DNA of 64,000 nt, from NCBI RefSeq assembly GCF_023169885.1, contig NZ_AP025516.1:4133501-4197500 (forward strand). Reading direction: 5' to 3'. This DNA comes from Desulfofustis limnaeus (GTDB lineage Bacteria; Desulfobacterota; Desulfobulbia; Desulfobulbales; Desulfocapsaceae). The notes below the pieces were generated by a model. It made no database searches, had not been told where the DNA came from, and saw only the letters and a program-made list of their open reading frames with translations. The position numbers were made by a program, and so were the translations under genes. Position 1 is the stretch's first letter, and each line of letters begins with the position of its first letter. Positions 1-64,000 of this stretch are shown piece after piece.

Positions 1-710
1 TTGGCGATGAATGCCCAACCAATGGTTTGACTGAAAAGTGCCAGGCAGAGCAGTGATCCGAGAGGCAGCAGTCCGGGTATCTGCCAGGATGCTCCGGAAA
101 AAAGAATCATCAGGCCAAGAAAGAGGGCGGATGCGGCAGAGGCGAGCATTAAGCCGTAGAAAAAGGAAATGGCCTGCTGCGTCTGCTGGATTTTCCTGAG
201 GGTGAGTAGAAAGGCAGAATAGAAGAGGGCGGTGGCCAGACCGAGGTAGATCCCGGCGCGGTAATCAGCCGACAGTGTCGACCAGGAAAAGCCGATGATC
301 AGATACAACCCGAGAAAGGCGAGCGGGAGCGACAGATAAAAGACCGGACGAATTTTCTGACCGAAAAAAAGGACAGAGACCAGTGTCAGAACGAAAACCT
401 GGAAGTTCCCGATAATGGTGGCCAGCCCGGGACCGATGAATTGAATGCTGGCATGCCAGCAATAGAGGTCGATGGCAAAGCATAACCCGCACAGCAAGAC
501 AAGCAGAGTCTCGCCCGTCGTCAACCAGCGCCATTCCTTGCGGATCAGTGCTGCGACAGCAAGAAAAAGGGCGCCGAAAAAAACTCTGTAAAAGGCTGAA
601 ACGGTTGGATCAGTGTTGGACCATGTCACCCATATACCGGAAAAGCTGATGAAAATAGCTCCGATAAAAATAAAGAGCAGAGGGCGATGGTGCGGTGGCG
701 GTGCAGGCAT
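1..710 (-). CDS. EamA-family drug/metabolite transporter (3' end outside window)
   Basis: A 236-residue open frame on the minus strand starts at ATG 710-708 and runs off the left edge without a stop. It is preceded by a GGGAG ribosome binding site about 8 bases upstream. The protein is almost entirely hydrophobic, with about seven membrane segments visible. The motifs AFYRVFFGAL and GLATIIGNFQVF are typical of the first EamA repeat and the start of the linker to the second. The family (DMT superfamily, usually about 300 residues in 10 helices) exports small metabolites through the inner membrane; the substrate cannot be read from sequence. Two other EamA genes lie at 19.8 and 34.9 kb. Confidence 0.85.
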   Translation of the reverse strand, partial: MPAPPPHHRPLLFIFIGAIFISFSGIWVTWSNTDPTVSAFYRVFFGALFLAVAALIRKEWRWLTTGETLLVLLCGLCFAIDLYCWHASIQFIGPGLATIIGNFQVFVLTLVSVLFFGQKIRPVFYLSLPLAFLGLYLIIGFSWSTLSADYRAGIYLGLATALFYSAFLLTLRKIQQTQQAISFFYGLMLASAASALFLGLMILFSGASWQIPGLLPLGSLLCLALFSQTIGWAFIA

Positions 711-1161
711 GGATTTTTCTCCCGACAAAGCGTGGAGAGCAAACATAGAGCAGCGGTTCGTAACTTTGCAAGAACAATCAGCGGCGGCCCGCGACGGGAG
801 GAGAGAAAACGCGGATCTGGTTACAGCGCGATGAATACCACAAGGTAGTGGCATTGGTAAGACCAGAAAATAAATTATTAATGCCAGTTACTTATTGCTC
901 TTCCGTCGGTCATTTGAGCTAAATCCCTTGCCTTTTTGATCACGATTTGTTACCGGGATACCAGTGTCTTGCGAATTGTTAAGATGTCGAAGGAGAGAGT
1001 TTTTCTTGTTGTGCCGGTTGTGCGATCAGGTTTGAGTTTTTGGGCGGTCGGCCCGGTGCGCTCTGTCGCTGTTTGACATCGCCGGTCACCGGAGTGCCTG
1101 ATATCGGAATATCGGCAGCGAGCTGCCTTGAGTATCCAGCAAAAAAACGGGATATACCATC
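711..1161. other. Intergenic region upstream of the Rnf operon
   Basis: No convincing gene is seen in these 450 bases. It separates the divergent EamA gene and the Rnf operon, so both promoters should lie here. A weak sigma70-like pair, TTGGTA at 854-859 and TATTAA at 876-881 with a 16-base spacer, points rightwards and would give a leader of about 270 bases. The assignment is tentative. Confidence 0.4.
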
Positions 1162-2145
1162 ATGACAGATCTGACCACGAGCTATCTCGGCTTGCAGTTG
1201 AAAAATCCCATCATCGCAGGAAGTTGCGGACTGACCGGAGCGCTGGCAAAAGCCAGAGAATTGGCTGACGCAGGTGTCGGTGCGGTTGTTCTCAAATCGT
1301 TGTTTGAAGAACAAATCGAGGCCGAGCTGAAAAGTAATATCGCCACCTATCAGACCGATTATCCTGAAGCGTATGATTACATCAAGGAATATACGCGCGA
1401 CTCGGCCGTCTCCGATTATCTGGATCTGATCAGCGAAGCAAAGCGCCAGTTGGACATTCCGGTAATAGCCAGCCTCAATTGTGTTACCGCGGCCGAGTGG
1501 ACCAGTTTTGCAAAAAAAATAGCAAAAGCTGGTGCGGATGCCCTGGAGATCAACATTTCCCTGCTCCCCAGCGACCCTCGAAAATCATGCTCGGACTACG
1601 AGCAGGTGTATTTTGATGTCGTTGCCAAAGTCACTGACGGCCTTTCCATTCCGGTCGCCCTGAAGATGAGCAGTTACTCATCCTCGCTGGCAAGTTTGGT
1701 TTCCCGCCTGTTCTGGACCGGCAAAGTGGGCGGCTTTGTTCTTTTCAATCGCTATTACCAGCCCGATATTGATATCAAAACCATGACCTCCACCTCAGCC
1801 GGCGTGTTCAGCACTCCTTCCGATATAACTACGCCGTTGCGCTGGGTGGCGCTCTTGTCCGGGATGGTGGACAGCGACTTCGCGGCTTCAACCGGCGTTC
1901 ATGATGGCACCGGAGCAGTGAAGATGCTGCTGGCCGGGGCACGGGCCGTGCAAGTGGTTTCGACCCTCTACCAGAACGGAACGAAGCAGGTAGGCGTGAT
2001 CGAGAACGAGATTCGCTCTTGGATGGCCTCGCATTCGTTCACCACGATCGAACAATTTCGTGGGCGATTGGCCTATCGTTTCGGCACGGATCAATCAGCC
2101 TTCGAGCGGATTCAGTTCATGAAGCATTACGCCGGCATCGTGTAG
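1162..2145 (+). CDS. Dihydroorotate dehydrogenase-like flavoprotein at head of Rnf operon
   Basis: The 327-residue protein has the FMN-binding TIM-barrel layout of class 1 dihydroorotate dehydrogenases: an N-terminal NPIIAGSCGLTG segment, VIASLNC in the third strand, EINIS and ALKMSSY in the middle, and a C-terminal GARAVQVVSTLY phosphate-binding segment. The loop that in class 1A enzymes reads NLSCPN and carries the catalytic Cys reads NISLLPSDP here. True orotate formation is therefore doubtful, and the protein fits the 'dihydroorotate dehydrogenase-like' subgroup of unknown substrate. It is the first gene before rnfC (72-base gap) on the same strand, which suggests a soluble flavoenzyme linked to Rnf electron flow. 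That link is inference. No pyrimidine gene is nearby. Confidence 0.8.
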   Translation: MTDLTTSYLGLQLKNPIIAGSCGLTGALAKARELADAGVGAVVLKSLFEEQIEAELKSNIATYQTDYPEAYDYIKEYTRDSAVSDYLDLISEAKRQLDIPVIASLNCVTAAEWTSFAKKIAKAGADALEINISLLPSDPRKSCSDYEQVYFDVVAKVTDGLSIPVALKMSSYSSSLASLVSRLFWTGKVGGFVLFNRYYQPDIDIKTMTSTSAGVFSTPSDITTPLRWVALLSGMVDSDFAASTGVHDGTGAVKMLLAGARAVQVVSTLYQNGTKQVGVIENEIRSWMASHSFTTIEQFRGRLAYRFGTDQSAFERIQFMKHYAGIV

Positions 2146-2217
2146 CCTGCGAGTCGGCCCACGGCAACGAGAACATTTGCAACAAAGATAATCTATACAT
2201 CTGGAAGCGCGGCTATC

Positions 2218-3540
2218 ATGGCATCTACTCTTACATTTCCCAAAGGCGGAGTTCATCCGCCGGAGTCCAAGGAATTGACCGAAAACCTGCCGATCGAGGT
2301 CATGCCGTTGCCGGCGGAATTGGATCTAATCCTCGGGCAGCATATTGGTGCCCCTTGTACACCAACCGTGGCCAAACGAGCGGTGGTGGCGGAGGGCGAC
2401 CTGATTGCGGAGGTTAAAAAAGGACTCGGAGTGCCCTTGCACGCTCCCGTTTCCGGTACGGTCAAGGCCATCGGCGTGTCGGCTCATCCGCTCCGGGTCA
2501 CCACCCCGTCTATCACCCTGAGCGTGGACCGGGAGGCGGGCGCCAAACAGTGGACCATGGTGGATTGGCAGCAAATGTCTGCTCAGGATCTGCTGCAGAA
2601 GGTCCACGATGCCGGTATCGTCGGGATTGGTGGCGCCGGATTTCCCACCCATGTGAAGCTGAAGCCGCCGGCCGATACGCCGATCGATACACTGCTGTTG
2701 AACGGAGCCGAATGTGAACCCTACATCACGGCCGATCATCGAAGCATGGTGGAAAAGGCCGAGCAGATCGTTACCGGGGCCCGCATCCTGGCCAAAATTC
2801 TCGCGGTTGACACCTGTTACATCGGTATCGAGAACAACAAGCCGGAAGCCATCAAGGCCATGACTGAGGCCGCACGGGCCGCCGGCGGCGGTGGCTGTCA
2901 AGTGACGGTGGTGGTGTTGCAGGTCAAATACCCGCAAGGATCGGAGAAACAATTGATTCAGGCAATTACCGGTCGTAAAGTGCCGGCCATGGCGCTGCCG
3001 TCGGCGGTCGGCGTTGTGGTGCAGAACGTATCGACCGCGCGGGCGGTATATGAGGCTGTTACTCTGAACAAGCCGCTGCTGGAAAAAGTGGTTACCATCT
3101 CCGGCCGGGGAATTAGAAGGCCGGCTAATCTTCTGGTCAAGATCGGCACCAGGGTTTCCGATATTGCCGATTATTGCGGCGGCACGACCGGGGATCTGGC
3201 CAAAGTCGTGCTGGGTGGCCCGATGATGGGATTTGCCATATCCACCCTGGATGTTCCGGTGACCAAGACCACCTCTTCGGTGCTGTTTCTTACCGAGGCT
3301 GAAATTGATACCCGGTCCATGTCCGCATGCATCCGCTGCGGCTGGTGTCTCGAAGCGTGTCCAATGGGGCTTGAGCCGAAAGAAATTGGTATCTATGTGG
3401 AGGCTGGTCTGGCGGAAAAAACCGAGCCATTCGGCGTCTTCGAGTGTTTTGAATGCGGCAGCTGCGCCTATGTTTGCCCGGCGAAGCGGCCGCTTGTACA
3501 GTTTGTCCGGCTGGCCAAGATGAAGGCCAAACGTTCATAA
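2218..3540 (+). CDS. rnfC: Rnf complex subunit RnfC
   Basis: The 440-residue protein is the peripheral NADH/FMN and Fe-S subunit of the Rnf complex, which couples reduced ferredoxin oxidation to NAD+ reduction and ion export. The N-terminus begins with TFPKGGVHPPESK, the usual RnfC start. It is followed by a barrel-sandwich domain (PLHAPVSGTVKAI) and the glycine-rich nucleotide-binding stretch GIVGIGGAGFPTHVKL with LLNGAECEPYIT. Two 4Fe-4S motifs lie near residues 370-380 (CIRCGWCLEACP) and 409-419 (CFECGSCAYVCP). The length is close to the compact RnfC of anaerobes, without the long repetitive C-terminal tail of gamma-proteobacterial RnfC. First true rnf gene of the operon. Confidence 0.95.
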   Translation: MASTLTFPKGGVHPPESKELTENLPIEVMPLPAELDLILGQHIGAPCTPTVAKRAVVAEGDLIAEVKKGLGVPLHAPVSGTVKAIGVSAHPLRVTTPSITLSVDREAGAKQWTMVDWQQMSAQDLLQKVHDAGIVGIGGAGFPTHVKLKPPADTPIDTLLLNGAECEPYITADHRSMVEKAEQIVTGARILAKILAVDTCYIGIENNKPEAIKAMTEAARAAGGGGCQVTVVVLQVKYPQGSEKQLIQAITGRKVPAMALPSAVGVVVQNVSTARAVYEAVTLNKPLLEKVVTISGRGIRRPANLLVKIGTRVSDIADYCGGTTGDLAKVVLGGPMMGFAISTLDVPVTKTTSSVLFLTEAEIDTRSMSACIRCGWCLEACPMGLEPKEIGIYVEAGLAEKTEPFGVFECFECGSCAYVCPAKRPLVQFVRLAKMKAKRS

Positions 3541-3581
3541 CACGGTCGGCAGGGCTTTTATCAACCCAGGTAGCAAGGAGT

Positions 3582-4640
3582 ATGGCCATCGAACCGAAAG
3601 TAACAAAAGACCAGGCGCCGGCGGTCGCGGCTATGTGGCATGTTTCGGTTTCTCCCCATGTCCGCAGTCCCGAGTCGGTTCAGAAGATTATGTGGACCGT
3701 GGTGGCGTGTCTGGTGCCACCGCTTGTTTTGTCGATTTTCATTTTCGGCATCCAGGTATTGTTGATTACCGCCGTTTCGGTGATCAGCTGTATGGCTGTT
3801 GAGGCCATCTGTCAGAAGGCGCTCGGCAAACCGGTCACGGTCAGCGACGGCAGCGCTGCTTTGACCGGCATGCTGATGGCGTTCGTCATTCCCCCTGGTG
3901 TCTCGTCTCTGATCCCCGTGTTAGGGGCCGTGATGGCAATCTTCATCGGCAAGCATCTGCTTGGTGGTATTGGCTACAATATCTTCAATCCGGCCTTGCT
4001 CGGACGAGCCTTTTTGCTCGCCACCTTTCCGGTGGCGATGACTTCGGCTTGGCTGCCACCGCTGACCGATGGGGCAATTTTTTCCTATTTCGCCTCCGGT
4101 GTGGATGCCGTATCCACAGCGACACCGCTGGCGGTTATGAAAGAGCAGGGCATGGCGGCCTTTCGGGAGATGTTCGGCAACCCGGGCGATGTCTATGGGA
4201 CCTTTTTCCTCGGGTGGCGACCCGGCTGCATCGGCGAGACGTCGGGGCTGTTGATCGTTCTTGGTGGCTTGTACCTGATGTATCGCCGCTATATAACCTG
4301 GCATATACCGGTCTCGCTGCTGGGTACCATTGCCGTGCTGACCTGGATTTTCGGCGGTGAGACATTGTTTACCGGGGACCCGCTGTTGGCCGTGTTGACC
4401 GGTGGCGCTTTGCTCGGGGCATTTTTCATGGCCACCGACTATGTCACTTCGCCGACCACTCGGGCTGCACAAGTGGCCTTCGGCGCCGGGATCGGTGCCT
4501 TGACGGTGCTGATCAGGCTCAAGGGCGGTTATCCGGAAGGAATTTGTTATGCCATCTTGCTTATGAATCCGATGAGTCCCGTGCTCGACGGCTGGTTTAA
4601 ACCGAAACGATTCGCCCCACCGGCAGGAGGTGAGAAATGA
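3582..4640 (+). CDS. rnfD: Rnf complex membrane subunit RnfD
   Basis: This is a 352-residue polytopic membrane protein with about ten hydrophobic helices. The start at ATG 3582 is chosen because AAGGAG lies just before it, although the frame is open further upstream inside rnfC. The covalent FMN site DxxSxAT is present as DAVSTATPL, making Thr181 the probable flavin-bearing residue. The segments HVSVSPHVRSPESV at the N-terminus and GYNIFNPALLGRAF in the middle are family signatures. It overlaps the next gene by 4 bases, so translation is likely coupled. With RnfG it forms the flavin pair of the membrane electron path. Confidence 0.95.
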   Translation: MAIEPKVTKDQAPAVAAMWHVSVSPHVRSPESVQKIMWTVVACLVPPLVLSIFIFGIQVLLITAVSVISCMAVEAICQKALGKPVTVSDGSAALTGMLMAFVIPPGVSSLIPVLGAVMAIFIGKHLLGGIGYNIFNPALLGRAFLLATFPVAMTSAWLPPLTDGAIFSYFASGVDAVSTATPLAVMKEQGMAAFREMFGNPGDVYGTFFLGWRPGCIGETSGLLIVLGGLYLMYRRYITWHIPVSLLGTIAVLTWIFGGETLFTGDPLLAVLTGGALLGAFFMATDYVTSPTTRAAQVAFGAGIGALTVLIRLKGGYPEGICYAILLMNPMSPVLDGWFKPKRFAPPAGGEK

Positions 4641-5536
4641 GCAATATCCTCACCATCATCTTTCGTTTGACCGTTTCGTGCCTGGTTGCCGGGCTGATCA
4701 TGGGGATGACCTTCGTCTTCACCAACAAGGCCAAAAAAGCAAACGAGCATGCCCGTGAACAACGGGTAGTCTACTCGCTGCTCGGTTATTCTGGAAACGC
4801 CGAAATCCCTGAAAGTATGGGTTTGCATGAGATTTATCGTTATGTGGTAACCGACGGTTCAGGACAATCCATCGGTTATCTGGTGCCGGTTGGGTCCCAC
4901 GAAGAGGAAGGCGGTTTTAGTTTCGTCAGGCTCAACTTGGACGGCGAATTTGTCGATAATACGCCGGTATCGCTGAGTGAAGCGACGGTACGGGAGCAAG
5001 GCGAGCGGGATCTGGCCATTCAGGCTGGACTCGGCCAAGACAAGTCCATTCGCTTTACCGACCAGACCATCGTCGTTACCGATCACGGTAAGCGTCAAGC
5101 GTATCTGCTTTCCGGAAAATTCCCAGGGTTCAAGACTCATATTGCCATTATTCTGGCCCTTGATCCCGAGTATTCGGTAATCGGTCTGGAAATCATGGAG
5201 CACGAGGAAGATCCAGGCCTCGGCGCTGAAATCGAGCAGGATTATTTCAAAAATCAATTCAAATACAAACCGTTCGAGAAGATAAAAGGGCTCAAGGTGG
5301 TGAAAGAGCCGATGCCTGAAAATTACGTGGAGGCACTCGAGGGGAGAATGGATGAGGCTGCGGCGATAGATCTTATGCGGCAATACCGTGATCAGGATAT
5401 TTATGCCCTGACCGGCGCCACCATCTCGTCTGATGCCGTCAGTTCCGGAGTCAAGGGGATGACGAAAAAGTTCGGGTATCGCCAGGATCTGCTCGACAAG
5501 GTGCTCGCCGAACAGCAGATTGCGGTCCCCTTCTAA
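4637..5536 (+). CDS. rnfG: Rnf complex FMN subunit RnfG
   Basis: The 299-residue protein has one N-terminal membrane helix (residues about 5-25, LTVSCLVAGLIMGMTFVF) and an extracytoplasmic FMN-binding domain. The covalent FMN attachment motif appears as LTGATISSDAVSSG near residues 258-271, with Thr262 the expected flavinylated residue, a target of the ApbE encoded in the same operon. The length is longer than the roughly 200 residues of many RnfG proteins, because of an added region between the helix and the FMN domain. The ATG overlaps the rnfD stop. Confidence 0.94.
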   Translation: MSNILTIIFRLTVSCLVAGLIMGMTFVFTNKAKKANEHAREQRVVYSLLGYSGNAEIPESMGLHEIYRYVVTDGSGQSIGYLVPVGSHEEEGGFSFVRLNLDGEFVDNTPVSLSEATVREQGERDLAIQAGLGQDKSIRFTDQTIVVTDHGKRQAYLLSGKFPGFKTHIAIILALDPEYSVIGLEIMEHEEDPGLGAEIEQDYFKNQFKYKPFEKIKGLKVVKEPMPENYVEALEGRMDEAAAIDLMRQYRDQDIYALTGATISSDAVSSGVKGMTKKFGYRQDLLDKVLAEQQIAVPF

Positions 5537-5557
5537 TAGTAAAGAGAGGAAGACAAC

Positions 5558-6178
5558 GTGTCGAACGATAAGTCCAATTTCCAGCTTGTCGCCAACGGGA
5601 TCCTCAAAGAGAACCCGATTTTCAAACTGGCTCTTTCGATGTGTCCAGCCGTGGGTATCTCGACCACGGTGATGAACGGCATCATGCTTGGTCTCGCGGT
5701 ATTGTTTGTACAGGTTTTTTCAAGTGTTACCATCTCGTTGATCAAAGACTTTATTCATCCGCGAATTCGGATTCCAACCTATACCTTGACCATCGCCACC
5801 TGGGTTACCGTGATCGACCTGACGCTGGCTGCCTTTTTCCCGGTCGCCTATGCAAAAATGGGTATCTTCGTCAAGATCATCGTGGCCTTCGCCATCATCA
5901 CCATGCGTTTAGAGATGTTTGCCTGCAAAGAACCGGTATCCTCCTCCTTCTGGGACGGACTCGGCATGGGGCTCGGCTTTTTGCTGGGTATGGTGACCAT
6001 CGGGTTTGTCCGGGAACTGCTCGGGTCGGGGGCGATCCTCGGTTACGATGTCCTTGGATTCAAGCCGCTGTTGTTCTTTATTCTCCCCAGTGCCGGCTTT
6101 TTCGTCGTTGGGCTCATGATGGGTTTCTTCAACTGGATAGAGGCGCGTTATGTCCAGCGCAAGCGAGGTAACGCATGA
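5558..6178 (+). CDS. rnfE: Rnf complex membrane subunit RnfE
   Basis: This 206-residue integral membrane protein is homologous to NqrD/RsxE. It starts at GTG 5558 behind AAGAGAGGAAG. The family signature NPIFKLALSMCPAVGISTTVMNG in the first part contains the half-membrane-spanning helix with the Cys that, together with one in RnfA, ligates an intramembrane 2Fe-2S centre in Rnf/Nqr structures; here it is in LSMCPA. About six membrane helices are visible, and the length is typical. It overlaps rnfA by four bases. Confidence 0.95.
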   Translation: MSNDKSNFQLVANGILKENPIFKLALSMCPAVGISTTVMNGIMLGLAVLFVQVFSSVTISLIKDFIHPRIRIPTYTLTIATWVTVIDLTLAAFFPVAYAKMGIFVKIIVAFAIITMRLEMFACKEPVSSSFWDGLGMGLGFLLGMVTIGFVRELLGSGAILGYDVLGFKPLLFFILPSAGFFVVGLMMGFFNWIEARYVQRKRGNA

Positions 6179-7116
6179 GTAGCGCTAAACGTTTTTTTAG
6201 TTTTACGGTTTTTCTTGCCCTTTCATTGCTGGTCGGCTCCGGGCACGCTACCGGGTTGGTGGAGTCAACCGAGTTCGGCGGCGACACTGAAATTGTTGTA
6301 CATTTTCGAACTGCTGTGGACCAGGATGCGGCTCAGGATGTCGCACGATATACGGTCTTCGAGGAGACAGATCCAGATATTCGTCTGACGGTTTCGGCCG
6401 TTGAACTGTCTGCCGACGGCATGGAGGCGGTCTTGCGTTTCGCCGAACCGCTCAATACCACCGTCGCCCATGTGGTGACCGTTCATGGTCTCGGAGGCGT
6501 CGAGGAAACCACTTTCTCGGTGAGCAAATCGTATCTGGGTTATCTGGTATCGATCCTGATCTCGGCTCTGCTGATCAACAATTTCGTGTTCACCAAATAT
6601 CTCGGTCTGTGTGTCTTTTTCGGCACCTCCAAGCGCAAGGAGACGGCCAAAGGCATGGGCGTAGTCTTCACGGTGGTCATAGTGGTGTCGGTGACCATGA
6701 GTTGGTTTCTCTACCAGTATGTGTTGAAACCGTTCCACCTTGATTACCTGCAGATCGTCATTTTTATCGGTCTGACTTCTTTGACGGTCCAGGCAGTCGA
6801 TACGGTTTTGCGCAAGGTAAATCCGATTCTGTTCAAGTCATTTGGCGTCTACCTTGTGCTGGTTATCGCCAACTGCATCATCATCGCCGTACCGTTGTTG
6901 ATGGCGAGTAACGAATACAACTACTTCGAGACATTCATGCTGAGTCTCGGAGCCGGTGGCGGGTTTCTGCTGGCCTTGTACCTGATGAGTGCGGTTCGTG
7001 AGCGAGTTGAATTGGCTAGGGTGCCCGAATCGTTCAAGGGGTTGCCCATCGCCTTTATTGTTGCTGGCCAGTTTGCCATGGCGTTTCTCGGTTTTTCAGG
7101 ACTGCAGTTGTTTTGA
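6175..7116 (+). CDS. rnfA: Rnf complex membrane subunit RnfA with extra N-terminal periplasmic domain
   Basis: Residues about 122-313 are a complete RnfA. They start YLGYLVSILISALLINNFVF, carry LGLCVFFGTSK with the Cys expected to ligate the intramembrane 2Fe-2S, and end FLGFSGLQLF. Normal RnfA is about 190 residues; here it is preceded by a signal-peptide-like segment (residues 1-26) and about 95 residues rich in beta strands (EIVVHFRTAVDQ, YTVFEE, LTVSAVELSADG, AHVVTVHGLGG). That pattern resembles a bacterial Ig-like fold. The start is supported by an ATGA overlap with rnfE and by coding-like sequence throughout. The extra domain would sit outside the cytoplasmic membrane. Its role is unknown. 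Confidence 0.93.
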   Translation: MSSAKRFFSFTVFLALSLLVGSGHATGLVESTEFGGDTEIVVHFRTAVDQDAAQDVARYTVFEETDPDIRLTVSAVELSADGMEAVLRFAEPLNTTVAHVVTVHGLGGVEETTFSVSKSYLGYLVSILISALLINNFVFTKYLGLCVFFGTSKRKETAKGMGVVFTVVIVVSVTMSWFLYQYVLKPFHLDYLQIVIFIGLTSLTVQAVDTVLRKVNPILFKSFGVYLVLVIANCIIIAVPLLMASNEYNYFETFMLSLGAGGGFLLALYLMSAVRERVELARVPESFKGLPIAFIVAGQFAMAFLGFSGLQLF

Positions 7117-7172
7117 GGATAGAAACGGTTCGCTGTGAACCATCGTCTTGTCTGAGGAGATGTAAGAAAATC

Positions 7173-8048
7173 ATGGATCCACAATTAGTCAAAATGGCAA
7201 TCGGCGGCTTGGTGCTGCTCGGGTGCATCGGACTCTTTTTCGGTATCGGTCTGGCTATTGCGGCCCAGAAGTTTGCGGTGGAAACGAACCCTCTTATCGA
7301 AGAAGTTCTTGAGAGCCTGCCTCTGGCCAATTGTGGCGGATGCGGCTACCCCGGGTGTGAGGGATATGCCATTGAGGTGGTTACCAATCCCGATGTGCCA
7401 CCAAATCTGTGCTTTCCGGGTAAGGAGAAGGTGGCGGAAAAGGTGGCGGCGCTCACCGGAAAGAAAATGACTGCTGTCGAAGATACTATGGCAGTTGTTC
7501 GCTGCTCCCGCAACGAAGGGAAGGTGAGCTTGAAACACCATTATCTCGGGTTTGACTCATGCACTGCTGCGAACCTGGCTTTTGGCGGTCCCTCGGCTTG
7601 CCAGTACGCCTGTATCGGTCTGGGAGAGTGCGCCGCGGCATGTCCTTTTGACGCCATTGAGATGGTTGATGGCTTTCCCGAGATCAATCCTGACAAGTGT
7701 GTCAGCTGCGGGGTCTGTGTCAAGACCTGTCCGAAAAGAATAATCGAGATTCAGACCATGAAGGCCCGGGTCTGGGTCCCTTGCTCCAGTAGGGACACGG
7801 GTAAAGCCGTAACGAGCGTCTGTGAGGTAGGGTGTATCGGCTGTAAGATGTGTGTCAAGGTCTGTCCGGCACAGGCAGTCACCTACGAGAATAATTTGAT
7901 ACGTATCGACCACAAGGCGTGTATCGCCTATGGCCCGTCGTGCGAGGAGGTTTGCGTGAGCAAATGCCCGCGAGATATCTTCCGTTACTATGACAGCCGC
8001 GACATGGTTAAGCGTGATCCGGCGAGCGGATTGAAAATGGCTGGCTAA
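7173..8048 (+). CDS. rnfB: Rnf complex ferredoxin-type subunit RnfB
   Basis: This is a 291-residue iron-sulfur protein that takes electrons from ferredoxin for the Rnf complex. One N-terminal helix (residues about 8-30) is followed by the RnfB-specific cluster motif CGGCGYPGC with a distal Cys (PPNLC). Four ferredoxin-type Cys groups follow (CQYACIGLGECAAACP, CVSCGVCVKTCP, CEVGCIGCKMCVKVCP, SCEEVCVSKCP). This long, multi-cluster form is usual in clostridial and deltaproteobacterial complexes rather than in gamma-proteobacteria. ATG 7173 is preferred over an upstream TTG at 7113 because GAGGAG precedes it and the protein then begins just before the membrane helix. Confidence 0.94.
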   Translation: MDPQLVKMAIGGLVLLGCIGLFFGIGLAIAAQKFAVETNPLIEEVLESLPLANCGGCGYPGCEGYAIEVVTNPDVPPNLCFPGKEKVAEKVAALTGKKMTAVEDTMAVVRCSRNEGKVSLKHHYLGFDSCTAANLAFGGPSACQYACIGLGECAAACPFDAIEMVDGFPEINPDKCVSCGVCVKTCPKRIIEIQTMKARVWVPCSSRDTGKAVTSVCEVGCIGCKMCVKVCPAQAVTYENNLIRIDHKACIAYGPSCEEVCVSKCPRDIFRYYDSRDMVKRDPASGLKMAG

Positions 8049-8068
8049 TTGAGAGAGCGAAAAAAGAG

Positions 8069-9106
8069 ATGATTACGAAACAGACGAGTTGTAATAGCAG
8101 GCGCCGCTTATTCTTGAAGTACTCAGGACTGCTCGGTCTCGGCAGCGTAGCCGGGAGTTTGTTGCCCGTTGAGCATGCGGAGGCGCTTCTTTTCCATAAG
8201 AAAGAATACAAGGTGAGCAACACCCGTCTCGCCATGGGGACGTACGTGGCGATGACGGCTATTCACCCATCCCGTGACCAAGCCGAAGAGGCCTTTGGGC
8301 GGGCTTTCGCGGAAATTGAAAGGTTGAGCAAAATCTTCAGTCGCTACGACGCTTCCTCCCCGGTGACTGAATTGAACCACAGCGGTCGGCTTAAAGGGAT
8401 GCCTGTCGAGATGCAGGAAGTGCTAGACAGGGCCTCGGAGTTCCATCGGCAAACTGATGGCATGTTTGATATTACCGTTTCTCCGATCGTCGATCTCTAC
8501 CGGCATTGTCGGGCGGACGGTCGTGAACCGAAGGCATCGGAAATCGAACAGGCGTTGCAACTGGTCGACAGCACCGGTTTGAAGATGAAAGATGGAACAA
8601 TTCGATTTTCCCGGGAGGGAATGGGTATTACCCTGGATGGTATCGCCAAGGGCTATATTGTCGATCGTGCCTCGCAGGTACTCATCGGGCAGGGAATCGA
8701 CAATCATCTGATCAATGCCGGTGGCGATATCAAGACCAGCGGTTCAGCGGCCAGGGGACGAAAATGGACCATTGCCGTTCAGGACCCTCGCAAAGAAAGA
8801 GCGTACCCCGATATAATTGAAATGGGGACCGGTGCCATAGCCACCTCTGGCAACTATGAAGTCTATTATGATCGGGAAAAGGTCTTTCATCATATTGTAA
8901 ACGGTCGATCCGGTTATTCTCCCCTGCTTTCCGCAAGTGTTTCCGTCATAGCCTCATCAGTACTTGAGGCCGATGCCTTGTCCACAGCTGTATTTGTTTA
9001 CGAGCCGGACCTAGGACTGAACTTCATGAACCAAAGGCCACACTGTGAATGTCTGATTGTGCAACGAGACGGCCAGGTTCGGACTTCCGCCGGCTGGTAT
9101 GGTTGA
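8069..9106 (+). CDS. apbE: FAD:protein FMN transferase, Tat-exported
   Basis: This 345-residue ApbE-family enzyme transfers FMN from FAD to Thr in RnfG and RnfD, outside the cytoplasm. The N-terminus holds a twin-arginine signal ([24 protein letters not shown]), in place of the lipoprotein signal seen in many ApbE. Family motifs are visible: [50 protein letters not shown] and the C-terminal [18 protein letters not shown] with the metal-binding Asp. It is last in the rnf operon, 20 bases after rnfB and just before an intrinsic terminator, which fits its role as the maturation factor. Confidence 0.95.
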
Positions 9107-9140
9107 ACACCCCGGAACTTTCCCGGATGGCGCAGGCGCT

Positions 9141-9175
9141 GAGGAGTCGGGCAAAAGCCCGGCTCCTCTTTTTTT
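9141..9175 (+). terminator. Intrinsic terminator of the rnf-apbE operon
   Basis: A 12-bp stem (GAGGAGTCGGGC at 9141-9152 with GCCCGGCTCCTC at 9157-9168, one G-U pair) with an AAAA loop is followed by seven Ts at 9169-9175. It lies 34 bases after the apbE stop. The group II intron begins at the very next base, so this hairpin is also the intron's 5' exon and target. Confidence 0.93.
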
Positions 9176-9592
9176 GTGCGCCCGGCAGGGCGCACCTACT
9201 TGGAGGTGCAAGTCCTCTACTCGCCCGGCAAGGGGAAGAGTTAGCCGAACGGCAAGGGTGTTCCGGGCGACTGGAAATCTGGAGGAAGCCGAAGGCAAAG
9301 CGCTGGCCTGACGAACAGGAAGCGGATATGAGGCGTGGCACTGGGGTAAGCAGGCGAATATCTGCAAAGCCCGAAACTTGCACGGAACAGTGTGACGTAA
9401 ATCCGACAGGCATAAGCGTGAAGGTAGGTGCGTAATACCCGGGGAGATCTGGCAATCTGCCATGTGCTACCGGCATCGAGAGGTGTCGAGATGGGCTGCC
9501 AGAAGTCAGCAGAGGCCATAGTAGAGTGGAAAACTGCTCGAAGGGCCGAACATTGAAACCGCAAGTAGGCGGTCGGTTCACGGAGAGCGTTG

Positions 9593-11058
<1,466 letters not shown>

Positions 11059-11215
11059 GATTGCACTGTTCCGGTGGAGGCGGTATGCTGCCTGGTGACC
11101 GGACGGTATCGAAAGGTAATGAGCTGCCCCTGAGCTTTTGCCGGCACTCAAGCACATGTCTCTGGCTGCTGGCTTTGTTGCAAACCGTTGTGCACCTTTT
11201 CATTGGGAGGAAATC

Positions 11216-11995
11216 ATGAAATATGATCATCTGCTCACCGAGGTTGGCGAACGTTTTGTCGGCACTATTATGTTGAATCGCCCTGATCAGCTCAACACCT
11301 TTACCAGTCAGCTGGCTGCTGAGCTGCTCGACGCCCTGAAGGCCATGGACCGGGACAGCAACGTACGGGTGATTCTGCTGAAAGGTGCGGGGCGGGCCTT
11401 CTGTGCCGGCATCGATGTCCATGAGTTGGCGGGGAAAACGACCATCGAATATCGTCGCTGGATTGAGCACATGGAGCAGCCACTGGTGGCTATCGCGACC
11501 ATGAGCAAACCGGTGATCGCTCAGGTGCAGGGAGTTGCTGCGGCAAACGGAATGGGCTTGGTTGCCGCGGCGGACTTGGCCATTGCCGCTGAAAATTGCA
11601 AAATGGGGTTGACGGCGATCAACGTCGGTCTCAATTGTGTCGGACCGATTCTTCCTGTCGCCCGCTGTGTGGGACGGAAAAAAGCTCTGGAATTACTGCT
11701 CTATGGCAATTTGATCAAAGCACCCGAGGCCCTCGCCCTGGGACTGGTTAATCGAATTGTGGCTGCAGAGGATCTCGAGGGCGAAGCTCTGGTGTGGGCG
11801 GAGGATCTGGCAAGAAGGAGCCCGCTGGCGATTCAGATTGCCAAGAGAGCCTTTTACGCCGCAGAAGATATGGATTATTTCCGTCAGTTTGATTTGATGA
11901 ATGAGGCCTTTGCGCGATTGTGCAGTACCGATGACGCAAAAGAAGGTGTCAGCGCTTTTTTTGAAAAGAGAAAGCCTGTCTGGCAGGAACGGTGA
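11216..11995 (+). CDS. Enoyl-CoA hydratase/isomerase (crotonase) family protein
   Basis: This 259-residue protein has a crotonase fold. Oxyanion-hole segments are visible as AFCAGIDVHEL and VAAANGMGLVAAADLAIAA. The C-terminal region includes GLVNRIVAAEDL and the helix ending SAFFEKRKPVW. The segment normally reading FGLPEVNLGL reads MGLTAINVGL, so one of the two Glu residues used by true hydratases appears to be absent. An isomerase, hydrolase or other crotonase reaction is as likely as hydration. ATG 11216 follows GGGAGG closely, so the longer upstream frame is rejected. It lies just downstream of the group II intron and may share a transcript with the exported protein that follows. Confidence 0.85.
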   Translation: MKYDHLLTEVGERFVGTIMLNRPDQLNTFTSQLAAELLDALKAMDRDSNVRVILLKGAGRAFCAGIDVHELAGKTTIEYRRWIEHMEQPLVAIATMSKPVIAQVQGVAAANGMGLVAAADLAIAAENCKMGLTAINVGLNCVGPILPVARCVGRKKALELLLYGNLIKAPEALALGLVNRIVAAEDLEGEALVWAEDLARRSPLAIQIAKRAFYAAEDMDYFRQFDLMNEAFARLCSTDDAKEGVSAFFEKRKPVWQER

Positions 11996-12020
11996 GAACC
12001 GGAAAGAAAGAGGTGAAACG

Positions 12021-12464
12021 ATGGGCAACTGGGTAGTGCTCCTTGCCGTGCTCTTCGTGTCGGCCGGGCCGGTGTTCATGGCCGAGGGTGTCTCGGCGGG
12101 AAACGCATGCGAGGCGGAGATGTATCGCAATGCCATGTTCACCGAACCAAGCGAAGCTTTTTCTCCGTATGATCAGATCTATATTGTCGTCGATTGTCCC
12201 CGTATACCGGCCGGCACACATGTCATGCTGGCCAATTGGATCCATGAAAAACAGGGGCTGATCCGATCCAACTCACACGAGTTCAACCAGCCGCTTGATG
12301 ACCGGAGGGCCATCTACTTCTGGTTTAAATTGTCTAGGCGAGGAGCTTTGAGCAGTTCGTTGTTAAACAAAGATTTCCATGAGGAAAATTTCGGTAGGTG
12401 GCGGGTAGAGATTTTTCTGGATGATTCACTCCTGGTGACCAGGAACTTCACTATTGAGCCGTGA
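12021..12464 (+). CDS. Exported protein of unknown function
   Basis: This 147-residue protein is preceded by AAAGAGG and starts with a clear signal peptide (residues 1-26, LLAVLFVSAGPVFMAEGVSA). The mature part has two Cys (NACEAEM and VVDCPRI) that could form a disulfide, and alternating hydrophobic stretches (QIYIVVDC, HVMLANWIHE, AIYFWFKLSR, RWRVEIFLDD) that suggest a beta sandwich. I do not recognise the family. It follows the crotonase gene by 25 bases and probably belongs to its transcription unit. Confidence 0.7.
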   Translation: MGNWVVLLAVLFVSAGPVFMAEGVSAGNACEAEMYRNAMFTEPSEAFSPYDQIYIVVDCPRIPAGTHVMLANWIHEKQGLIRSNSHEFNQPLDDRRAIYFWFKLSRRGALSSSLLNKDFHEENFGRWRVEIFLDDSLLVTRNFTIEP

Positions 12465-12533
12465 AACGGCACGTAATTCCGTACCAACGTCTCGGGTTTC
12501 AGCAAGGCCGAAAATGGTGAGCCGGTATCACAC

Positions 12534-12573
12534 CACAGGCGATGAGGTCCATGTAAAGACTTCATCGCCTGTG
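12534..12573. terminator. Strong hairpin between convergent genes
   Basis: CACAGGCGATGAGGTC (12534-12549) pairs with GACTTCATCGCCTGTG (12558-12573), a 16-bp stem with one G-U pair and an 8-base loop. It sits between two convergent genes and could stop both transcripts. There is no T-run on either side, so it is not a classical intrinsic terminator. Confidence 0.55.
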
Positions 12574-12618
12574 ATGGTGCAAGGACAAAGACCGATAGCG
12601 ACAAAAAATTCTTTTCTA

Positions 12619-12984
12619 TTACAGGCAGGGCGCGTAGTTTCTGTCGACCAGGGCAAATTCGTTGGTACAGGTCTGCGTGACTTCTCCCGTTGTCGCGTCG
12701 ACGCCCGTATCTTCGCAAACCAGCGCAAAGTCGAAAGTCAGCTGGACCATGCGTGGCGTCCGGGAATTATGATAGGCGCAATTCCACGTGCAGACTTGCC
12801 TGCCTCCCGTATACACGTTTGAGTTGGCATTATAGCATTCGACACGTTCAGAGGTCGCATTTCTCGCATAACTGACCGTTGGGAAGTCGCCACGACCGCC
12901 ACTTGAACCGCCGCTATCGCCATCACAGGAAGAGAGCAGGGCTGCCACGCCGATCGCCAGGATTGTTGAGACAAGGGTTTTCAT
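12619..12984 (-). CDS. Small lipoprotein of unknown function
   Basis: This 121-residue protein has a lipoprotein signal peptide, with the lipobox LLSSC placing the lipidated Cys at residue 20. A short Gly/Ser/Asp linker follows. The mature domain contains about six Cys (ERVECYN, RQVCTWNCAYH, LVCEDTG, TQTCTNE, APCL), suggesting several disulfides. No family is recognised. It would be anchored in the inner or outer membrane facing the periplasm. The gene is single, convergent with the exported-protein gene to its left, and has its own long upstream region. Confidence 0.75.
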   Translation of the reverse strand: MKTLVSTILAIGVAALLSSCDGDSGGSSGGRGDFPTVSYARNATSERVECYNANSNVYTGGRQVCTWNCAYHNSRTPRMVQLTFDFALVCEDTGVDATTGEVTQTCTNEFALVDRNYAPCL

Positions 12985-13414
12985 GGAGAGCCTCGTGTTC
13001 TGTAAGTCTTAATCAGACCAAATGGGGTGACATCGATGTTCGCCTCTATCGGCAGGGCCGATAGCTGTATCATGGCTTCGAGTGATCAGTTACAAAACGG
13101 TGATCAATCATCAATGCCTATTAGTCTAGTAAAATCCGATGGTCAGCCAATTGTCAATACTAAATTGTTGCTTTCTTTAGAAAATATTTCTACCAAGGTT
13201 GAGGGTGATTGATATTGTTCATTTTTTCCATAAGTTAGTCGTTCGTGCGTGAAAACTTGCTGGGTGCCGGATAGTGAAAAAAGTGGCTTATCCGGATGAA
13301 TTTTCCGGGTACCGTTGCAGGGTTACCTGCCGGCATCTGGCATCGCTGCCAAACGCTGTCCTTCGGCCTGATCGCCGTTACCCCACGGCTGCTGCTGTGG
13401 TCTTGTCGGCAGGA
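12985..13414. other. Intergenic region with candidate promoter for the lipoprotein gene
   Basis: No gene is supported in these 430 bases. The middle is AT-rich. Read on the minus strand, TTGACA (13157-13152) and TTTACT (13133-13128) are 18 bases apart and would drive the lipoprotein gene about 145 bases downstream. The right part (13345-13391) resembles a stretch at 24157-24203 (36 of 47 positions equal), which is unexplained. Confidence 0.4.
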
Positions 13415-13795
13415 TCACCGTTGTTTCATGGTTGCTGCAGAGGAGATGAGATCGACCAGGGATTCCAGATGTACCGGTTTGGATAAACAGGCATAGGCCC
13501 CAGCCTGCTTCAGATCTTCCTCCAACTGGGCATCGAGAAAGGCGGAAACGATGACGATCTCAATGTGTTTGTGCTTCTGCTTGATTTTCTTCAAAACGGC
13601 GAGGCCATCCAAATCGGGCATTTTGAAATCGAGAACCATCACATCCGGAGGAAGCGATTCAACGGAGAGCAACGCCTGGCGGCCGCTGAGCGCGACCCGA
13701 CAGGGAATACCCCGAAAACAGAGACGTTCTGCCAGGGTGGTGACGTAGTCCTCTTCGTCGTCAATGAGTAAAACGTTGAGTCTCTTCATGTTCAT
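13415..13795 (-). CDS. Single-domain response regulator
   Basis: This 126-residue receiver domain starts MNMKRLNVLLIDDEEDY. The acidic pocket is DDE at 12-14, the phosphoacceptor is Asp56 in VMVLDFKMPDLDG, the switch Ser is in VIVSAF and the Lys in CLSKPVHL. No output domain is present, so it acts by protein interaction or as a phosphate relay partner. The frame is open further upstream into the neighbouring gene, but that stretch reads like non-coding sequence. No kinase is adjacent. Confidence 0.85.
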   Translation of the reverse strand: MNMKRLNVLLIDDEEDYVTTLAERLCFRGIPCRVALSGRQALLSVESLPPDVMVLDFKMPDLDGLAVLKKIKQKHKHIEIVIVSAFLDAQLEEDLKQAGAYACLSKPVHLESLVDLISSAATMKQR

Positions 13796-13874
13796 ACCAC
13801 CATGGCGCCAATTGCACCATCTGAGGGAAGAGTGGGCACGATGCCGATGTTGCCCTTTCTGGAGTCTCAAACCG

Positions 13875-14603
13875 TCAAAGCTTGGACCCGGAAACACCGG
13901 GAGCCGACTGCTGATCTGATCCTCTCAGAACATAAAGTATTATGATAAAGACGGCCAGATCAATGACTGATGCGGCAAAAAAGACCGAAAAGTCGACGCA
14001 AGCAGTGAGTGCTGTCGGTTGCACCTCTTCGGTGGACCGACCGTATTGGAGGAGCATAATGGAAGATTCGACCAAAAGAACGGTTAAAAGGAGTGGGGTT
14101 GAGGCGGAGAGGTTGCAGGAAAGAAATCGAATTCCTTTGGCAATGGCTTGGTGTTGCTGTCCGGTATGGTAGAAGAGGGGGATGACATAGAGATAGAGCA
14201 TGCTGAAAAAGACCAGGCCGATCTCAAGATAACCGCCGCTGTTGTTTCCGGCAAAGAGTATGGCCGGGACGCTGCTCAACAGGATTGCCGGAAGGTACAT
14301 GCGGAACAAGAGCCAGAGGTAACGGGGGACATAGGTTTTGGCAATGGCGAAGACGGAGGTGTAAGAATCGTCGATGAGGTGGTAAAAGATGCCATAGAAA
14401 ACCGGTGTGGTGCAGGTTGTCAGCAGGATCGATAAAAAAGTCACCGGCCAAAAAAGCGTCGACCCATGCAGAAAAGAAATGAGGGAGTTGACCAGAGCAA
14501 TCAGCGCCACCATCCAGAGTACGCTCTTTGTCTCGAACAACAAGAAGCGGGCATAGCTCAGATAACGACGAAGAGGGAAAGGTGAGGGTGCTGATTCGGC
14601 CAT
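13875..14603 (-). CDS. Polytopic membrane protein of unknown function
   Basis: This 242-residue protein has about six membrane segments (for example VLWMVALIALVNSLISFL, FLSILLTTCTTPVFYGIFY, MYLPAILLSSVPAILF, VFFSMLYLYVIPLF, LLLTVLLVESSIML, VIDLAVFIIILYVL). I do not recognise the family; the layout resembles bacterial proteins with a glycerophosphodiester-phosphodiesterase-type membrane domain. The start is uncertain: ATG 14603 gives a protein that begins near the first helix, while a TTG at 14738 overlapping the previous stop would add 45 residues. Neither has a strong ribosome binding site. Confidence 0.65.
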   Translation of the reverse strand: MAESAPSPFPLRRYLSYARFLLFETKSVLWMVALIALVNSLISFLHGSTLFWPVTFLSILLTTCTTPVFYGIFYHLIDDSYTSVFAIAKTYVPRYLWLLFRMYLPAILLSSVPAILFAGNNSGGYLEIGLVFFSMLYLYVIPLFYHTGQQHQAIAKGIRFLSCNLSASTPLLLTVLLVESSIMLLQYGRSTEEVQPTALTACVDFSVFFAASVIDLAVFIIILYVLRGSDQQSAPGVSGSKL

Positions 14604-14734
14604 GACCGTGTTATCGGAAAGATGATTTATGTGGAGAGCAGTCGGTTCAGCGTTGAGAAACAAAACGCGTGTCCAGGGCCGATGAGAAGGAATCGTCGTT
14701 TGCCTGGACAAGTCGTTGAGAGGCGGCGTTCCAT

Positions 14735-15673
14735 TCAATAGCCACGTGCAAAGTCGATTTGGTGTTGGAGCGGGCGTCCTTTGCAGAATAGTTTGTAATT
14801 ACGGCAGAATATAGTGGCGATTTGCTCCGGAAAGGAAAAAGCTGCTTGGTGCGGAGTAATCGTGACGTTTGGCAAGTCCCATAGCGGGCTGTCGGAAGAA
14901 AGTGGTTCTTCCTCAAAAACATCAAGAATGGCTCCGTTGATGATTCGCTCGCGAAGAGCAGTTGTCAAGTCGTCTTGGGCAACGGTACAACCGCGACCGA
15001 CATTGATCAATACGGCATTTCGTTTCATCAGTTCAAGCTCCTTTCTGGCGATGAAATGATGGGTCGCGGTGGTGGCTGGAAGAATAAGCACGAGATAATC
15101 GACTTGAGGAAGAAACTCGGGGCCCTGATGGGGCAAAAAGATCCGTTCGACGTGGTCCACAGACGCAGGTGAGCGCTTCATTCCGAGCACCCTCATACCG
15201 AAATGGTGTGCGGTTTTTGCCACGTGCCGTCCTATGGAACCCAGTCCGACAATCCCGATGGTCAGACCGGACAGTCCCCGATACGGCTGCTGCTGCCACA
15301 CGTGTTGTCTCTGCAACGTGTAAGCATCGATGAGGTTTCGTTCCCGGTTGACGATCTGTGCCAGGACATACTCGCTCATCAAGGGTCCGAAGACACCTTT
15401 GATACCGGTCAATAGATATCCAGTGGGCAGGTCTGGCGCCATTAACGCATCCACTCCGGCGAAGGTCGATTGCACCCAGCGGAGCCGAGGCGCGTGATCG
15501 AGTATCTGGGCCACCAGGTCGGGCCGGCCAAGAATGATGTCACTCATTTCCAGGAAATGACGGGCCGAGGTGGCGTCGGCAGCTGTCGCAATCGCCAATC
15601 GGCCGATCATCCGCTGCTCGATCAGGGTTTTGTACTGTCGGGCGTCCGTGTCCAGGATGAGGAGCTTATGCAT
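14735..15673 (-). CDS. D-2-hydroxyacid dehydrogenase family oxidoreductase
   Basis: This 312-residue NAD(P)-dependent dehydrogenase has the nucleotide-binding motif GIVGLGSIGRHVA near residue 140. Catalytic residues are visible: Arg in INVGRGCTV, Glu in LDVFEEEPL and His in TITPHQAAFS. The N-terminal segment is short and of the glyoxylate/hydroxypyruvate-reductase-like type. The substrate cannot be told; 2-ketoacid reduction in the cytoplasm is the family role. The last base of its stop region touches the alternative start of the downstream membrane protein gene, and the two may be co-transcribed. Confidence 0.9.
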   Translation of the reverse strand: MHKLLILDTDARQYKTLIEQRMIGRLAIATAADATSARHFLEMSDIILGRPDLVAQILDHAPRLRWVQSTFAGVDALMAPDLPTGYLLTGIKGVFGPLMSEYVLAQIVNRERNLIDAYTLQRQHVWQQQPYRGLSGLTIGIVGLGSIGRHVAKTAHHFGMRVLGMKRSPASVDHVERIFLPHQGPEFLPQVDYLVLILPATTATHHFIARKELELMKRNAVLINVGRGCTVAQDDLTTALRERIINGAILDVFEEEPLSSDSPLWDLPNVTITPHQAAFSFPEQIATIFCRNYKLFCKGRPLQHQIDFARGY

Positions 15674-15775
15674 GGCGGTGGCCCTGATAGGCGGGTGGTT
15701 GAGAGTGGCTCGGTGCTTGCTGTGCAGGGGAGTGCGCGTCTGGGCGGAGAATTCTGCTATGACTAAAAAAACGGT

Positions 15776-16153
15776 TCACAGCCTTTCGCAGGGAAAATTC
15801 AACTCCACCGTGTGCCCGCAGGGATCCTTGACGAAGATTTGAAACTGATCGGTCTCCGCAAGATGCTCGGTGGCGTAATCGATACTGAGGTCTTCGAGTC
15901 GTCGAATGGCCGCAGGGAGATTGATGCACGACAAGGCGATATGGCAACACCCGCCGGCAAAGGTCTCTCCCGGCTCACTGATTTCCAGATGGATCAGGTC
16001 TTGCTCACCTCCATAAAGCCAAAACCCATCTGTTGCCAGGGGTGGTCTGAAACCGAGACGTAGGTTGAGCACGCTGGTGTAAAACGACAGGCAGCGGTCG
16101 ATGAGCTCGGTAGGGGCGCTGATAGTGAAATGACGAAGTCCGGTAACGATCAT
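15776..16153 (-). CDS. VOC (glyoxalase/bleomycin resistance) family protein
   Basis: This 125-residue protein has two beta-alpha-beta-beta-beta modules, the vicinal oxygen chelate fold. Metal-ligand positions fit GLRHFTIS (His8), LIHLEISE, GCCHIALSC and HTVELNFP. The protein starts MIVTGLRHFTISA and ends with DPCGHTVELNF, the usual closing strand. Members include lyases, dioxygenases and resistance proteins; the activity here is unknown. The gene precedes the hydroxyacid dehydrogenase gene by about 100 bases in the same direction. Confidence 0.82.
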   Translation of the reverse strand: MIVTGLRHFTISAPTELIDRCLSFYTSVLNLRLGFRPPLATDGFWLYGGEQDLIHLEISEPGETFAGGCCHIALSCINLPAAIRRLEDLSIDYATEHLAETDQFQIFVKDPCGHTVELNFPCERL

Positions 16154-16249
16154 GGGTTTCTATTCTGCTTGCTGCCGCGTTTCCAGTTCCGGGCAAAGAT
16201 GGTGCTGGTAGGTGCGTGGATTGGATGCATGACTTATTCCAATTTGCAT

Positions 16250-16270
16250 TCAAAATGATCTTAATATACA
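16250..16270 (+). repeat. Left inverted-end core of the IS630-type element
   Basis: This 21-base segment matches the reverse complement of 17359-17379 at 18 of 21 positions by eye. Similarity continues more weakly to the presumed end at 16237. Confidence 0.75.
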
Positions 16271-16324
16271 ATATGTCTGGAACGTTTTCCCAGAACACCT
16301 CAACAGGGGAGGCGCAGGCATATT

Positions 16325-16840
16325 ATGGCAAGGCCAGCACAACTTACCACGGCAATGGAAAGGGTCGCCCAGCAACAGATTCAGGAGGCCAAAACTGCCA
16401 GGGAGCTTCGTACGGGACTCAGCGTGCTGATCCCCAAGAAATGCGGCTGCTCGAACGCCTTGGTTGGAGAACTCCTCGGCGTGGGCATTGCAACAGTCGT
16501 GCGGATGCAGCGAGAAATTCGCGAACAAGTTGCCGGTATCACCAAGCAGAAAGAATCCTGGGGTGGACGACGACGACAGCTGATGACGTTTGTGGAAGAG
16601 CAAGCTTTTCTTGAACCGTGGATAGCTGCATCGGAGAGCGGTGGCGTCTTGATTGTCCCGCCGCTTCATAAGGCGCTGGAGCAGCGCCTGGGACGAACGG
16701 TCCATCCTTCGACGGTGTATCGGCTGCTCGCTCGCCACGGATGGCGCAAGGTAGAACCTGACACCTGCCATCCGAAGCGTGACGTCGAGGCGCAGGATAC
16801 TTTTAAAAAAACTTCGCACAAACAGTGGCAGAAGCGCTAA
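16325..16840 (+). CDS. IS630-type transposase, N-terminal frame (orfA)
   Basis: This 171-residue frame encodes the DNA-binding part: a first helix-turn-helix (RTGLSVLIPKKCGCSNALVGELLGVGIATV) and a second winged-helix-like region (VHPSTVYRLLARHGWRKVEPDTCHPKRD), as in IS630-family proteins. It ends DTFKKTSHKQWQKR soon after a run of seven As at 16805-16811. In the -1 frame the reading continues AAC TTC GCA, giving KKNFAQTVAEAL, which is the expected family continuation. A -1 shift on the A-run would therefore make the full transposase. Confidence 0.85.
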   Translation: MARPAQLTTAMERVAQQQIQEAKTARELRTGLSVLIPKKCGCSNALVGELLGVGIATVVRMQREIREQVAGITKQKESWGGRRRQLMTFVEEQAFLEPWIAASESGGVLIVPPLHKALEQRLGRTVHPSTVYRLLARHGWRKVEPDTCHPKRDVEAQDTFKKTSHKQWQKR

Positions 16841-17379
16841 CCAGGAACAGCAAAGGCTTGCCCGCACGTCTGATGTTCCAGGATGAAGCGCGCTTCGGCC
16901 GGTTGAGCGATCCTCGTCGTTGCTGGGCGCCCTGGCCGATCCGTCCGCTGGTGCGGAAAACGCTAATCCGTGAGTATGTATATGCGTATGCCGCGGTGAC
17001 TCCGGCCGACGGTCACCTCGAATGGATGCTGGCTGACGATATGGCCGCCAAAACCATGGGGCTGTTCTTGCGACAAGTCGCACAGAACCACCCCAACGAG
17101 TTTGTGATAATGGTGCTGGATGGTGCTCCATCGCACCGTTCCCGTGAGTTGGAGATACCGGAGCAGATGGCTTTGATACGGTTACCTCCCTACTCTCCGG
17201 AATTGAACCCAGCCGAACGTTTATGGGATGAACTCCGAGAAAAGGAATTTGCCAATAAGGTCTTTGACTCTCTCGAAGCTGCCGTAATTCAGCTGGCCCT
17301 CGGCCTGTGGCGCTTGGAAAGCGCCCCGGCAGCGACTCAGTCCTTGACTGGTTGGCAGTGGATATTAGAATCATCTTGA
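16825..17379 (+). CDS. IS630-type transposase, catalytic DDE frame (orfB)
   Basis: The 184-residue frame holds the catalytic domain. The first Asp is in LMFQDEARFGRLSDPRRCWAP, the second in VIMVLDGAPSHRS, and the Glu in PPYSPELNPAERLWDELR, matching the DDE triad of IS630/Tc1 transposases. The frame is open back to a TAA at 16804-16806, so an independent start at 16825 is less likely than synthesis by -1 frameshift from the upstream frame. The stop codon lies inside the right inverted end. Confidence 0.87.
   Translation: MAEALTRNSKGLPARLMFQDEARFGRLSDPRRCWAPWPIRPLVRKTLIREYVYAYAAVTPADGHLEWMLADDMAAKTMGLFLRQVAQNHPNEFVIMVLDGAPSHRSRELEIPEQMALIRLPPYSPELNPAERLWDELREKEFANKVFDSLEAAVIQLALGLWRLESAPAATQSLTGWQWILESS
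17359..17379 (-). repeat. Right inverted-end core of the IS630-type element
   Basis: This segment is the inverted partner of 16250-16270 and includes the last codons and stop of the transposase. Weaker similarity continues outward to about 17393. Confidence 0.75.
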
Positions 17380-17392
17380 TTGCGAAATAGAA

Positions 17393-17875
17393 TTAGGTCC
17401 GGATTCGCTGATAGTGGATGATGGAGTAGGGCTCTTCGCGAACCAAGCGCTTTTGCTCGACAATGGCGAATTGTCTCGAATCAATGGAGGGAAACGAGAC
17501 GTCCCCTGGCACATCACGCTCGAGAGCCGTGACGATGATGGTGTCGGTCACCGGAAGAGCAGCTCGGAATAGTTCGCCGCCGCCAATCACGAAAATTTTT
17601 TCCTTGTCTTTGCAATAGTCCAGTGCGTCGGCCAGGGACCTGCAGGTCTTGCACCCGGGAAATGAACGGGCGGCGTCACGGCTAAGCACGATGTTCTCCC
17701 GGCCGGGTAACGGTTTGCCTATGGCCTCGAAGGTCTTTCTCCCCATCACCAACGGATGCCCCATGGTTGTTTCTTTGAAATGACGGAGGTCCGAGGGGAG
17801 ATGCCAGGGTAGCTTGCCCCGATCTCCGATAACGCCATTGCGAGCGACGGCGACGACGATGATTACTTCGGGCAT
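17393..17875 (-). CDS. folA: Dihydrofolate reductase
   Basis: This 160-residue enzyme reduces dihydrofolate to tetrahydrofolate with NADPH. Motifs are NGVIGDRGKLPWHLPSDLRHFK with the substrate-binding acid, PLVMGRKTFEAIGKPLPGR, NIVLSRD and the cofactor loop VIGGGELFRAALP. The length matches the usual 159 residues when ATG 17875 is used; a TTG four codons upstream is possible. The IS630-type element is inserted at its TAA stop codon: the TA target forms part of the stop, and both before and after insertion a TAA is read. No thyA is adjacent. Confidence 0.95.
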   Translation of the reverse strand: MPEVIIVVAVARNGVIGDRGKLPWHLPSDLRHFKETTMGHPLVMGRKTFEAIGKPLPGRENIVLSRDAARSFPGCKTCRSLADALDYCKDKEKIFVIGGGELFRAALPVTDTIIVTALERDVPGDVSFPSIDSRQFAIVEQKRLVREEPYSIIHYQRIRT

Positions 17876-18022
17876 GACGAGTACCAATAGATTACCGGAT
17901 TATGGGGAAAAAGAATTGTATTTGGCGATCCTTCCATTTAATAATGGAGCGTCTTGACAAATATAGCGCATGCTGCCGTTTGCGGCAATCGAGTTACCAG
18001 AAAGAGTTACGGGAGGCTGTCG

Positions 18023-18370
18023 ATGAAATTGATTTGTCCTAACTGCGGGCTTGGGGGTACCGCGGAGACCGAGTTCTATGAAAAAAAGGTCAGATGTCCG
18101 CGGTGTCGCCAGATATTTCAGGTGACTTCGACGGTGGTGGTCGGTCTTGCCCAAGGTGGAATTGAGGTGATCAAGCAATCTCTTGACGCTCATGATGAGA
18201 ATGGTGAGGAAATCGTCACCTATCGTTCGTCTCATCGGACGGATGAACAGGGGCGCAGCGATCTGATGCCCTCTGTGGCGACCGCCTGTTCCCGTTGCGG
18301 CTTCGTTTTGAGTGGAGCCTTCATAAAAGTAATCGATGATCGCCCGGTTTGTCTGGCCTGTGCCGGATGA
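18023..18370 (+). CDS. Small double zinc-ribbon protein
   Basis: This 115-residue protein follows GGGAGG. Its N-terminus, MKLICPNCGLGGTAE...VRCPRCRQIFQV, is an MJ0042-type zinc ribbon, and the C-terminus has a second CxxC pair (ACSRCGFVLSG and VCLACAG). The middle is polar. The function is unknown. The next gene begins with the same type of ribbon (MKIRCPHC...MRCPRCLQLFRI), so the two are a tandem of related N-terminal domains. The gene is divergent from folA. Confidence 0.78.
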   Translation: MKLICPNCGLGGTAETEFYEKKVRCPRCRQIFQVTSTVVVGLAQGGIEVIKQSLDAHDENGEEIVTYRSSHRTDEQGRSDLMPSVATACSRCGFVLSGAFIKVIDDRPVCLACAG

Positions 18371-18435
18371 TGCATGCCAGAAAACCCCGCGCCATGAATG
18401 GTAGCTCACGATCGTCGGCTTGTGGAGGAAAGAAG

Positions 18436-19845
18436 ATGAAAATAAGATGTCCCCATTGTCGCGTCAGAGGGACCGTGGTGGACATGACCCCCGGCCTGGT
18501 GATGCGGTGCCCTCGATGCCTTCAGTTGTTCCGCATTCCAGCAGAGAGGAACGAACGATCCTTGCAGGGGGATAGGGAAACGAGCAGCAGCCGTGATGAT
18601 GTTTCACTCGTGGGAGCAGAATTGTCACCGGCTTTCGCGCCAGGATGCCAGGCAGAGGACGGTCCAAGCAGCCATGACCGCTCCATCGCCGAAGGGGAAT
18701 CCACCTCTCCCGGACCGCCTCCGCCGGATACCGACGAACGGGAGGCCGGAGTTGCTGCGGAAGACATGCACCACCATCCCGGTTTGCAGGAGGCATCGTC
18801 AGCAGGGGGTACCGATTTCCCCGATCTTTCTGCGCAGAGCGTTACCTGGGAAGCTGTTGCTGAAACTCGACAGGAGCACCCTGTGGTCCGGTCGGAGGAT
18901 GACGCCCCGAAGAAGGCGGCAGCGGAAACCAGCGAGACGCTGACTTCGGAGGGTGAGATAGCCGGCGATCTCGATGCGCTCTTGGCCGAAACCTGCACCG
19001 TCTGTGGAAAGCCGCTGCCGGATGGAGCGACGGCCGCAGGACTGGTCGACGATCGGTGCGAAGTGTGCCGTGTAGGCCCACTCTCAGGGCCGTCCACCAG
19101 TGATGCGCCGCTCGAAGAGCGGGAATTAAACCCGCGGACCGAGGAACTGCCGTTTGCCGGCAGCAATCTGGCTATCGATCAGGAACAACGATTCACCGTG
19201 AGCCACGTCCTCAAGGATTCCTGGACGGCGGTGAAAGGAAGCAAAGCCGTCATCTGGTTCGGTGTTGTGGTCATGGGCCTCGTCCTGGCCGGGGTCGAGG
19301 CGTTGCATGTCTCCCTTCTGCCTCGAGCGGCAGCACTAGGTGGCGCGGCTGCGACCAGTTGGGTGACGATCGTCAGTCACCTGCTTGCCTCTGTGTTGGT
19401 CTTGCTTTTCATCGCCGGATTAATGATTGTCGGGGTCCGTCATGTGTCCGGCCGCGATTATTCCTGGAGGACGTTGTTCTGCGGTTTTGCCCTTCCCGGT
19501 CGAATTGCCGTGGCCGGGTTTTTGCTGGCGCTATTGATCACCAGTGGGTTCGTCTTGCTGATTCTACCGGGTATCTATCTGAGCGTCGGCTATTCGCTGA
19601 CGCTGCCGCTGATGATTGACAAAGGATATGGACCCTGGCAGGCTATGGAGATCTCACGGCAACTGATTCATCCACAATGGTGGCGCGTTTTCGCGTTGTA
19701 TGTGGTTATGTATGTTATCTATCTGCTATCCTGTATCCCCCTCGGGATCGGCTTGATCTGGATGGTTCCCTTGTTTTTCGTCCTGACCGGTGTGCTCTAC
19801 CAACGCCTGGTCGCCACCAACGGTTGTAGCGGGAGCCGTTGGTGA
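18436..19845 (+). CDS. Zinc-ribbon membrane protein
   Basis: This 469-residue protein has three parts. Residues 1-32 are a zinc ribbon (CPHC, CPRC) like the preceding gene. Residues about 33-260 are acidic, Ser/Pro-rich and low in complexity, interrupted by a second ribbon (CTVCGKPL and CEVC). Residues about 265-469 form about six membrane helices (VIWFGVVVMGLVLAGVEAL onwards), ending in a hydrophobic C-terminus. GGAGGAAAGAAG precedes ATG 18436. The arrangement suggests a cytoplasmic sensor or adaptor tail on a membrane channel-like domain, but no family function is known to me. It overlaps the next start by four bases. Confidence 0.75.
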   Translation: MKIRCPHCRVRGTVVDMTPGLVMRCPRCLQLFRIPAERNERSLQGDRETSSSRDDVSLVGAELSPAFAPGCQAEDGPSSHDRSIAEGESTSPGPPPPDTDEREAGVAAEDMHHHPGLQEASSAGGTDFPDLSAQSVTWEAVAETRQEHPVVRSEDDAPKKAAAETSETLTSEGEIAGDLDALLAETCTVCGKPLPDGATAAGLVDDRCEVCRVGPLSGPSTSDAPLEERELNPRTEELPFAGSNLAIDQEQRFTVSHVLKDSWTAVKGSKAVIWFGVVVMGLVLAGVEALHVSLLPRAAALGGAAATSWVTIVSHLLASVLVLLFIAGLMIVGVRHVSGRDYSWRTLFCGFALPGRIAVAGFLLALLITSGFVLLILPGIYLSVGYSLTLPLMIDKGYGPWQAMEISRQLIHPQWWRVFALYVVMYVIYLLSCIPLGIGLIWMVPLFFVLTGVLYQRLVATNGCSGSRW

Positions 19846-20756
19846 ACCAGAGCCCCGAGAGGGCACGCCGAGGCACTGGAGCGGTTCACTTGCTGATGCT
19901 CCTCTGCGCCACTCTGGTATCCACCTCGTTCACCGTCGGGCAGGCCATCGCCGCCGACCTTGATCCGGCGGCGCTGACGTTGTTGCGATTTCTGCTCGCC
20001 GTCGTGCTGTTACTGCCGGTAATAGCAATTCGCCACAGCCTGCGGATTTCGTTCGTGTCCTTTTTCCGGTACAGTCTCATCAGCGGTAGTCTAGTGGCCT
20101 TTTTTTACTGCATGTTTCTGGGGTTGCGCACCACGACCGCCCTGCATACCAGCGTGCTTTTTACCCTGGTGCCGGGGCTTTCGGCCTGCTATGCGGCGGT
20201 GATTGTTCGAGAACGCCTGGGGATCAATCGATTGCTGGCCTTAGGGATCGGTTTGATCGGGGCGGTGTGGGTGATTTTCCGCGGTGATCTGCAGCTATTG
20301 CTCAGCCTCTCGTGGAACGAAGGCGACGGGATCTTCTTTGTCGGCTGTCTGGCCATGGGCTGGTATACGCCACTGATCCGCTGGTTACATCGCGGTGAGC
20401 CGATGGAGGTGATGACATTCTGGATTCTGGTCAGTGGCTGCCTGTGGTTGCTGCCGCTCGGGTCGGTAGCTCTTCTTGGTCTGGCCTGGGCCACGGTGCC
20501 GGTAGCGACTTGGGGCTGGATCGCCTATCTCGCCCTTTTTACGACGGTGGTCACCTTTTATCTGACCCAGTATGGCGTGGCGCATATCGGGCCGACTCGT
20601 GCCATGTCGTATAGCTATCTCTACCCAGCCCTGGTCCTCATCGTCGAGGTGGTGATCGGTAGAGGGTGGCCGCCGCTTCGAGTCCTGCCCGGTGTCGTCA
20701 TTGTCCTGGCGGCCATGCTGGTCCTGCAGATGGAAGCCGTTGACCGTAAGGCTTGA
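19842..20756 (+). CDS. EamA-family drug/metabolite transporter
   Basis: This protein of about 304 residues has ten predicted helices in two EamA repeats. The motifs ALTLLRFLLAVVLL and TALHTSVLFTLVPGLSACYAAVIVRERL (first repeat) and YLYPALVLIVEVVIGRG (second repeat) are typical. The GTG start at 19842 overlaps the stop of the zinc-ribbon membrane protein, with GGGAG just upstream, so the two are probably translated together. The substrate is unknown. Confidence 0.88.
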   Translation: MNQSPERARRGTGAVHLLMLLCATLVSTSFTVGQAIAADLDPAALTLLRFLLAVVLLLPVIAIRHSLRISFVSFFRYSLISGSLVAFFYCMFLGLRTTTALHTSVLFTLVPGLSACYAAVIVRERLGINRLLALGIGLIGAVWVIFRGDLQLLLSLSWNEGDGIFFVGCLAMGWYTPLIRWLHRGEPMEVMTFWILVSGCLWLLPLGSVALLGLAWATVPVATWGWIAYLALFTTVVTFYLTQYGVAHIGPTRAMSYSYLYPALVLIVEVVIGRGWPPLRVLPGVVIVLAAMLVLQMEAVDRKA

Positions 20757-20781
20757 AAGCGAGGGGAGAAGAATGTCTCTT

Positions 20782-21327
20782 TCAGGCAGAACCAGAAAGC
20801 GGGTACAGGGCTTCGAGTCGATGCACAGCGCCTTTTGCCGATAAGGTACTGGAGAACAGGGCGAATGCGTCGATGGTGAAGGCAGAGGATTGCAGCAAAC
20901 TGTTACCGGTCAAAAAATCGGTGACCCGACGCAACGGCGTATCGTGCAAGCGGGCAATGGTCACGTGAGGATGGTATTTGCGCTCTTCCGGGGGGATACC
21001 GATGGTGGTCAATACGCGGTTGATGTGCTGGCGCAGGCCGATCACCGCGGCCGCCGGCTCCACTCCGGCCCAGAGCACGCGCGGGTTACCTCGTGGCGGG
21101 AAATGGCCGACTCCGCGGATGGATAAGCAAATCGGCGCGGCGCTCACCTGTGCGAGCGCTTCCTTGATGGTTCGGAACAGCGTTCCCTCCACCTCGCCGA
21201 TGAAACGGATGGTCAGATGGATCTGTTCCGCCGGCACGCAACGGGCACCGGGAACGGTCTGTCCCAACTCGCTGAGGCGGGTTTGGATGGACGCCTCCAG
21301 CGGCAAAGCGATAAAGGTACGAATCAT
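20782..21327 (-). CDS. thpR: RNA 2',3'-cyclic phosphodiesterase
   Basis: This 181-residue protein of the 2H phosphoesterase (LigT/ThpR) family carries both catalytic HxT motifs, HLTIRF near residue 37 and HPHVTIAR near residue 118. It opens RNA 2',3'-cyclic phosphates. The start MIRTFIALPL is the usual one. It overlaps tcdA by four bases (ATGA), so the pair is probably translated together, and ends 25 bases from the convergent EamA gene. Confidence 0.92.
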   Translation of the reverse strand: MIRTFIALPLEASIQTRLSELGQTVPGARCVPAEQIHLTIRFIGEVEGTLFRTIKEALAQVSAAPICLSIRGVGHFPPRGNPRVLWAGVEPAAAVIGLRQHINRVLTTIGIPPEERKYHPHVTIARLHDTPLRRVTDFLTGNSLLQSSAFTIDAFALFSSTLSAKGAVHRLEALYPLSGSA

Positions 21328-22070
21328 GGTCGCTCCTCAGCGAGCCAGCGAATTGCTTCGTTGGCCAGGGTTAGACCGAAGAGAGCGGTTAGGGTCGGCA
21401 GGCTGCCGAGGGTATTTCTTTGCCGGCCCCGATCGAAGACTGGCAGGCCGGCAGGGTCGGTGGGCGGATAGGTGAATTCCACGGGCTCGGTCGAATAGAC
21501 ACACGTGATGCCGGAGAACACTCCCAGAGTGCGCAGACGTTTACGTAGTCGCCGGGCCAGCGGACAGCCGTGGGTCTTTGCAATATCGTCGCAGCGAATC
21601 TGCCAGGGGTCACGGCGCAGAGCTGCACCCATCGAGGAAAAGACCTTCACCGGCTGGTGGTGACAGGCAGACAGAATCTGTACTTTCGGGTTGAGCGAGT
21701 CGATGGCGTCGATGACGACATCGGGGTGCAGGTCGAGAATGGTTGCGATGCTCTGATCATCGGCAAACAGCTCGAGCGCGTGGACCCGGCAGGCAGGATT
21801 GATGTCTTTGGACCGGCACTCACCGGCTCGGACCTTGGTGGTGCCGATGGTCGAATCCAGCGCCAGGATCTGCCGGTTGAGGTTGCTCGGCTGGATGGTG
21901 TCGAAGTCGACCAAAGTGATCTCACCAACACCGGCGCGGACCAGACCTTCCATGGCGTAGCCGCCGACAGCGCCGAGACCGATAATGGCAACATGGCCAG
22001 CTTGCAACCGGGAGAAGGCGGCGTCACCGAGTAGTAGCTTGGTGCGAATGAAGCGCTGATCATTGTCCAT
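21324..22070 (-). CDS. tcdA: tRNA threonylcarbamoyladenosine dehydratase (E1-like)
   Basis: This 248-residue protein of the ThiF/MoeB superfamily has the ATP-binding motif VAIIGLGAVGGYAMEGLVRAGVG, the DFDTIQPSNLNRQ segment that binds ATP and metal, and CDDIAKTHGCPLARRLRKRLR. The last is typical of the TcdA/CsdL branch that cyclises t6A in tRNA. No ThiS or MoaD partner is nearby, which also favours TcdA over MoeB. It is located three bases after the ABC permease gene. Confidence 0.9.
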   Translation of the reverse strand: MDNDQRFIRTKLLLGDAAFSRLQAGHVAIIGLGAVGGYAMEGLVRAGVGEITLVDFDTIQPSNLNRQILALDSTIGTTKVRAGECRSKDINPACRVHALELFADDQSIATILDLHPDVVIDAIDSLNPKVQILSACHHQPVKVFSSMGAALRRDPWQIRCDDIAKTHGCPLARRLRKRLRTLGVFSGITCVYSTEPVEFTYPPTDPAGLPVFDRGRQRNTLGSLPTLTALFGLTLANEAIRWLAEERP

Positions 22071-22073
22071 GGG

Positions 22074-23120
22074 TCACTCGTTCCAGGAAAAGAGCCGAGC
22101 GGCCAGAGAGAGAAAGATCACGGTGGTCAGGAGCATCAAGCCGTATTCCAGACGGATATCGGCAAATCCGGCTCCCTCGTTCATGATCTTGCGGGCGGCG
22201 CTGAGAATATGGGTCAGCGGAAACAACCAGGAGATCTGCTGTACCCAATGCGGCGCGCCTTCCAAGGAAAACCAGACTTCGGAGAGAAACATCATCGGCC
22301 AGCTGATAAAGTTGAGTACGCCGCTGGTGAATTCCTCACTGCTGCCGCGGGCGGCCAGGAGAAGACCGATAGAACAGAGGCTGAGACCGCCGAGGAAGAA
22401 GGTGAGCAGGAAGAGGAACAACGAGCCCTGCATGCGGAAGTCGAAAATGAGATCGCATCCGAACCAGACCACACCAAAGGTGAACATCAACAAGAAGATA
22501 CGGGAAAGCAGCTGAGCGCTGAGATATTCGAAAGCGGTCAGCGGCGTTGCCTTCAGCCGCTTGAGTGCGCCGTTCTTGCGATAGCGGACAATGATATAGC
22601 CCACGCCCCAGAGTGCTGAAAACATCATATTCATGGCCATGATTCCGGGGAAGAACCAGTCCACGTAACGGACTTGTTCGCCGCTTACCACCTGGCGAAC
22701 CGATGGTGCCCGAATGTCCTCGGTCAACGAGGCGAGAAACAGCTGTTCAACGATGGCGCCGTTGGGGGAGTCGCTGTTTACCCAATACGTGGGCGGGACG
22801 CTTGAGTCATCGATCAGCAAATCGATCTTGTGCAGTTTGATCTTTTGCAGACCCTCATCCTGATCGGTGATCGTGGTGAAACGGATGGCTTGGTTGTCCA
22901 GAAACGAAGCGCTGATCTGCGTTGTTGCCGGTATCGTGGTGTTGGGTGGTTTGTCGATGATGCCGACAGTGAACTTCTGCAATTGTTCTTCACCGAAAAT
23001 AATGCCAAAGCCGATGATGATCAGGAAAGGGAAGGCAAAATTCCAGCCGAAGGCGGCTTTATCGCGAAAGAATTCCTTATTCCGGGCGAGAAACATGATC
23101 CAGATGCGGCGTACGTTCAT
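22074..23120 (-). CDS. ABC-2 type transporter permease
   Basis: This 348-residue permease has one N-terminal helix (AFGWNFAFPFLIIIGFGIIF), a soluble extracytoplasmic region of about 150 residues, then five C-terminal helices (FFPGIMAMNMMFSALWGVGYIIV to LLTTVIFLSLAARLF). This is the ABC2_membrane_3 layout of multidrug or lipid exporters. It pairs with the ATPase gene 15 bases upstream. The substrate is unknown. Confidence 0.9.
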   Translation of the reverse strand: MNVRRIWIMFLARNKEFFRDKAAFGWNFAFPFLIIIGFGIIFGEEQLQKFTVGIIDKPPNTTIPATTQISASFLDNQAIRFTTITDQDEGLQKIKLHKIDLLIDDSSVPPTYWVNSDSPNGAIVEQLFLASLTEDIRAPSVRQVVSGEQVRYVDWFFPGIMAMNMMFSALWGVGYIIVRYRKNGALKRLKATPLTAFEYLSAQLLSRIFLLMFTFGVVWFGCDLIFDFRMQGSLFLFLLTFFLGGLSLCSIGLLLAARGSSEEFTSGVLNFISWPMMFLSEVWFSLEGAPHWVQQISWLFPLTHILSAARKIMNEGAGFADIRLEYGLMLLTTVIFLSLAARLFSWNE

Positions 23121-23135
23121 GAGCGGTTCGGCCCC

Positions 23136-24017
23136 CTATTCCCTGAGCGTCTTGCCGGTAAGATGAAGGAAAACGTCTTCCAGGTTGGCCGAATGGACGG
23201 CCATCTCCGAAAGATTGATATTGCAGGAAAGCAACTGACCAAGCGCTGCCTCGACGTCTTCCGTCTGGATGGTTACGCCACCAGCCTCCACGGTAAAGGA
23301 CATGGGCAGACAATCGAGTTGGCTTGCCACCGAGGCATGGGAAAGGGTGATGGTGTTGGTCTTGCAGTAGGTGTTGATCAATCGTGCCGGACTGTCTTGG
23401 GCAATGATCACTCCCTGGTCCATGATGGCCACCACATCGCAGAGAAACTCGGCCTCCTCCATGGAGTGGGTGGTCATGATGATGGTCTTGCCGTCCTTTT
23501 TGATGTCTTTCACTATGTTCCATAAATATCGGCGCGATTGCGGGTCGAGACCGGTAGACGGTTCGTCGAGGAAGACCAGTTGCGGTTGGTTGATTAAGGC
23601 CAAGGCCAGCATCAGTCGCTGCCGTTGACCACCGGAGAGCTGGTTGTTGCGACGCTCGAGCAGCGGACCGAGATCGCAGCGTTCGATTAGTCGTTCCAAC
23701 GGTGCCCGCTTGCGGAACAAGGAACGATAACACTGCAGCGTCTCGCGAACGGACAGAAGATTCAACAAGGAGGTATGCTGGAACTGAATGCCGATTTCTT
23801 CTTTGAAAAAGAGGGCTCGTTCTCTGCCCTTATAGAGGATCGTCCCTCGAGTCGGTTCAATGATGCCTTCGATGATCTCCATGGTTGTCGTCTTACCGGC
23901 CCCGTTTGGTCCGAGCAAGCCGAAACAACTGCCGGTCTCGACCTGAAACGAGACATCCTTGACCGCCAGTGACGAACGGTATTTCTTCTGCAGGTTGATT
24001 ACATCAAGGATGGTCAT
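23136..24017 (-). CDS. ABC transporter ATP-binding protein
   Basis: This 293-residue ATPase is the partner of the adjacent permease. Walker A is LLGPNGAGKTTTMEIIEG, the signature is LSGGQRQRLMLAL, Walker B is LVFLDEPSTGLD and the switch His is in TTHSMEEAE. The C-terminal extension of about 80 residues (AARLINTYCK onward) is typical of daunorubicin-resistance-type exporters. ATG 24017 (MTILDVINL) is chosen because residues upstream of it are not family-like. Confidence 0.92.
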   Translation of the reverse strand: MTILDVINLQKKYRSSLAVKDVSFQVETGSCFGLLGPNGAGKTTTMEIIEGIIEPTRGTILYKGRERALFFKEEIGIQFQHTSLLNLLSVRETLQCYRSLFRKRAPLERLIERCDLGPLLERRNNQLSGGQRQRLMLALALINQPQLVFLDEPSTGLDPQSRRYLWNIVKDIKKDGKTIIMTTHSMEEAEFLCDVVAIMDQGVIIAQDSPARLINTYCKTNTITLSHASVASQLDCLPMSFTVEAGGVTIQTEDVEAALGQLLSCNINLSEMAVHSANLEDVFLHLTGKTLRE

Positions 24018-24409
24018 CGTCTTGTGGTCTAATCGGGAACAATTGGTCGCTGCCAGGTTGGAGCCATCTGGCACGGCGGCTGGTAGCTCTTGTAGGGTTC
24101 ATCCGGTTTGAGCGTGCTTTTCTGGGTTACCGACAAAGAACCCGGCGAAGGGTCTCGCTTCCAACCGCTGCTCTTCGGTGCCATCGCCGTCACGCCACGA
24201 CTGACCGACAGGCCATCCGTGGTCTGCCGTCAAGTGCGGACGTCCTGTCCGCAGCCCTGCTGCCCTCCGCCAGCCGTTTTTCATCGTTACTCTTCTCCCC
24301 CTCGGTGCCAGAGACGTATGTTTGGGTCGGATGAACCTCTTTTAGCATTAGTCGGTTGTCCTCGGCAAGGGCTATTCCTCAGAGGGATAGAGGAGGCGCA
24401 AAAGCATGA
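24018..24409. other. Intergenic region without supported gene
   Basis: It separates the divergent ABC transporter and Fur-family genes. One frame is open but its translation has the composition of chance sequence. The stretch 24157-24203 matches 13345-13391 at 36 of 47 positions without gaps, which hints at a decayed dispersed repeat. Confidence 0.4.
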
Positions 24410-24456
24410 TTGACTTGAAAAACATTGTTAGTTAATATTAATAACAGTTATTAACT
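24410..24456 (+). promoter_or_regulatory. Promoter with overlapping operator for the Fur-family gene
   Basis: A sigma70-type promoter is clear: TTGACT (24410-24415), 17 bases, TAATAT (24433-24438). An inverted repeat AGTTAATA (24430-24437) and TATTAACT (24449-24456), with an 11-base centre, overlaps the -10 element. Its position suggests autoregulation by the Fur-family product; which protein binds is inference. Confidence 0.75.
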
Positions 24457-24470
24457 TGGGAGGTGAACCG

Positions 24471-25106
24471 GTGCGGATGACCAACCAGCGTGAGATGATT
24501 CTGCATGAGCTTCGGCGCAGCAGACAGCACCTCAGCGCGGATGAACTGCATGAACGGGTGAAGAAACTGATGCCGCGCATCAGCTTGGCCACGGTTTATC
24601 GCAACCTGGAAACTCTTTCTGCGGCAGGGATCATCACCAAGTTGGAGATCAGTGGTCGACAAAAGCGATTTGATTATGATGTGCGGGAGCACGATCATGT
24701 CTATTGCGTCAGGTGCCATCGTGTCGACAATATCGAGTTGGATCGGAAGCAGGTCGAACAAGAAAGGAGTATGACGACCGATGGCTATCGGATAACCGGT
24801 TATCGAGTTGAGTTTTTCGGTATCTGTCCTGCTTGTCAGAAACAACGTAAAAAACGAGAGGAAGAGGAGAAAATGGGTAAACAAGCCGGTGATAGCCAGG
24901 CAATCAGCGCTGAGCAAAAACAGATTCTCGCGGCACTCGCCAATGCGGCCAATCCTTACGGTTCCAAAGACATCTCAGCGGCCACTGGACTGGACACAAA
25001 AGTGATCTCGGGGCAGATAACGGCACTGAAAAAGCAGGGGCTGGTGGACAGCCCGGTGCGGTGCAAATATGCGGCAACTGAAGCCGGAAAAAAGATTATC
25101 GGATGA
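24471..25106 (+). CDS. Fur-family regulator with extra C-terminal helix-turn-helix domain
   Basis: This is a 211-residue protein. Residues about 1-130 are a Fur/PerR-type regulator: a winged helix (ISLATVYRNLETLSAAGII), the metal-binding HDHVYCVRCHRVDNIE with one CxxC, and a second CPAC. A charged linker (KQRKKREEEEK) leads to about 75 extra residues (ISAEQKQILAALANA to YAATEAGKKIIG) that read like another winged helix. GTG 24471 has GGGAGG seven bases upstream; ATG 24477 is an alternative. Standard Fur proteins are 130-150 residues. The metal or peroxide response cannot be assigned. Confidence 0.87.
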   Translation: MRMTNQREMILHELRRSRQHLSADELHERVKKLMPRISLATVYRNLETLSAAGIITKLEISGRQKRFDYDVREHDHVYCVRCHRVDNIELDRKQVEQERSMTTDGYRITGYRVEFFGICPACQKQRKKREEEEKMGKQAGDSQAISAEQKQILAALANAANPYGSKDISAATGLDTKVISGQITALKKQGLVDSPVRCKYAATEAGKKIIG

Positions 25107-25109
25107 TCC

Positions 25110-26411
25110 CTATTCGGGCAGCATGCCGTAAAAGTAGGTGAGAATGTCAGTTCTTGTCACGATGCCGATTACCTTTCCTTCGTGAACCACGGGCAGATGC
25201 CCGATATCCTCCTGGACCATCAGCTGCGCCGCAGCTGATGGTTGCAGGTCCGGCGGAATAGTGGTTACCTTGCGATTCATGAAGGCCTTGACCGGGCTCT
25301 TCCACTGATTGTCCCGCTTGAGTTTCTTCAGATCCCACAGGACGATAATTCCGTCCACCTGATGCTCATTGCCCACAAGAATGCCGCGAATCTTTTTTTG
25401 TTGCATGATCTTACGGATTTCAGACATGGGAGTTGATCCGGGAACCATAGTCACCGGAAAAGACATGAGATCCGCCACCGTCGCACTGTTACTCTTTCGA
25501 TTTTTGACGATTTCGATGATCCTTGCTTTGATCTGCTCAGGGGGGTAATCGCCGTGTTTGACGGTTGCTGAACCGGCAGCCGGGTGGCCGCCTCCGCCAA
25601 ACTCACCAAGGATGGCTCCGACATCGATACGGTCGACGCCACTTCGACCGATCACCGTGCTGCTCTTGTCGTCGTTGACAAAGATGACAAAGACGGCATC
25701 GGTGTTGATTATCTTCCGGTACATGCTGACAATTGCCGCCAGCATCGGAATTTTCCTGTCCAGTTTGATGATGTTGATACCGATGGTGTCGTGACGATCT
25801 TCGAACCGTTCGGTGCCCTGCATCATGGTGAACAGGATATCGCGGTGTCCTTCCTCGTACGGGGGGTTGAGAAAGACCGAGGCGACGTTGAGATCGGCAC
25901 CGTTGGCCAGCAGGTAAGCTGCCGCCGCTGCGTCCTCTGCTTTGGTTGACGGAAAGCTCAGGTGTCCGGTGTCTTCGTAGAGGCCGATCAGTAGAACCGT
26001 GGAAACGAGGGGGTTGAGCTCCATGTCCCGCCGTTTCATCTCCCGCACCAGCAGCGTCACCGTGGCTCCGACCGGTTCCTGGCAGCGCCAGGATGCTTCT
26101 ATGTCCCCCCCGTTTTGATGGTGGTCCCAGAGCAGGATCTCCACGTCGTTGCGCTGACGCAACGGTTCCATGCGTTCCAGACGGCGCCACTGGTCGGTAT
26201 CGACGACGATCAGCCGCCGGACGTCCTGGTGGTTGATTTCGTGGGGAAGGACAATATTGAAGGCAGTCTTATGCGTTGACAGAAAACGGGCAACGTTGGT
26301 GTTGACCGAGGTGGGAATGACGCCGACCGATCCGGGATAGATCATCGTTGCGGCAATGATTGAGGCCAGGGCGTCGAAGTCGGTGTTCTTATGCGTGGTG
26401 ACAATCTGCAT
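25110..26411 (-). CDS. DHH-DHHA1 phosphoesterase with two CBS domains
   Basis: This is a 433-residue protein. Residues 1-300 form a DHH phosphoesterase: VTTHKNTDFDALAS, IVVDTDQW, the eponymous DHH in LLWDHHQNG, and the DHHA1 glycine loop GEFGGGGHPAAGSA. Residues about 315-433 are two CBS domains (VADLMSFPVTMVPGSTP and VKAFMNRKVTTIPPDLQ), usual adenine-nucleotide sensors. The same DHH-CBS arrangement is the N-terminal half of large tRNA nucleotidyltransferases in related bacteria, but here no polymerase domain follows. It probably cleaves phosphodiesters such as nanoRNA or cyclic dinucleotides. ATG 26411 with AGGCTTGAG upstream is preferred. Confidence 0.85.
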   Translation of the reverse strand: MQIVTTHKNTDFDALASIIAATMIYPGSVGVIPTSVNTNVARFLSTHKTAFNIVLPHEINHQDVRRLIVVDTDQWRRLERMEPLRQRNDVEILLWDHHQNGGDIEASWRCQEPVGATVTLLVREMKRRDMELNPLVSTVLLIGLYEDTGHLSFPSTKAEDAAAAAYLLANGADLNVASVFLNPPYEEGHRDILFTMMQGTERFEDRHDTIGINIIKLDRKIPMLAAIVSMYRKIINTDAVFVIFVNDDKSSTVIGRSGVDRIDVGAILGEFGGGGHPAAGSATVKHGDYPPEQIKARIIEIVKNRKSNSATVADLMSFPVTMVPGSTPMSEIRKIMQQKKIRGILVGNEHQVDGIIVLWDLKKLKRDNQWKSPVKAFMNRKVTTIPPDLQPSAAAQLMVQEDIGHLPVVHEGKVIGIVTRTDILTYFYGMLPE

Positions 26412-26412
26412 C

Positions 26413-26745
26413 TCAAGCCTTGATGTGTTCTTCGTCAAGCATGCGGTCGATAAAAGCAAGGACGAACTGCCGCTGCTCTTCAGTGGCGTAGGCGATACAT
26501 GTACAGTGCAGGTTGCTGGTGCTGCGGGCCAGTAGCTCGATGCTCAATCGATGTCCGCCAAGATCGACAGCGAAATAGAATGGTCCGCACTGATCATGGC
26601 CGCGCTGGGCAGGACCGTAGAGATCCTCGGGAAGAACGAGCCAGAAGATACCGGTCATCGGTCCCGGTTTCAATGAACGCTTCAGGTACGAGTCAAGATT
26701 ATCTCGTTCCAGCGGTGATAATTCGTCGATCACAAATTGGCGCAT
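26413..26745 (-). CDS. Conserved-looking protein of unknown function
   Basis: This 110-residue soluble protein begins MRQFVIDELSPLERDNLDSYL. It has a mixed alpha/beta pattern with strands GIFWLVLPED, FYFAVDLGGHRLSIELLAR and LHCTCIAYA, and a C-terminal helix. I do not recognise the family. It ends one base before the DHH-CBS start, so the two are almost certainly in one operon, and a related role is possible. Confidence 0.72.
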   Translation of the reverse strand: MRQFVIDELSPLERDNLDSYLKRSLKPGPMTGIFWLVLPEDLYGPAQRGHDQCGPFYFAVDLGGHRLSIELLARSTSNLHCTCIAYATEEQRQFVLAFIDRMLDEEHIKA

Positions 26746-26840
26746 TCAGTATTCCTCTGCAGTGGCTTCCGGGCCCTGAAGAAAGCGGGAAGCGTTGATG
26801 GTTACGGGAAGAAGCGAAGCAGCATGTCGGCTGCTTCGCG

Positions 26841-27938
26841 TTATAGATCCAGATCGGTTGCATCGTGATTGAGGAGTTCCGCTCCACCGTCCCGGACCAC
26901 GGCCATATTCTCCAGACGCACACCGCCCCAGCCGGGGATGTAGATACCGGGTTCGACGGTAACCACCATACCTGCTTTGAGAATGCGCCGGTTGCGGGGG
27001 GAGAGGCTCGGAGCTTCGTGAACCGCGAGACCGACGCCATGGCCGAGAGAGTGCCCGAAATAGCGGCCGTATCCGGCCTCTTCGATGACCTTGCGGGCGG
27101 CCCGGTCCACGTAGTTCATGGGGATGCCGGGGCGGATGGCGGCCAGTCCCGCCAGCTGAGCCGCCCGAACGATGCGGTGGATGGTGAGATAGCGATCATC
27201 GGCAGGACCGAGGGTGAACGATCTGGTCATGTCGGAACAGTAGCCGTTGAGGATGAGCCCCATATCAATGGTAATCGGCTCACTGCTCTTTATCCGATGA
27301 GTGGTTGGCACCGCGTGCGGTCGGGCGCTGTTACTGCCGGCGGCGACGATGGTGGCGAAGCTGTGACCTTCGGCCCCGGCTTCATGCATGGCGGTTTCGA
27401 TGGCCATGGCTACTTCGGTTTCGCTCATGCCGGCCGAAAGCCCGGAATAGATCCTGGTGAAAACGGCCTCGTTGAGGCTCACTGCATGCCTGATGAGGGA
27501 CAGTTCTGTCTCGCTTTTAACCTGTCGTTGTGCTTCCACCAAGTCTTTCAGCGGGATCAGGGCAATACGTCTCTTTTCGGCAAGCTCGGCATAGGCAAGT
27601 GCGACCGAATGCAGGGTGTAATGGCTTTCAAAAGCAAATCGTTGACAGTCGACGGTGGCGAGCAAGCGAGCGAGCAGACGCACCAGTCCTTTCCGATAGA
27701 CCAGCACCGGCAGCCCGGTCTCTTCTTCGGCCTGCAATTGATAACGGCTATCGGTGAGCAGCCATGTTTTTCCGGTCGTAGTTACCAGCAGCGCCCCGGA
27801 GCTTTCCTCAATGCCGTGGTCGCGAGCGGTAAAGCCGCTCAGGTATCGACGGTTGTCTGGCTGACTGATCAGAACTGCATCAATCTTTCGGCGCTGCAAC
27901 CGTTCCTGGAGGTGGTTCCGCCGTGACTGGTAGTCCAT
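26841..27938 (-). CDS. M24-family Xaa-Pro aminopeptidase/dipeptidase
   Basis: This 365-residue cytoplasmic metallopeptidase has a creatinase-type N-terminal domain (residues 1-130) and a pita-bread catalytic domain. Metal ligands are visible: Asp in ITIDMGLILNGYCSDMTRSF (two Asp), His in GHSLGHGVGLAVHEAP, Glu in VVTVEPGIYIPGWGGVRLENMA (two Glu). It removes residues next to proline from small peptides. It lies in the minus-strand run from rsmB to the DHH-CBS gene. Confidence 0.92.
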   Translation of the reverse strand: MDYQSRRNHLQERLQRRKIDAVLISQPDNRRYLSGFTARDHGIEESSGALLVTTTGKTWLLTDSRYQLQAEEETGLPVLVYRKGLVRLLARLLATVDCQRFAFESHYTLHSVALAYAELAEKRRIALIPLKDLVEAQRQVKSETELSLIRHAVSLNEAVFTRIYSGLSAGMSETEVAMAIETAMHEAGAEGHSFATIVAAGSNSARPHAVPTTHRIKSSEPITIDMGLILNGYCSDMTRSFTLGPADDRYLTIHRIVRAAQLAGLAAIRPGIPMNYVDRAARKVIEEAGYGRYFGHSLGHGVGLAVHEAPSLSPRNRRILKAGMVVTVEPGIYIPGWGGVRLENMAVVRDGGAELLNHDATDLDL

Positions 27939-27968
27939 GGTGGTTGTCGTCCGGACAAAAGCGTTCCG

Positions 27969-28559
27969 CTACAGGTTGAAGCGTCGGGCGATAAGGGTCT
28001 TGCGCTGATCCAGGGCGTGATGATACTGGTCGTTCAGGTCGCTGCTGACCCGGGCCCATTCGTCTTTGTAGTGGGGGTGCATGGTCGGGCTCAGGGCCAA
28101 CGATTCGTTGACGGCGACTCCCTGCTGCTGAAGCTGCATCTTCAGCTGATTGAGGATCGATTCGTCGAATTGTTGCTTGATCTGGTCTTTGTGTTTCCCG
28201 TATTGTTCAAGAATTTGTCTCAGTTCCGAGCAAATGGCGGCGATATCGGCGGCATTACCGCTCAATTCCTGAATCCCCTTGAAACTCCGCAACGTCTCGT
28301 CGCTCACGTCCTGGTCACGCGGCAAGATAAGGTTGCGCAACAATACGGTTGCCATGCCGCTGCGCATTTCCATCTGATCCTCGGGCGGTTGCTGCTGGAG
28401 CAGTGTCAGCAGGCTTGGCTGATCGCCGTTGAGGTAGCTGACGGCCAGGCGCATGCCCTTTTCTCGCATCGTCTGTGCCGTTGACATATCAGGGGCGTCA
28501 GCGGCCATCCGTGCCGCCCGCTCCATCACCATATCGAGAGTGCTTTTGATTTCCGCCAT
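27969..28559 (-). CDS. Predominantly helical protein of unknown function
   Basis: This 196-residue, highly charged protein is rich in Gln and Leu with no signal peptide, predicted to be nearly all helix with a probable coiled coil near residues 105-145 (AAICSELRQILEQYGKHKDQIKQQF). It starts MAEIKSTLDMVMERA at ATG 28559. The frame is open upstream but that stretch is not coding-like. No family is recognised. It sits between rsmB and the M24 peptidase gene in the same direction. Confidence 0.75.
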   Translation of the reverse strand: MAEIKSTLDMVMERAARMAADAPDMSTAQTMREKGMRLAVSYLNGDQPSLLTLLQQQPPEDQMEMRSGMATVLLRNLILPRDQDVSDETLRSFKGIQELSGNAADIAAICSELRQILEQYGKHKDQIKQQFDESILNQLKMQLQQQGVAVNESLALSPTMHPHYKDEWARVSSDLNDQYHHALDQRKTLIARRFNL

Positions 28560-28656
28560 GGTCGTGTGATGGTCATGAAATAGGATCTTATACCCACTGG
28601 AATCTGCAAGGAATGTACCGTACGGCCAAAACAACCGCAAAGAAAAAACGTTGCCA

Positions 28657-30003
28657 TCACCCCTTTCGGAGCAGACGAGCGGCAAAGAAGCCATCCTGGC
28701 CACGACCCGGCAAGGGACGGAAAAAACCCTCAGAGACCAGGTGGTGGGCCGTCGAGGCGAGGAACTCCCGGCAGTCAGTTAACCGGAAGGCAGGAAATTC
28801 ATTCAGGAATCCGGCTACCACCTGTTGGTTCTCCTCCGGTTCGATGGAGCAGGTGGCGTAGACCAGTATGCCGCCCGGGACGAGGAGGGTGGCGGCAAGC
28901 TTGAGGAGAGCGCGTTGCCTCTGCTGGTAGCGGGGCAGTTCTTCCGCCCTGCGATTCCAGCGGATGTCAGGCTGGCGACCGATAACGCCGGTCCCGGAGC
29001 ACGGGGCATCGATCAGCACTGCGTCGAAGCGGCTGGTGCAGGATCGGCAAAAATCTTCCAGGGTCTGCATCCGCACCGAAACGGTGGTCTGGGAGCGGCA
29101 GCGTGCCAGATTTTCCTGGAGCAACCGGAAACGTCCCGGGTCGGGTTCCAGCGCCATGATTGCCGAGCCCTGCGAAGAAACCAGTTCGGCAAGGTGGGTG
29201 GTCTTGCCGCCGAGACCAGCGCAGCAGTCGAGGTATCGTCGACCGGCAGAAAACGGGGCAAGCAGGTAAGTGGCCAGTTGTGCCGACTGGTCTTGGATCT
29301 GGAAGAGGCCATCCTGGAAGCCGGGAAGCGACGGGATCTCTCCGTGAAAGTCGGGCAAAAGAACGCTTTCCGGGGCCACCGCTCCGTTTTCGGTGTTTAG
29401 ACCCGCCTTCTGGAACAGATGCCGAAGAGGCTCCCTGCCGTAGGCATGCACGGCGCGCAGGCAGAGAATTGGTTCACGATTGTTGTGGGCACAGATGGCC
29501 TGCATGATGTCTGCGCCAAAATGGGCTTGCCACCTCTCGGTGAGCCAGGCGGGGTGATTGAGCAGCGGCGGGTTGCCAGGGTCGGCGATGATGGACGCAG
29601 CAAGCACCTCTTTGCGCCGCAGAGCTTCGCGCAGAATCGCATTGGTAAAGCCGAGAAGCTTTTTCGGTAGTCCGGCTTGGCGGAGCGCCTCAACGGTCTC
29701 GTTGACGGCAGCGAAGGTGGGAGTACGGTCCAGGAAAAAGATCTGATAGAGGCCGACGGTTAACGCCTGGCGAACCCATGGATGGATCTGTCCGGTGGGC
29801 CTGGCGCACAACTGCGCGACGAGGAAGTCGAGTTGGTCCCGATGGCGGAGAACTCCGAACACCAGATGCATGACCAGGTGCCGGTCTTTTGGCTGGAGAC
29901 CGGATTGCTCAACAACGGCGGCCAGAAGGGAGGAAACGGGGCGCCTGGTACGGCCGAGTCGGCTCAGCGTTTCAATGGCTGCGTAGCGTGCGTTGGTGGC
30001 CAT
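28657..30003 (-). CDS. rsmB: 16S rRNA cytosine-967 C5-methyltransferase
   Basis: This 448-residue protein has an N-terminal NusB-like RNA-binding domain (ARYAAIETLSRLGRTRRPV, to about residue 140) and a Rossmann methyltransferase domain. The S-adenosylmethionine site is LDCCAGLGGKTTHLAEL. Catalytic Cys motifs are LIDAPCSGTGVIGRQPDIRW and VYATCSIEPEENQQVV, the two-Cys pattern of RNA m5C methyltransferases. The length agrees with E. coli RsmB (429). It is first in the minus-strand operon. Confidence 0.94.
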   Translation of the reverse strand: MATNARYAAIETLSRLGRTRRPVSSLLAAVVEQSGLQPKDRHLVMHLVFGVLRHRDQLDFLVAQLCARPTGQIHPWVRQALTVGLYQIFFLDRTPTFAAVNETVEALRQAGLPKKLLGFTNAILREALRRKEVLAASIIADPGNPPLLNHPAWLTERWQAHFGADIMQAICAHNNREPILCLRAVHAYGREPLRHLFQKAGLNTENGAVAPESVLLPDFHGEIPSLPGFQDGLFQIQDQSAQLATYLLAPFSAGRRYLDCCAGLGGKTTHLAELVSSQGSAIMALEPDPGRFRLLQENLARCRSQTTVSVRMQTLEDFCRSCTSRFDAVLIDAPCSGTGVIGRQPDIRWNRRAEELPRYQQRQRALLKLAATLLVPGGILVYATCSIEPEENQQVVAGFLNEFPAFRLTDCREFLASTAHHLVSEGFFRPLPGRGQDGFFAARLLRKG

Positions 30004-30241
30004 CGACTGGTCATCATGATATCAGGAAATGGGTGGAAAACCGAATCGTGGATCACTGTTTAATCCAACATCGACCCATTTGTAAAGAGAGCGGCAAGGT
30101 GGGCTGGTACCTGGTTGGACCAAGGAAAATGAAAACCGAGGGATTTATCAGATGGACACCGGGGCTGGCTATTGTTACGATTGAGTATGGACGCTGTTTG
30201 TAGGGTGAAAGATTTCTTCATTGTTTTCAGGGAGTACAGGT

Positions 30242-31264
30242 ATGGGGGGCAGGATCTGGCAGGTGCTTGCTGCGTTGATTCTGACGATAGTCTGGTCCAC
30301 TCCGGGGGCGGCGGTTACGCTGGATCTGGTAAAGCAGCGAGGCGAGTTGAATTGTGGGGTCGCCGGCGGTGTACGAGGCTTTTCCGACGCTGATGAAACA
30401 GGCCGATGGCAGGGATTTAATGTCGACATCTGTCGTGCCCTTGCCGCGGCGGTCATAGGCTCGAGCGAGAAAGTCGCCTATGTCCCGCTTACCGACAAGG
30501 CGCCGCTCACCGCCTTGATGTCCGGTAGGGTTGATCTGATTGTCATGGATACCCCCTGGACTCTCACCCTCGATTCATCGTTGGGTGTACGGGTGGTGGG
30601 CGCCAGTTATTACGACGGTCAGAGCTTCATGGTACAAACGCGGCTCGGCCGGAAAAGTGCTCTGGAACTGGAAGGTGCATCCGTCTGTGTCCCGGCCGGT
30701 GAGGGACTGGAGGATCATTTTGACGAATACGTGAAGGAACATGACATCCGGGTCAAATCGATACGGCACGAGACCTTCTCCCAGGCTGCGCGAGTTTTTG
30801 TCAATGGGGGATGCGACGTGCTCACCGGCAACCGCACGCGGCTGTACGGATTTCGGCAGTCCCTGGAACGTCCCGGTGCGTATCTGGTGTTGCCTGAGGT
30901 TATTTCCCGGCAGCCGTTTGGCCCAATCGTCAGGCGTGGTGACGACGGTTGGTTCGCCATTGTCCGGTGGGTATTGCATGCTTTGATCATCGCCGAAGAA
31001 TATGGCGTCACCAGTGCTTCCGTCGACGAGGCGTTAAAAAAGAACGATGACCCCCGAGTCAGCGCGTTGCTGGGTCAGACGGTGCCCATTGGCCGAGGGT
31101 TCGGTCTGGACGAACGCTGGGCGTATCGAATCATCAAACAGGTGGGAAATTACGGTGAGATCTTCGAGCGAACCGTGGGCCACCTGTCACCGTTGAAGAT
31201 GGATCGGGGGCTTAACGCCCTCTGGAATCGAGGCGGGCTGCACTATGCCCCGCCGATACCGTGA
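30242..31264 (+). CDS. Orphan amino-acid ABC transporter substrate-binding protein
   Basis: This 340-residue periplasmic binding protein starts at ATG 30242, 8 bases after GGGAG, with a signal peptide (residues 1-24, VLAALILTIVWSTPGAAV). The family-3 solute-binding pattern is clear: VKQRGELNCGVAGGVRGFSDADETGRWQGFNVDICRALAAAV and DVLTGNRTRLYGFR, as in general L-amino-acid binding proteins (AapJ type). No permease or ATPase gene is adjacent, so it is an orphan that may use a distant transporter or serve sensing. Confidence 0.88.
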   Translation: MGGRIWQVLAALILTIVWSTPGAAVTLDLVKQRGELNCGVAGGVRGFSDADETGRWQGFNVDICRALAAAVIGSSEKVAYVPLTDKAPLTALMSGRVDLIVMDTPWTLTLDSSLGVRVVGASYYDGQSFMVQTRLGRKSALELEGASVCVPAGEGLEDHFDEYVKEHDIRVKSIRHETFSQAARVFVNGGCDVLTGNRTRLYGFRQSLERPGAYLVLPEVISRQPFGPIVRRGDDGWFAIVRWVLHALIIAEEYGVTSASVDEALKKNDDPRVSALLGQTVPIGRGFGLDERWAYRIIKQVGNYGEIFERTVGHLSPLKMDRGLNALWNRGGLHYAPPIP

Positions 31265-31366
31265 TTCGAATACGTGTTACCTCTCGTCCTTGCGCTGGTC
31301 GCGGCGTGTTTGCCGATCCTGAGGTCTTCCTCGTGGGACATTGACCAGTGGTGCCTGAGTGCTTCT

Positions 31367-34288
31367 TTACAAATCGCTGATCACATCGAAAAGTGCGTCG
31401 TCGGCGGTGATCTTTTCGCGATTGCCAATGGCCGAGCGATAGCTGTTGTCCAGCATGGCCTGGAAGACATCGGCGAATGATCGCAGCTGGTGTGCGGTGG
31501 TGGCGGTTATCTCCCTGAGCCGTTGCTGTTTTTCTGTGACGGTGATGCCGCTCAGGTATTCGTTCCGGGCTGTCGCCCCCCGGGCAGCGGCGCTCTGATG
31601 CGGGTCGAAGGAACCGTAGGTGCCGATGATCAACTGGTCCAGTGCGTGCGGAGAGAGGTCGATGCCGGCAATGACCGACGGTATCCTCTCAAAGGCCTGG
31701 AAGGTCTTGCGGACCTGCGGATCGCGATAGCTGATCAGGGCGATGTTGCCGGTTACGAAGTTGAACTGGGAAAAGCAGCCGTAAGCGCCACCCATCTGTC
31801 TGACCGTGTTCCAGAGGTAGTCGCGGGTCAGATAGGTTTTCAGCACTTCAAACGCACCGGTGTACCATTCCTGCTTCGGAAACAAGACACCGCCCTGCAC
31901 GTTGAAGACAACTTCTGCAGCTGTGATGAACGCTTCGTGACGGGGAAAAGCCGGTGCATCGAGCACCGGTTCAACGGTCCGACGGCCAGATGAAAGAGCC
32001 TCCACCAAACGGCTGCCGATGGTGCTGAACTGTGTGATCTCCTGTTCTTCCCCGGTCATCGACAGTACCACATTGCCTCGGTTGAAAAGAATCCTGGCCA
32101 TGGTCTGCAGGTCTTCCACCAGTCGTTCTTGCCGTTCTCCATGATTTTTTGCGAACTCACGAAGCTTCCGATAGGCAGTAATACCGTTGATCTGTTCCTG
32201 ATATCTGCCGGCAACACTCAAGCGGGAGAAGACACGGGTCGAAGGAAGATTGTAGCCTTCGCTTTGCGCGGCATGTTCTGCCCAGGCGTATTCCCGTCGG
32301 ACGATTTCGCGAATCCGGTTGCGGTCTTGGAAAGAAAGAGACGAGAGCAGATGCGCTATCAGGTCGATAGCCTGTTGGAGGTATTCCGGGAGGACTTTGA
32401 GGCTGAGCCAGAGGATGCATCTGACCCGGTCCGGATCGGTATACTGGGAATAGGTGTTCAGCGAGTGGGTGAGTCCGCCGGTGCAGGTGGCTACCTGTTT
32501 GGCAAATTCACTAAAAGAAAGCTTTTCCGTGCCGATCTCGGTGACAATGGCGCCGAACAGGTCGAGCAGCGGCAGAAACCGGTGCGGGAGGCAGCCGAGA
32601 TCGAAGCCGATGTCCAGGTAGGTGATATGGTTGGTCGGCAGGTCGCTGATCAGAGTCTCCACATCGAACAGCCTGCTCGCTTCAACATGATGAAAATCGA
32701 TGGCTGCAGGAAGGTCGGCCAGTTTGAGCTGAGGCAGGAGCTTGAGCAACTCCGGGTCATTCGGCGCCTGTTGTTGGGCCATGAGTTCCCCAGTCCGGGC
32801 AATGAGCCGTTCCTGCTGAGCGTCACTCAAGGTCTGGGCATAGCCGTCGAGCCGCTGCTGTTCCTGGCGGAGGGTCTCTTGCAGTTTCTCCGGGTCCGGT
32901 TCCAAGGTGACGGTCACGGTTGCCGGATTGTCGAGCAGCGATTCGCTGATCAGGTCTTCGAGATATCGTCCTGATAGAGATTTTTCCCGGATGGTGGACA
33001 ACAGTTCTTCGGTCTTCAGTGCTGCAAACGGGTCAAGGCCATAACGAAAGGCGGCCAGGGTCTTATTGAGCAGATCCAATCCCCGTTGTGCTTTACTGGC
33101 GTCTTCCCGGACGTTGAATTCGTACTTGTTCAACTCCGAGATCACCAAGTCACGGTCAAGACCTCTTTGGACCATCTCGGCAAGGGTGTCCCGGTAGAGA
33201 CGATCGAAATGGTCTCGGTGCTCGGTTTCGCTGCCGATCAAATAGGTGATCATGATCGTGTGCGGGCAGGAGGAAGAGAGATAAAATCCACCGAAATCGT
33301 TGCAAATACCGCTGGAAACGATGCGGTTCTTCAGGGGCGATCCGTCTGAGTTGTACAAGATGTTGGCAACGATCTGAAAAGCGGCGTTGCGCTCGCGGTC
33401 GCTGGCTGTTGCGACGCGCGTACCAACTGCGTGGTAGGTCCGTTCGGCAATACTTCCCGACTCGACGCCATACCGATCCACGATTTGGCGTGGTTTGACG
33501 ATGGGCGTGCCGAGTTCCGCCCTGATTCTTGGGGAACGTGCTGGGAAGTGTGAGAGAAAACGGTGCTGCAGAAACTCCAGCTCTTCCGCCAGCGGAGCAT
33601 CGCCATAGACAAAGAAAGTGGCGTTGCTTGGATGATAATGTCTGGTATGAAAGCGGCAGAAGCTCTCGTAGCTCAGATCCGGTATGCAACGCGGGTCGCC
33701 GCCCGATTCGTGGGCGTACGTGGAGCCGGGAAGCAAGCCGCTGAAAATATGGTGGAACAAGAGGCGGATCGGGTCCGAGAAGGCGCCCTTCATCTCATTG
33801 AAGACCACTCCCTGGAATTGCAGTGGTGCTGCATGCGATTCCTGGTGGTAATGCCACCCCTCCTGTTCGAATGTTTCTTTGAGGAGGAGCGGATTGAAGA
33901 CGACGTCACAATAGACATCCATGAGGTTGAAATATTCTTTCTGGTTCCTGGTGGCGAATGGATAATAGGTGATGTCGGAGCCGGTCATGGCGTTGAGGAA
34001 GGTCATCAACCCACCCTTGTTCACTTCCCCGAAGACATCCTTGACCGGATATTTTTTGGAGCCCATCAGTACCGAGTGTTCCAGGATATGGGCAACCCCG
34101 GTGGAATCGGTAGGGATGGTGTTGAAGGCGACGGCGAAAGTCTTGTTGCTGTCATCGTTTTTGATCGCCAGAAGCGGGCAGCCCGTTGCCTGATGTTCGA
34201 AGAGGAGGACTTCGGCGGAGAGTTCCTCAATCCATTCCTGTCGCTGCAAAAGAAAACCTGTTGTCGAACCGCCTGCCGAGTTGCTCAT
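31367..34288 (-). CDS. M16C-family metallopeptidase (presequence-protease type)
   Basis: This 973-residue zinc peptidase has the inverted motif HILEH at residues 67-71 and the third ligand Glu165 in NEMKGAFSDP. It has four M16 modules with a central linker, as in PreP/insulinase-associated M16C enzymes, and the length matches. The C-terminal half contains the binding Arg/Tyr segment TYGSFDPHQSAAARGATARNEYLSG. No signal peptide is present, so it should degrade peptides in the cytoplasm. It is separated by 33 bases from dtd, which lies upstream in the same direction. Confidence 0.92.
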   Translation of the reverse strand: MSNSAGGSTTGFLLQRQEWIEELSAEVLLFEHQATGCPLLAIKNDDSNKTFAVAFNTIPTDSTGVAHILEHSVLMGSKKYPVKDVFGEVNKGGLMTFLNAMTGSDITYYPFATRNQKEYFNLMDVYCDVVFNPLLLKETFEQEGWHYHQESHAAPLQFQGVVFNEMKGAFSDPIRLLFHHIFSGLLPGSTYAHESGGDPRCIPDLSYESFCRFHTRHYHPSNATFFVYGDAPLAEELEFLQHRFLSHFPARSPRIRAELGTPIVKPRQIVDRYGVESGSIAERTYHAVGTRVATASDRERNAAFQIVANILYNSDGSPLKNRIVSSGICNDFGGFYLSSSCPHTIMITYLIGSETEHRDHFDRLYRDTLAEMVQRGLDRDLVISELNKYEFNVREDASKAQRGLDLLNKTLAAFRYGLDPFAALKTEELLSTIREKSLSGRYLEDLISESLLDNPATVTVTLEPDPEKLQETLRQEQQRLDGYAQTLSDAQQERLIARTGELMAQQQAPNDPELLKLLPQLKLADLPAAIDFHHVEASRLFDVETLISDLPTNHITYLDIGFDLGCLPHRFLPLLDLFGAIVTEIGTEKLSFSEFAKQVATCTGGLTHSLNTYSQYTDPDRVRCILWLSLKVLPEYLQQAIDLIAHLLSSLSFQDRNRIREIVRREYAWAEHAAQSEGYNLPSTRVFSRLSVAGRYQEQINGITAYRKLREFAKNHGERQERLVEDLQTMARILFNRGNVVLSMTGEEQEITQFSTIGSRLVEALSSGRRTVEPVLDAPAFPRHEAFITAAEVVFNVQGGVLFPKQEWYTGAFEVLKTYLTRDYLWNTVRQMGGAYGCFSQFNFVTGNIALISYRDPQVRKTFQAFERIPSVIAGIDLSPHALDQLIIGTYGSFDPHQSAAARGATARNEYLSGITVTEKQQRLREITATTAHQLRSFADVFQAMLDNSYRSAIGNREKITADDALFDVISDL

Positions 34289-34321
34289 AAGGTATATCCG
34301 TATCGTTTTCGTTCGTGGAGG

Positions 34322-34771
34322 TTAGAACGCGCTCGCCGTGTCGAGGAGCAGGGTCACCGGTCCGTCGTTGACCAGGCAGACATCCATGTCTGCTTGGAAA
34401 CGACCGGTTGCGACCTTGATTCCAAGCCGTTCGACGGTTTCGACAAATTGACGGTAGAGCTGTTCTGCCTGGTGCGGCGGAGCCGCCTGGGAAAAGCTGG
34501 GCCGTCTCCCTTTGCGGCAGTCGCCATAGAGAGTGAATTGTGAAACGACCAATAATTCGCCGTGAAGATCGGCCAGCGATCGATTCATCCTGCCCTGTTG
34601 ATCGGGAAAGATCCTCAGGTGCACGAGCTTGTCTGCCAGCTTCGCAACCTCTTTACTGCCGTCGTGCTGGTGAATACCCAGAAAGACCACCACGCCCGGG
34701 CCGATGGAGCTTATTTCTTGCCCGGCAACCGTCACGGCGGCCTTCGTGGTTCGTTGTACGACCGCTCGCAT
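34322..34771 (-). CDS. dtd: D-aminoacyl-tRNA deacylase
   Basis: This 149-residue enzyme removes D-amino acids from mischarged tRNA. Conserved active-site motifs are SQFTLYGDCRKGRRPSF and the cross-subunit NDGPVTLLLDT near the C-terminus. Length and start (MRAVVQRTTKAAVTV) are typical. It precedes the M16C gene and is probably co-transcribed with it. Confidence 0.96.
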   Translation of the reverse strand: MRAVVQRTTKAAVTVAGQEISSIGPGVVVFLGIHQHDGSKEVAKLADKLVHLRIFPDQQGRMNRSLADLHGELLVVSQFTLYGDCRKGRRPSFSQAAPPHQAEQLYRQFVETVERLGIKVATGRFQADMDVCLVNDGPVTLLLDTASAF

Positions 34772-34896
34772 GGTCTGTCTCCAGGGAAGATGCTGGCCAC
34801 TTGCCGATACCCGTCTTGTATGGTGATGGATAATCGGAAACTACCGCGCCTGTCAATCCTTGATGCAACCGGGGATACTCCGGGGCAGCTGTCACG

Positions 34897-35796
34897 TCAG
34901 CCCCTCAGGGGCCTGACACTGGGTCGGTTGACGACAAAGACCCCGAGGCAGACCAAGACCCCTCCGACAAGAACGATCGGCTTTACGGTTTCCGACAGCA
35001 GGAGCCACGACTGCAGGACGGCAAACACCGGTACCAGATTAATGTATACGCCGGCCCGGCTCGGTCCGATTGCCTTGATTCCCCGGTAATACCAGGAAAA
35101 GCCGAGACTGGTGCCACCGATGCCGAGATAGGCGAGGCTGATCCAGGCCATCGGTTCGATGGTTGGCAGGATATCGAGCAGGCCGTCGTTGAGGGCCGGG
35201 ACGGCGAGCATCGCCGTCCCGGCGAGAACGGCATAGAATACACAGGAGAGCGGCGGCATGGTCCGTAGTATTCCTTTACCGATAAGGGTGTAGATGGTCC
35301 AGCTGCCGACACAGCCGAGCAAAGCAAGCTCACCGCTGCCGAAGCCACCGGTGATCAGGGCGTATACATGGCCGTTGCTGATGACTAGGATGGCGCCGAT
35401 CAGGGAGAGGATAATGCCGGCGCAGTGTGATCGCGTGAGCGGTTCTCGAAACAAAATGCTGGAAGCGATGGCAATGGCGAGTGGGGTGCAAGCTATGATC
35501 AGTGCGGCCCGGCTGGCACTGATCTGGCTCAGGCCGGTAAAGAAAAAGATGTTATAGGAGAATATTCCTGAAAGACCGAGAAAAAGGATGGAAATCAGCT
35601 GTTTTCGATCGGGCAGCACCGGGATTCCCTCGTTTACCAGCACCAGGGGGATCATGGCGGCGGTGGCAATGACAAAGCGCAGAAAAGAAGCGGTCAGCGG
35701 CGGCATATCGCCGGCTACCAACCGGCCGGCAATGAAGGTTCCGCCCCAGAGAAAAGTGGTTGCCGTCAGAAGCAAGGCGGTCGGTGCGGTTCGCAT
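34897..35796 (-). CDS. EamA-family drug/metabolite transporter
   Basis: This protein of about 299 residues has ten helices in two EamA repeats. Motifs are FLWGGTFIAGRLVAGDMPPLTASFLRF, ISASRAALIIACTPLAIAIASSILFREPL and SRAGVYINLVPVFAVLQSWLLLSE. ATG 35796 (MRTAPTALLL) is preferred because it begins just before the first helix. A GTG at 35907 would add 37 residues that look non-transmembrane and low in complexity. Neither start has a good ribosome binding site. Divergent from the chemosensory operon. Confidence 0.85.
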   Translation of the reverse strand: MRTAPTALLLTATTFLWGGTFIAGRLVAGDMPPLTASFLRFVIATAAMIPLVLVNEGIPVLPDRKQLISILFLGLSGIFSYNIFFFTGLSQISASRAALIIACTPLAIAIASSILFREPLTRSHCAGIILSLIGAILVISNGHVYALITGGFGSGELALLGCVGSWTIYTLIGKGILRTMPPLSCVFYAVLAGTAMLAVPALNDGLLDILPTIEPMAWISLAYLGIGGTSLGFSWYYRGIKAIGPSRAGVYINLVPVFAVLQSWLLLSETVKPIVLVGGVLVCLGVFVVNRPSVRPLRG

Positions 35797-35995
35797 GGGC
35801 CGTGTGGGTGCTGTGGGCCGGTTCGATGCGGCGATGATGCCCGGAGGAACCGAATCCCTGATAATCGGGATGGGTAAGGTGTCAGCGGATCTAGCATGAT
35901 TGTCCACTGCCTGTCAATCTTTGTTCTCCGCCTTTTAGCCGGAGTTCTTTTCCGAGTACCTGGGCAGATTCAGCTGGTTGGTTGAAAAAACTGCC

Positions 35996-36024
35996 TTGTT
36001 TGCTTTTTTTCCCTGTGGTATAGA
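35996..36024 (+). promoter_or_regulatory. Candidate promoter of the chemosensory operon
   Basis: TTGTTT (35996-36001) and TATAGA (36019-36024) are separated by 17 bases, pointing toward the DUF4388-REC gene. It would give a leader of about 180 bases. Confidence 0.5.
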
Positions 36025-36063
36025 GAGACACTCTGCGAATAATCATTTCGCATAGTTAACACT

Positions 36064-36105
36064 GGCGTTGTCGCCTGCTCATGACGTGCGACAGGCGAAC
36101 GCTGG
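36064..36105 (+). promoter_or_regulatory. Hairpin in the leader of the chemosensory operon
   Basis: GCGTT-GT-CGCCTG (36065-36077) can pair with CAGGCG-AACGC (36092-36102), giving 11 base pairs with a two-base bulge and a 14-base loop. Seven bases later a short T-run (GTTTTT) follows. It could be a weak attenuator or an RNA regulatory element. It does not match any riboswitch consensus I know. Confidence 0.35.
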
Positions 36106-36213
36106 GATCTGTTTTTCCGGGGGGGAAGGGGATGATACGGCGGTGGTCGTCGTATCTTGCGCAGTGGCATGTGATGAGGGCGAATTGTTTGCCAAAGCCG
36201 GAAGACAGAAAGG

Positions 36214-37548
36214 ATGCGGGAAAGTCAAACGACGGTCCTTGCTCTTCTGAGAGCGGGGAATACGTATCACGATAGTACCCTTCGAATCGTCTGGGGCGAG
36301 CGCGAAGGGGTTTTGCATCTACGTGACGGGGTTATCGTCGCTGCTGAAGCCGAGCCGCTCAGCGGTAACGGCGCTGCCATGGAAATAGCCCGATGGCAGG
36401 GGGCAATGATAACCGAGATCGATGCTGAACCGGTCATCCGCAAAAACGTCACGTACTCCCTCCAAGATATCCAGGATCTGTTCGATCGGTTTGTGATCAA
36501 GGGAGCTTCTGCCTCCAGTTTTGACGATCTTGAGGCTCTCGACCAAGCGGTCCTGCTCATTCACCAGTTCAAATACCCTGAGGCGGGGAGGCTCCTGGCG
36601 CAGTTGTTGAAACACAACCGCTTCAACTATCTGGGCTGGCTCTGGTATTCACGTCTGCTGAAGACCTTTGATTCGATAAAAAAAGCGTTGGCCGAGGCGC
36701 AAAAATGGGGTGACCACGATTCGACCGTCTGGATCGAGGTGAAAAAAACCGGTCTTGGTATGGCCAGCTGTAGCACTGGTGAAATCAAACGGTGCCTGTT
36801 TTGCTGGACGCCGATTGATGCCGACACTAGCCGGTGCGGTTATTGCCGGGCGGTGCAAGCCTTCGGCAAGGAGAAGCCGGCGCTGGATCTGAAAAAGAGC
36901 GAGGTGATCACCGGCATCAATCGTTACATCAACGCCTTCAAGGAGGATAGGCAAAACGGCAGAATCGGCTATGTGCTGGCTGTGGGCTTCTTCAACCTGA
37001 AACAATATGAAAAAGCCGCCAAATATCTGAAGTGGATAGCCTCATTGGCTCCCGATAAACCGTTGTATAGCCGTTCGCTGCAGTTTCTCATCCCCTTCGT
37101 GATGGATAATCGTCAGCAGGAAGAACAGCCTCGACCTTCTCGTCGTATTGCCGAAGTAAAGCCAAACAGACCTGCGGATGGTAGCGGTCCGCCGATTATT
37201 TTGGTGGTCGAAGATAGCCCCACGGCGCGTAAGGTCATCAGTGTCGTTTTAAAAAGGGAGGGGTTCGGTGTTGTCGAGGCTGGTTCCGGGGAGGACGCTC
37301 TCGCGGTTGTCAAGACGCTCAACCCCGGGTTGATTCTGCTCGATGTGATGTTGCCGGACACCACCGGGTTCGATTTGTTACCACGGTTGCGTGATTTCGA
37401 TCAACTGGCTGAGACTCCGGTGATCATGTTGACCGGGAGGAAGAATTCGACGGATAAACTCAAAGGGCTGATGGCCGGTTCAACCGAATACCTGACCAAA
37501 CCGTTTGATCCCCAGAAATTGACCTCCATTATTAGGAAATATCTTTGA
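36214..37548 (+). CDS. DUF4388-like/TPR/zinc-ribbon response regulator
   Basis: This 444-residue protein begins the chemosensory operon. Residues about 1-95 resemble DUF4388/PATAN (LRIVWGEREGVLHLRDGVIVAAEAEPLSG). Residues about 105-160 are helical and TPR-like. A zinc ribbon CLFCWTPIDADTSRCGYC follows, then another TPR-like pair (GYVLAVGFFNLKQYEKAAKYLKWIASLAPD). Residues about 325-444 form a receiver domain with Asp in LILLDVMLPDTTGFDL and Lys in YLTKPFDP. It is probably a phosphorylation output of the CheA encoded downstream. The start codon is within the best-scoring frame but lacks a strong ribosome binding site. Confidence 0.82.
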   Translation: MRESQTTVLALLRAGNTYHDSTLRIVWGEREGVLHLRDGVIVAAEAEPLSGNGAAMEIARWQGAMITEIDAEPVIRKNVTYSLQDIQDLFDRFVIKGASASSFDDLEALDQAVLLIHQFKYPEAGRLLAQLLKHNRFNYLGWLWYSRLLKTFDSIKKALAEAQKWGDHDSTVWIEVKKTGLGMASCSTGEIKRCLFCWTPIDADTSRCGYCRAVQAFGKEKPALDLKKSEVITGINRYINAFKEDRQNGRIGYVLAVGFFNLKQYEKAAKYLKWIASLAPDKPLYSRSLQFLIPFVMDNRQQEEQPRPSRRIAEVKPNRPADGSGPPIILVVEDSPTARKVISVVLKREGFGVVEAGSGEDALAVVKTLNPGLILLDVMLPDTTGFDLLPRLRDFDQLAETPVIMLTGRKNSTDKLKGLMAGSTEYLTKPFDPQKLTSIIRKYL

Positions 37549-37552
37549 AACC

Positions 37553-38140
37553 ATGACAGAAATCGCCAAGAATCCAGTAGCCCACCTAGACGTTCTCATC
37601 GATAAGATCGATCAGGCCATCAACGCTGCTGCCGACCCCCAGGCGGCGAAGCTTGGCAGTGTCCTCTTTACCGGGTTGAGGCAGGCGGCGCAGGGACGGA
37701 GTTATATTCTCGTGTCCATCGGAACGGCACGTCTGGCGATTCTTCTGGAGGATGTGGTCGAAGTCGGGGACTTGCCGATGCTCACCCGCTTACCCAATGT
37801 CCCGTCCTGGCTGCGCGGGATTGTCAACGTCCGTGGCGAGATTGTTTCTGTGGTCGATTTGCCGCGATTTCTGGAATGGCATGTCGATTCGACAGTGCAA
37901 CGCAAGAGGATGGTCATCATCCAACAGAGATCGGTAAAGACGGCACTCAGCATTGATGCTGTCCTCGGTATGCATCGGCGAACCGAGCAGACTGAGATGA
38001 TTAGCGGTAGTCCTCCCCTTCTTGGCCAGGACGGATCACTCCTGCCGTCCGCCTTAATACTAGACGGACAGCCCTATTATCTTCTGAATTGTCAGGCCTT
38101 GTTTACCAGTAAACGATTTGTCGATGTCCGGCATCTCTGA
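37553..38140 (+). CDS. cheW: CheW-type chemotaxis coupling protein
   Basis: This 195-residue protein couples chemoreceptors to CheA. An N-terminal helical extension of about 45 residues precedes the CheW domain. Motifs are YILVSIGTARLAILLEDVVEV, LTRLPNVPSWLRGIVNVRGEIVSVVDLPRFL and a C-terminal YYLLNCQALF. Typical CheW is about 160 residues. It follows the DUF4388-REC gene by four bases. Confidence 0.92.
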   Translation: MTEIAKNPVAHLDVLIDKIDQAINAAADPQAAKLGSVLFTGLRQAAQGRSYILVSIGTARLAILLEDVVEVGDLPMLTRLPNVPSWLRGIVNVRGEIVSVVDLPRFLEWHVDSTVQRKRMVIIQQRSVKTALSIDAVLGMHRRTEQTEMISGSPPLLGQDGSLLPSALILDGQPYYLLNCQALFTSKRFVDVRHL

Positions 38141-38194
38141 TCAGAACCTTAAGCGGCGTGCTGTAAAAACCATAAAGACCGGAGAGGAAGCTTT

Positions 38195-41100
38195 ATGCCT
38201 CAAGATGGTAGAGAAACGCTGAAAAATGAGTTTATTGCCGAGGTTGCCGGCTATGTCGATCTCATTGCGGATCGACTGCGTTCTCTGCGCAACAACCCCG
38301 ATGACCGGGACCGCCTGCGCCAAATCTATCGTTTGTTCCACACCATCAAAGGTTCGGCAGCCCAACTGGAGCTAATTGAATTGAGCGCTAGCGCCAGGAT
38401 TGCTGAAGACCTCCTGGAAGCGGTTCTCTTTGCCGGGCGTTCAGTCGCCATCGACGAGATGATTTTTCTGGAAGATGTCGATGAGCGCATTGGAGCGTAT
38501 TGTAAAAATGGATCGGCCCAGTCGACGGCCGGGGCAGACTTGCTGCAGGCTGTTCTGGTTACCTATCGGGAGTTGTTTGGTCAAGACGATGATGAGCGGA
38601 CTTTCGAAGAGGATTACGAACATCTCTGCCGGGGGGGTGGAATTGTTTCGTCACCGCCCGGATACACGGTTGAAACTTTGATCGAGCAGATCTTCGACGG
38701 TGTTCGCAGGATCCAGGAGCGGTTGTCTACAGGTGCTGTGGATCGGCAGACAACCATCGAGGACCTGAGCCGCTTGCGCCGTCTGGTCTTTGCTGTCGAA
38801 GCGCGGGCCGAGGCTGACGGGGAAGATGTCCCGGCCCCGTTTACCGTGGCCCTGGTTTCCTTCATTGATTGGCTATCGTCGGATATTGTTTTGATTGCCG
38901 AACAGGGTGCTGACCTCCTTGCCGATTACCTCGGTTTCTTTGTCTTGCTCCTGAAGAATTCTGGTAGGATCGAACCGGCAAAGACCGCTCGGGTGATCGA
39001 GTCAATGGCGCAGGTCCGTAAAATTGCAGAAATGATGGAGCCCTCCAGGCAAACCGACGACATCACCGAGTTGCTCGACGAAACGGATTTGCTCGTTGAC
39101 GAGAGTGATCTGTTGACCGGGGATGCCTTCAGTTTTCCAGATTCTGCCGAGGAACAAGAGCTCTCCACGGACCGAGGGATTGAAGACCTTGCTGATTCGG
39201 GGGGCGGATTCGACGAAGACGAGATGGATTTGAGAGAGATCTTCGTTGCCGAGAGTGAAGCCCATCTCCAGCTGATCGGTAACGCTTTGATCTCTCTCGA
39301 CAGGATTGTCACCTCTTCGCAGGAGGTACAAGGGGAGGTGGCGGAGCGCTTGGCCGAGATGAGACGTGCCGTGCACACGCTGAAAGGTGCGGCCGCCATG
39401 ACCGGGCTTGAAGAGCTGTCCGGGCTTGCTCATCGTTGCGAAGATCTTCTTGATTCCTTCTTTATCCCGGGCCGACAGATGGCCCCGCAAGACGTCAAGG
39501 TTCTGGGTGATGCTGCCGATTTGCTGGAGTCGTTGGCTCTGCACCCGGAGCAGTTATCCGGTGATGAGACGGCTGTTCTTACCGCCCGGATCGGCAAGAT
39601 CCTCTCTACTGCCGGAACCGATCCGTCGCACGGTTCGATCGAAGCCGACACTTTGCTGTCTCAATCGGAGCAGGGTGACGCGGTTCTCGCTGCGGCGCCG
39701 CTTCTGCTTGAAGCAGACGTCCCGACAGAGCAGGACAAACGACCTGAACCACATCTAGGCGCGGAGATGCCTGATCGGCACGTTGTTCCCGACCACCATC
39801 CGGTTGCCGACAGTGCCCACATCCGGGTACGCCTCGACAACCTGGACGAACTGGTGGGGCTGGAGAACGAGTTGGTCGTTTTACGCAGCGCCATGGATCA
39901 GCGGCTGACCGAGCTGTCCCGGGCAATCGGTGAACTTGATTTCGCCGGTGACAAGCTCAAAACCATTTCCCATGAGTTGGAAAGCGGCTTTGAAGTTGAA
40001 TCGCTGCTCGGTTTTGGTCGTGGAGTCCAGGCAGTGGCGGCTGGAGGCTCGAAACGAGGAGGGGCGGCGGATTTTGCCGAGTTCGACCCGATTGAGCTGG
40101 ATCGATACACGCGGCTACACTTGATTATACGAAGTCTTAACGAACTGACAGTCGATGTGGGTTCGATCTATCACGGTCTTTCCGGACTCGTTCATGAGAT
40201 GCGTGGTCATGTTGCCAATCAGCAACTGGTGATGCGGGTCATGCAGGACAAACTGACGAGGGTCAGAATGACGCCGTTGTCCGCCGTCAGCCGGGCGCTT
40301 TTTCGAACGGTACGAACCAGTGCGGCGGAGTTGGGCAAACAGGTGCGTCTGGTCATCGAGGGTGAGGATGTGTTTCTCGATCGGTTCATCTGGAACAAAG
40401 TGACCGACCCGATCATGCACATGTTGCGCAATGCCGTTGATCACGGCATAGAGCACGAAGCGGAACGCAAGGCTGCCGGCAAGCCTGTGCAGGGCATTAT
40501 TCGGTTGACCGCGGTGCAGCGGGGCAGCCATGTCGTGCTGGAAATTGCCGATGACGGCAGAGGGATCGATACCGAGGTAATCAGGCGCAAGCTGGTTGCT
40601 CGCGGAAGTGCCGAGCCGGATGCTGAATTCTCTGCGGTGGAGTTGCTCGATCACCTCTTCCTGCCAGGATTCAGTACCCGTGATACGGTAAGCCGTCTGT
40701 CGGGAAGAGGTGTTGGACTCGATGTGGTTCGCCAGAATCTGAAGGAACTGAGGGGATCGGTCAGGGTGCAGTCCAGCACCGGGGTGGGTACGACTTTTGT
40801 GTTGCGCATTCCGGTGTCACTCTCCATAAACAGGGCCGCGATCGTTTTGGTCGGTACCGAGAAGTATGCCGTTCCCCTACAGGACATTCTGGAGATTCGT
40901 CGGCTGCCGGCCACCGCGCTGGTCGTGGGAGACACTCTGCAGGCGGAGATTGGCGAGGAACGGGTCCCTTTCAAGGATCTGGCTTCTCTTTTCGGGCTCA
41001 GGGAGGGGTTTCCCGAAACCTTTGTGGGAGAAAAAGAAATCCCGGTATTGCTGGTTGAAGCAGAGCATGGCCGGGTTGCCTTGGCCATTGACGGCATCGT

Positions 41101-41659
41101 CGAGCAGCAGGAAATCATCGTCAAGGGTCTCGGGTCGCATTTGCAGCATATCGAGGGGATCGGTGGGGTGACCATCATGGGAGATGGTTCGCTGATACCC
41201 ATCCTTAACATAAGTGAACTGGCGGCGCCGGAGAGGCGAGCGGCTGTGGAGTCGATGGCGGCGGAGACAGGACCGGACGAGACTCCTTTTACCGTCATGG
41301 TGGTCGACGATTCCGTCAGTGTCCGGCAGAGTGTGGCTCGACTGATCAAACAGAATGGTTGGGTGCCGATTCTTGCGACGGACGGGGTGGATGCCGTGGA
41401 GAAGATCGAAAAGGCCGCGCCCGACACTGTCATCCTGGACATTGAGATGCCGCGTATGAACGGATTCGAGTTTCTGGGGATTATACGCAGCCAGGAGCGA
41501 TACCGACGAATCCCAGTTATCATGCTGACCTCACGTTATTCGGAAAAGCATCAGAAAAAGGCGGAAGAACTCGGGGCAGACCATTATGTGATCAAACCGT
41601 ACAAAGAAGAACAGTTCGTCGCTGTTCTGCAGCGTCTGGCCGCAGAGACGAAGTCGTGA
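38195..41659 (+). CDS. cheA: Hybrid CheA histidine kinase with two Hpt domains and receiver
   Basis: This is a 1154-residue cytoplasmic kinase. Phosphotransfer domains: Hpt1 with His49 in FHTIKGSAAQ and Hpt2 with His394 in VHTLKGAAAM. Between and after them are long acidic linkers. The dimerisation region is near residues 545-690, and the ATPase near 690-870 shows MHMLRNAVDHGIEH, VVLEIADDGRGID and SGRGVGLDVVRQNL. A CheW-like domain spans about 875-1010, and a C-terminal receiver about 1035-1154 has Asp in TVILDIEMPRMNGFEF. Multiple Hpt domains plus a fused receiver are typical of type IV pilus (ChpA-like) systems. No cheB or cheR is in the cluster. Confidence 0.95.
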   Translation: MPQDGRETLKNEFIAEVAGYVDLIADRLRSLRNNPDDRDRLRQIYRLFHTIKGSAAQLELIELSASARIAEDLLEAVLFAGRSVAIDEMIFLEDVDERIGAYCKNGSAQSTAGADLLQAVLVTYRELFGQDDDERTFEEDYEHLCRGGGIVSSPPGYTVETLIEQIFDGVRRIQERLSTGAVDRQTTIEDLSRLRRLVFAVEARAEADGEDVPAPFTVALVSFIDWLSSDIVLIAEQGADLLADYLGFFVLLLKNSGRIEPAKTARVIESMAQVRKIAEMMEPSRQTDDITELLDETDLLVDESDLLTGDAFSFPDSAEEQELSTDRGIEDLADSGGGFDEDEMDLREIFVAESEAHLQLIGNALISLDRIVTSSQEVQGEVAERLAEMRRAVHTLKGAAAMTGLEELSGLAHRCEDLLDSFFIPGRQMAPQDVKVLGDAADLLESLALHPEQLSGDETAVLTARIGKILSTAGTDPSHGSIEADTLLSQSEQGDAVLAAAPLLLEADVPTEQDKRPEPHLGAEMPDRHVVPDHHPVADSAHIRVRLDNLDELVGLENELVVLRSAMDQRLTELSRAIGELDFAGDKLKTISHELESGFEVESLLGFGRGVQAVAAGGSKRGGAADFAEFDPIELDRYTRLHLIIRSLNELTVDVGSIYHGLSGLVHEMRGHVANQQLVMRVMQDKLTRVRMTPLSAVSRALFRTVRTSAAELGKQVRLVIEGEDVFLDRFIWNKVTDPIMHMLRNAVDHGIEHEAERKAAGKPVQGIIRLTAVQRGSHVVLEIADDGRGIDTEVIRRKLVARGSAEPDAEFSAVELLDHLFLPGFSTRDTVSRLSGRGVGLDVVRQNLKELRGSVRVQSSTGVGTTFVLRIPVSLSINRAAIVLVGTEKYAVPLQDILEIRRLPATALVVGDTLQAEIGEERVPFKDLASLFGLREGFPETFVGEKEIPVLLVEAEHGRVALAIDGIVEQQEIIVKGLGSHLQHIEGIGGVTIMGDGSLIPILNISELAAPERRAAVESMAAETGPDETPFTVMVVDDSVSVRQSVARLIKQNGWVPILATDGVDAVEKIEKAAPDTVILDIEMPRMNGFEFLGIIRSQERYRRIPVIMLTSRYSEKHQKKAEELGADHYVIKPYKEEQFVAVLQRLAAETKS

Positions 41660-41681
41660 ACCAGTGGGCCGGAGGATCATC

Positions 41682-42125
41682 GTGGTGAAAACCTTCAGCG
41701 TTGTCCAGGGCGGGCCGTATCGTTTGGCTGTAGATCGGGATCACCTGGTTAAAGTCTATCCGGAACGAAACGATTCCGTCGAGATCCTGGCTGACTGGCA
41801 GGTCTTTAGAAAGGAACAGGGAGACGGTGCGGCCGATAGTGTCCTCTACGATTTGAAGGAGGTGTTTTCTCACCACCAGGAGAGGTCTGAGGGACCCGGC
41901 TGTTTGGTGATCCTGGCCGAGCGGGAGACGGTTGTCGGCATAATCGTAGAGGTGTTGGAGTCCAGCCATGAACTCACCGATGACCAGCTGCAGCCGCTAC
42001 CGCCACCGTTTCCGGAAGCGTGCCGGCGCTTTTTCCCCCGTCTTGCCATCTGTGGAAAACAGGCGGTGCCGGTGTTAACCATAGCTGTGCTGCAGGCTAT
42101 CGCCACGTCGGGGAAAAGGTCGTGA
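41682..42125 (+). CDS. Small CheW-like protein
   Basis: This protein of about 147 residues starts at GTG 41682 or 41685, just after GGAGG. The N-terminus TFSVVQGGPYRLAVDRDHLVKVYP and the middle CLVILAERETVVGIIVEVLESS fit the two halves of a short, diverged CheW domain. The central RGxxxxRG loop is missing, so it may act as an adaptor variant. It lies between cheA and another CheW-like gene, whose GTG alternative overlaps this stop. Confidence 0.62.
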   Translation: MVKTFSVVQGGPYRLAVDRDHLVKVYPERNDSVEILADWQVFRKEQGDGAADSVLYDLKEVFSHHQERSEGPGCLVILAERETVVGIIVEVLESSHELTDDQLQPLPPPFPEACRRFFPRLAICGKQAVPVLTIAVLQAIATSGKRS

Positions 42126-42157
42126 CGGTCGGACAGCGGTTGCGCCAGGGAACGGAA

Positions 42158-42646
42158 ATGATGAGCAATACACGCGAAATAGTGTTGATAAAAGCGGCCG
42201 TTCAGTCGATCCGGAAACGAGAGGTCTTCTGGATTCTCAGCAAAAGCCAGATTGAACATGTCGTGCAGGATCTTCCCCTTGTCCCGGTACCGTTTTCTCC
42301 TCGTTATCTGCGGGGCGTGGGAGCATGGCAGGGGCTTGTTTTGCCGGTGGTGAGCTTGGAGCGTTATTTTGGCTTCAAACCGGTACAGAGCAGCACGGTA
42401 AAAAGGCAAGCCATCGTCAAGACCACTACTTGTGCTGCGCCCACCACCATAACCCGACTGCTGATCGATGTAACCTACGATCTTCGCATCAGGCCGTCGA
42501 TCACCGATTGTGTTCCCGTGCGAGTAGCCAATGAGGACTTGGCGGCGCGTGGTTTACAAGGGATATACGAATGGGGAGCGGACTCCTTATTGCTGCTGCC
42601 TGACATCATGGTGGTCGCTTCGGGAGGTGCAGCGGTCGGGTCATGA
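42158..42646 (+). CDS. CheW-like coupling protein
   Basis: This protein of about 162 residues starts ATG ATG at 42158 with GGGAACGGAA upstream; GTG 42122 is an alternative. The segments FWILSKSQIEHVVQDLPLVPVPFSPRYLRGVGAWQGLVLPVVSLERYFG fit CheW around the conserved RG loop. A second strand block (ADSLLLLPDIMVVA) ends the protein. It is the third CheW-type protein in the operon and overlaps the peptidase start by four bases. Confidence 0.78.
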   Translation: MMSNTREIVLIKAAVQSIRKREVFWILSKSQIEHVVQDLPLVPVPFSPRYLRGVGAWQGLVLPVVSLERYFGFKPVQSSTVKRQAIVKTTTCAAPTTITRLLIDVTYDLRIRPSITDCVPVRVANEDLAARGLQGIYEWGADSLLLLPDIMVVASGGAAVGS

Positions 42647-43875
42647 TCACGGTCAGCGAACTGGAAAATGGTATTCGGGTAGTAACAGAGGCCCTTCCCG
42701 GCAGTCGTTCCCTCGCCGTCGGGATCATGATTCGCACCGGACCTCGGGACCAGGGGCCCGATCAGGAGGGGTTGGCGCATCTGGTCGAACACGCTCTTTT
42801 CCAGGGTACCAGCAGTCGCAGCAGCCTTGATATCGCCAGGATGATCGATACCATGGGGGGGCGGGTGAACGCCTTTACCGGGAGAGATTACACCTGTTTC
42901 AGCGGTTTGGTCATGGATGACCACCGGACCTATGTGTTCGACCTTCTCTCCGATATCCTGCTCAATTCGATCTTCCCTGAAGATAAGCTGATGAAAGAGA
43001 AACAAGTCATCATCAGCGAACAGGAAATGGCGGCTGATCTCCCCGTGGAACAGGCCCTGGCCGGCCTCAAGTCGACGATTTGGCAGAACCACCCTCTGGG
43101 TTCGAAGATCGAGGGCAGTGCCGAGTCCATATCTCGGCTCACCAGGGAAGACGTGATCTATTTTCTCCATAGCAATTACCTGCCCGATCGAGTCATCGTG
43201 GCCTGTGCCGGCAACCTGGAGCATGAGGACATCGTTGCCCAAGTGCGCGATTGCTTCTGGCGGATGACTGGATCATCGGTACCGTTGACCTATGGCTCAG
43301 CGCATTTCAACAGTGGTTTCGTGCGCCACCATCATGGCGGCAATCATGCCTATTTTGCCGTGGGTATCGAGGCGCCGGCGTATGCCTGGCCGGAGCGTTA
43401 TTGCATCCATCTGCTCAACACGGCTCTAGGTGGAGGCATGTCGTCACGATTGTACCGTACCCTGCGCGAGGAGCGGGGAGTGGTTTACGACATTCACTCG
43501 GAGTACCACGCCTATATGGACGGAGGGGCTCTGGTGATCTGCGGTTCCTGCCGGCCGGACAGGGTGTTTTCCGTGGTCGATGAGATCATCGAGATCAGTG
43601 GCTCTCTGGTCACCGCAGCGCAGCCCATGGCCGAGGAAGAGCTCTGGCAGGCCAAGTTGTATACCGTCGGGCAGTACCACATAGATTCTGAAGACCCCTA
43701 TACGCGGATGAGCAGGCTTCTCACGCAACTTTTCTATTTTTCCCGGGTCGTTGGCGTTGAGGAAATCATTGCCGGGCTGGAAGGAGCAACAACGGCTGCA
43801 ATTTCCCGGGTGAGCGGGGACTATTTTCAGAGTTTTTCGAAGAAAGTAGCGGCTTGTGTGGTTGGACCGGATTGA
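42643..43875 (+). CDS. M16B-family metallopeptidase in the chemosensory operon
   Basis: This 410-residue peptidase has the zinc motif HLVEH (residues 46-50) and the third ligand Glu126 in VIISEQEMAAD, exactly 76 residues after the second His. It starts ITVSELENGIRVVTEALPGSRSLAVGIMI, the usual family start, and has two M16 domains, so it should form a dimer or a heterodimer. No signal peptide is seen. It overlaps the preceding CheW-like gene by ATGA and is followed by the small protein and CheY-like genes, so it is an integral part of the operon. A role in this signalling system is not known. Confidence 0.92.
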   Translation: MITVSELENGIRVVTEALPGSRSLAVGIMIRTGPRDQGPDQEGLAHLVEHALFQGTSSRSSLDIARMIDTMGGRVNAFTGRDYTCFSGLVMDDHRTYVFDLLSDILLNSIFPEDKLMKEKQVIISEQEMAADLPVEQALAGLKSTIWQNHPLGSKIEGSAESISRLTREDVIYFLHSNYLPDRVIVACAGNLEHEDIVAQVRDCFWRMTGSSVPLTYGSAHFNSGFVRHHHGGNHAYFAVGIEAPAYAWPERYCIHLLNTALGGGMSSRLYRTLREERGVVYDIHSEYHAYMDGGALVICGSCRPDRVFSVVDEIIEISGSLVTAAQPMAEEELWQAKLYTVGQYHIDSEDPYTRMSRLLTQLFYFSRVVGVEEIIAGLEGATTAAISRVSGDYFQSFSKKVAACVVGPD

Positions 43876-43950
43876 TGGAGCGGCAAAGTTGCTCGAGCAT
43901 GGAGGCGGAATCGGCAGTCATGCCGAAAATCAGAAACAGGGAGGTAACGC

Positions 43951-44106
43951 ATGGGTATCGATGCATCGGTGAAGAAAAACTGGATAGAGATTCAAAGGAA
44001 ACATGATGTGCCGGTGAACGCGATCGGTGTGAAGATCAAGGAGAGCGATGCCAAGACCTTGAAGATCTGGAAGGATGAGGGCATCGATAAATTCATGAAG
44101 AAGTAG
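43951..44106 (+). CDS. 51-residue protein in the chemosensory operon
   Basis: ATG 43951 is preceded by GGGAGG at seven bases, and the frame ends TAG 44104-44106. The peptide begins MGIDASVKKNWIEIQRKHD, is strongly charged (many Lys, Asp, Glu) and ends KFMKK. It looks like two short helices with a middle PVNAIGVKIKES strand. It is 12 bases before the response regulator gene. I do not know the family. The strong ribosome binding site and tight spacing support expression. Confidence 0.7.
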   Translation: MGIDASVKKNWIEIQRKHDVPVNAIGVKIKESDAKTLKIWKDEGIDKFMKK

Positions 44107-44118
44107 GATAGAATCGGT

Positions 44119-44484
44119 ATGAGTGAAAAATTGATATTAGTGGTGGACGACAGCCCTACCGACAGGCAGATAGCCGTATCCGCCTGTCAAGCCAAAGGGT
44201 ATCGGGTGGAGTCGGCAGCTGAGGGTGAAGAGGCACTGCGCAAGGCTTTGGACCTGAAACCAGATCTCATTCTACTGGATGTGATTCTACCGCAAAAAAA
44301 CGGGTTCCAAGTTTGTCGTCAGTTGAAGAGTAGCCCGGAAACGCAGGCGATAAAGATCATCATGGTGACCAGTAAATCGCAAGACAGTGACCGGTTCTGG
44401 GGGATCAAGCAGGGTGCTGACGGATATCTGACGAAACCGTTCAGCGAGTCAGAGCTTCACGAACTGATAGCGCAAACGATCTGA
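44119..44484 (+). CDS. CheY-like single-domain response regulator
   Basis: This 121-residue receiver has the acidic pair DD at 10-11, phosphoacceptor Asp54 in LILLDVILPQKNGFQV, a Thr switch in IIMVTSKSQDSD and Lys in YLTKPFSES. It resembles PilG/PilH of pilus chemosensory systems, probably phosphorylated by the hybrid CheA. Located between the 51-residue gene and the chemoreceptor gene. Confidence 0.92.
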   Translation: MSEKLILVVDDSPTDRQIAVSACQAKGYRVESAAEGEEALRKALDLKPDLILLDVILPQKNGFQVCRQLKSSPETQAIKIIMVTSKSQDSDRFWGIKQGADGYLTKPFSESELHELIAQTI

Positions 44485-44561
44485 TCGAGGCAACCTGCTC
44501 GGAGCGATGACGAGCTTATCGACCTGCGCTGAAACCATGCAGCAGGTCCGGAGGACAGGTG

Positions 44562-46715
44562 ATGAGTGAAGACAGCAAGAGGCGCTGGGCGCAGATGAAG
44601 CCGTTGCGCTTTATTACAGAAAAGATTCGCAATAAAGTGCTGGTGATTCTCCTTGGAGCAGCACTGGGTACACTGATAGTTGCCATGGTGGCCGTAGTCT
44701 CCATCAACATTGCCCAGCGGACCATTGATGAAGTCGTTGATCGCAAGGGGGCAATAGCGACGCTTGCCAATAACGCCGAGATCCAGCTGCTGCTGGCTCG
44801 CGAGCTGGATCAGCGCTATCTGCTCAACTATCGCGCCCTCGGTTTTGCAAACGCTCGCGGCGAGTATGTCGTGAAGGTAGAGCAATACGTCCAGCAAGCC
44901 GGAGCCATCCTGGCCGAGATCCAGACGAAGGATCCGGGAAGCGAAGTTATTCAGCAAAACATCGATAATGCCCGCCAGAACCTCAATACGTATTTGTCCT
45001 CTTTCTTGACGGTTGTGGAACTTACCGAAAAAAGGGGCTACAAGGATCTCGGCTTAATTGGTGAGTTCAGCGGCGATATCGAAGATGTGGAAAAGATACT
45101 CAGCAGTGCCGGCCAGCCCGATCTTCTTGTGGCTTTGCAGCAAGTGCGCGGAAATGAGCGTAATTACCTGCTGCTCGGTGAACGGCAATTCATCAGAATG
45201 GTGACCGACGGGGTAGCCGTATTGCAGGCGCAGATCGAGCGCAGCCCCCTTGCTCCCAGCGTCAAGGACAACGCCACCATCTTGATAGACGAATATCTGA
45301 CAAAATTTGACGAAGTGGTGGCGGTGGACCGGCAGATTGCCGATGGGACGAGGACCTATCGATCGGCCGTCAACAACATCATTCCCACTTTGACCACCAT
45401 CGTGGAGGCTGTGCAAACCGATCAGGCCGCTGCCATCACGGCCATGAAGGAGCAGAATCGGATCGCGTTGATCATCGTGGTTGCCGTCTCGATCATCACC
45501 ATTCTTCTCGGTATTGCGGCTGCTTTCTTCTTCTCCCGTCGGTTGACCAAACAAATCGACAATATCATGGAGATGTTTGCCACGATCGGCATGGGAGATT
45601 TTTCCGCCCGTGCCGAGATCATCACCCATGACGAGCTGGGCGAAATGGCTGAATCGCTCAACGCCATGCTTGACAATACGTTGACGCTGATTCAAAGCCG
45701 CGAGGAGCGTGACGCGATTCAGGCGTCGATCATGCGGCTTCTCACTGAGATCAGTGACCTGGCTGACGGTGATTTGACGGCACGGGCTGAGGTCACCGAG
45801 GAGGTCACCGGGGCAATTGCCGACTCATTCAACAATATGGCCGAGCAGTTGAGCCGCGTCGTCAGGGACGTAAAATCGGCCTCGGCACTCGTCGGCAGTT
45901 CATCCAGCGATGTTGATCAGGTGACCAGAAAGCTGAGTCAGGCCAGTGAAGATCAGGCTGCCAAAATCCGTGACGCCATTACCACCATTGAAAGAATCGC
46001 CGACAATATCCGGGAAGTTGCCGCCAGTGCCGGTGAGTCGGCCCGCGTGTCCGGCAGTGCGCGCAAGAGCGCCCGCGAAGGTTCCGATGCGGTACGTAAG
46101 ACTAACCAGGCCATGGGCTCGATCAAGGAAAACATGCGCGGTACGGCACGGACCATCAAGCGGCTTGGCGAAAGCTCACAGGAAATTGGTAATATCGTTC
46201 AGATTATTAATGATATTGCCGATCGGACATCGATTTTGGCGTTGAATGCCTCGATTCAGGCGGCCATGGCCGGAGAGGCGGGCCGTGGGTTTGCCGTCGT
46301 TGCCGAGGAGGTCCAGCGCTTGGCTGAGAGGTCTGCGACATCGACCAAGCAGATTGAAACGTTAATCAGCACCATCCAGGGTGAGATCAGTGAAGCCGGA
46401 ATCAGCATGGAAAGAAGCATCCAGCATGTGGTAGACGGTACGGAGCTGGCTGATGAGGCATACGAGAAACTCGAAGAGATTGAAACGGTCTCCAATCAAT
46501 TGGCAGAACTTGTTGAAAGTATTTCCGAAGCAGCACGCAGACAGGCAGCAGAATCGGAGAACATCACCAAGCTCATGAACGAGGTTGGTAAACTGACTGG
46601 AGAGACGACTGCGGCCACTCGTGAGACGGCCTCTTCAATGGAGAAAATCACAACCACTTCCAAGCAGCTTGAAGAGTCGATCGCCGTATTTAAGATCGAA
46701 GAGGAAACTGCTTGA
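44562..46715 (+). CDS. PilJ-like methyl-accepting chemotaxis protein
   Basis: This 717-residue receptor has two membrane helices (about residues 24-47, [20 protein letters not shown], and 300-325, [22 protein letters not shown]) flanking a long helical periplasmic domain. HAMP domains follow, then a cytoplasmic signalling hairpin. The tip reads [37 protein letters not shown]; the [10 protein letters not shown] variant is characteristic of PilJ of type IV pilus systems. No C-terminal CheR-docking pentapeptide is present. GTG 44559 is an alternative start. Confidence 0.93.
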
Positions 46716-46752
46716 GCCTGAACCTAAACTAGAGCTTCCGGGAGGTTCGTTC

Positions 46753-47742
46753 ATGTTTCGCATAATTTTCCCTGTTCTGGCCTGTCTTTGTCTGCTTTTT
46801 GGCGCACCGGACTCAGGGCAGGCAGCGCCTACGATTATTCGTTTTTCCCATGTGGTCGGTGATGACACTCCAAAAGGTCAGGCGGCTTTGAAGCTGAAGA
46901 GTATCGTCGAGGAACGGATGGGGGATCGCTTCGTGGTTGAGGTGTATCCAAATTCAAGCCTCTTCGATGACGATCAGATCTTTGAAGCATTGCTTCTAGA
47001 CGACGCCCAGATGGCGGCGCCGAGCCTGTCCAAATTCACCGTCTACACCAAGAGTCTCCAGGTTTTTGATCTGCCTTTCCTCTTTCAGGACCTGACGGCG
47101 GTGGATCGCTTCCAGAAGAGTCCCGAAGGGCAAGCTTTGCTGACTTCTTTTACCGACCGAGGTTTGCTTGGCCTCGGCTATTTGCATAACGGCATGAAGC
47201 AGTTATCGGCGAACCGTAAACTCTCGGTGCCTCAGGATGCCACCGGCTTGAAATTCAGAATCCAGCCGTCGGAGGTGTTGAAAGCCCAGTTTGCCGCAAT
47301 CGGGGCCGAAGCCGTGCCGAAACCGTTTTCTCAAGTCTTTTCACTCTTGTCGACCGGAGTGCTTGATGGCCAGGAGAATACCTGGTCGAACATCTACTCG
47401 CAGAAGTTCCACACGGCGCAGACGCATATCACTGAATCAAATCACGGCCTGCTTGACTATATGGTGGTGACCTCGGTCAACTTCTGGGAAGGGCTCAGTT
47501 CCGAAGATCAGCGGGATTTGCGGGCTGCCGTGGAAGAGGCAATTGCCTTTGCGAACGATTTGGCGGGAAAAATCGAGCAGGCTGATCGTCAGAAAGTGGT
47601 GGATGCCGGTACTGCCGAGGTGGTGCAATTGTCGAGAAATGAGCGTAACCAATGGGTGGAGGCGATGCGACCGGTGTGGCAACAGTTTGAGGATGGCATT
47701 GGCAGGGATTTGATCAACAAGGCCTATGGTGCCAATCAGTGA
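46753..47742 (+). CDS. Orphan TRAP-type solute-binding protein (DctP family)
   Basis: This 329-residue periplasmic protein has a signal peptide (residues 1-24, FPVLACLCLLFGAPDSGQA) and the DctP pattern: IIRFSHVVGDDTPKGQAALKLKSIVEERMG, ENTWSNIYSQKFHT with the substrate-orienting part of the family, and a C-terminal long helix. No DctQ or DctM membrane gene is near. It is 37 bases after the chemoreceptor gene, which suggests it could present a carboxylate ligand to that receptor. That is inference. Confidence 0.9.
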   Translation: MFRIIFPVLACLCLLFGAPDSGQAAPTIIRFSHVVGDDTPKGQAALKLKSIVEERMGDRFVVEVYPNSSLFDDDQIFEALLLDDAQMAAPSLSKFTVYTKSLQVFDLPFLFQDLTAVDRFQKSPEGQALLTSFTDRGLLGLGYLHNGMKQLSANRKLSVPQDATGLKFRIQPSEVLKAQFAAIGAEAVPKPFSQVFSLLSTGVLDGQENTWSNIYSQKFHTAQTHITESNHGLLDYMVVTSVNFWEGLSSEDQRDLRAAVEEAIAFANDLAGKIEQADRQKVVDAGTAEVVQLSRNERNQWVEAMRPVWQQFEDGIGRDLINKAYGANQ

Positions 47743-47768
47743 TCGTCGTGTCCTCATTTATTATTAAG

Positions 47769-47797
47769 TTGAATCTTGTTGTTTCAGAAGCTATAAG
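47769..47797 (+). promoter_or_regulatory. Candidate promoter of the roadblock gene
   Basis: TTGAAT (47769-47774) and TATAAG (47792-47797) are 17 bases apart, within the 205-base gap after the TRAP binding protein gene. It would start a transcript about 145 bases before the roadblock gene. Confidence 0.5.
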
Positions 47798-47947
47798 GAT
47801 ATGAGTTACATCACTTTTTTCCAGTTCGATTGACGTGGAAGCGGCTTTACACGGCTGGTTTCTCGGGTTATTGCCATGAGCAAGAGCTATGAGTGTGGTG
47901 ACCCAAAGAGGCCTCTGGAAGTCCGACAGCACCGCACAGGGTGAGCA

Positions 47948-48355
47948 ATGATTAATAAATTGCAGAAATTGATGGATGCCTTATCCAAGGAACTGCCGGG
48001 CGTATTAGCCGTTGCGGTGGTCACGGTCGAGGATGGTTTGTCAATCGCAGAAGTGAGCAGGCGCAAGGGGATCGAGACGGCTGCCGCGTCCGCCTATCTC
48101 GCGTCGATCGTGAAATCGAACGGAAAAGCCATCGGTTTACTGGCTGATGACGAGGTTACCGATGATATCCTGATCACCACCAGCCGCTATCATTTCATCA
48201 TCCGTCATACGCCGGACCAGCCCTTTTTCATCTTTGTCATGACCACCAAGGACGAGTGGCTGGGCAAAGCACGACTGCTGATGAAGAGATTTGAGTTGGA
48301 ATTGTCGCGGTTTTCGGCAGAACTTATCGAGCAATTTCGACAAGCTTCAGATTAG
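47948..48355 (+). CDS. Roadblock/LC7 domain protein
   Basis: This 135-residue protein has the roadblock fold pattern: LQKLMDALSKELPGVLAVAVVTVEDGLSIAEVS, a central helix AAASAYLASIVKSNGKAIGLL, and strands DDILITTSRYHFIIRHT and PFFIFVMTTKDEWLGKARLLMKRF. Members regulate small GTPases of the MglA type or serve as scaffolds. No MglA-like gene is in the window. It is convergent with the REC-DUF4388-roadblock gene. Confidence 0.85.
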   Translation: MINKLQKLMDALSKELPGVLAVAVVTVEDGLSIAEVSRRKGIETAAASAYLASIVKSNGKAIGLLADDEVTDDILITTSRYHFIIRHTPDQPFFIFVMTTKDEWLGKARLLMKRFELELSRFSAELIEQFRQASD

Positions 48356-48409
48356 AGACTGAACGAAACGATTAGCTCTTAATCGGTAGTTTCGTGGCAC
48401 GTGGCCCAG

Positions 48410-48444
48410 GAAGACCCGGAAGTGCATCGCCTTTCCGGGTTTTC
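48410..48444. terminator. Bidirectional terminator between two roadblock genes
   Basis: GAAGACCCGGAA (48410-48421) pairs with TTCCGGGTTTTC (48433-48444), 12 bp with one G-U pair and an 11-base loop. The stem itself contains a T-rich arm, and the hairpin sits between convergent genes. Confidence 0.75.
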
Positions 48445-48502
48445 CTGTTTCCGTGTCGATTGCCCGCCCCATCAGCTCTGCGGTGCCGATTAAGGAGAGG
48501 AA

Positions 48503-49846
48503 TCAGAGGTTGGCCGCCTTTTCGATAACCTTGGAATTCTTTTTAATGGTCAGGCGTATCCAGCCAAGGTTTGTGTCTTTATCGGCAACGATGACCAGAA
48601 AAGCTTCACTGCCTACCGGTGCAAACATGACCGGTCCGTCGGTGTATTCCAGCATGGTCATGTTCAGATCGCCCTGGCCAAGCTGATTACCCATTGATTC
48701 CGCGGAGCCGAAGCCGGAAGAGGCGATGGCTCCGATCATCTCAGCATCAATACCGCTGCGAGCGATACTATCGAGCAGAAAGCCGTCGCGGCCCACCAGG
48801 CAGGCCGTGTGAACACCTTCAACGTTAGTGAATTCAGCTAGTATTTTCTGGATGTCCGTCATTTCGTTTTCCTCTTCTGGGGTTAACGTGGTATCGCCGT
48901 TCGCCGCTGCCGCTGGCGACGGTGGCGGTGCTTTTTCGTGAGAAATTCGATCGGCCCCGCTCTGTTCATGGTCCGATTCAGCTTCAGGCAGATTGACTTC
49001 GGGGTGGTCCGTAGACAATTCGTCGGAAAGGAGTCCAGGGAAACTATCATCGCTCCGGTCCTGCTGGGCGTCTTCAGCGTCATCTTCCAGAGGGGCGATG
49101 ATGTCTCCGGTGTCAAGGTCTTCCAGGGTTGCAACCGGCTCGGTATCATCGTCTGACGAGTTGCGCGGAGCACTCTCGTCATTACGTAGCGCAGCTTCAA
49201 AAAGGAGTGATTCGAGGCTCTTGTTGATACTGATTATCGGTGGCTCCACCCCGCGAATGTTTTGCAATGTTCCGTCGTTAAAAGTGATGATCTTAAAAAA
49301 GGCATCTTCACCACTGAGTTGATCACACATGGCATGGACGACGGAGCCATTTTTGAAGAAAAGCATGCCTTCCTGCTCAGTAGTGGTAACCTTAAGTGCT
49401 GCGGTTGCTTGAGATAACCCATTGAATTGGATGATGTCCATCAGGTCAATGCCGTTGATCGTCCCCTGGAACCCATCGCTGGTCTTCAGGACATTTTTAA
49501 CGATGTCACGCATATCTTTGATGTCGAACGGTTTCTCGATAAAACGCAGGCTGCCGCTCATCATCGCCTCCCGCTCGTAAGCGCTGGAAGGATACGCGGT
49601 CATGATGATAACGCCGGTGTCGGGATAACGATTGTTAATTTCGATCAACAGGTCGAGACCGTTCATGCCGGGCATGTTGATGTCAGTGATGACCAAGTTG
49701 ACAGCCGTGTCACTGAGAACGGCCAATGCTTCTTCACCGGATCTGGCGGCGAGAATTTCGACATCGGACATGCCCTTGTTCAGGTTTCTCTGGAGCATCC
49801 AGAGCATATCCTCTTCATCGTCAACAACAAGTACTTTCTTGGTCAT
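48503..49846 (-). CDS. Response regulator fused to DUF4388 and roadblock domains
   Basis: This is a 447-residue cytoplasmic protein. The receiver spans residues 1-120 (KVLVVDDEEDMLWML, phosphoacceptor Asp in NLVITDINMPGMNG, FIEKPFDIKD). A DUF4388/PATAN domain covers about 130-235 (GTINGIDLMDIIQFNGLSQATAALKV). A long acidic Ser/Asp/Glu-rich linker follows (about 240-330). The C-terminal roadblock/LC7 domain covers about 335-447 (IQKILAEFTNVEGVHTACLVGRDGFLLDSI). GAGGG precedes ATG 49846. It probably links phosphorylation to a roadblock-regulated partner. It faces the single roadblock gene across a terminator. Confidence 0.88.
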   Translation of the reverse strand: MTKKVLVVDDEEDMLWMLQRNLNKGMSDVEILAARSGEEALAVLSDTAVNLVITDINMPGMNGLDLLIEINNRYPDTGVIIMTAYPSSAYEREAMMSGSLRFIEKPFDIKDMRDIVKNVLKTSDGFQGTINGIDLMDIIQFNGLSQATAALKVTTTEQEGMLFFKNGSVVHAMCDQLSGEDAFFKIITFNDGTLQNIRGVEPPIISINKSLESLLFEAALRNDESAPRNSSDDDTEPVATLEDLDTGDIIAPLEDDAEDAQQDRSDDSFPGLLSDELSTDHPEVNLPEAESDHEQSGADRISHEKAPPPSPAAAANGDTTLTPEEENEMTDIQKILAEFTNVEGVHTACLVGRDGFLLDSIARSGIDAEMIGAIASSGFGSAESMGNQLGQGDLNMTMLEYTDGPVMFAPVGSEAFLVIVADKDTNLGWIRLTIKKNSKVIEKAANL

Positions 49847-50098
49847 GGGCACCCTCATTGATTCCCTGTTCCGCATGTTGAGTGTCGCTGCACCATGCGG
49901 TTTCTCTCCACGCGCATGCCGTGTTTGCTGAAACGGTTGATCAACAAGTATTATCCAAATTACGTGCCGGTTTGCGTTCTTGGAGGAGAGAGGTGAAAAA
50001 AATGATATATCAGGGAAATAGCCGGTTTTTTGGGGGACTGCCAGGACGCTGGCTGTTCGAAATTGCGCCAGAAATTTGACCGGGTGGTCAGAATTTGG

Positions 50099-51427
50099 TC
50101 ACTTGTCTGGTGCCGAAGACGCAAGCTTCTGACGCAGTGTGGTTCGAGAAATGCCCAAAATCCGGGCGGCCTGCGACTTGTTGTTACCGGTTCTGGTCAG
50201 CACGTTTTTGATATGACGTTTTTCCATCTCCTGCAACGACAAAAGATGTTGATCCAGTTCCACGTCCCGGCTGTTCCAACGGTGAACGAGATTGGCAAGA
50301 GTCAGCCATCCAGAGTTGTTAAAGATGATTTCTCGTTCGATGATGTTTCTTAGTTCCCGAATGTTGCCGGGCCAGGGATAGGACCGCAAGATGGCGGTTG
50401 CCGGGTTGGTGAACCCTTTTATGTCCCTTTTCATCTCCCGATTGAGTCGGTGCAGAAAGAAATCGGCCAGCAGCACGATATCTTCACCGCGTTCACGAAG
50501 CGACGGTAAGGCTATGGGTAGGACATTGAGTCTATAGTAGAGGTCTTCCCGAAAAGTGCCGGCATTGATTGCTGCCAGGAGATCACTGTTTGTCGCTGCA
50601 ATAATGCGTAGCTGGACTTTGATGTCTTTCAAACCGCCAACCTTGCGAAAGGTTGATTCCTCGATGAGGCGTAGCAGTTTGGGTTGTAATTCGATCGGGA
50701 GGTTGCCGATTTCATCGAGAAACAGAGTCCCACCACTGGCGACTTCCACCAGGCCTTTCTTGTCGCTTCGAGCATCGGTAAATGCCCCTTTCTCATAACC
50801 GAACAGTTCGGATTCAACAAGATTGGCGGAAAGCGTGCCGCAGTCGACCTTCACAAAAATCCCTCGGTGGCCGCCTTGACCTTCATGGTGGATGGCACGA
50901 GCCACCATCTCCTTGCCGGTTCCGGTTTCACCCGTGATCAGTACCGGCGACTCCACGCTCGCGGCAGTCTTGATTGACTGACGGACGCGACGCATGGGTT
51001 CACTCTGACCGATGAGCGGTCCTTCCCCATCTTGCTGATGTTCGATCAAGGCCTTTTTCTCCATCAGCCGGGACTGCATAAAACGATGGAGAGTGGTAGT
51101 GAATTCAATCATGTCGAAGGGTTTGACAATATAATCAAAGGCGCCGGCTTTGAGGGCCTCAACCGCGGTTTTGGCGTCATTCAGGCCGGTCAGCATCACG
51201 ATCCCCATGTCGGGGGTGATCTGGCGGAGGTTTGCAATCAGCGAGATACCGTGCAGATCCGGCAAACCGATATCGAGAAAGGCGAGATCAATAACCGAGC
51301 TGTGAGCGATTTCCAGGGCCTCGCTGCCGGAGGCGGCGGTCTCGACTGAGAAATCGTTTTTGCGGACGACAGAGGAAAGAGAGAATCGTAAATCTTCGTT
51401 GTCGTCGACAATAAGGACGGAACTCAT
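50099..51427 (-). CDS. NtrC-family sigma54-dependent response regulator
   Basis: This 442-residue activator has a receiver with Asp52 in AFLDIGLPDLHG, an AAA+ domain with Walker A GETGTGKE (166-173) and Walker B GGTLFLDEIGNLP, and a C-terminal Fis-type helix-turn-helix (NKSQAARILGISRTTLRQKL). The loop that contacts sigma54, usually GAFTGA, reads GAFTDA at residues 214-219. It lies three bases downstream of its likely partner kinase gene. Confidence 0.94.
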   Translation of the reverse strand: MSSVLIVDDNEDLRFSLSSVVRKNDFSVETAASGSEALEIAHSSVIDLAFLDIGLPDLHGISLIANLRQITPDMGIVMLTGLNDAKTAVEALKAGAFDYIVKPFDMIEFTTTLHRFMQSRLMEKKALIEHQQDGEGPLIGQSEPMRRVRQSIKTAASVESPVLITGETGTGKEMVARAIHHEGQGGHRGIFVKVDCGTLSANLVESELFGYEKGAFTDARSDKKGLVEVASGGTLFLDEIGNLPIELQPKLLRLIEESTFRKVGGLKDIKVQLRIIAATNSDLLAAINAGTFREDLYYRLNVLPIALPSLRERGEDIVLLADFFLHRLNREMKRDIKGFTNPATAILRSYPWPGNIRELRNIIEREIIFNNSGWLTLANLVHRWNSRDVELDQHLLSLQEMEKRHIKNVLTRTGNNKSQAARILGISRTTLRQKLASSAPDK

Positions 51428-51430
51428 GGC

Positions 51431-53455
51431 TCAGCAGGCTTTGAAAAACATGGAAAAGGTGGTCCCCTTTCCCTCAGTGCTTTCAACGCTGATCGTAGCG
51501 TCGTTTTCCTTGAGGGTGCGATAGACGATTGACATGCCAAGTCCGGAACCGTTGCTCTTGGTGGTGAAAAAGGGTTCAAAGACCTTCTCTGCGGCCGCTC
51601 CCGACATCCCAGCACCATTATCCATGAATGTGACCAGGACGAACCGGGAATGCTTGGCAAGCAGATGATTTTTCTTGCGGTACCTGGACAGTTTCTGGCC
51701 ACTGAGGGCGCTGGCGGCGATTTCGATGGTCCCCTCTTGTTTGATGGCGTCAACGGAATTGAGGAAGAGATTGAGAAAGACTTGCTGAATTTGATTGGGG
51801 TCGGCAATAATCAGCGGTAGTTCCGGTTCGAAATTCTCAACGAGCGTGATTCTCTGTTTTATCAGTTTGTTGATAATCAGCGGTTTGATCTCGGAAAGGA
51901 CGGTGGTCAGCGAGGTGGGCTGTTTTTTGGGAATGACGGGCCGAGCATAGGAGAAAAAATCGGTGAGCAGTTCATTGAGGCGGTCCACTTGCCTGATGAT
52001 CCGTTGGGCGCATTCTGTCCGTTCCTCCAGCGTGCAGGAATTTTCTTCAATGGACTGGGCCATAATTTTTATGCCTGCCAAGGGGTTGCGAACTTCGTGA
52101 GCGACTGCTGAAGCGATTTCCGCCACGGTTGACAGGCGATTCATTTTCTCCATCTCTTTCCGGACAGATCGCCACTCCGAGATGTCGGTCAGCGAAATGA
52201 TGGTACCGGCGGTCTGGCCGGTATTGTCTCGCCTGGTTACCGCCGAGTAGCGGACAATGATTTCGTCGCCGCTGTCAGCGGTGAGCACCAATTCCTTTTC
52301 TTCTCCCGGTCGTGCTTTTTCCTGAGCGGAAAAGACACGACGCGCATTGTCTTCGCCGATGATGGCGCCAAGCTTCTTGCCTTCGAGAATGGTGGTGAAA
52401 GCGTGCAGGATCTCCTGAGCGACGGTGTTTGCTTTTTGAATGATCCCGTCCGGATCGGTAATGACCAGCCCGTGTTCGAGGCCTTGAATGATAGAATCGG
52501 AGAAAAGTTTTTCTTCTCGCAGGGCTATGATCGAGGCCCTGAGATCGTTGACCAGATTGATCAGTTGCAGGTCCATCTTTTGATTGTCAATGATCTTGCC
52601 AATGACATCGGCTGCTGAGACAAGCAAGCCCTCCTGCCGTTCGGATCTCTTGTGGGAGGCCGGTACGTAGAAACAGATGACACCGTTAACGATGCCGTGA
52701 GTAGCAAAAGGAATGCAATAATGTCCGTGCGGTGACGTTACTGAACACTCGTGACCGTCGACCGCAGGGAAGAACTGAGGTCGATTGGTGCGAGCGGCAG
52801 TGCCGCAGCGGCAACGACCAAAATCCACCTGCTTACAGCGGGCCAACTGCTCTGCTTTGAGGCCGATGCAACTATGCAAATTGAGTGATTGTGCATTGGG
52901 GCCGACGAGAAACAATGCGGCCATCGGCAGCAAATCGAGCTGGTCCAGGTTGACCAGATAGGTCAGGATGTCTCGAAGACGATCCTTAAGAAGCAATGGT
53001 TCAAGCGACTTTTGGAGAACCGTGTTAATGATTTCGAAATGAAGGGCTTGTTCGACGAGTGCCCTTCGCTGTTTTTTTATGTATTCGAGATTGCGGATGA
53101 AGATGGTGAAGAATTCGTTACCCGGTAAAGGAGAGATAATCAATTCGACCGGGAATTGGCGACGGTTTGCCGAAACCGCACGCTCCTGCAGTTTAATGGT
53201 AACCGAGACTTCCTTCCGATGCTGACGGAACAAATTGTTGATGCTTGAGGTGTTATTGCGGCGATACCGAGTTGGGTCGGAGAGGGTCAAGGCGAAGAAA
53301 TCCTTGCCGACGGCTTGATCGTAGGTGTGGCCGAATAAGTAACCGGCTTGTGCGTCCCAGGAGACAACCACGTCGTTGGTGTCGCAGCAGACAACGGCAT
53401 ATTCGGAAGTAGTCGAAGGAGAAAAGCCGGTTGCGGGATGCAGTTCTCTATTCAT
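51431..53455 (-). CDS. Soluble PAS-GAF-PAS sensor histidine kinase
   Basis: This is a 674-residue kinase without membrane segments. Residues about 15-125 are a PAS domain, and about 145-295 a GAF-like domain with the Cys/His-rich stretch RCRCGTAARTNRP...HECSVTSPHGHYC. A second PAS lies at about 320-430. The phosphoacceptor is His453 in AHEVRNPLAGIK. The ATPase domain runs to the C-terminus with DPNQIQQVFLNLFLNSVDA, MDNGAGM and GSGLGMSIVYRTLKEN. It is the expected partner of the adjacent NtrC-type regulator (gap three bases). The GAF Cys pattern might bind metal or sense redox; that is speculation. Confidence 0.93.
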   Translation of the reverse strand: MNRELHPATGFSPSTTSEYAVVCCDTNDVVVSWDAQAGYLFGHTYDQAVGKDFFALTLSDPTRYRRNNTSSINNLFRQHRKEVSVTIKLQERAVSANRRQFPVELIISPLPGNEFFTIFIRNLEYIKKQRRALVEQALHFEIINTVLQKSLEPLLLKDRLRDILTYLVNLDQLDLLPMAALFLVGPNAQSLNLHSCIGLKAEQLARCKQVDFGRCRCGTAARTNRPQFFPAVDGHECSVTSPHGHYCIPFATHGIVNGVICFYVPASHKRSERQEGLLVSAADVIGKIIDNQKMDLQLINLVNDLRASIIALREEKLFSDSIIQGLEHGLVITDPDGIIQKANTVAQEILHAFTTILEGKKLGAIIGEDNARRVFSAQEKARPGEEKELVLTADSGDEIIVRYSAVTRRDNTGQTAGTIISLTDISEWRSVRKEMEKMNRLSTVAEIASAVAHEVRNPLAGIKIMAQSIEENSCTLEERTECAQRIIRQVDRLNELLTDFFSYARPVIPKKQPTSLTTVLSEIKPLIINKLIKQRITLVENFEPELPLIIADPNQIQQVFLNLFLNSVDAIKQEGTIEIAASALSGQKLSRYRKKNHLLAKHSRFVLVTFMDNGAGMSGAAAEKVFEPFFTTKSNGSGLGMSIVYRTLKENDATISVESTEGKGTTFSMFFKAC

Positions 53456-53860
53456 ACCAAGTCAAACGGGGAAGAAGAGATGGAACAATTGTTCACAAGA
53501 TCCATTGCATCAGGTGCCAGTTCTCCCTTCGGTTCACAAGTGCGTCGCAGAAGATGTACCAGAATATCATAGGCCTGACAAGATTATCGACCACGGCTGA
53601 TATTTTTCCCCCGCTTTGCGATGACCTTCTTCCATCACCTCCGTCGGGTAGCCGGTGATTCGCGGGCTGGTGCCCGTTACCTGCTTCCGCCTTATTTGTC
53701 CGTTCCCGTTGTACGTCTTTGAACCAGAACGGGTCCTATGGTGGTTATGGTCGCTTTTGGTTATTGTTCGTAACGATAAAGGGATTAGTTGACAATAGAT
53801 GATGGTCAGGGAACAAGATTCAACAGGTATCGTAAATCGTACTACAAGTAGGTAGGAGCT
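53456..53860. other. Intergenic region between divergent regulators
   Basis: No supported gene is seen in 405 bases. TTGACA at 53789-53794 could be a -35 element for the rightward HTH gene, but no good -10 lies at the right distance. The segment 53640-53680 is GC-rich with small inverted repeats, not matching a known RNA family by eye. Confidence 0.35.
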
Positions 53861-54793
53861 ATGGGAGTCACGAAATATTATTTGACCACCAAGGAGGTGG
53901 CGCAACTTCTCAAAGTCAACGAGAAGGCGGTTTACAGCCTGATCAGCGAGAAAGGGTTGCCGGCGACCAAGATGACCGGCAAGTGGTTGTTTCCGCGACA
54001 CCTGGTGGAGGAATGGCTTGATGTCTCGGTGGTTAATCAACCGGTAGTCGATACTGCCGCTCCGGGGATGGCCGATTCCGGCCGCCTGCTCATTGCCGGC
54101 AGCGACGATCTGCTGTTTCAGCGCTTGTTGGGCTTATACCATGCTCGCTACCCCGATTCCATAGCTTACTTTGCCAATCTCGGTAGTATGGGGGGGCTGC
54201 GGGCCCTGCGTCGAAAACAATGCCATATTGCCGTGTGCCATCTGCTCCAGGATGACAATGAGGAGTACAATTTTCGTTTTGCCGAGCGAGAAATGGAGCG
54301 GCTACCGGTCTTCGTCAATTTCAGCAAACGCCAACAAGGGTTGCTTGTTGCCCCCGGGAATCCGAAACAAATCTCTTCGGTCAAAGACCTGGCCCAACCC
54401 GGAATCACCATCGTCAATCGCTCACTCAATACCGGCACCAGGCTCCTGCTCGATTACGAACTGACCCGCTGTGATATCAACCCCGATACCATAGACGGGT
54501 ATCGCGTGGAAGTGGCTCGTCATCTTGATGCCGGTTTGGCGGTATTGAGTGGGAAAGCTGACGCGGCACCGGCCATTCGGCCAGTGGCGGAGCTGCTCGG
54601 GCTCGACTTTTTGCCGCTTCGCTGGGAACGGTTTGACCTGCTCATCGTCCGGGATCGGTTTTTTGATCCGGTTGTGCAACGATTTGTCAACTTATTGCAC
54701 GAACCGGTCTTTAAGGAAGTGGCCAAGGAGTATGACGGTTATGACCTGTCGCTCACCGGGAAAATGGTGTATCCGGACAACGCTCGTTTGTAG
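53861..54793 (+). CDS. Helix-turn-helix regulator with periplasmic-binding-protein-like domain
   Basis: This is a 310-residue cytoplasmic protein. Residues 1-60 are an excisionase/MerR-type helix-turn-helix (YYLTTKEVAQLLKVNEKAVYSLISEKGLPATKMTGKWLFPRHLVEEWL). Residues about 70-310 are a PBP-like domain (LLIAGSDDLLFQRLLGLYH, NRSLNTGTRLLLDYEL, AGLAVLSGKADAAPAIRPVAELLGLDFLPL), as in regulators that sense molybdate, tungstate or a small anion. AGGAG precedes the start. No transporter is adjacent, so the ligand is unknown. Start and family are clear. Confidence 0.9.
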   Translation: MGVTKYYLTTKEVAQLLKVNEKAVYSLISEKGLPATKMTGKWLFPRHLVEEWLDVSVVNQPVVDTAAPGMADSGRLLIAGSDDLLFQRLLGLYHARYPDSIAYFANLGSMGGLRALRRKQCHIAVCHLLQDDNEEYNFRFAEREMERLPVFVNFSKRQQGLLVAPGNPKQISSVKDLAQPGITIVNRSLNTGTRLLLDYELTRCDINPDTIDGYRVEVARHLDAGLAVLSGKADAAPAIRPVAELLGLDFLPLRWERFDLLIVRDRFFDPVVQRFVNLLHEPVFKEVAKEYDGYDLSLTGKMVYPDNARL

Positions 54794-54858
54794 CGCTCTG
54801 TTGTACGGTCTGCCGTTGGGCAAAGGCGCAAACGAGAGAGGAGCTTGGAGATTGGAAA

Positions 54859-54979
54859 TTTCGTTGATGATCGAGGCGCGCAAGAGCGTTTTACCGCAGG
54901 CATAGACATGATAGTGCCAGGAACAAAGGTGATTGCGCAACGAAAAGATTCGGCGAAACGGCAGCTTTTCAAGGTTCCC
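54859..54979 (+). repeat. 121-bp dispersed repeat, copy 1
   Basis: It aligns without gaps to 56644-56764 with 98 of 121 positions equal by hand count, in the same orientation. Shared blocks include TTTTACCGCAGGCATAGA and TTTTCAAGGTTCCC. It lies in the 448-base gap between the HTH-PBP gene and the small coiled-coil gene. See the paired finding. Confidence 0.88.
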
Positions 54980-55241
54980 GAGAATCAGGAATGGACCAGG
55001 GGGAGGAAGCCCATCAGTGTGATTTGAAAGCAAGGTGCCGCTGTGGTTTCTCTCCTGGCCCGGGAGGAAAACACCTCGTGTCATGATCGCATCTCCGGCG
55101 GGCTGGTGATGAGGGGTCATTGTCCGGCTCGCCTTGTCGCTGTCTTACGATACGGGTCCCTGCGGCGCTTTCGCTGACGTGCCGATGATGCTTTCCTCTC
55201 CCCTGGTACCAGGACCTCTTGCAATGAGCGCTGTGCTTGAT

Positions 55242-55451
55242 TTACCGATCCTTGAAATTGCGGCGAAAAGGTGGGGGCTCTTTGCGGGCATCGATAAGTC
55301 GTCGCAGTTGGTCACGTTCTCTCTGAGCCTCCTGGAGTTCTCGGCGGAGGCGGTCCTCATCGCGTAGCTGACAGGAGGCTACTCTGTCTTCCAATTCGTG
55401 AACTTTTCTCTGGGCTCGATACAATTCGCTGGCAAGTGCTTTCAAAACCAT
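55242..55451 (-). CDS. Small coiled-coil protein
   Basis: This 69-residue, very charged peptide (MVLKALASELYRAQRKVHEL...) is predicted to be one long helix with heptad-like spacing (LEDRVASCQLRDEDRLRRELQEAQRERDQLRRLI). GGAG lies eight bases before ATG 55451. It follows the J-domain gene by 90 bases on the same strand. No family is recognised. It could be a partner of the J-domain protein. Confidence 0.6.
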   Translation of the reverse strand: MVLKALASELYRAQRKVHELEDRVASCQLRDEDRLRRELQEAQRERDQLRRLIDARKEPPPFRRNFKDR

Positions 55452-55541
55452 TGGCAGACTCCAGAATATGAAATGATGGTGGTGCCGTTAATACGATCCT
55501 TATCTGCTGTCGGCGGGGCCAGGCAGGGGGGATGAACACAA

Positions 55542-56564
55542 TCAGTCATGATCCTCTCTTTTTCCTACCAGTAAAGAAGCGTAGGCGGTATTCAATTCAA
55601 TGAACTGCTCATGGTCGCCGCCGCTGTCCGGATGGAGTTTCTTGGCCCGTTGTCGATAGAGGCGTGCCAGTTGGTTTCGATTCAAGGCGCGGAGCTGGCG
55701 CCAATCCATCGCGAATATCTTTTCCACGGCACCGGTACTCATCGGTGGTTTGCGCTCGGGCCAGCGGAACGTCCGGTGTCGCCCCATGAACTCGCGCAAG
55801 AAGTCATCGAAGAGCGAGCGTCGTCCGTAGCCGTGATCGAAAAACATGATCAGATAACGAATCAGGTGGTAACGGAGAGAATCGACCGCCGCTTCGTCTC
55901 CCCAGAATTCACGGTCTCCATTGAGCCGGCATAGGTCGTCGACAAAGTGATCGGCGATATCGACCTGGTTGAGGGCCTCCGGTATGGTGGCGGAATACGA
56001 TTGGTGAAAGTGACGTTGCAGATCGAAAATAGCAAAGACATACGTTCGCAGCTCGGTGGCGTGTAATGCTCTTTCCAGATCACGGATGTAATACTCCCGT
56101 TCGTCGCGGCTCTTGTACAGGAGCGGACGATACAGCTTTGCGTTGACTCTGGCTATCTTGCTCTGATCGACGGCTCCATAGCGCAAATAATAGAGGCGTC
56201 GGCGATCGAAGACATGGATGTCGCGGTTTATCGCCTGTCGTTCGTCGTCCGTCAACGGGCGCAAGGTGATGGGGCGACGGTGCCGAAACACCTCAAGCCG
56301 ACGACGTTCCTCGGGCGGCAGAAAATCCCAGAGCAGATTCTCCAAAAGGGTGGTCGGTTCCTCATCGGTAAACGCTTCGACCCGAGCGATTACCTGATCA
56401 TGGAAATAGCAGATATCGTCGGTCAGTCGGCAAATGTAGTGGCTGGGGTCGGAACCCAGAGCAAAGACAAGCCGGCTTTGAAAAGAGTGGTGGTCGCTAT
56501 CGAAGTAGGATTGGCGGAGTTCGTAAGAGCGTTTCCCCGCTTTATCAAGGTAGGCAAGATACAT
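55542..56564 (-). CDS. Protein with C-terminal J domain
   Basis: This 340-residue protein has a C-terminal DnaJ-like domain: RLYRQRAKKLHPDSGGDHEQFIELNTAYASLL carries the HPD tripeptide needed to stimulate Hsp70 ATPase. Residues about 1-270 are a charged, mostly helical region of no family known to me, rich in Arg, Asp and Tyr (VFDRRRLYYLRYGAVDQSK). No Gly/Phe region, zinc-finger or membrane anchor is present, so it is a class III J protein that probably targets Hsp70 to one client. Flanked on both sides by copies of the 121-bp repeat. Confidence 0.82.
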   Translation of the reverse strand: MYLAYLDKAGKRSYELRQSYFDSDHHSFQSRLVFALGSDPSHYICRLTDDICYFHDQVIARVEAFTDEEPTTLLENLLWDFLPPEERRRLEVFRHRRPITLRPLTDDERQAINRDIHVFDRRRLYYLRYGAVDQSKIARVNAKLYRPLLYKSRDEREYYIRDLERALHATELRTYVFAIFDLQRHFHQSYSATIPEALNQVDIADHFVDDLCRLNGDREFWGDEAAVDSLRYHLIRYLIMFFDHGYGRRSLFDDFLREFMGRHRTFRWPERKPPMSTGAVEKIFAMDWRQLRALNRNQLARLYRQRAKKLHPDSGGDHEQFIELNTAYASLLVGKREDHD

Positions 56565-56643
56565 GGCTGCGCTGCTTCCTGGTTGACGGTGACAAGAGTC
56601 GGATGGCCAGGTAATATTATGGGGGATTTTGAAAAATGAGGCA

Positions 56644-56764
56644 TTTCGTTCACAATCGAGGTCCGCAAGAACATTTTACCGCAGGCATAGAGACGATCGT
56701 GCCAGGATAAAAGGTGATTACGTAACGATGAGATGGGGTGAAACGGTGATTTTTCAAGGTTCCC
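56644..56764 (+). repeat. 121-bp dispersed repeat, copy 2
   Basis: This is the direct copy of 54859-54979. Near its edges TTGAAAAAT (56630-56638) and its reverse complement ATTTTTCAA (56749-56757) form short inverted ends, better kept here than in copy 1. It also contains the palindrome TTACGTAA at 56718-56725. It lies upstream of the J-domain gene. Confidence 0.88.
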
Positions 56765-56930
56765 AATGATAATGGCCGGTAGCAGTACGGGTGGCGGAGA
56801 CGACACCCGGCAGGGTATCGCCGCTAAACCGGCTGACGGCCTTCCTGGCTGGTGCGGTCCGCCGTGATCACCCCCGCAGACGATCGAAGGTTCGCTACCA
56901 GATGGTTCATCTTGGTAAAGGGCGGGCTTG

Positions 56931-56962
56931 CTTAAGCTACACCGGTCTTAAGCTACACCGGT
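56931..56962 (+). repeat. Perfect 16-bp tandem duplication
   Basis: CTTAAGCTACACCGGT occurs twice, back to back (56931-56946 and 56947-56962), 66 bases before the DUF6165 gene start. It may be a recent slippage event or a pair of binding sites in the promoter region. Confidence 0.9.
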
Positions 56963-57028
56963 CCCTGGATGAGATGATAATTCTTTTTTTTGTGTTTCGC
57001 CCGAAAAGATGGGCAAGGAGTATGCCCC

Positions 57029-57415
57029 ATGGCTGTGAAAATCCCGGTTTCCTGGGGAGAACTGCTGGATAAGTTGACCATATTGCAGATCAAGATGGAG
57101 CGGATTGAAGACCCTGAAAAGCGGCGTAATGTGCGAAAGGAACTGGCCGCTCTCGATGCTGTTCGGCGGGACCGTGGTGTGCCGGCTCCGGAACTTGAGG
57201 AGTTGGTAGGGCAGTTGCGGCAGGTCAACGAACAGCTTTGGGATATCGAAGATGCGATTCGGCTGTGCGAACGACAGCAGGAGTTCGGCGCGCGATTTGT
57301 TCAACTGGCTCGATCGGTTTATCAGAGCAACGATCGTCGAGCTGCCTTGAAGTACCAGATCAATCGTTTGCTGGATTCGGAAATTGTCGAAGAAAAATCA
57401 TACGAATCCTATTGA
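57029..57415 (+). CDS. DUF6165 family protein
   Basis: This 128-residue helical protein begins MAVKIPVSWGELLDKLTILQIKMERI, the typical opening of DUF6165. It has the conserved LWDIEDAIR segment in the middle. AAGGAG precedes ATG 57029. Members often occur in lipopolysaccharide biosynthesis regions; the biochemical role is unknown. The next gene, a glycosyltransferase family 9 protein, overlaps it by one base, supporting an envelope role. Confidence 0.82.
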   Translation: MAVKIPVSWGELLDKLTILQIKMERIEDPEKRRNVRKELAALDAVRRDRGVPAPELEELVGQLRQVNEQLWDIEDAIRLCERQQEFGARFVQLARSVYQSNDRRAALKYQINRLLDSEIVEEKSYESY

Positions 57416-58344
57416 TGGACGCTGTCTTCGTCATCAAGCTCAGTGCTCTGGGCGATCTTGTCCAAGCTGACGGTGCCCTCAGGGATATCCGGGAGCATCA
57501 TCGCCATGCAATCATCACGGTGATGACCACCCCGCCCTATCTGAGGTACATGCAACGCTGTCCATGGGTGGACCTGGTTTTTGTCGATCCTCGCGCTTCC
57601 CGTTTCAACCTGGTGGCCCTTTCTGTGCTGCGCCGGCGGCTGCATAAACAGCACATCGATTTGGTCTATGACCTGCAGCAGGTGGGCCGCACCCGGTTCT
57701 ATAAGCGTTGGTTGTTCCCGAATGGATCGTGGGTGGGTGACGTTCCGGGTTGCTCGTGCTATCTGAAGAGACCGAAAGGAGCTGCCGCCGCCGATCATTT
57801 TGCCCACCATCTTCGGCAGGCAGGGGTTTCCGTATGCCATACGCTTGTGGGTAACGTCGGCTGGATGGCTGACGATGTCACCAGTCTTATGCGTCAGGCG
57901 GAGCTTCAGCCAGGCTTTGTACTGCTCATTCCTGGTGCTTCCGCCGAGCATCAAGAGAAGCGGTGGCCGCATTTTGCCGAGTTGGCCCGCCATCTGCTCG
58001 ACCGCGGGTACCGGGTGGTCACGGTGCCGGGGCCTGCCGATCTTGCCGTTTGTCGGGCGATACCCGGCGATATGCTGGTGCCTGACGATGGCTATTACGA
58101 CCTGTTCGTTCTTGCCGGTCTGGCTGCCCAGGCGCGGTTCGTGGTCGGCAACGATACCGGGCCGACGCATATAGCCGCCCACCTGCGGAAGCCGGGCTTG
58201 GCGTTGTTTGGAGGCCATGTTTCTGCCCTGAGCACCGGGCTTCAGCATACATGTTTTTCCTGGCTGGAGGCGGATGATTTGCATAAATTGCCGTTTGCGA
58301 AGGTCTGGCAGCAAGTGGAACAGCTAATGGGTAAAGACTTTTGA
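57415..58344 (+). CDS. Glycosyltransferase family 9 (heptosyltransferase-like)
   Basis: This 309-residue GT-B enzyme is of the ADP-heptose:LPS heptosyltransferase family. N-terminal VIKLSALGDLVQADGAL, the middle LLIPGASAEHQEKRWPHFAELARHL and the C-terminal VVGNDTGPTHIAAHL are the family motifs for acceptor and nucleotide-sugar binding. ATG 57415 overlaps the DUF6165 stop. It would act at the cytoplasmic face of the inner membrane on lipid A core or another glycolipid. The acceptor is not known. Confidence 0.9.
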   Translation: MDAVFVIKLSALGDLVQADGALRDIREHHRHAIITVMTTPPYLRYMQRCPWVDLVFVDPRASRFNLVALSVLRRRLHKQHIDLVYDLQQVGRTRFYKRWLFPNGSWVGDVPGCSCYLKRPKGAAAADHFAHHLRQAGVSVCHTLVGNVGWMADDVTSLMRQAELQPGFVLLIPGASAEHQEKRWPHFAELARHLLDRGYRVVTVPGPADLAVCRAIPGDMLVPDDGYYDLFVLAGLAAQARFVVGNDTGPTHIAAHLRKPGLALFGGHVSALSTGLQHTCFSWLEADDLHKLPFAKVWQQVEQLMGKDF

Positions 58345-58397
58345 TCGAGGATCGGTCGCTCGAATGCGGTCGATGGAATGCAAACCGGGAGCGTGCC

Positions 58398-59306
58398 GTG
58401 GAACAAGACCGAACAGCAGCCGATTCCATTATCCCGGCGACGATGACCGTCGTCGGCGACATTACGTGCCGCGGTCTCGTCAGGATCGACGGGGTGGTAC
58501 AGGGGCGAATCCACGGACAGCGCCTGGTCATCGGCTCCACCGGCCGGGTTTTCGGTGAGGCAGAGCTGCAGCAACTCAATTGTTTCGGTACCTTTGAGGG
58601 GCGTATCCAGGTCGAGCGCCTGCATCTACAAGCGTCGGCCCGCCTGCAAGGAACGATCGTCGTGGAGGAGTTGGCGGTAGCAGCCGGGGCCAGGATCGAT
58701 AGCGCCGTGCATGGTAGGGAGGCATGGTTGCTCGGGAGGGCTGCCGTTGACCAGGTAACTCAGGGCGACGCTATGGTGCCCGCAACGGGCGAAGGTGAGC
58801 GGGTGAGTGCGACCCCCGGCCCCACCAATGAGTTGAAGGGCCTGTTGGCCGCCTTGCAAAGAGGCAGCCGCCTCCTCGTCGTCATCGATGACGACGAGGA
58901 GCGTAGAGCGTGCTTCTTGGGTCTGGCCAAGGAGCGGTTTTCCTCCCACTATCGAGTCGTAACGCTGCTCGATCCGCGTGGAACTGTTCAGGATCTATTC
59001 AGCCGAATCGCCGCTCACCAGGGGGTGGCGGTGGCCGATGATGTTGATGCCGTCATGCTGGGAAAGGCGGTATGCCGTGAGCTCAGCGGAACTGGACGGG
59101 GGCTGGTGCTGATCGACAATGCGGAGTCCATGTTTCCTGCGACCCTGGAGGGGCTGCTGCGGGTGTTGGCCGAGATCCCGTTGGCTACTGCCCCGCAGGT
59201 AATCCTGCTGGGCGGACAAGAATTGCACAAGATACAGGACCTGCAATCCTTAGCTGAGACGCTCGGGGTGCCGGATTGTCTTTTCGACCTATCTTCTACC
59301 AGGTAA
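58398..59306 (+). CDS. Bactofilin fused to degenerate ExeA-like ATPase domain
   Basis: This is a 302-residue protein. Residues about 10-125 are a bactofilin beta-helix (TMTVVGDITCRGLVRIDGVVQGRI, VIGSTGRVFGEAEL, GTFEGRIQVERLHLQASARLQGTIVVEEL), the polymer-forming scaffold fold. Residues about 150-302 follow the layout of ExeA/MshM-type AAA ATPases (RVVTLLDPRGTVQDLFSRIAAHQG, GLVLIDNAESM, APQVILLGGQELHKI). The P-loop position reads LLVVIDDDEERRACF, with no GxxGxGK[ST], and the Walker B Glu is Asn, so ATP hydrolysis is unlikely. GTG 58398 follows GGGAG by six bases; TTG 58341 is an alternative overlapping the GT9 gene. Confidence 0.82.
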   Translation: MEQDRTAADSIIPATMTVVGDITCRGLVRIDGVVQGRIHGQRLVIGSTGRVFGEAELQQLNCFGTFEGRIQVERLHLQASARLQGTIVVEELAVAAGARIDSAVHGREAWLLGRAAVDQVTQGDAMVPATGEGERVSATPGPTNELKGLLAALQRGSRLLVVIDDDEERRACFLGLAKERFSSHYRVVTLLDPRGTVQDLFSRIAAHQGVAVADDVDAVMLGKAVCRELSGTGRGLVLIDNAESMFPATLEGLLRVLAEIPLATAPQVILLGGQELHKIQDLQSLAETLGVPDCLFDLSSTR

Positions 59307-59315
59307 AGGCCGGCA

Positions 59316-59759
59316 TCAGGAAATCGGTGCCACCCTGCCGACGGTCGTCTGGTGGAGGATGTCGGCGACGATTTCCCGGACCTGTGGGTGAGGGTCGTCC
59401 GCCATCGGCCGGATATGGTCCAGGGCTTCCGGGGTGCCGATGATAGCCAAGACACTGATGGCGTCGCCGCGGAGATGCGGCTGCGGCGAAGTCAGGAGCG
59501 GCAGCAGGGAAGGGATGGCCCGGTTCAGCTGTCCCGGCATCCTCGTACGTAATTCTTCGAACAGCACCGATACCCCGAGGCGGACGTTAAATCTTTCGTC
59601 ATCAAGGATTTGCCCGGTCCATTCGAGCGGCCAGGCACCGCGATGAACCATGATGGCAATGGTGTCCGCATGGCCCAATTCAAGAAAATCTTTTACCACC
59701 TGCAGTAGTTCGGGGTCGTTCAATTCACCGTCCATGCCAGGCTCGTAATGAGAGGTCAA
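59316..59759 (-). CDS. HEAT-repeat protein
   Basis: This 147-residue helical protein has about three HEAT-like repeats in the C-terminal two thirds: AIPSLLPLLTSPQPHLRGDAISVLAIIG, DHIRPMADDPHPQVREIVADIL and an earlier diverged one. Such repeats bind proteins. It overlaps the PfkB gene stop by four bases and is likely co-translated with it. Function unknown. Confidence 0.8.
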   Translation of the reverse strand: MTSHYEPGMDGELNDPELLQVVKDFLELGHADTIAIMVHRGAWPLEWTGQILDDERFNVRLGVSVLFEELRTRMPGQLNRAIPSLLPLLTSPQPHLRGDAISVLAIIGTPEALDHIRPMADDPHPQVREIVADILHQTTVGRVAPIS

Positions 59760-60631
59760 CTGTAGCGGAAGTAGGCGGGTATCTCCGGCATGGCGCCGGC
59801 GTGAGCGCAGACATAAGCCGCCAACCGGTTAGCCTTGTCACTGATCTCTGGCAACGGCAAACCGTATAGCAGGCCGATGGTTACCGCTGCGGTGAACGAA
59901 TCGCCGGCACCGATGGTGTCGACAATTGCGCTAGAGATGCCGGGATGCTCGATACACTCGCCAGATGTCAGTAAAAGGGAACCGCGATCGCCTCTGGTCA
60001 GGATGGCCAGTTCCAGGTCGAAGCCGCCGCGTAATTGGCGCAGCTGTTCCTGCACGGTGCCGGACAACCCGAAAAGCGAGGAGAGCACCGTTAATTCGTC
60101 TTCGTTGAGCTTGACAATGGTGCACAAGGCCAGCGAGGTCGTGATGATGTCGCGGTTGTAGAACTGCTGCCGGAGATTGATATCAAAAATTTTTTTAGTC
60201 TCTGGTGGCAACTGTCGCAGCAGGGTCCGAATAGTGCTTCTCGTCGGCTCGCTTCTTTGGGCCAGAGTTCCGAAGCAAACAGCGTGCAACCGCGACGGAA
60301 GCGAACGATGGAGCGCCTTGGCCTCCAGGTGGTCCCAGGCGACGTCGTCGGGGAATTGATAGGTGGCCACTCCTGACGGATCGATGGTGATAGTGACGGT
60401 GCCGGTTGGAAATGCGTCGACGGTCGTGATATAATCCGTTTCGAGATGTTTTCCGGCAAGGAAATCGAGAGCCTGTCGCCCCCGCTGATCGTTACCGACA
60501 CAGGAGATGGGGATTCCTGTGCCGCCCAGCGCTGTGGCGTGATAGGTGAAATTGATCGGGGCGCCGCCGAGTTTTTCCTCGTTCGGTAAAACATCCCACA
60601 ACAGTTCTCCGATACCGGCAACGGTATACAT
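59756..60631 (-). CDS. PfkB-family carbohydrate kinase
   Basis: This 291-residue sugar kinase of the ribokinase fold has the N-terminal motif GELLWDVLPNEEKLGGAPINFTYHATALGG, like fructokinases, and the C-terminal catalytic VDTIGAGDSFTAAVTIGLL with the base Asp. It phosphorylates a sugar or nucleoside with ATP; fructose or 2-keto-sugar is likely but unproven. It starts at ATG 60631 and is divergent from the Lrp-type regulator. Confidence 0.9.
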   Translation of the reverse strand: MYTVAGIGELLWDVLPNEEKLGGAPINFTYHATALGGTGIPISCVGNDQRGRQALDFLAGKHLETDYITTVDAFPTGTVTITIDPSGVATYQFPDDVAWDHLEAKALHRSLPSRLHAVCFGTLAQRSEPTRSTIRTLLRQLPPETKKIFDINLRQQFYNRDIITTSLALCTIVKLNEDELTVLSSLFGLSGTVQEQLRQLRGGFDLELAILTRGDRGSLLLTSGECIEHPGISSAIVDTIGAGDSFTAAVTIGLLYGLPLPEISDKANRLAAYVCAHAGAMPEIPAYFRYS

Positions 60632-60892
60632 CAGAAAAGCTCGCTCCTTTGTCTTGGTATGGGTTGCACGGAAAGCAGGCCGCTATATCAATAATCATAG
60701 ACGGTCTGTGCGACACCTGCCAGAAGAAAGTGGTTGCTTTAACCACCGTGGGTCGGTGCCTGTGTATCAGAAATGATGAGGAGAGCTGCGTGACGGAAAC
60801 GTCAAAAAGATTACATTATTTGGTTGTTTTCGTTATTTTTATAATATAATATTGCTGTAAACGACAACGAATTGTTTTCCAATGGTTTTTGA
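60632..60892. promoter_or_regulatory. AT-rich control region between pfkB-type kinase and Lrp-type regulator
   Basis: The right 90 bases are clearly AT-richer than the surroundings, with TATAATATAAT at 60839-60849 as -10 material for the regulator gene. On either side, GTTGTTTTCGT and ACGACAAC form an imperfect inverted pair (about 60818-60868), a possible autoregulatory Lrp site. No glycine riboswitch was recognised. Confidence 0.5.
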
Positions 60893-61360
60893 ATGGATGC
60901 CACCGATATTGCCATCATCAATGAGCTCAAGGACGGGCGAGTCTCTTTTAAAACGATAGCCGAACAACTTCAGCTCGCCGAAGGAACGGTACGTAGCAGG
61001 GTGCGACGGTTGCGTGGAGAAGGAGTCCTGGCGATTACCGGGTTGGTGGATCCGGAAGCATTGCCCGATCATACGGTGGTACTGGTCGGGGTACGCCTGA
61101 AGGACATGGATCTGGTCAAAAAAGGAGAAGAGTTCAGCCGGTTGCGTGGCGTTATTTCCGTATCCGTGGTAACCGGTCGTTTCGATCTCATTCTCACCGT
61201 CATGACCAACAAGGCTTTTGGCATCCTGCAATTCTATACCGACGAGGTGTCTAAGGTCGACAAGGTGCAATCGGTGGAAACGTTCGTTATTTATAAGAGT
61301 TTTAATCTTAAAGTGCCGTTGCCTCATCTTGGACCTGAACAGGAAAAACAGATATCATGA
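60893..61360 (+). CDS. Lrp/AsnC-family transcriptional regulator
   Basis: This 155-residue protein has an N-terminal helix-turn-helix (ATDIAIINELKDGRVSFKTIAEQLQLAEGTVRSRVRRLRGEGV) and a C-terminal RAM ligand-binding domain (VSVVTGRFDLILTVMTNKAFGILQFYTDEV). The last four bases overlap the gcvT start, so it is translated with the glycine cleavage genes and very probably regulates them, as Lrp-type proteins do in other bacteria. Confidence 0.92.
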   Translation: MDATDIAIINELKDGRVSFKTIAEQLQLAEGTVRSRVRRLRGEGVLAITGLVDPEALPDHTVVLVGVRLKDMDLVKKGEEFSRLRGVISVSVVTGRFDLILTVMTNKAFGILQFYTDEVSKVDKVQSVETFVIYKSFNLKVPLPHLGPEQEKQIS

Positions 61361-62664
61361 CCACAGAAAAGACCGCTGTGCGGAAAACCGTGCTGTTCGA
61401 CTGGCACCTGGCCAATCACGCGACCATGGCAGAGTTCGGGGGATACCAGATGCCCCTGTGGTATCCATCTGGCGCCAAACATGAACATCGGACGGTACTG
61501 ACCGGAGTCGGTTTGTTCGATACCAGCCACATGGGAGTTCTCACTGTCGCCGGAGAGGCTGCCTGGTCGTTGTTGCAGCACTGTTTCAGCCGTGATTTGC
61601 GTACCTGTATTGGGATCAAGCCAGGACCTTTGACGCCAGGCCGGTGTGTTTACGGTTTATTCTTGCGAGAAAACGGCACCGTTCTGGACGACGCCATTAT
61701 CAGCCAACTGGGACCGGAACGGTATCTGGTGGTGGTGAACAGCGGCATGGGACCAATCGTCAGAGAGCATCTGCTGCTGCACGCCAACGGGCCGGTGGAC
61801 GTGGCGGACCGCAGCGGTAGGATCGGCAAGATCGATGTCCAGGGGCCAGCCGCCGCCCTGGTTTTGGAAGGTTTGTTGGGCGACCCCGATAAGGTGTTGT
61901 CCGATATGATCTATTTCTCCTGCAAAGGAGATGTCGAGGAAGGGCCGACGGCGGTCCTCTTGCGGGACAAGACGCCAATCCTGCTCTCTCGCACCGGTTA
62001 TACCGGAGAGTTCGGGTTTGAGATCTATCTGCCCGCTGCCGCTACGGTTTCTGTCTGGGAGCAGTTGCTGGCGGCGGGGCGGAACCGGGAGATTGCCGCC
62101 TGTGGACTGGCGTCTCGCGATTCCCTCCGCACCGGGGCGGTGCTCCCCTTGTCCCATCAGGACATCGGCGATTGGCTCTTCCAGAATACGCCGTGGTCGT
62201 TTGTCCTGCCCTGGGACGAGACCGGTCAACGTTTCAGTAAATCTTTCATCGGAGCTGAGGGTTTGTCGGCAGCCAGGGACAAGAGCTACACCTATCCGTT
62301 TGCTGGTTACGACCCGAGAAAGATCCCGGTGACCGACAAGACCGTGGTGCTCGATCGACACGAGGTGGCGATCGGCACGGTCCTGACCTGTACGACGGAC
62401 ATGGGGATTGATCGGGTCGGTGAACAGATCGTCAGCATCGTTAGCCCGGAGTCGGCCGGTCGGCCGGCCGATTTCCTGGCGCGCGGCTTGAGTTGCGGGT
62501 TCGTCAAGACGAACCGTCCCTGTGTTGCCGGAGAACAAGTGCGATTAACGGACGGGAAACGGAGTGTGCCGGTGGAGATCAGGCGGGATATTCGGCCCGA
62601 CCGGACCGCTCGCCGGTCAATGCGAGAGATGAGAAACCAGGAAATGAGGGGAGAGACGAGATGA
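61357..62664 (+). CDS. gcvT: Glycine cleavage system T protein (aminomethyltransferase)
   Basis: This 435-residue enzyme transfers the methylene group from aminomethyl-lipoyl GcvH to tetrahydrofolate. Motifs are GGYQMPLWYPSG, GLFDTSHMGVL, GTVLDDAIIS with the catalytic Asp, and RTGYTGEFGFEIYLP. It is about 70 residues longer than E. coli GcvT because of additions in the C-terminal half and a charged tail. Overlaps the regulator upstream and gcvH downstream by ATGA. Confidence 0.94.
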   Translation: MTTEKTAVRKTVLFDWHLANHATMAEFGGYQMPLWYPSGAKHEHRTVLTGVGLFDTSHMGVLTVAGEAAWSLLQHCFSRDLRTCIGIKPGPLTPGRCVYGLFLRENGTVLDDAIISQLGPERYLVVVNSGMGPIVREHLLLHANGPVDVADRSGRIGKIDVQGPAAALVLEGLLGDPDKVLSDMIYFSCKGDVEEGPTAVLLRDKTPILLSRTGYTGEFGFEIYLPAAATVSVWEQLLAAGRNREIAACGLASRDSLRTGAVLPLSHQDIGDWLFQNTPWSFVLPWDETGQRFSKSFIGAEGLSAARDKSYTYPFAGYDPRKIPVTDKTVVLDRHEVAIGTVLTCTTDMGIDRVGEQIVSIVSPESAGRPADFLARGLSCGFVKTNRPCVAGEQVRLTDGKRSVPVEIRRDIRPDRTARRSMREMRNQEMRGETR

Positions 62665-63056
62665 AAGAGATTGATGAATTGAACCTGCCCGGTGACGTCT
62701 ACTATTCGCCGGAACATGAGTGGGCGCGCAAGGAAGGAGAGACGGTGAAGGTGGGAATCAGCGATTACGCGCAAGACCAGTTGGGCGATATCGTCTTCGT
62801 TGAATTGCCGGATGTCGGTGCGATCCTGGAGAAAGGAGAGGAGTTCGGGACCTTGGAATCGGTCAAGGCGGTTTCGGAGATCTATGCGCCGTTGAGCGGT
62901 GAAGTGGTGGCGGTCAATAAGACCCTGGTCGATGCACCGGAACTGCTTAACGAGGACCCCTATGATAACTGGATTATCGAACTACGGCCAAGTGTTGAAG
63001 ACGAGTATGACGAACTGCTCAGCCGTGACGACTATCTGGCCCTCCTGCAAGGATGA
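62661..63056 (+). CDS. gcvH: Glycine cleavage system H protein
   Basis: This is a 131-residue lipoyl carrier. The lipoylated Lys is in FGTLESVKAVSEIYAPLSGEV. The N-terminal YYSPEHEWARKEGETVKVGISDYAQDQLGDIVFVELPDVG is the family signature. ATG 62661 overlaps the gcvT stop; an AGGGGAGAG sequence precedes it. It shuttles the aminomethyl group between GcvP, GcvT and the L protein. Confidence 0.96.
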   Translation: MKEIDELNLPGDVYYSPEHEWARKEGETVKVGISDYAQDQLGDIVFVELPDVGAILEKGEEFGTLESVKAVSEIYAPLSGEVVAVNKTLVDAPELLNEDPYDNWIIELRPSVEDEYDELLSRDDYLALLQG

Positions 63057-63059
63057 GTC

Positions 63060-64000
63060 ATGCGCTATCTGCCCCATACACCGGATGAGATCGAGGCGAT
63101 GCTGGCCGTTATCGGCAGACAAGAACTCGACGACCTGTTTACGTCAATCCCAGCTGATTGCCGTTTCTCGGGGTTGCCGGAGGTTCCCGGCCCCTATACC
63201 GAATGGGATCTGATTGCCAGATTCAAGGAACTCGGCGACCGCATTCCTGGTGCCGCTTCCCGGTCTGTGCTGATCGGGGGTGGCAGCTACTATCATCATA
63301 TCCCGGAGATCGTCCGCGCCCTGGCCGGTCGTTCCGAATTCGTCACCTCCTATACGCCCTATCAGCCGGAGATGGCGCAGGGAACGCTGCAGGGGATTTT
63401 CGAATATCAGACCTTGACGGCGAGGCTGCTCGGCATGGATGTGGCAAACGCCTCCATGTACGACGGTGCTTCGGCGCTGGCTGAAGCATTGCTCATGGCC
63501 TTGCGGGTGTCCCGGAAAAAAAGGACAGTGGCCCTCTCTGCCGCAATCCACCCGCACTATCGGCAGGTGGTGCGCACCTACTTGGAGCCTGGTGGGTTCA
63601 GCATCGTGGAGCTACCGGTGGCGGCGACCGGCCGGACCGATCTGACGGCGTTACCGAAAAGCGGGGAGCTCGCTGCCGTAGCCGTCCAGTCCCCCAATTT
63701 CTTCGGGGTGATCGAAGATCTTGTTCTGGCCGCGGAGGGCGCCCATGCAGCCGACGCGCTCTGTGTGACCGGTTTTACCGAACCCTTTGCCTACGGACTG
63801 TTGCGAAATCCCGGAGCCTGCGGGGCCGATATCGTTTGTGGCGAGGGACAGAGCTTCGGCCTGGCCCCGTCGTTCGGTGGCGCCGGACTCGGTATGTTTG
63901 CCTGTCGTCAGCACTATCTGCGCCAGATGCCAGGCAGGGTGGTCGGTGAGACGGTGGACATGGACAACAAGCGCGGTTTCGTCCTCACCCTGTCGACCCG
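63060..64000 (+). CDS. gcvPA: Glycine dehydrogenase (decarboxylating) subunit 1, 3' end outside window
   Basis: The first 313 residues of GcvPA are present; the frame is open to the right edge. Motifs are MRYLPHTPDEIEAMLAVIG, FTSIPADCRF, YTPYQPEMAQGTLQGIFEYQTL and NASMYDGASALAEA, all usual for the split N-terminal half of the P protein. A gcvPB should follow. GGATGAG lies just upstream of ATG 63060, three bases after the gcvH stop. Confidence 0.95.
   Translation, partial: MRYLPHTPDEIEAMLAVIGRQELDDLFTSIPADCRFSGLPEVPGPYTEWDLIARFKELGDRIPGAASRSVLIGGGSYYHHIPEIVRALAGRSEFVTSYTPYQPEMAQGTLQGIFEYQTLTARLLGMDVANASMYDGASALAEALLMALRVSRKKRTVALSAAIHPHYRQVVRTYLEPGGFSIVELPVAATGRTDLTALPKSGELAAVAVQSPNFFGVIEDLVLAAEGAHAADALCVTGFTEPFAYGLLRNPGACGADIVCGEGQSFGLAPSFGGAGLGMFACRQHYLRQMPGRVVGETVDMDNKRGFVLTLST

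Follow-up and report, generated by a model that had tools for sequence, protein, structure and literature searches.

What an M16 zinc peptidase does inside a chemosensory operon is the question raised by a gene cluster of Desulfofustis limnaeus. Chemosensory arrays are thought to adapt chiefly through receptor methylation, and some pilus-type systems, this one included, lack methylation enzymes in their operon. A conserved module of peptidase and mini-protein in such operons would offer a concrete, testable second mechanism of adaptation.

A Pil-Chp-like operon with an embedded peptidase gene

The locus lies in a 64-kb window, i.e., the whole stretch of DNA analyzed (contig NZ_AP025516.1 of assembly GCF_023169885.1, positions 4,133,501-4,197,500), and operon coordinates are given as window positions. 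Its genes, all on the plus strand, start with a response regulator (36214..37548; profile match) comprising an N-terminal region of unknown type, a weak TPR match and a C-terminal REC domain. This is followed by CheW1 (37553..38140; PF01584, 79 bits), a hybrid CheA with two Hpt, HATPase_c, CheW and REC domains (38195..41659; profile match), CheW2 with a degenerate CheW domain (41664..42125; 25.9 bits, cut-off 23.5) and CheW3 (42122..42646, starting from the GTG at 42122 or the in-frame ATG at 42158). Downstream are encoded an M16B zinc peptidase with an HLVEH motif (42643..43875; PF00675 and PF05193), a conserved 51-residue cytoplasmic protein with a predicted small helical fold (43951..44106; sORF51), a CheY-like single-domain response regulator (44119..44484; profile match), a membrane chemoreceptor (MCP) with a HAMP domain and a PilJ-like tip (44562..46715; GTG 44559 as alternative start) and a solute-binding protein of the DctP family (TRAP-type; 46753..47742; 302 bits).

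This gene order and these coordinates, proposed in a first-pass annotation, were confirmed, as was the placement of the M16B gene between CheW-like and CheY-like genes, with a four-base overlap (ATGA) between its ATG and the CheW3 stop and with its catalytic residues intact. The annotated contents likewise stood as regards the 51-aa protein, the PilJ-like MCP, the two-Hpt CheA, the three CheW-type proteins and the DctP protein, but not the DUF4388-REC label of the first gene, which was dropped for want of a Pfam match even at E ≤ 10; that domain is instead found in the REC protein encoded on the minus strand at 48503-49873 (REC-DUF4388-Roadblock). Matches to CheW2 in tblastn were confined to the genus mate (L004/L044), and in some relatives the slot after the MCP is occupied by binding proteins of families other than DctP. 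As the order CheA-CheW-M16-51aa-CheY-MCP was found again in relatives, the arrangement is not due to chance.

With respect to pathway class, the receptor carries the tip NASIQA, which we take to be that of PilJ, versus NA(A/T)IEA in the remaining eight MCPs of the genome. The same tip was present in 40 of 45 related receptor ORFs and was not found in the other five, three of which are short or partial. CheA combines two Hpt stretches with a C-terminal REC domain, as in the Pil-Chp class, and type IV pilus ATPases are encoded elsewhere in the genome (PilB, 784 bits, cut-off 675.65; PilT, 350.8, cut-off 319.1). Our best guess from sequence is hence a Pil-Chp-like chemosensory pathway and, judging from the receptor tip and the presence of PilB and PilT, its output would most likely be directed to type IV pili.

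The peptidase belongs to a dedicated M16B clade

The ~400-residue M16 protein matched PF00675 and PF05193 and consists of an active N-terminal and an inactive C-terminal half. H46, E49, H50 and E126 were invariant across 35 aligned rows, leaving intact the HxxEH motif and the downstream Glu, presumably the zinc-ligand and active-site residues of M16B enzymes. Its predicted structure (pLDDT 94.6) matched PDB entry 3hdi best (TM 0.94). By motif and fold, the protein is predicted to be an M16B zinc peptidase and to have peptidase activity. It scored below the NCBIfam cut-offs for the YfmF/YfmH pair (YfmH, the best match, 68.4 vs 250; YfmF, 48.4 vs 285). Operon-borne M16 sequences from four phyla (42 rows) formed a single clade with support of 100/99 against 27 other M16 rows; this clade, found in PilJ-like chemosensory operons, is separate from the housekeeping M16B sequences sampled. 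A full-text literature search returned no paper linking an M16 peptidase or proteolysis to chemosensory clusters.

Occurrence of the peptidase is nested within that of sORF51

Searches of two orders with the M16 query yielded 30 genomes with the peptidase, two copies being cut by contig ends, and sORF51 was present in 29 of them; in the exception the contig stops within the operon. In the order of genome G000, 15/257 genomes carried the peptidase (E ≤ 1e-80), all 15 together with sORF51, which adjoined M16 in 14 and lay on a separate contig in one. The order of Desulfoluna contained it in 15/389 genomes, each time between CheW3 and CheY, with sORF51 adjoining M16 in 12 of the 15, located at the operon front in two and not visible in one, where the contig ends in the operon. 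Among the matches listed, the next-best M16 loci (15, ≤408 bits) lacked che genes over distances of up to 1.5 kb. The distance from the M16 stop to the sORF51 start was -1 to 172 bases in 35/42 pairs and 256 to 524 in 7/42. Conversely, the peptidase was missing from 9 of 24 sORF51 genomes in one order (a count that excludes G575 and G578, where the slot normally taken by sORF51 contains only weak, broken remnants of it) and from 11 of 53 sORF51-bearing related clusters. The occurrence of M16 is nested within that of sORF51, and M16 was never seen without it. The system is also rare and patchy, with sORF51 in 5/395 genomes of a phylum sample and the chemosensory M16 in 1/236 of a Pirellulales sample, namely in the sample's centre genome.

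These distributions bear on the first-pass annotation, which had staked its case on the peptidase being conserved with the cluster in relatives. As the peptidase stays with the chemosensory cluster across phyla, even though 11/53 clusters do without it, this expectation was borne out. They also bear on whether the enzyme might be a general cytoplasmic oligopeptidase riding in the operon, as its ordinary M16B fold and active site, and the lack of a housekeeping M16B match in the family f1 genomes searched, could suggest. However, several genomes hold both the chemosensory M16 and a housekeeping copy, and because one clade is bound to chemosensory operons in four phyla and nested with sORF51, we find this explanation scarcely credible. 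We conclude that the M16B peptidase of the operon is not a passenger.

sORF51 is a conserved protein that co-varies with the peptidase

The first-pass annotation had missed sORF51 as a partner more conserved and widespread than M16. The protein matched no Pfam or NCBIfam family above cut-off, and a fold search of the PDB (Foldseek) gave nothing usable (best E 5.2). WD40 sequence matches (best E 0.0002) were rejected as an effect of composition, a 14-residue stretch being summed over repeats at ~3 bits each. The predicted structure is compact and folded (pLDDT 89), and no signal peptide was evident by eye on either sORF51 or M16. Twelve residues were invariant across 61 rows, with conservation extending along the full length rather than residing in one core peptide. 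Relative to Desulfofustis glycolicus, sORF51 had the lowest dN (0.063; dS saturated) in a comparison of nine operon genes; when a downstream 135-aa gene was added as a tenth, that gene alone was lower (0.060). By these measures sORF51 appears as an unnamed protein family that marks such chemosensory systems across phyla, and as a better marker than the peptidase, being the more conserved of the two and the more widespread.

Cleavage of PqqA has been proposed for PqqF-type enzymes, and small genes next to M16 genes are a familiar arrangement. By analogy, the peptidase might process sORF51, as a precursor, to a signaling peptide or a cofactor, and the M16 protein did match the PqqF model, albeit weakly (22.3 bits vs a cut-off of 320). 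Yet the end-to-end conservation of sORF51 leaves no core peptide, and neither a modifying enzyme nor an exporter is found among the operon genes in the window. Since, moreover, sORF51 persists where the peptidase is missing, we assign the precursor explanation a very low probability.

Where the peptidase is missing, sORF51 is about equally conserved: mean identity was 0.65 without (10 rows) and 0.69 with it (48 rows, counting two loci twice, as L005/L043 and L006/L047 are each the same place), L056, L082 and L095 being dropped from the comparison. This argues that the main constraint on sORF51 is not the peptidase. Column-wise shifts between the two sets were small, with E13, K16, K28 and D46 lower without M16, and the rows are too few for these shifts to be interpreted.

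Across 28 loci, sORF51 distances, noisy for a protein of 51 residues, correlated most strongly with those of M16 (r 0.80, partial r 0.46, permutation p 0.0002), the partial r being 0.25 with MCP (p 0.0012), -0.12 with CheY, -0.01 with CheA and 0.02 with CheW1. Before the others were held fixed, the raw r of M16 vs CheY (0.87) exceeded that of M16 vs sORF51 (0.80), and linkage alone could raise the sORF51-M16 correlation. Judged by these distances, M16 and sORF51 co-vary beyond the other operon proteins. Their co-variation, the compact predicted fold and the lack of any clear case of M16 without sORF51 would also fit sORF51 being a peptidase subunit with an adaptor or inhibitor function, in which case the enzyme's true substrate would be the receptor, a CheW-like protein, the CheA linker or a pilus protein. 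Against this, genomes that yielded no such peptidase still retain sORF51 with its invariant residues, and there it must have another role; we hold the subunit explanation to be unlikely, though worth keeping in view.

Methylation genes accompany the module in other phyla

As annotated at first pass, the operon lacks CheR and CheB, neither having a match in the 64-kb window. The whole genome has two CheR and three CheB matches, all outside the window, in a CheA-CheW-CheB-CheR cluster, a CheB-CheR fusion and a third CheB. When the fetched stretches of Desulfobacterota operons were searched by tblastn with the genome's own CheR and CheB, no CheR was found, nor any CheB catalytic part in these same-phylum stretches except a weak partial match (26%, E 1.5e-6) at L058, a locus without the peptidase. 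In other phyla, M16-sORF51 operons with CheR were found at 6/53 loci (L061, L066, L069, L070, L071, L075) and with CheB at 2/53 (L063, L092). The strict methylation motif was not found in the operon receptor. Among 45 receptor ORFs from related operons, some truncated at contig ends, it was present in 13 and absent from 32.

The earlier idea that adaptation proceeds by M16 proteolysis in place of CheR/CheB methylation thus retains the operon's own gene content, the motif-less receptors and the CheR-free Desulfobacterota operons in its favor. It is weakened because some operons with the same pair carry CheR or CheB in other phyla and because this genome has both outside the window; in addition, 13 related receptors have the motif, and the peptidase is dispensed with at 11/53 sORF51 loci. 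Outright replacement accordingly strikes us as highly improbable.

A proposed proteolytic control step

We instead favor, at not quite even chances, a dedicated M16B peptidase that controls sORF51, which would act as a small regulator in a Pil-Chp-like array, the control step being what we infer. The periplasmic binding protein would feed the PilJ-like receptor, which three CheW-type couplers would connect to the hybrid CheA, and the output would pass through CheY and the REC protein, most likely to type IV pili. Within this pathway sits the two-gene module of cytoplasmic peptidase and sORF51. The latter may bind a part of the signaling core (CheW, CheA, CheY or the receptor), with the peptidase clipping or removing it, or with sORF51 holding the peptidase in check; as a protein predicted to be folded, it would not be an ideal M16 substrate. 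Proteolysis could thereby set the amount of active sORF51 and, through it, array gain, acting alongside methylation and not in its stead. More tentatively, and with the chances in our view rather against it, turnover or gating of sORF51 might form a built-in proteolytic loop by which the peptidase tunes the array, a methylation-independent layer of adaptation in several phyla. The presence of the M16-sORF51 pair in like clusters of four distantly related phyla points to a putative control step in chemosensing.

Comparison with known systems

With Pil-Chp of Pseudomonas aeruginosa (PilG-PilH-PilI-PilJ-PilK-ChpA-ChpB-ChpC), the operon shares the PilJ-like tip, a hybrid CheA with Hpt and REC domains, extra CheW-type couplers, a CheY-like regulator and genome-encoded type IV pilus ATPases. 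It differs in lacking PilK and ChpB and in adding the M16 peptidase, sORF51 and the solute-binding protein; its CheA presumably also has fewer Hpt domains than ChpA. The peptidase has the HxxEH and Glu ligands and the fold in common with the M16B proteins 3hdi of Bacillus halodurans and TTHA1264/TTHA1265 of Thermus but, unlike these, belongs to a clade of its own tied to chemosensory operons. The cyanobacterial Pix/Tax operons (PixG-PixH-PixI-PixJ-PixL) have a component set (PMC5812497) that the present operon matches: a REC regulator carrying an N-terminal domain, CheY, CheW, an MCP and CheA. In contrast to these, its REC protein has no PATAN/DUF4388 match (E ≤ 10), M16 and sORF51 are extra, and a solute-binding protein gene stands in place of the photoreceptor.

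The M16 peptidase as part of the chemosensory system

The chemosensory operon of Desulfofustis limnaeus (window 36214-47742; genome a single contig of 4.23 Mb) runs entirely on the plus strand in the order REC, CheW1, CheA, CheW2, CheW3, M16 (42643-43875), 51-residue protein (43951-44106), CheY, MCP and DctP. The four-base overlap between M16 start and CheW3 stop described in the first-pass annotation was confirmed; its DUF4388 label for the first gene was not borne out, the gene displaying REC and weak TPR similarity and no DUF4388 match. Two kilobases before the operon lies a large 973-aa gene (31367-34288, minus strand) that by eye resembles an M16-type peptidase, and a stretch 75% identical to it occurs at the edge of L044, the Desulfofustis glycolicus DSM 9705 locus, apparently the same locus as that of the same-genus genome G001. 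Following the operon (47948-51427) are a 135-aa gene, a minus-strand REC-DUF4388-Roadblock protein and an NtrC-type regulator; these genes also stand beside the operon in L044, and locus L043 holds relatives in another arrangement.

The M16 peptidase belongs to the chemosensory system. In a first sample of 58 genomes, that of D. limnaeus included, copies 52-73% identical were present in three others (G001, G017, G029), each preceded by CheA and CheW and followed by the 51-aa gene, CheY and MCP, and G020 carried an M16 fragment at a contig end, adjoining CheW and CheA. The remaining same-family genomes of this sample gave no such match, and order-mates had only other M16 of at most 37% identity. 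Scanning 84,980 species genomes for the 51-residue protein with two exact peptide patterns, which overlook diverged copies, yielded 53 loci, which their record titles assign to Desulfobacterota, Acidobacteriota, Chloroflexota and Planctomycetota; some titles read only 'uncultured bacterium'. An M16 relative lay within the fetched stretch at 41 of these and further along the same operon in L054 (Desulfonema magnum), i.e. at 42 of 53 loci. For the other 11, several of them fragmentary MAGs, whole-genome searches returned only M16 of ≤35% identity; the expected copy was recovered in nine of nine positive-control genomes (38-48% identity).

To remedy the bias of a set collected via the 51-residue protein, the peptidase itself served as query. 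Within the order of D. limnaeus, 15 of 257 genomes encoded a chemosensory-linked M16 at E ≤ 1e-80. Thirteen copies were complete, scoring 595-653 bits, and contig ends truncated those of G497 (499 bits) and G569 (364 bits); the copy of G569 was assigned by its operon, as score alone does not separate it from other M16B, which reach up to 382 bits. All 15 genomes had the 51-residue protein, encoded beside the peptidase in 14, with G497 carrying it on a different contig (15 of 16 if the contig-end fragment of G020, below the threshold, is counted). The order of Desulfoluna contained 15 such genomes among 389 (590-695 bits, well separated from the following match at 408), M16 always having a CheW-like gene on one side and CheY on the other. 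Here the 51-aa gene adjoined M16 in 12 of 15 and stood at the operon front in two (L146, L191); it was not visible in L169/L193, where the contig ends within the operon. Among the matches listed for this order, the 15 next-best M16 loci had no che gene in flanks of up to 1.5 kb. In Pirellulales, the only hit at E ≤ 1e-80 among 236 genomes was the search centre itself.

Phylogenetically, 42 chemosensory-linked M16 fell on one side of a single branch (support 100/99) versus 27 other M16, drawn only from genomes met in these searches, so that the tree is not a global one for M16. Nine Pirellulaceae sequences clustered together, which argues against contamination, and placement of the Acidobacteriota M16 of L065 and L066 among Desulfobacterota suggests transfer.

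A conserved mini-protein accompanies the peptidase

Copies of the 51-residue protein share a common start Met and span 50 to 61 residues, save one cut by a contig end. Twelve residues (M1, N10, W11, Q15, P21, N23, A24, G26, I29, D33, T36, W40) were invariant across 61 aligned rows, two loci being entered twice. NCBIfam gave no match for the protein, and Pfam only one below threshold (16.6 bits versus 27); it is predicted by AlphaFold to form a compact, helical mini-protein (pLDDT 89), for which the PDB offered no usable relatives. Between D. limnaeus and D. glycolicus its dN of 0.063 (with dS saturated) was the lowest among nine operon genes compared (CheY 0.10, M16 0.19, CheA 0.33), the downstream 135-aa gene being similar (0.060). 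Two tandem copies followed the peptidase in 3 of 53 loci (L071, L075, L076).

In the order of D. limnaeus, 24 genomes held a good copy (one cut by a contig end); the peptidase was found in 15 and not in nine, some of the latter incomplete MAGs, indicating that the small protein can manage without the peptidase. The searched orders offered no demonstrated case of the peptidase without the 51-residue protein. G575 and G578 retained only decayed remnants of the 51-aa gene, at its customary position ahead of CheY (L158 2886-2975; L159 5311-5403) and no such peptidase. Mean identity of the small protein was nearly the same with (0.69, 48 rows) and without the peptidase (0.65, 10 rows), three rows having been dropped.

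Across the 28 loci having all six proteins compared (51-aa, M16, CheY, MCP, CheA, CheW1), distances of the 51-residue protein correlated best with those of M16 (0.80). The partial correlation with the other four held fixed was 0.46 (p 0.0002 by permutation, the lowest value the test allows), as compared to 0.25 for MCP (p 0.0012), -0.12 for CheY, -0.01 for CheA and 0.02 for CheW1; in the 18 Desulfobacterota loci alone it was 0.56, with other proteins at ≤0.04. M16 distances correlated more strongly with CheY (0.87) than with the 51-residue protein. Gene linkage could contribute to the 51-aa/M16 correlation, and CheY, taken as the best-matching CheY of the locus and hence not necessarily the neighbour, is no clean linkage control.

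Coexistence with methylation enzymes

The first-pass annotation had noted a lack of CheR and CheB and proposed proteolysis in place of methylation. The window indeed contains neither, but other parts of the genome encode both: CheB and CheR occur next to CheA- and CheW-like genes, and there are also a CheB-CheR fusion and one further CheB, the third. Of the 53 related loci, six have CheR between MCP and CheA (L061, L066, L069, L070, L071, L075) and two have CheB after CheA (L063, L092), both lower bounds as many loci are cut short. Since the module thus shares operons with methylation enzymes, replacement fails as a general rule. CheB matches in Desulfobacterota loci are confined to the REC portion (up to residue 204 of the query), the sole exception being L058, where the catalytic part is weakly matched. 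The operon's receptor had no match to the methylation motif as given in PMC12632253; by the same motif, five of the genome's eight other MCPs had at least one match in the fetched stretch, two had none, and L034 had none around its tip. Of 45 related-locus receptor ORFs, 13 carried the motif and 32 did not. Such counts are no proof for or against receptor methylation.

Sensory input, output and proposed mechanism

The receptor gene is followed by one for a solute-binding protein, which belongs to one of four Pfam families: DctP (window 46753-47742, plus strand; L043, L044, L047), Peripla_BP_6 (L048 14133-15419; L074; L079 12583-13755; L094), PBP_like_2 (L050 13963-14904; L088) or ABC_sub_bind (L055 13478-14425; L080); it is missing from this slot in other loci, e.g. 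L053 and L059. With the family changing at the same slot, the input part has seemingly been exchanged, which suggests sensing via exchangeable binding proteins. As to output, the receptor tip, which we take to be PilJ-type, together with PilB and PilT in the genome, points to type IV pili as the probable controlled structure; of the 45 receptor ORFs from related loci, 40 have such a PilJ-like tip too.

By eye, neither the peptidase nor the 51-residue protein has an evident signal peptide, so both are expected in the cytoplasm, together with CheA, CheW, CheY and the receptor tip. The peptidase's modelled fold and its active site match M16B enzymes, whose substrates are short or unfolded chains. 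In the simplest reading, the 51-residue protein would modulate the chemosensory array and would itself be controlled by the peptidase. Close behind comes a putative role of the small protein as adaptor or inhibitor of the peptidase.

Targeted searches of open-licence full text, a scope outside which most subscription papers and bioRxiv preprints fall, turned up no paper on the module of peptidase and mini-protein; the operon chassis that carries it is of an established type, Pil-Chp/Pix-like.
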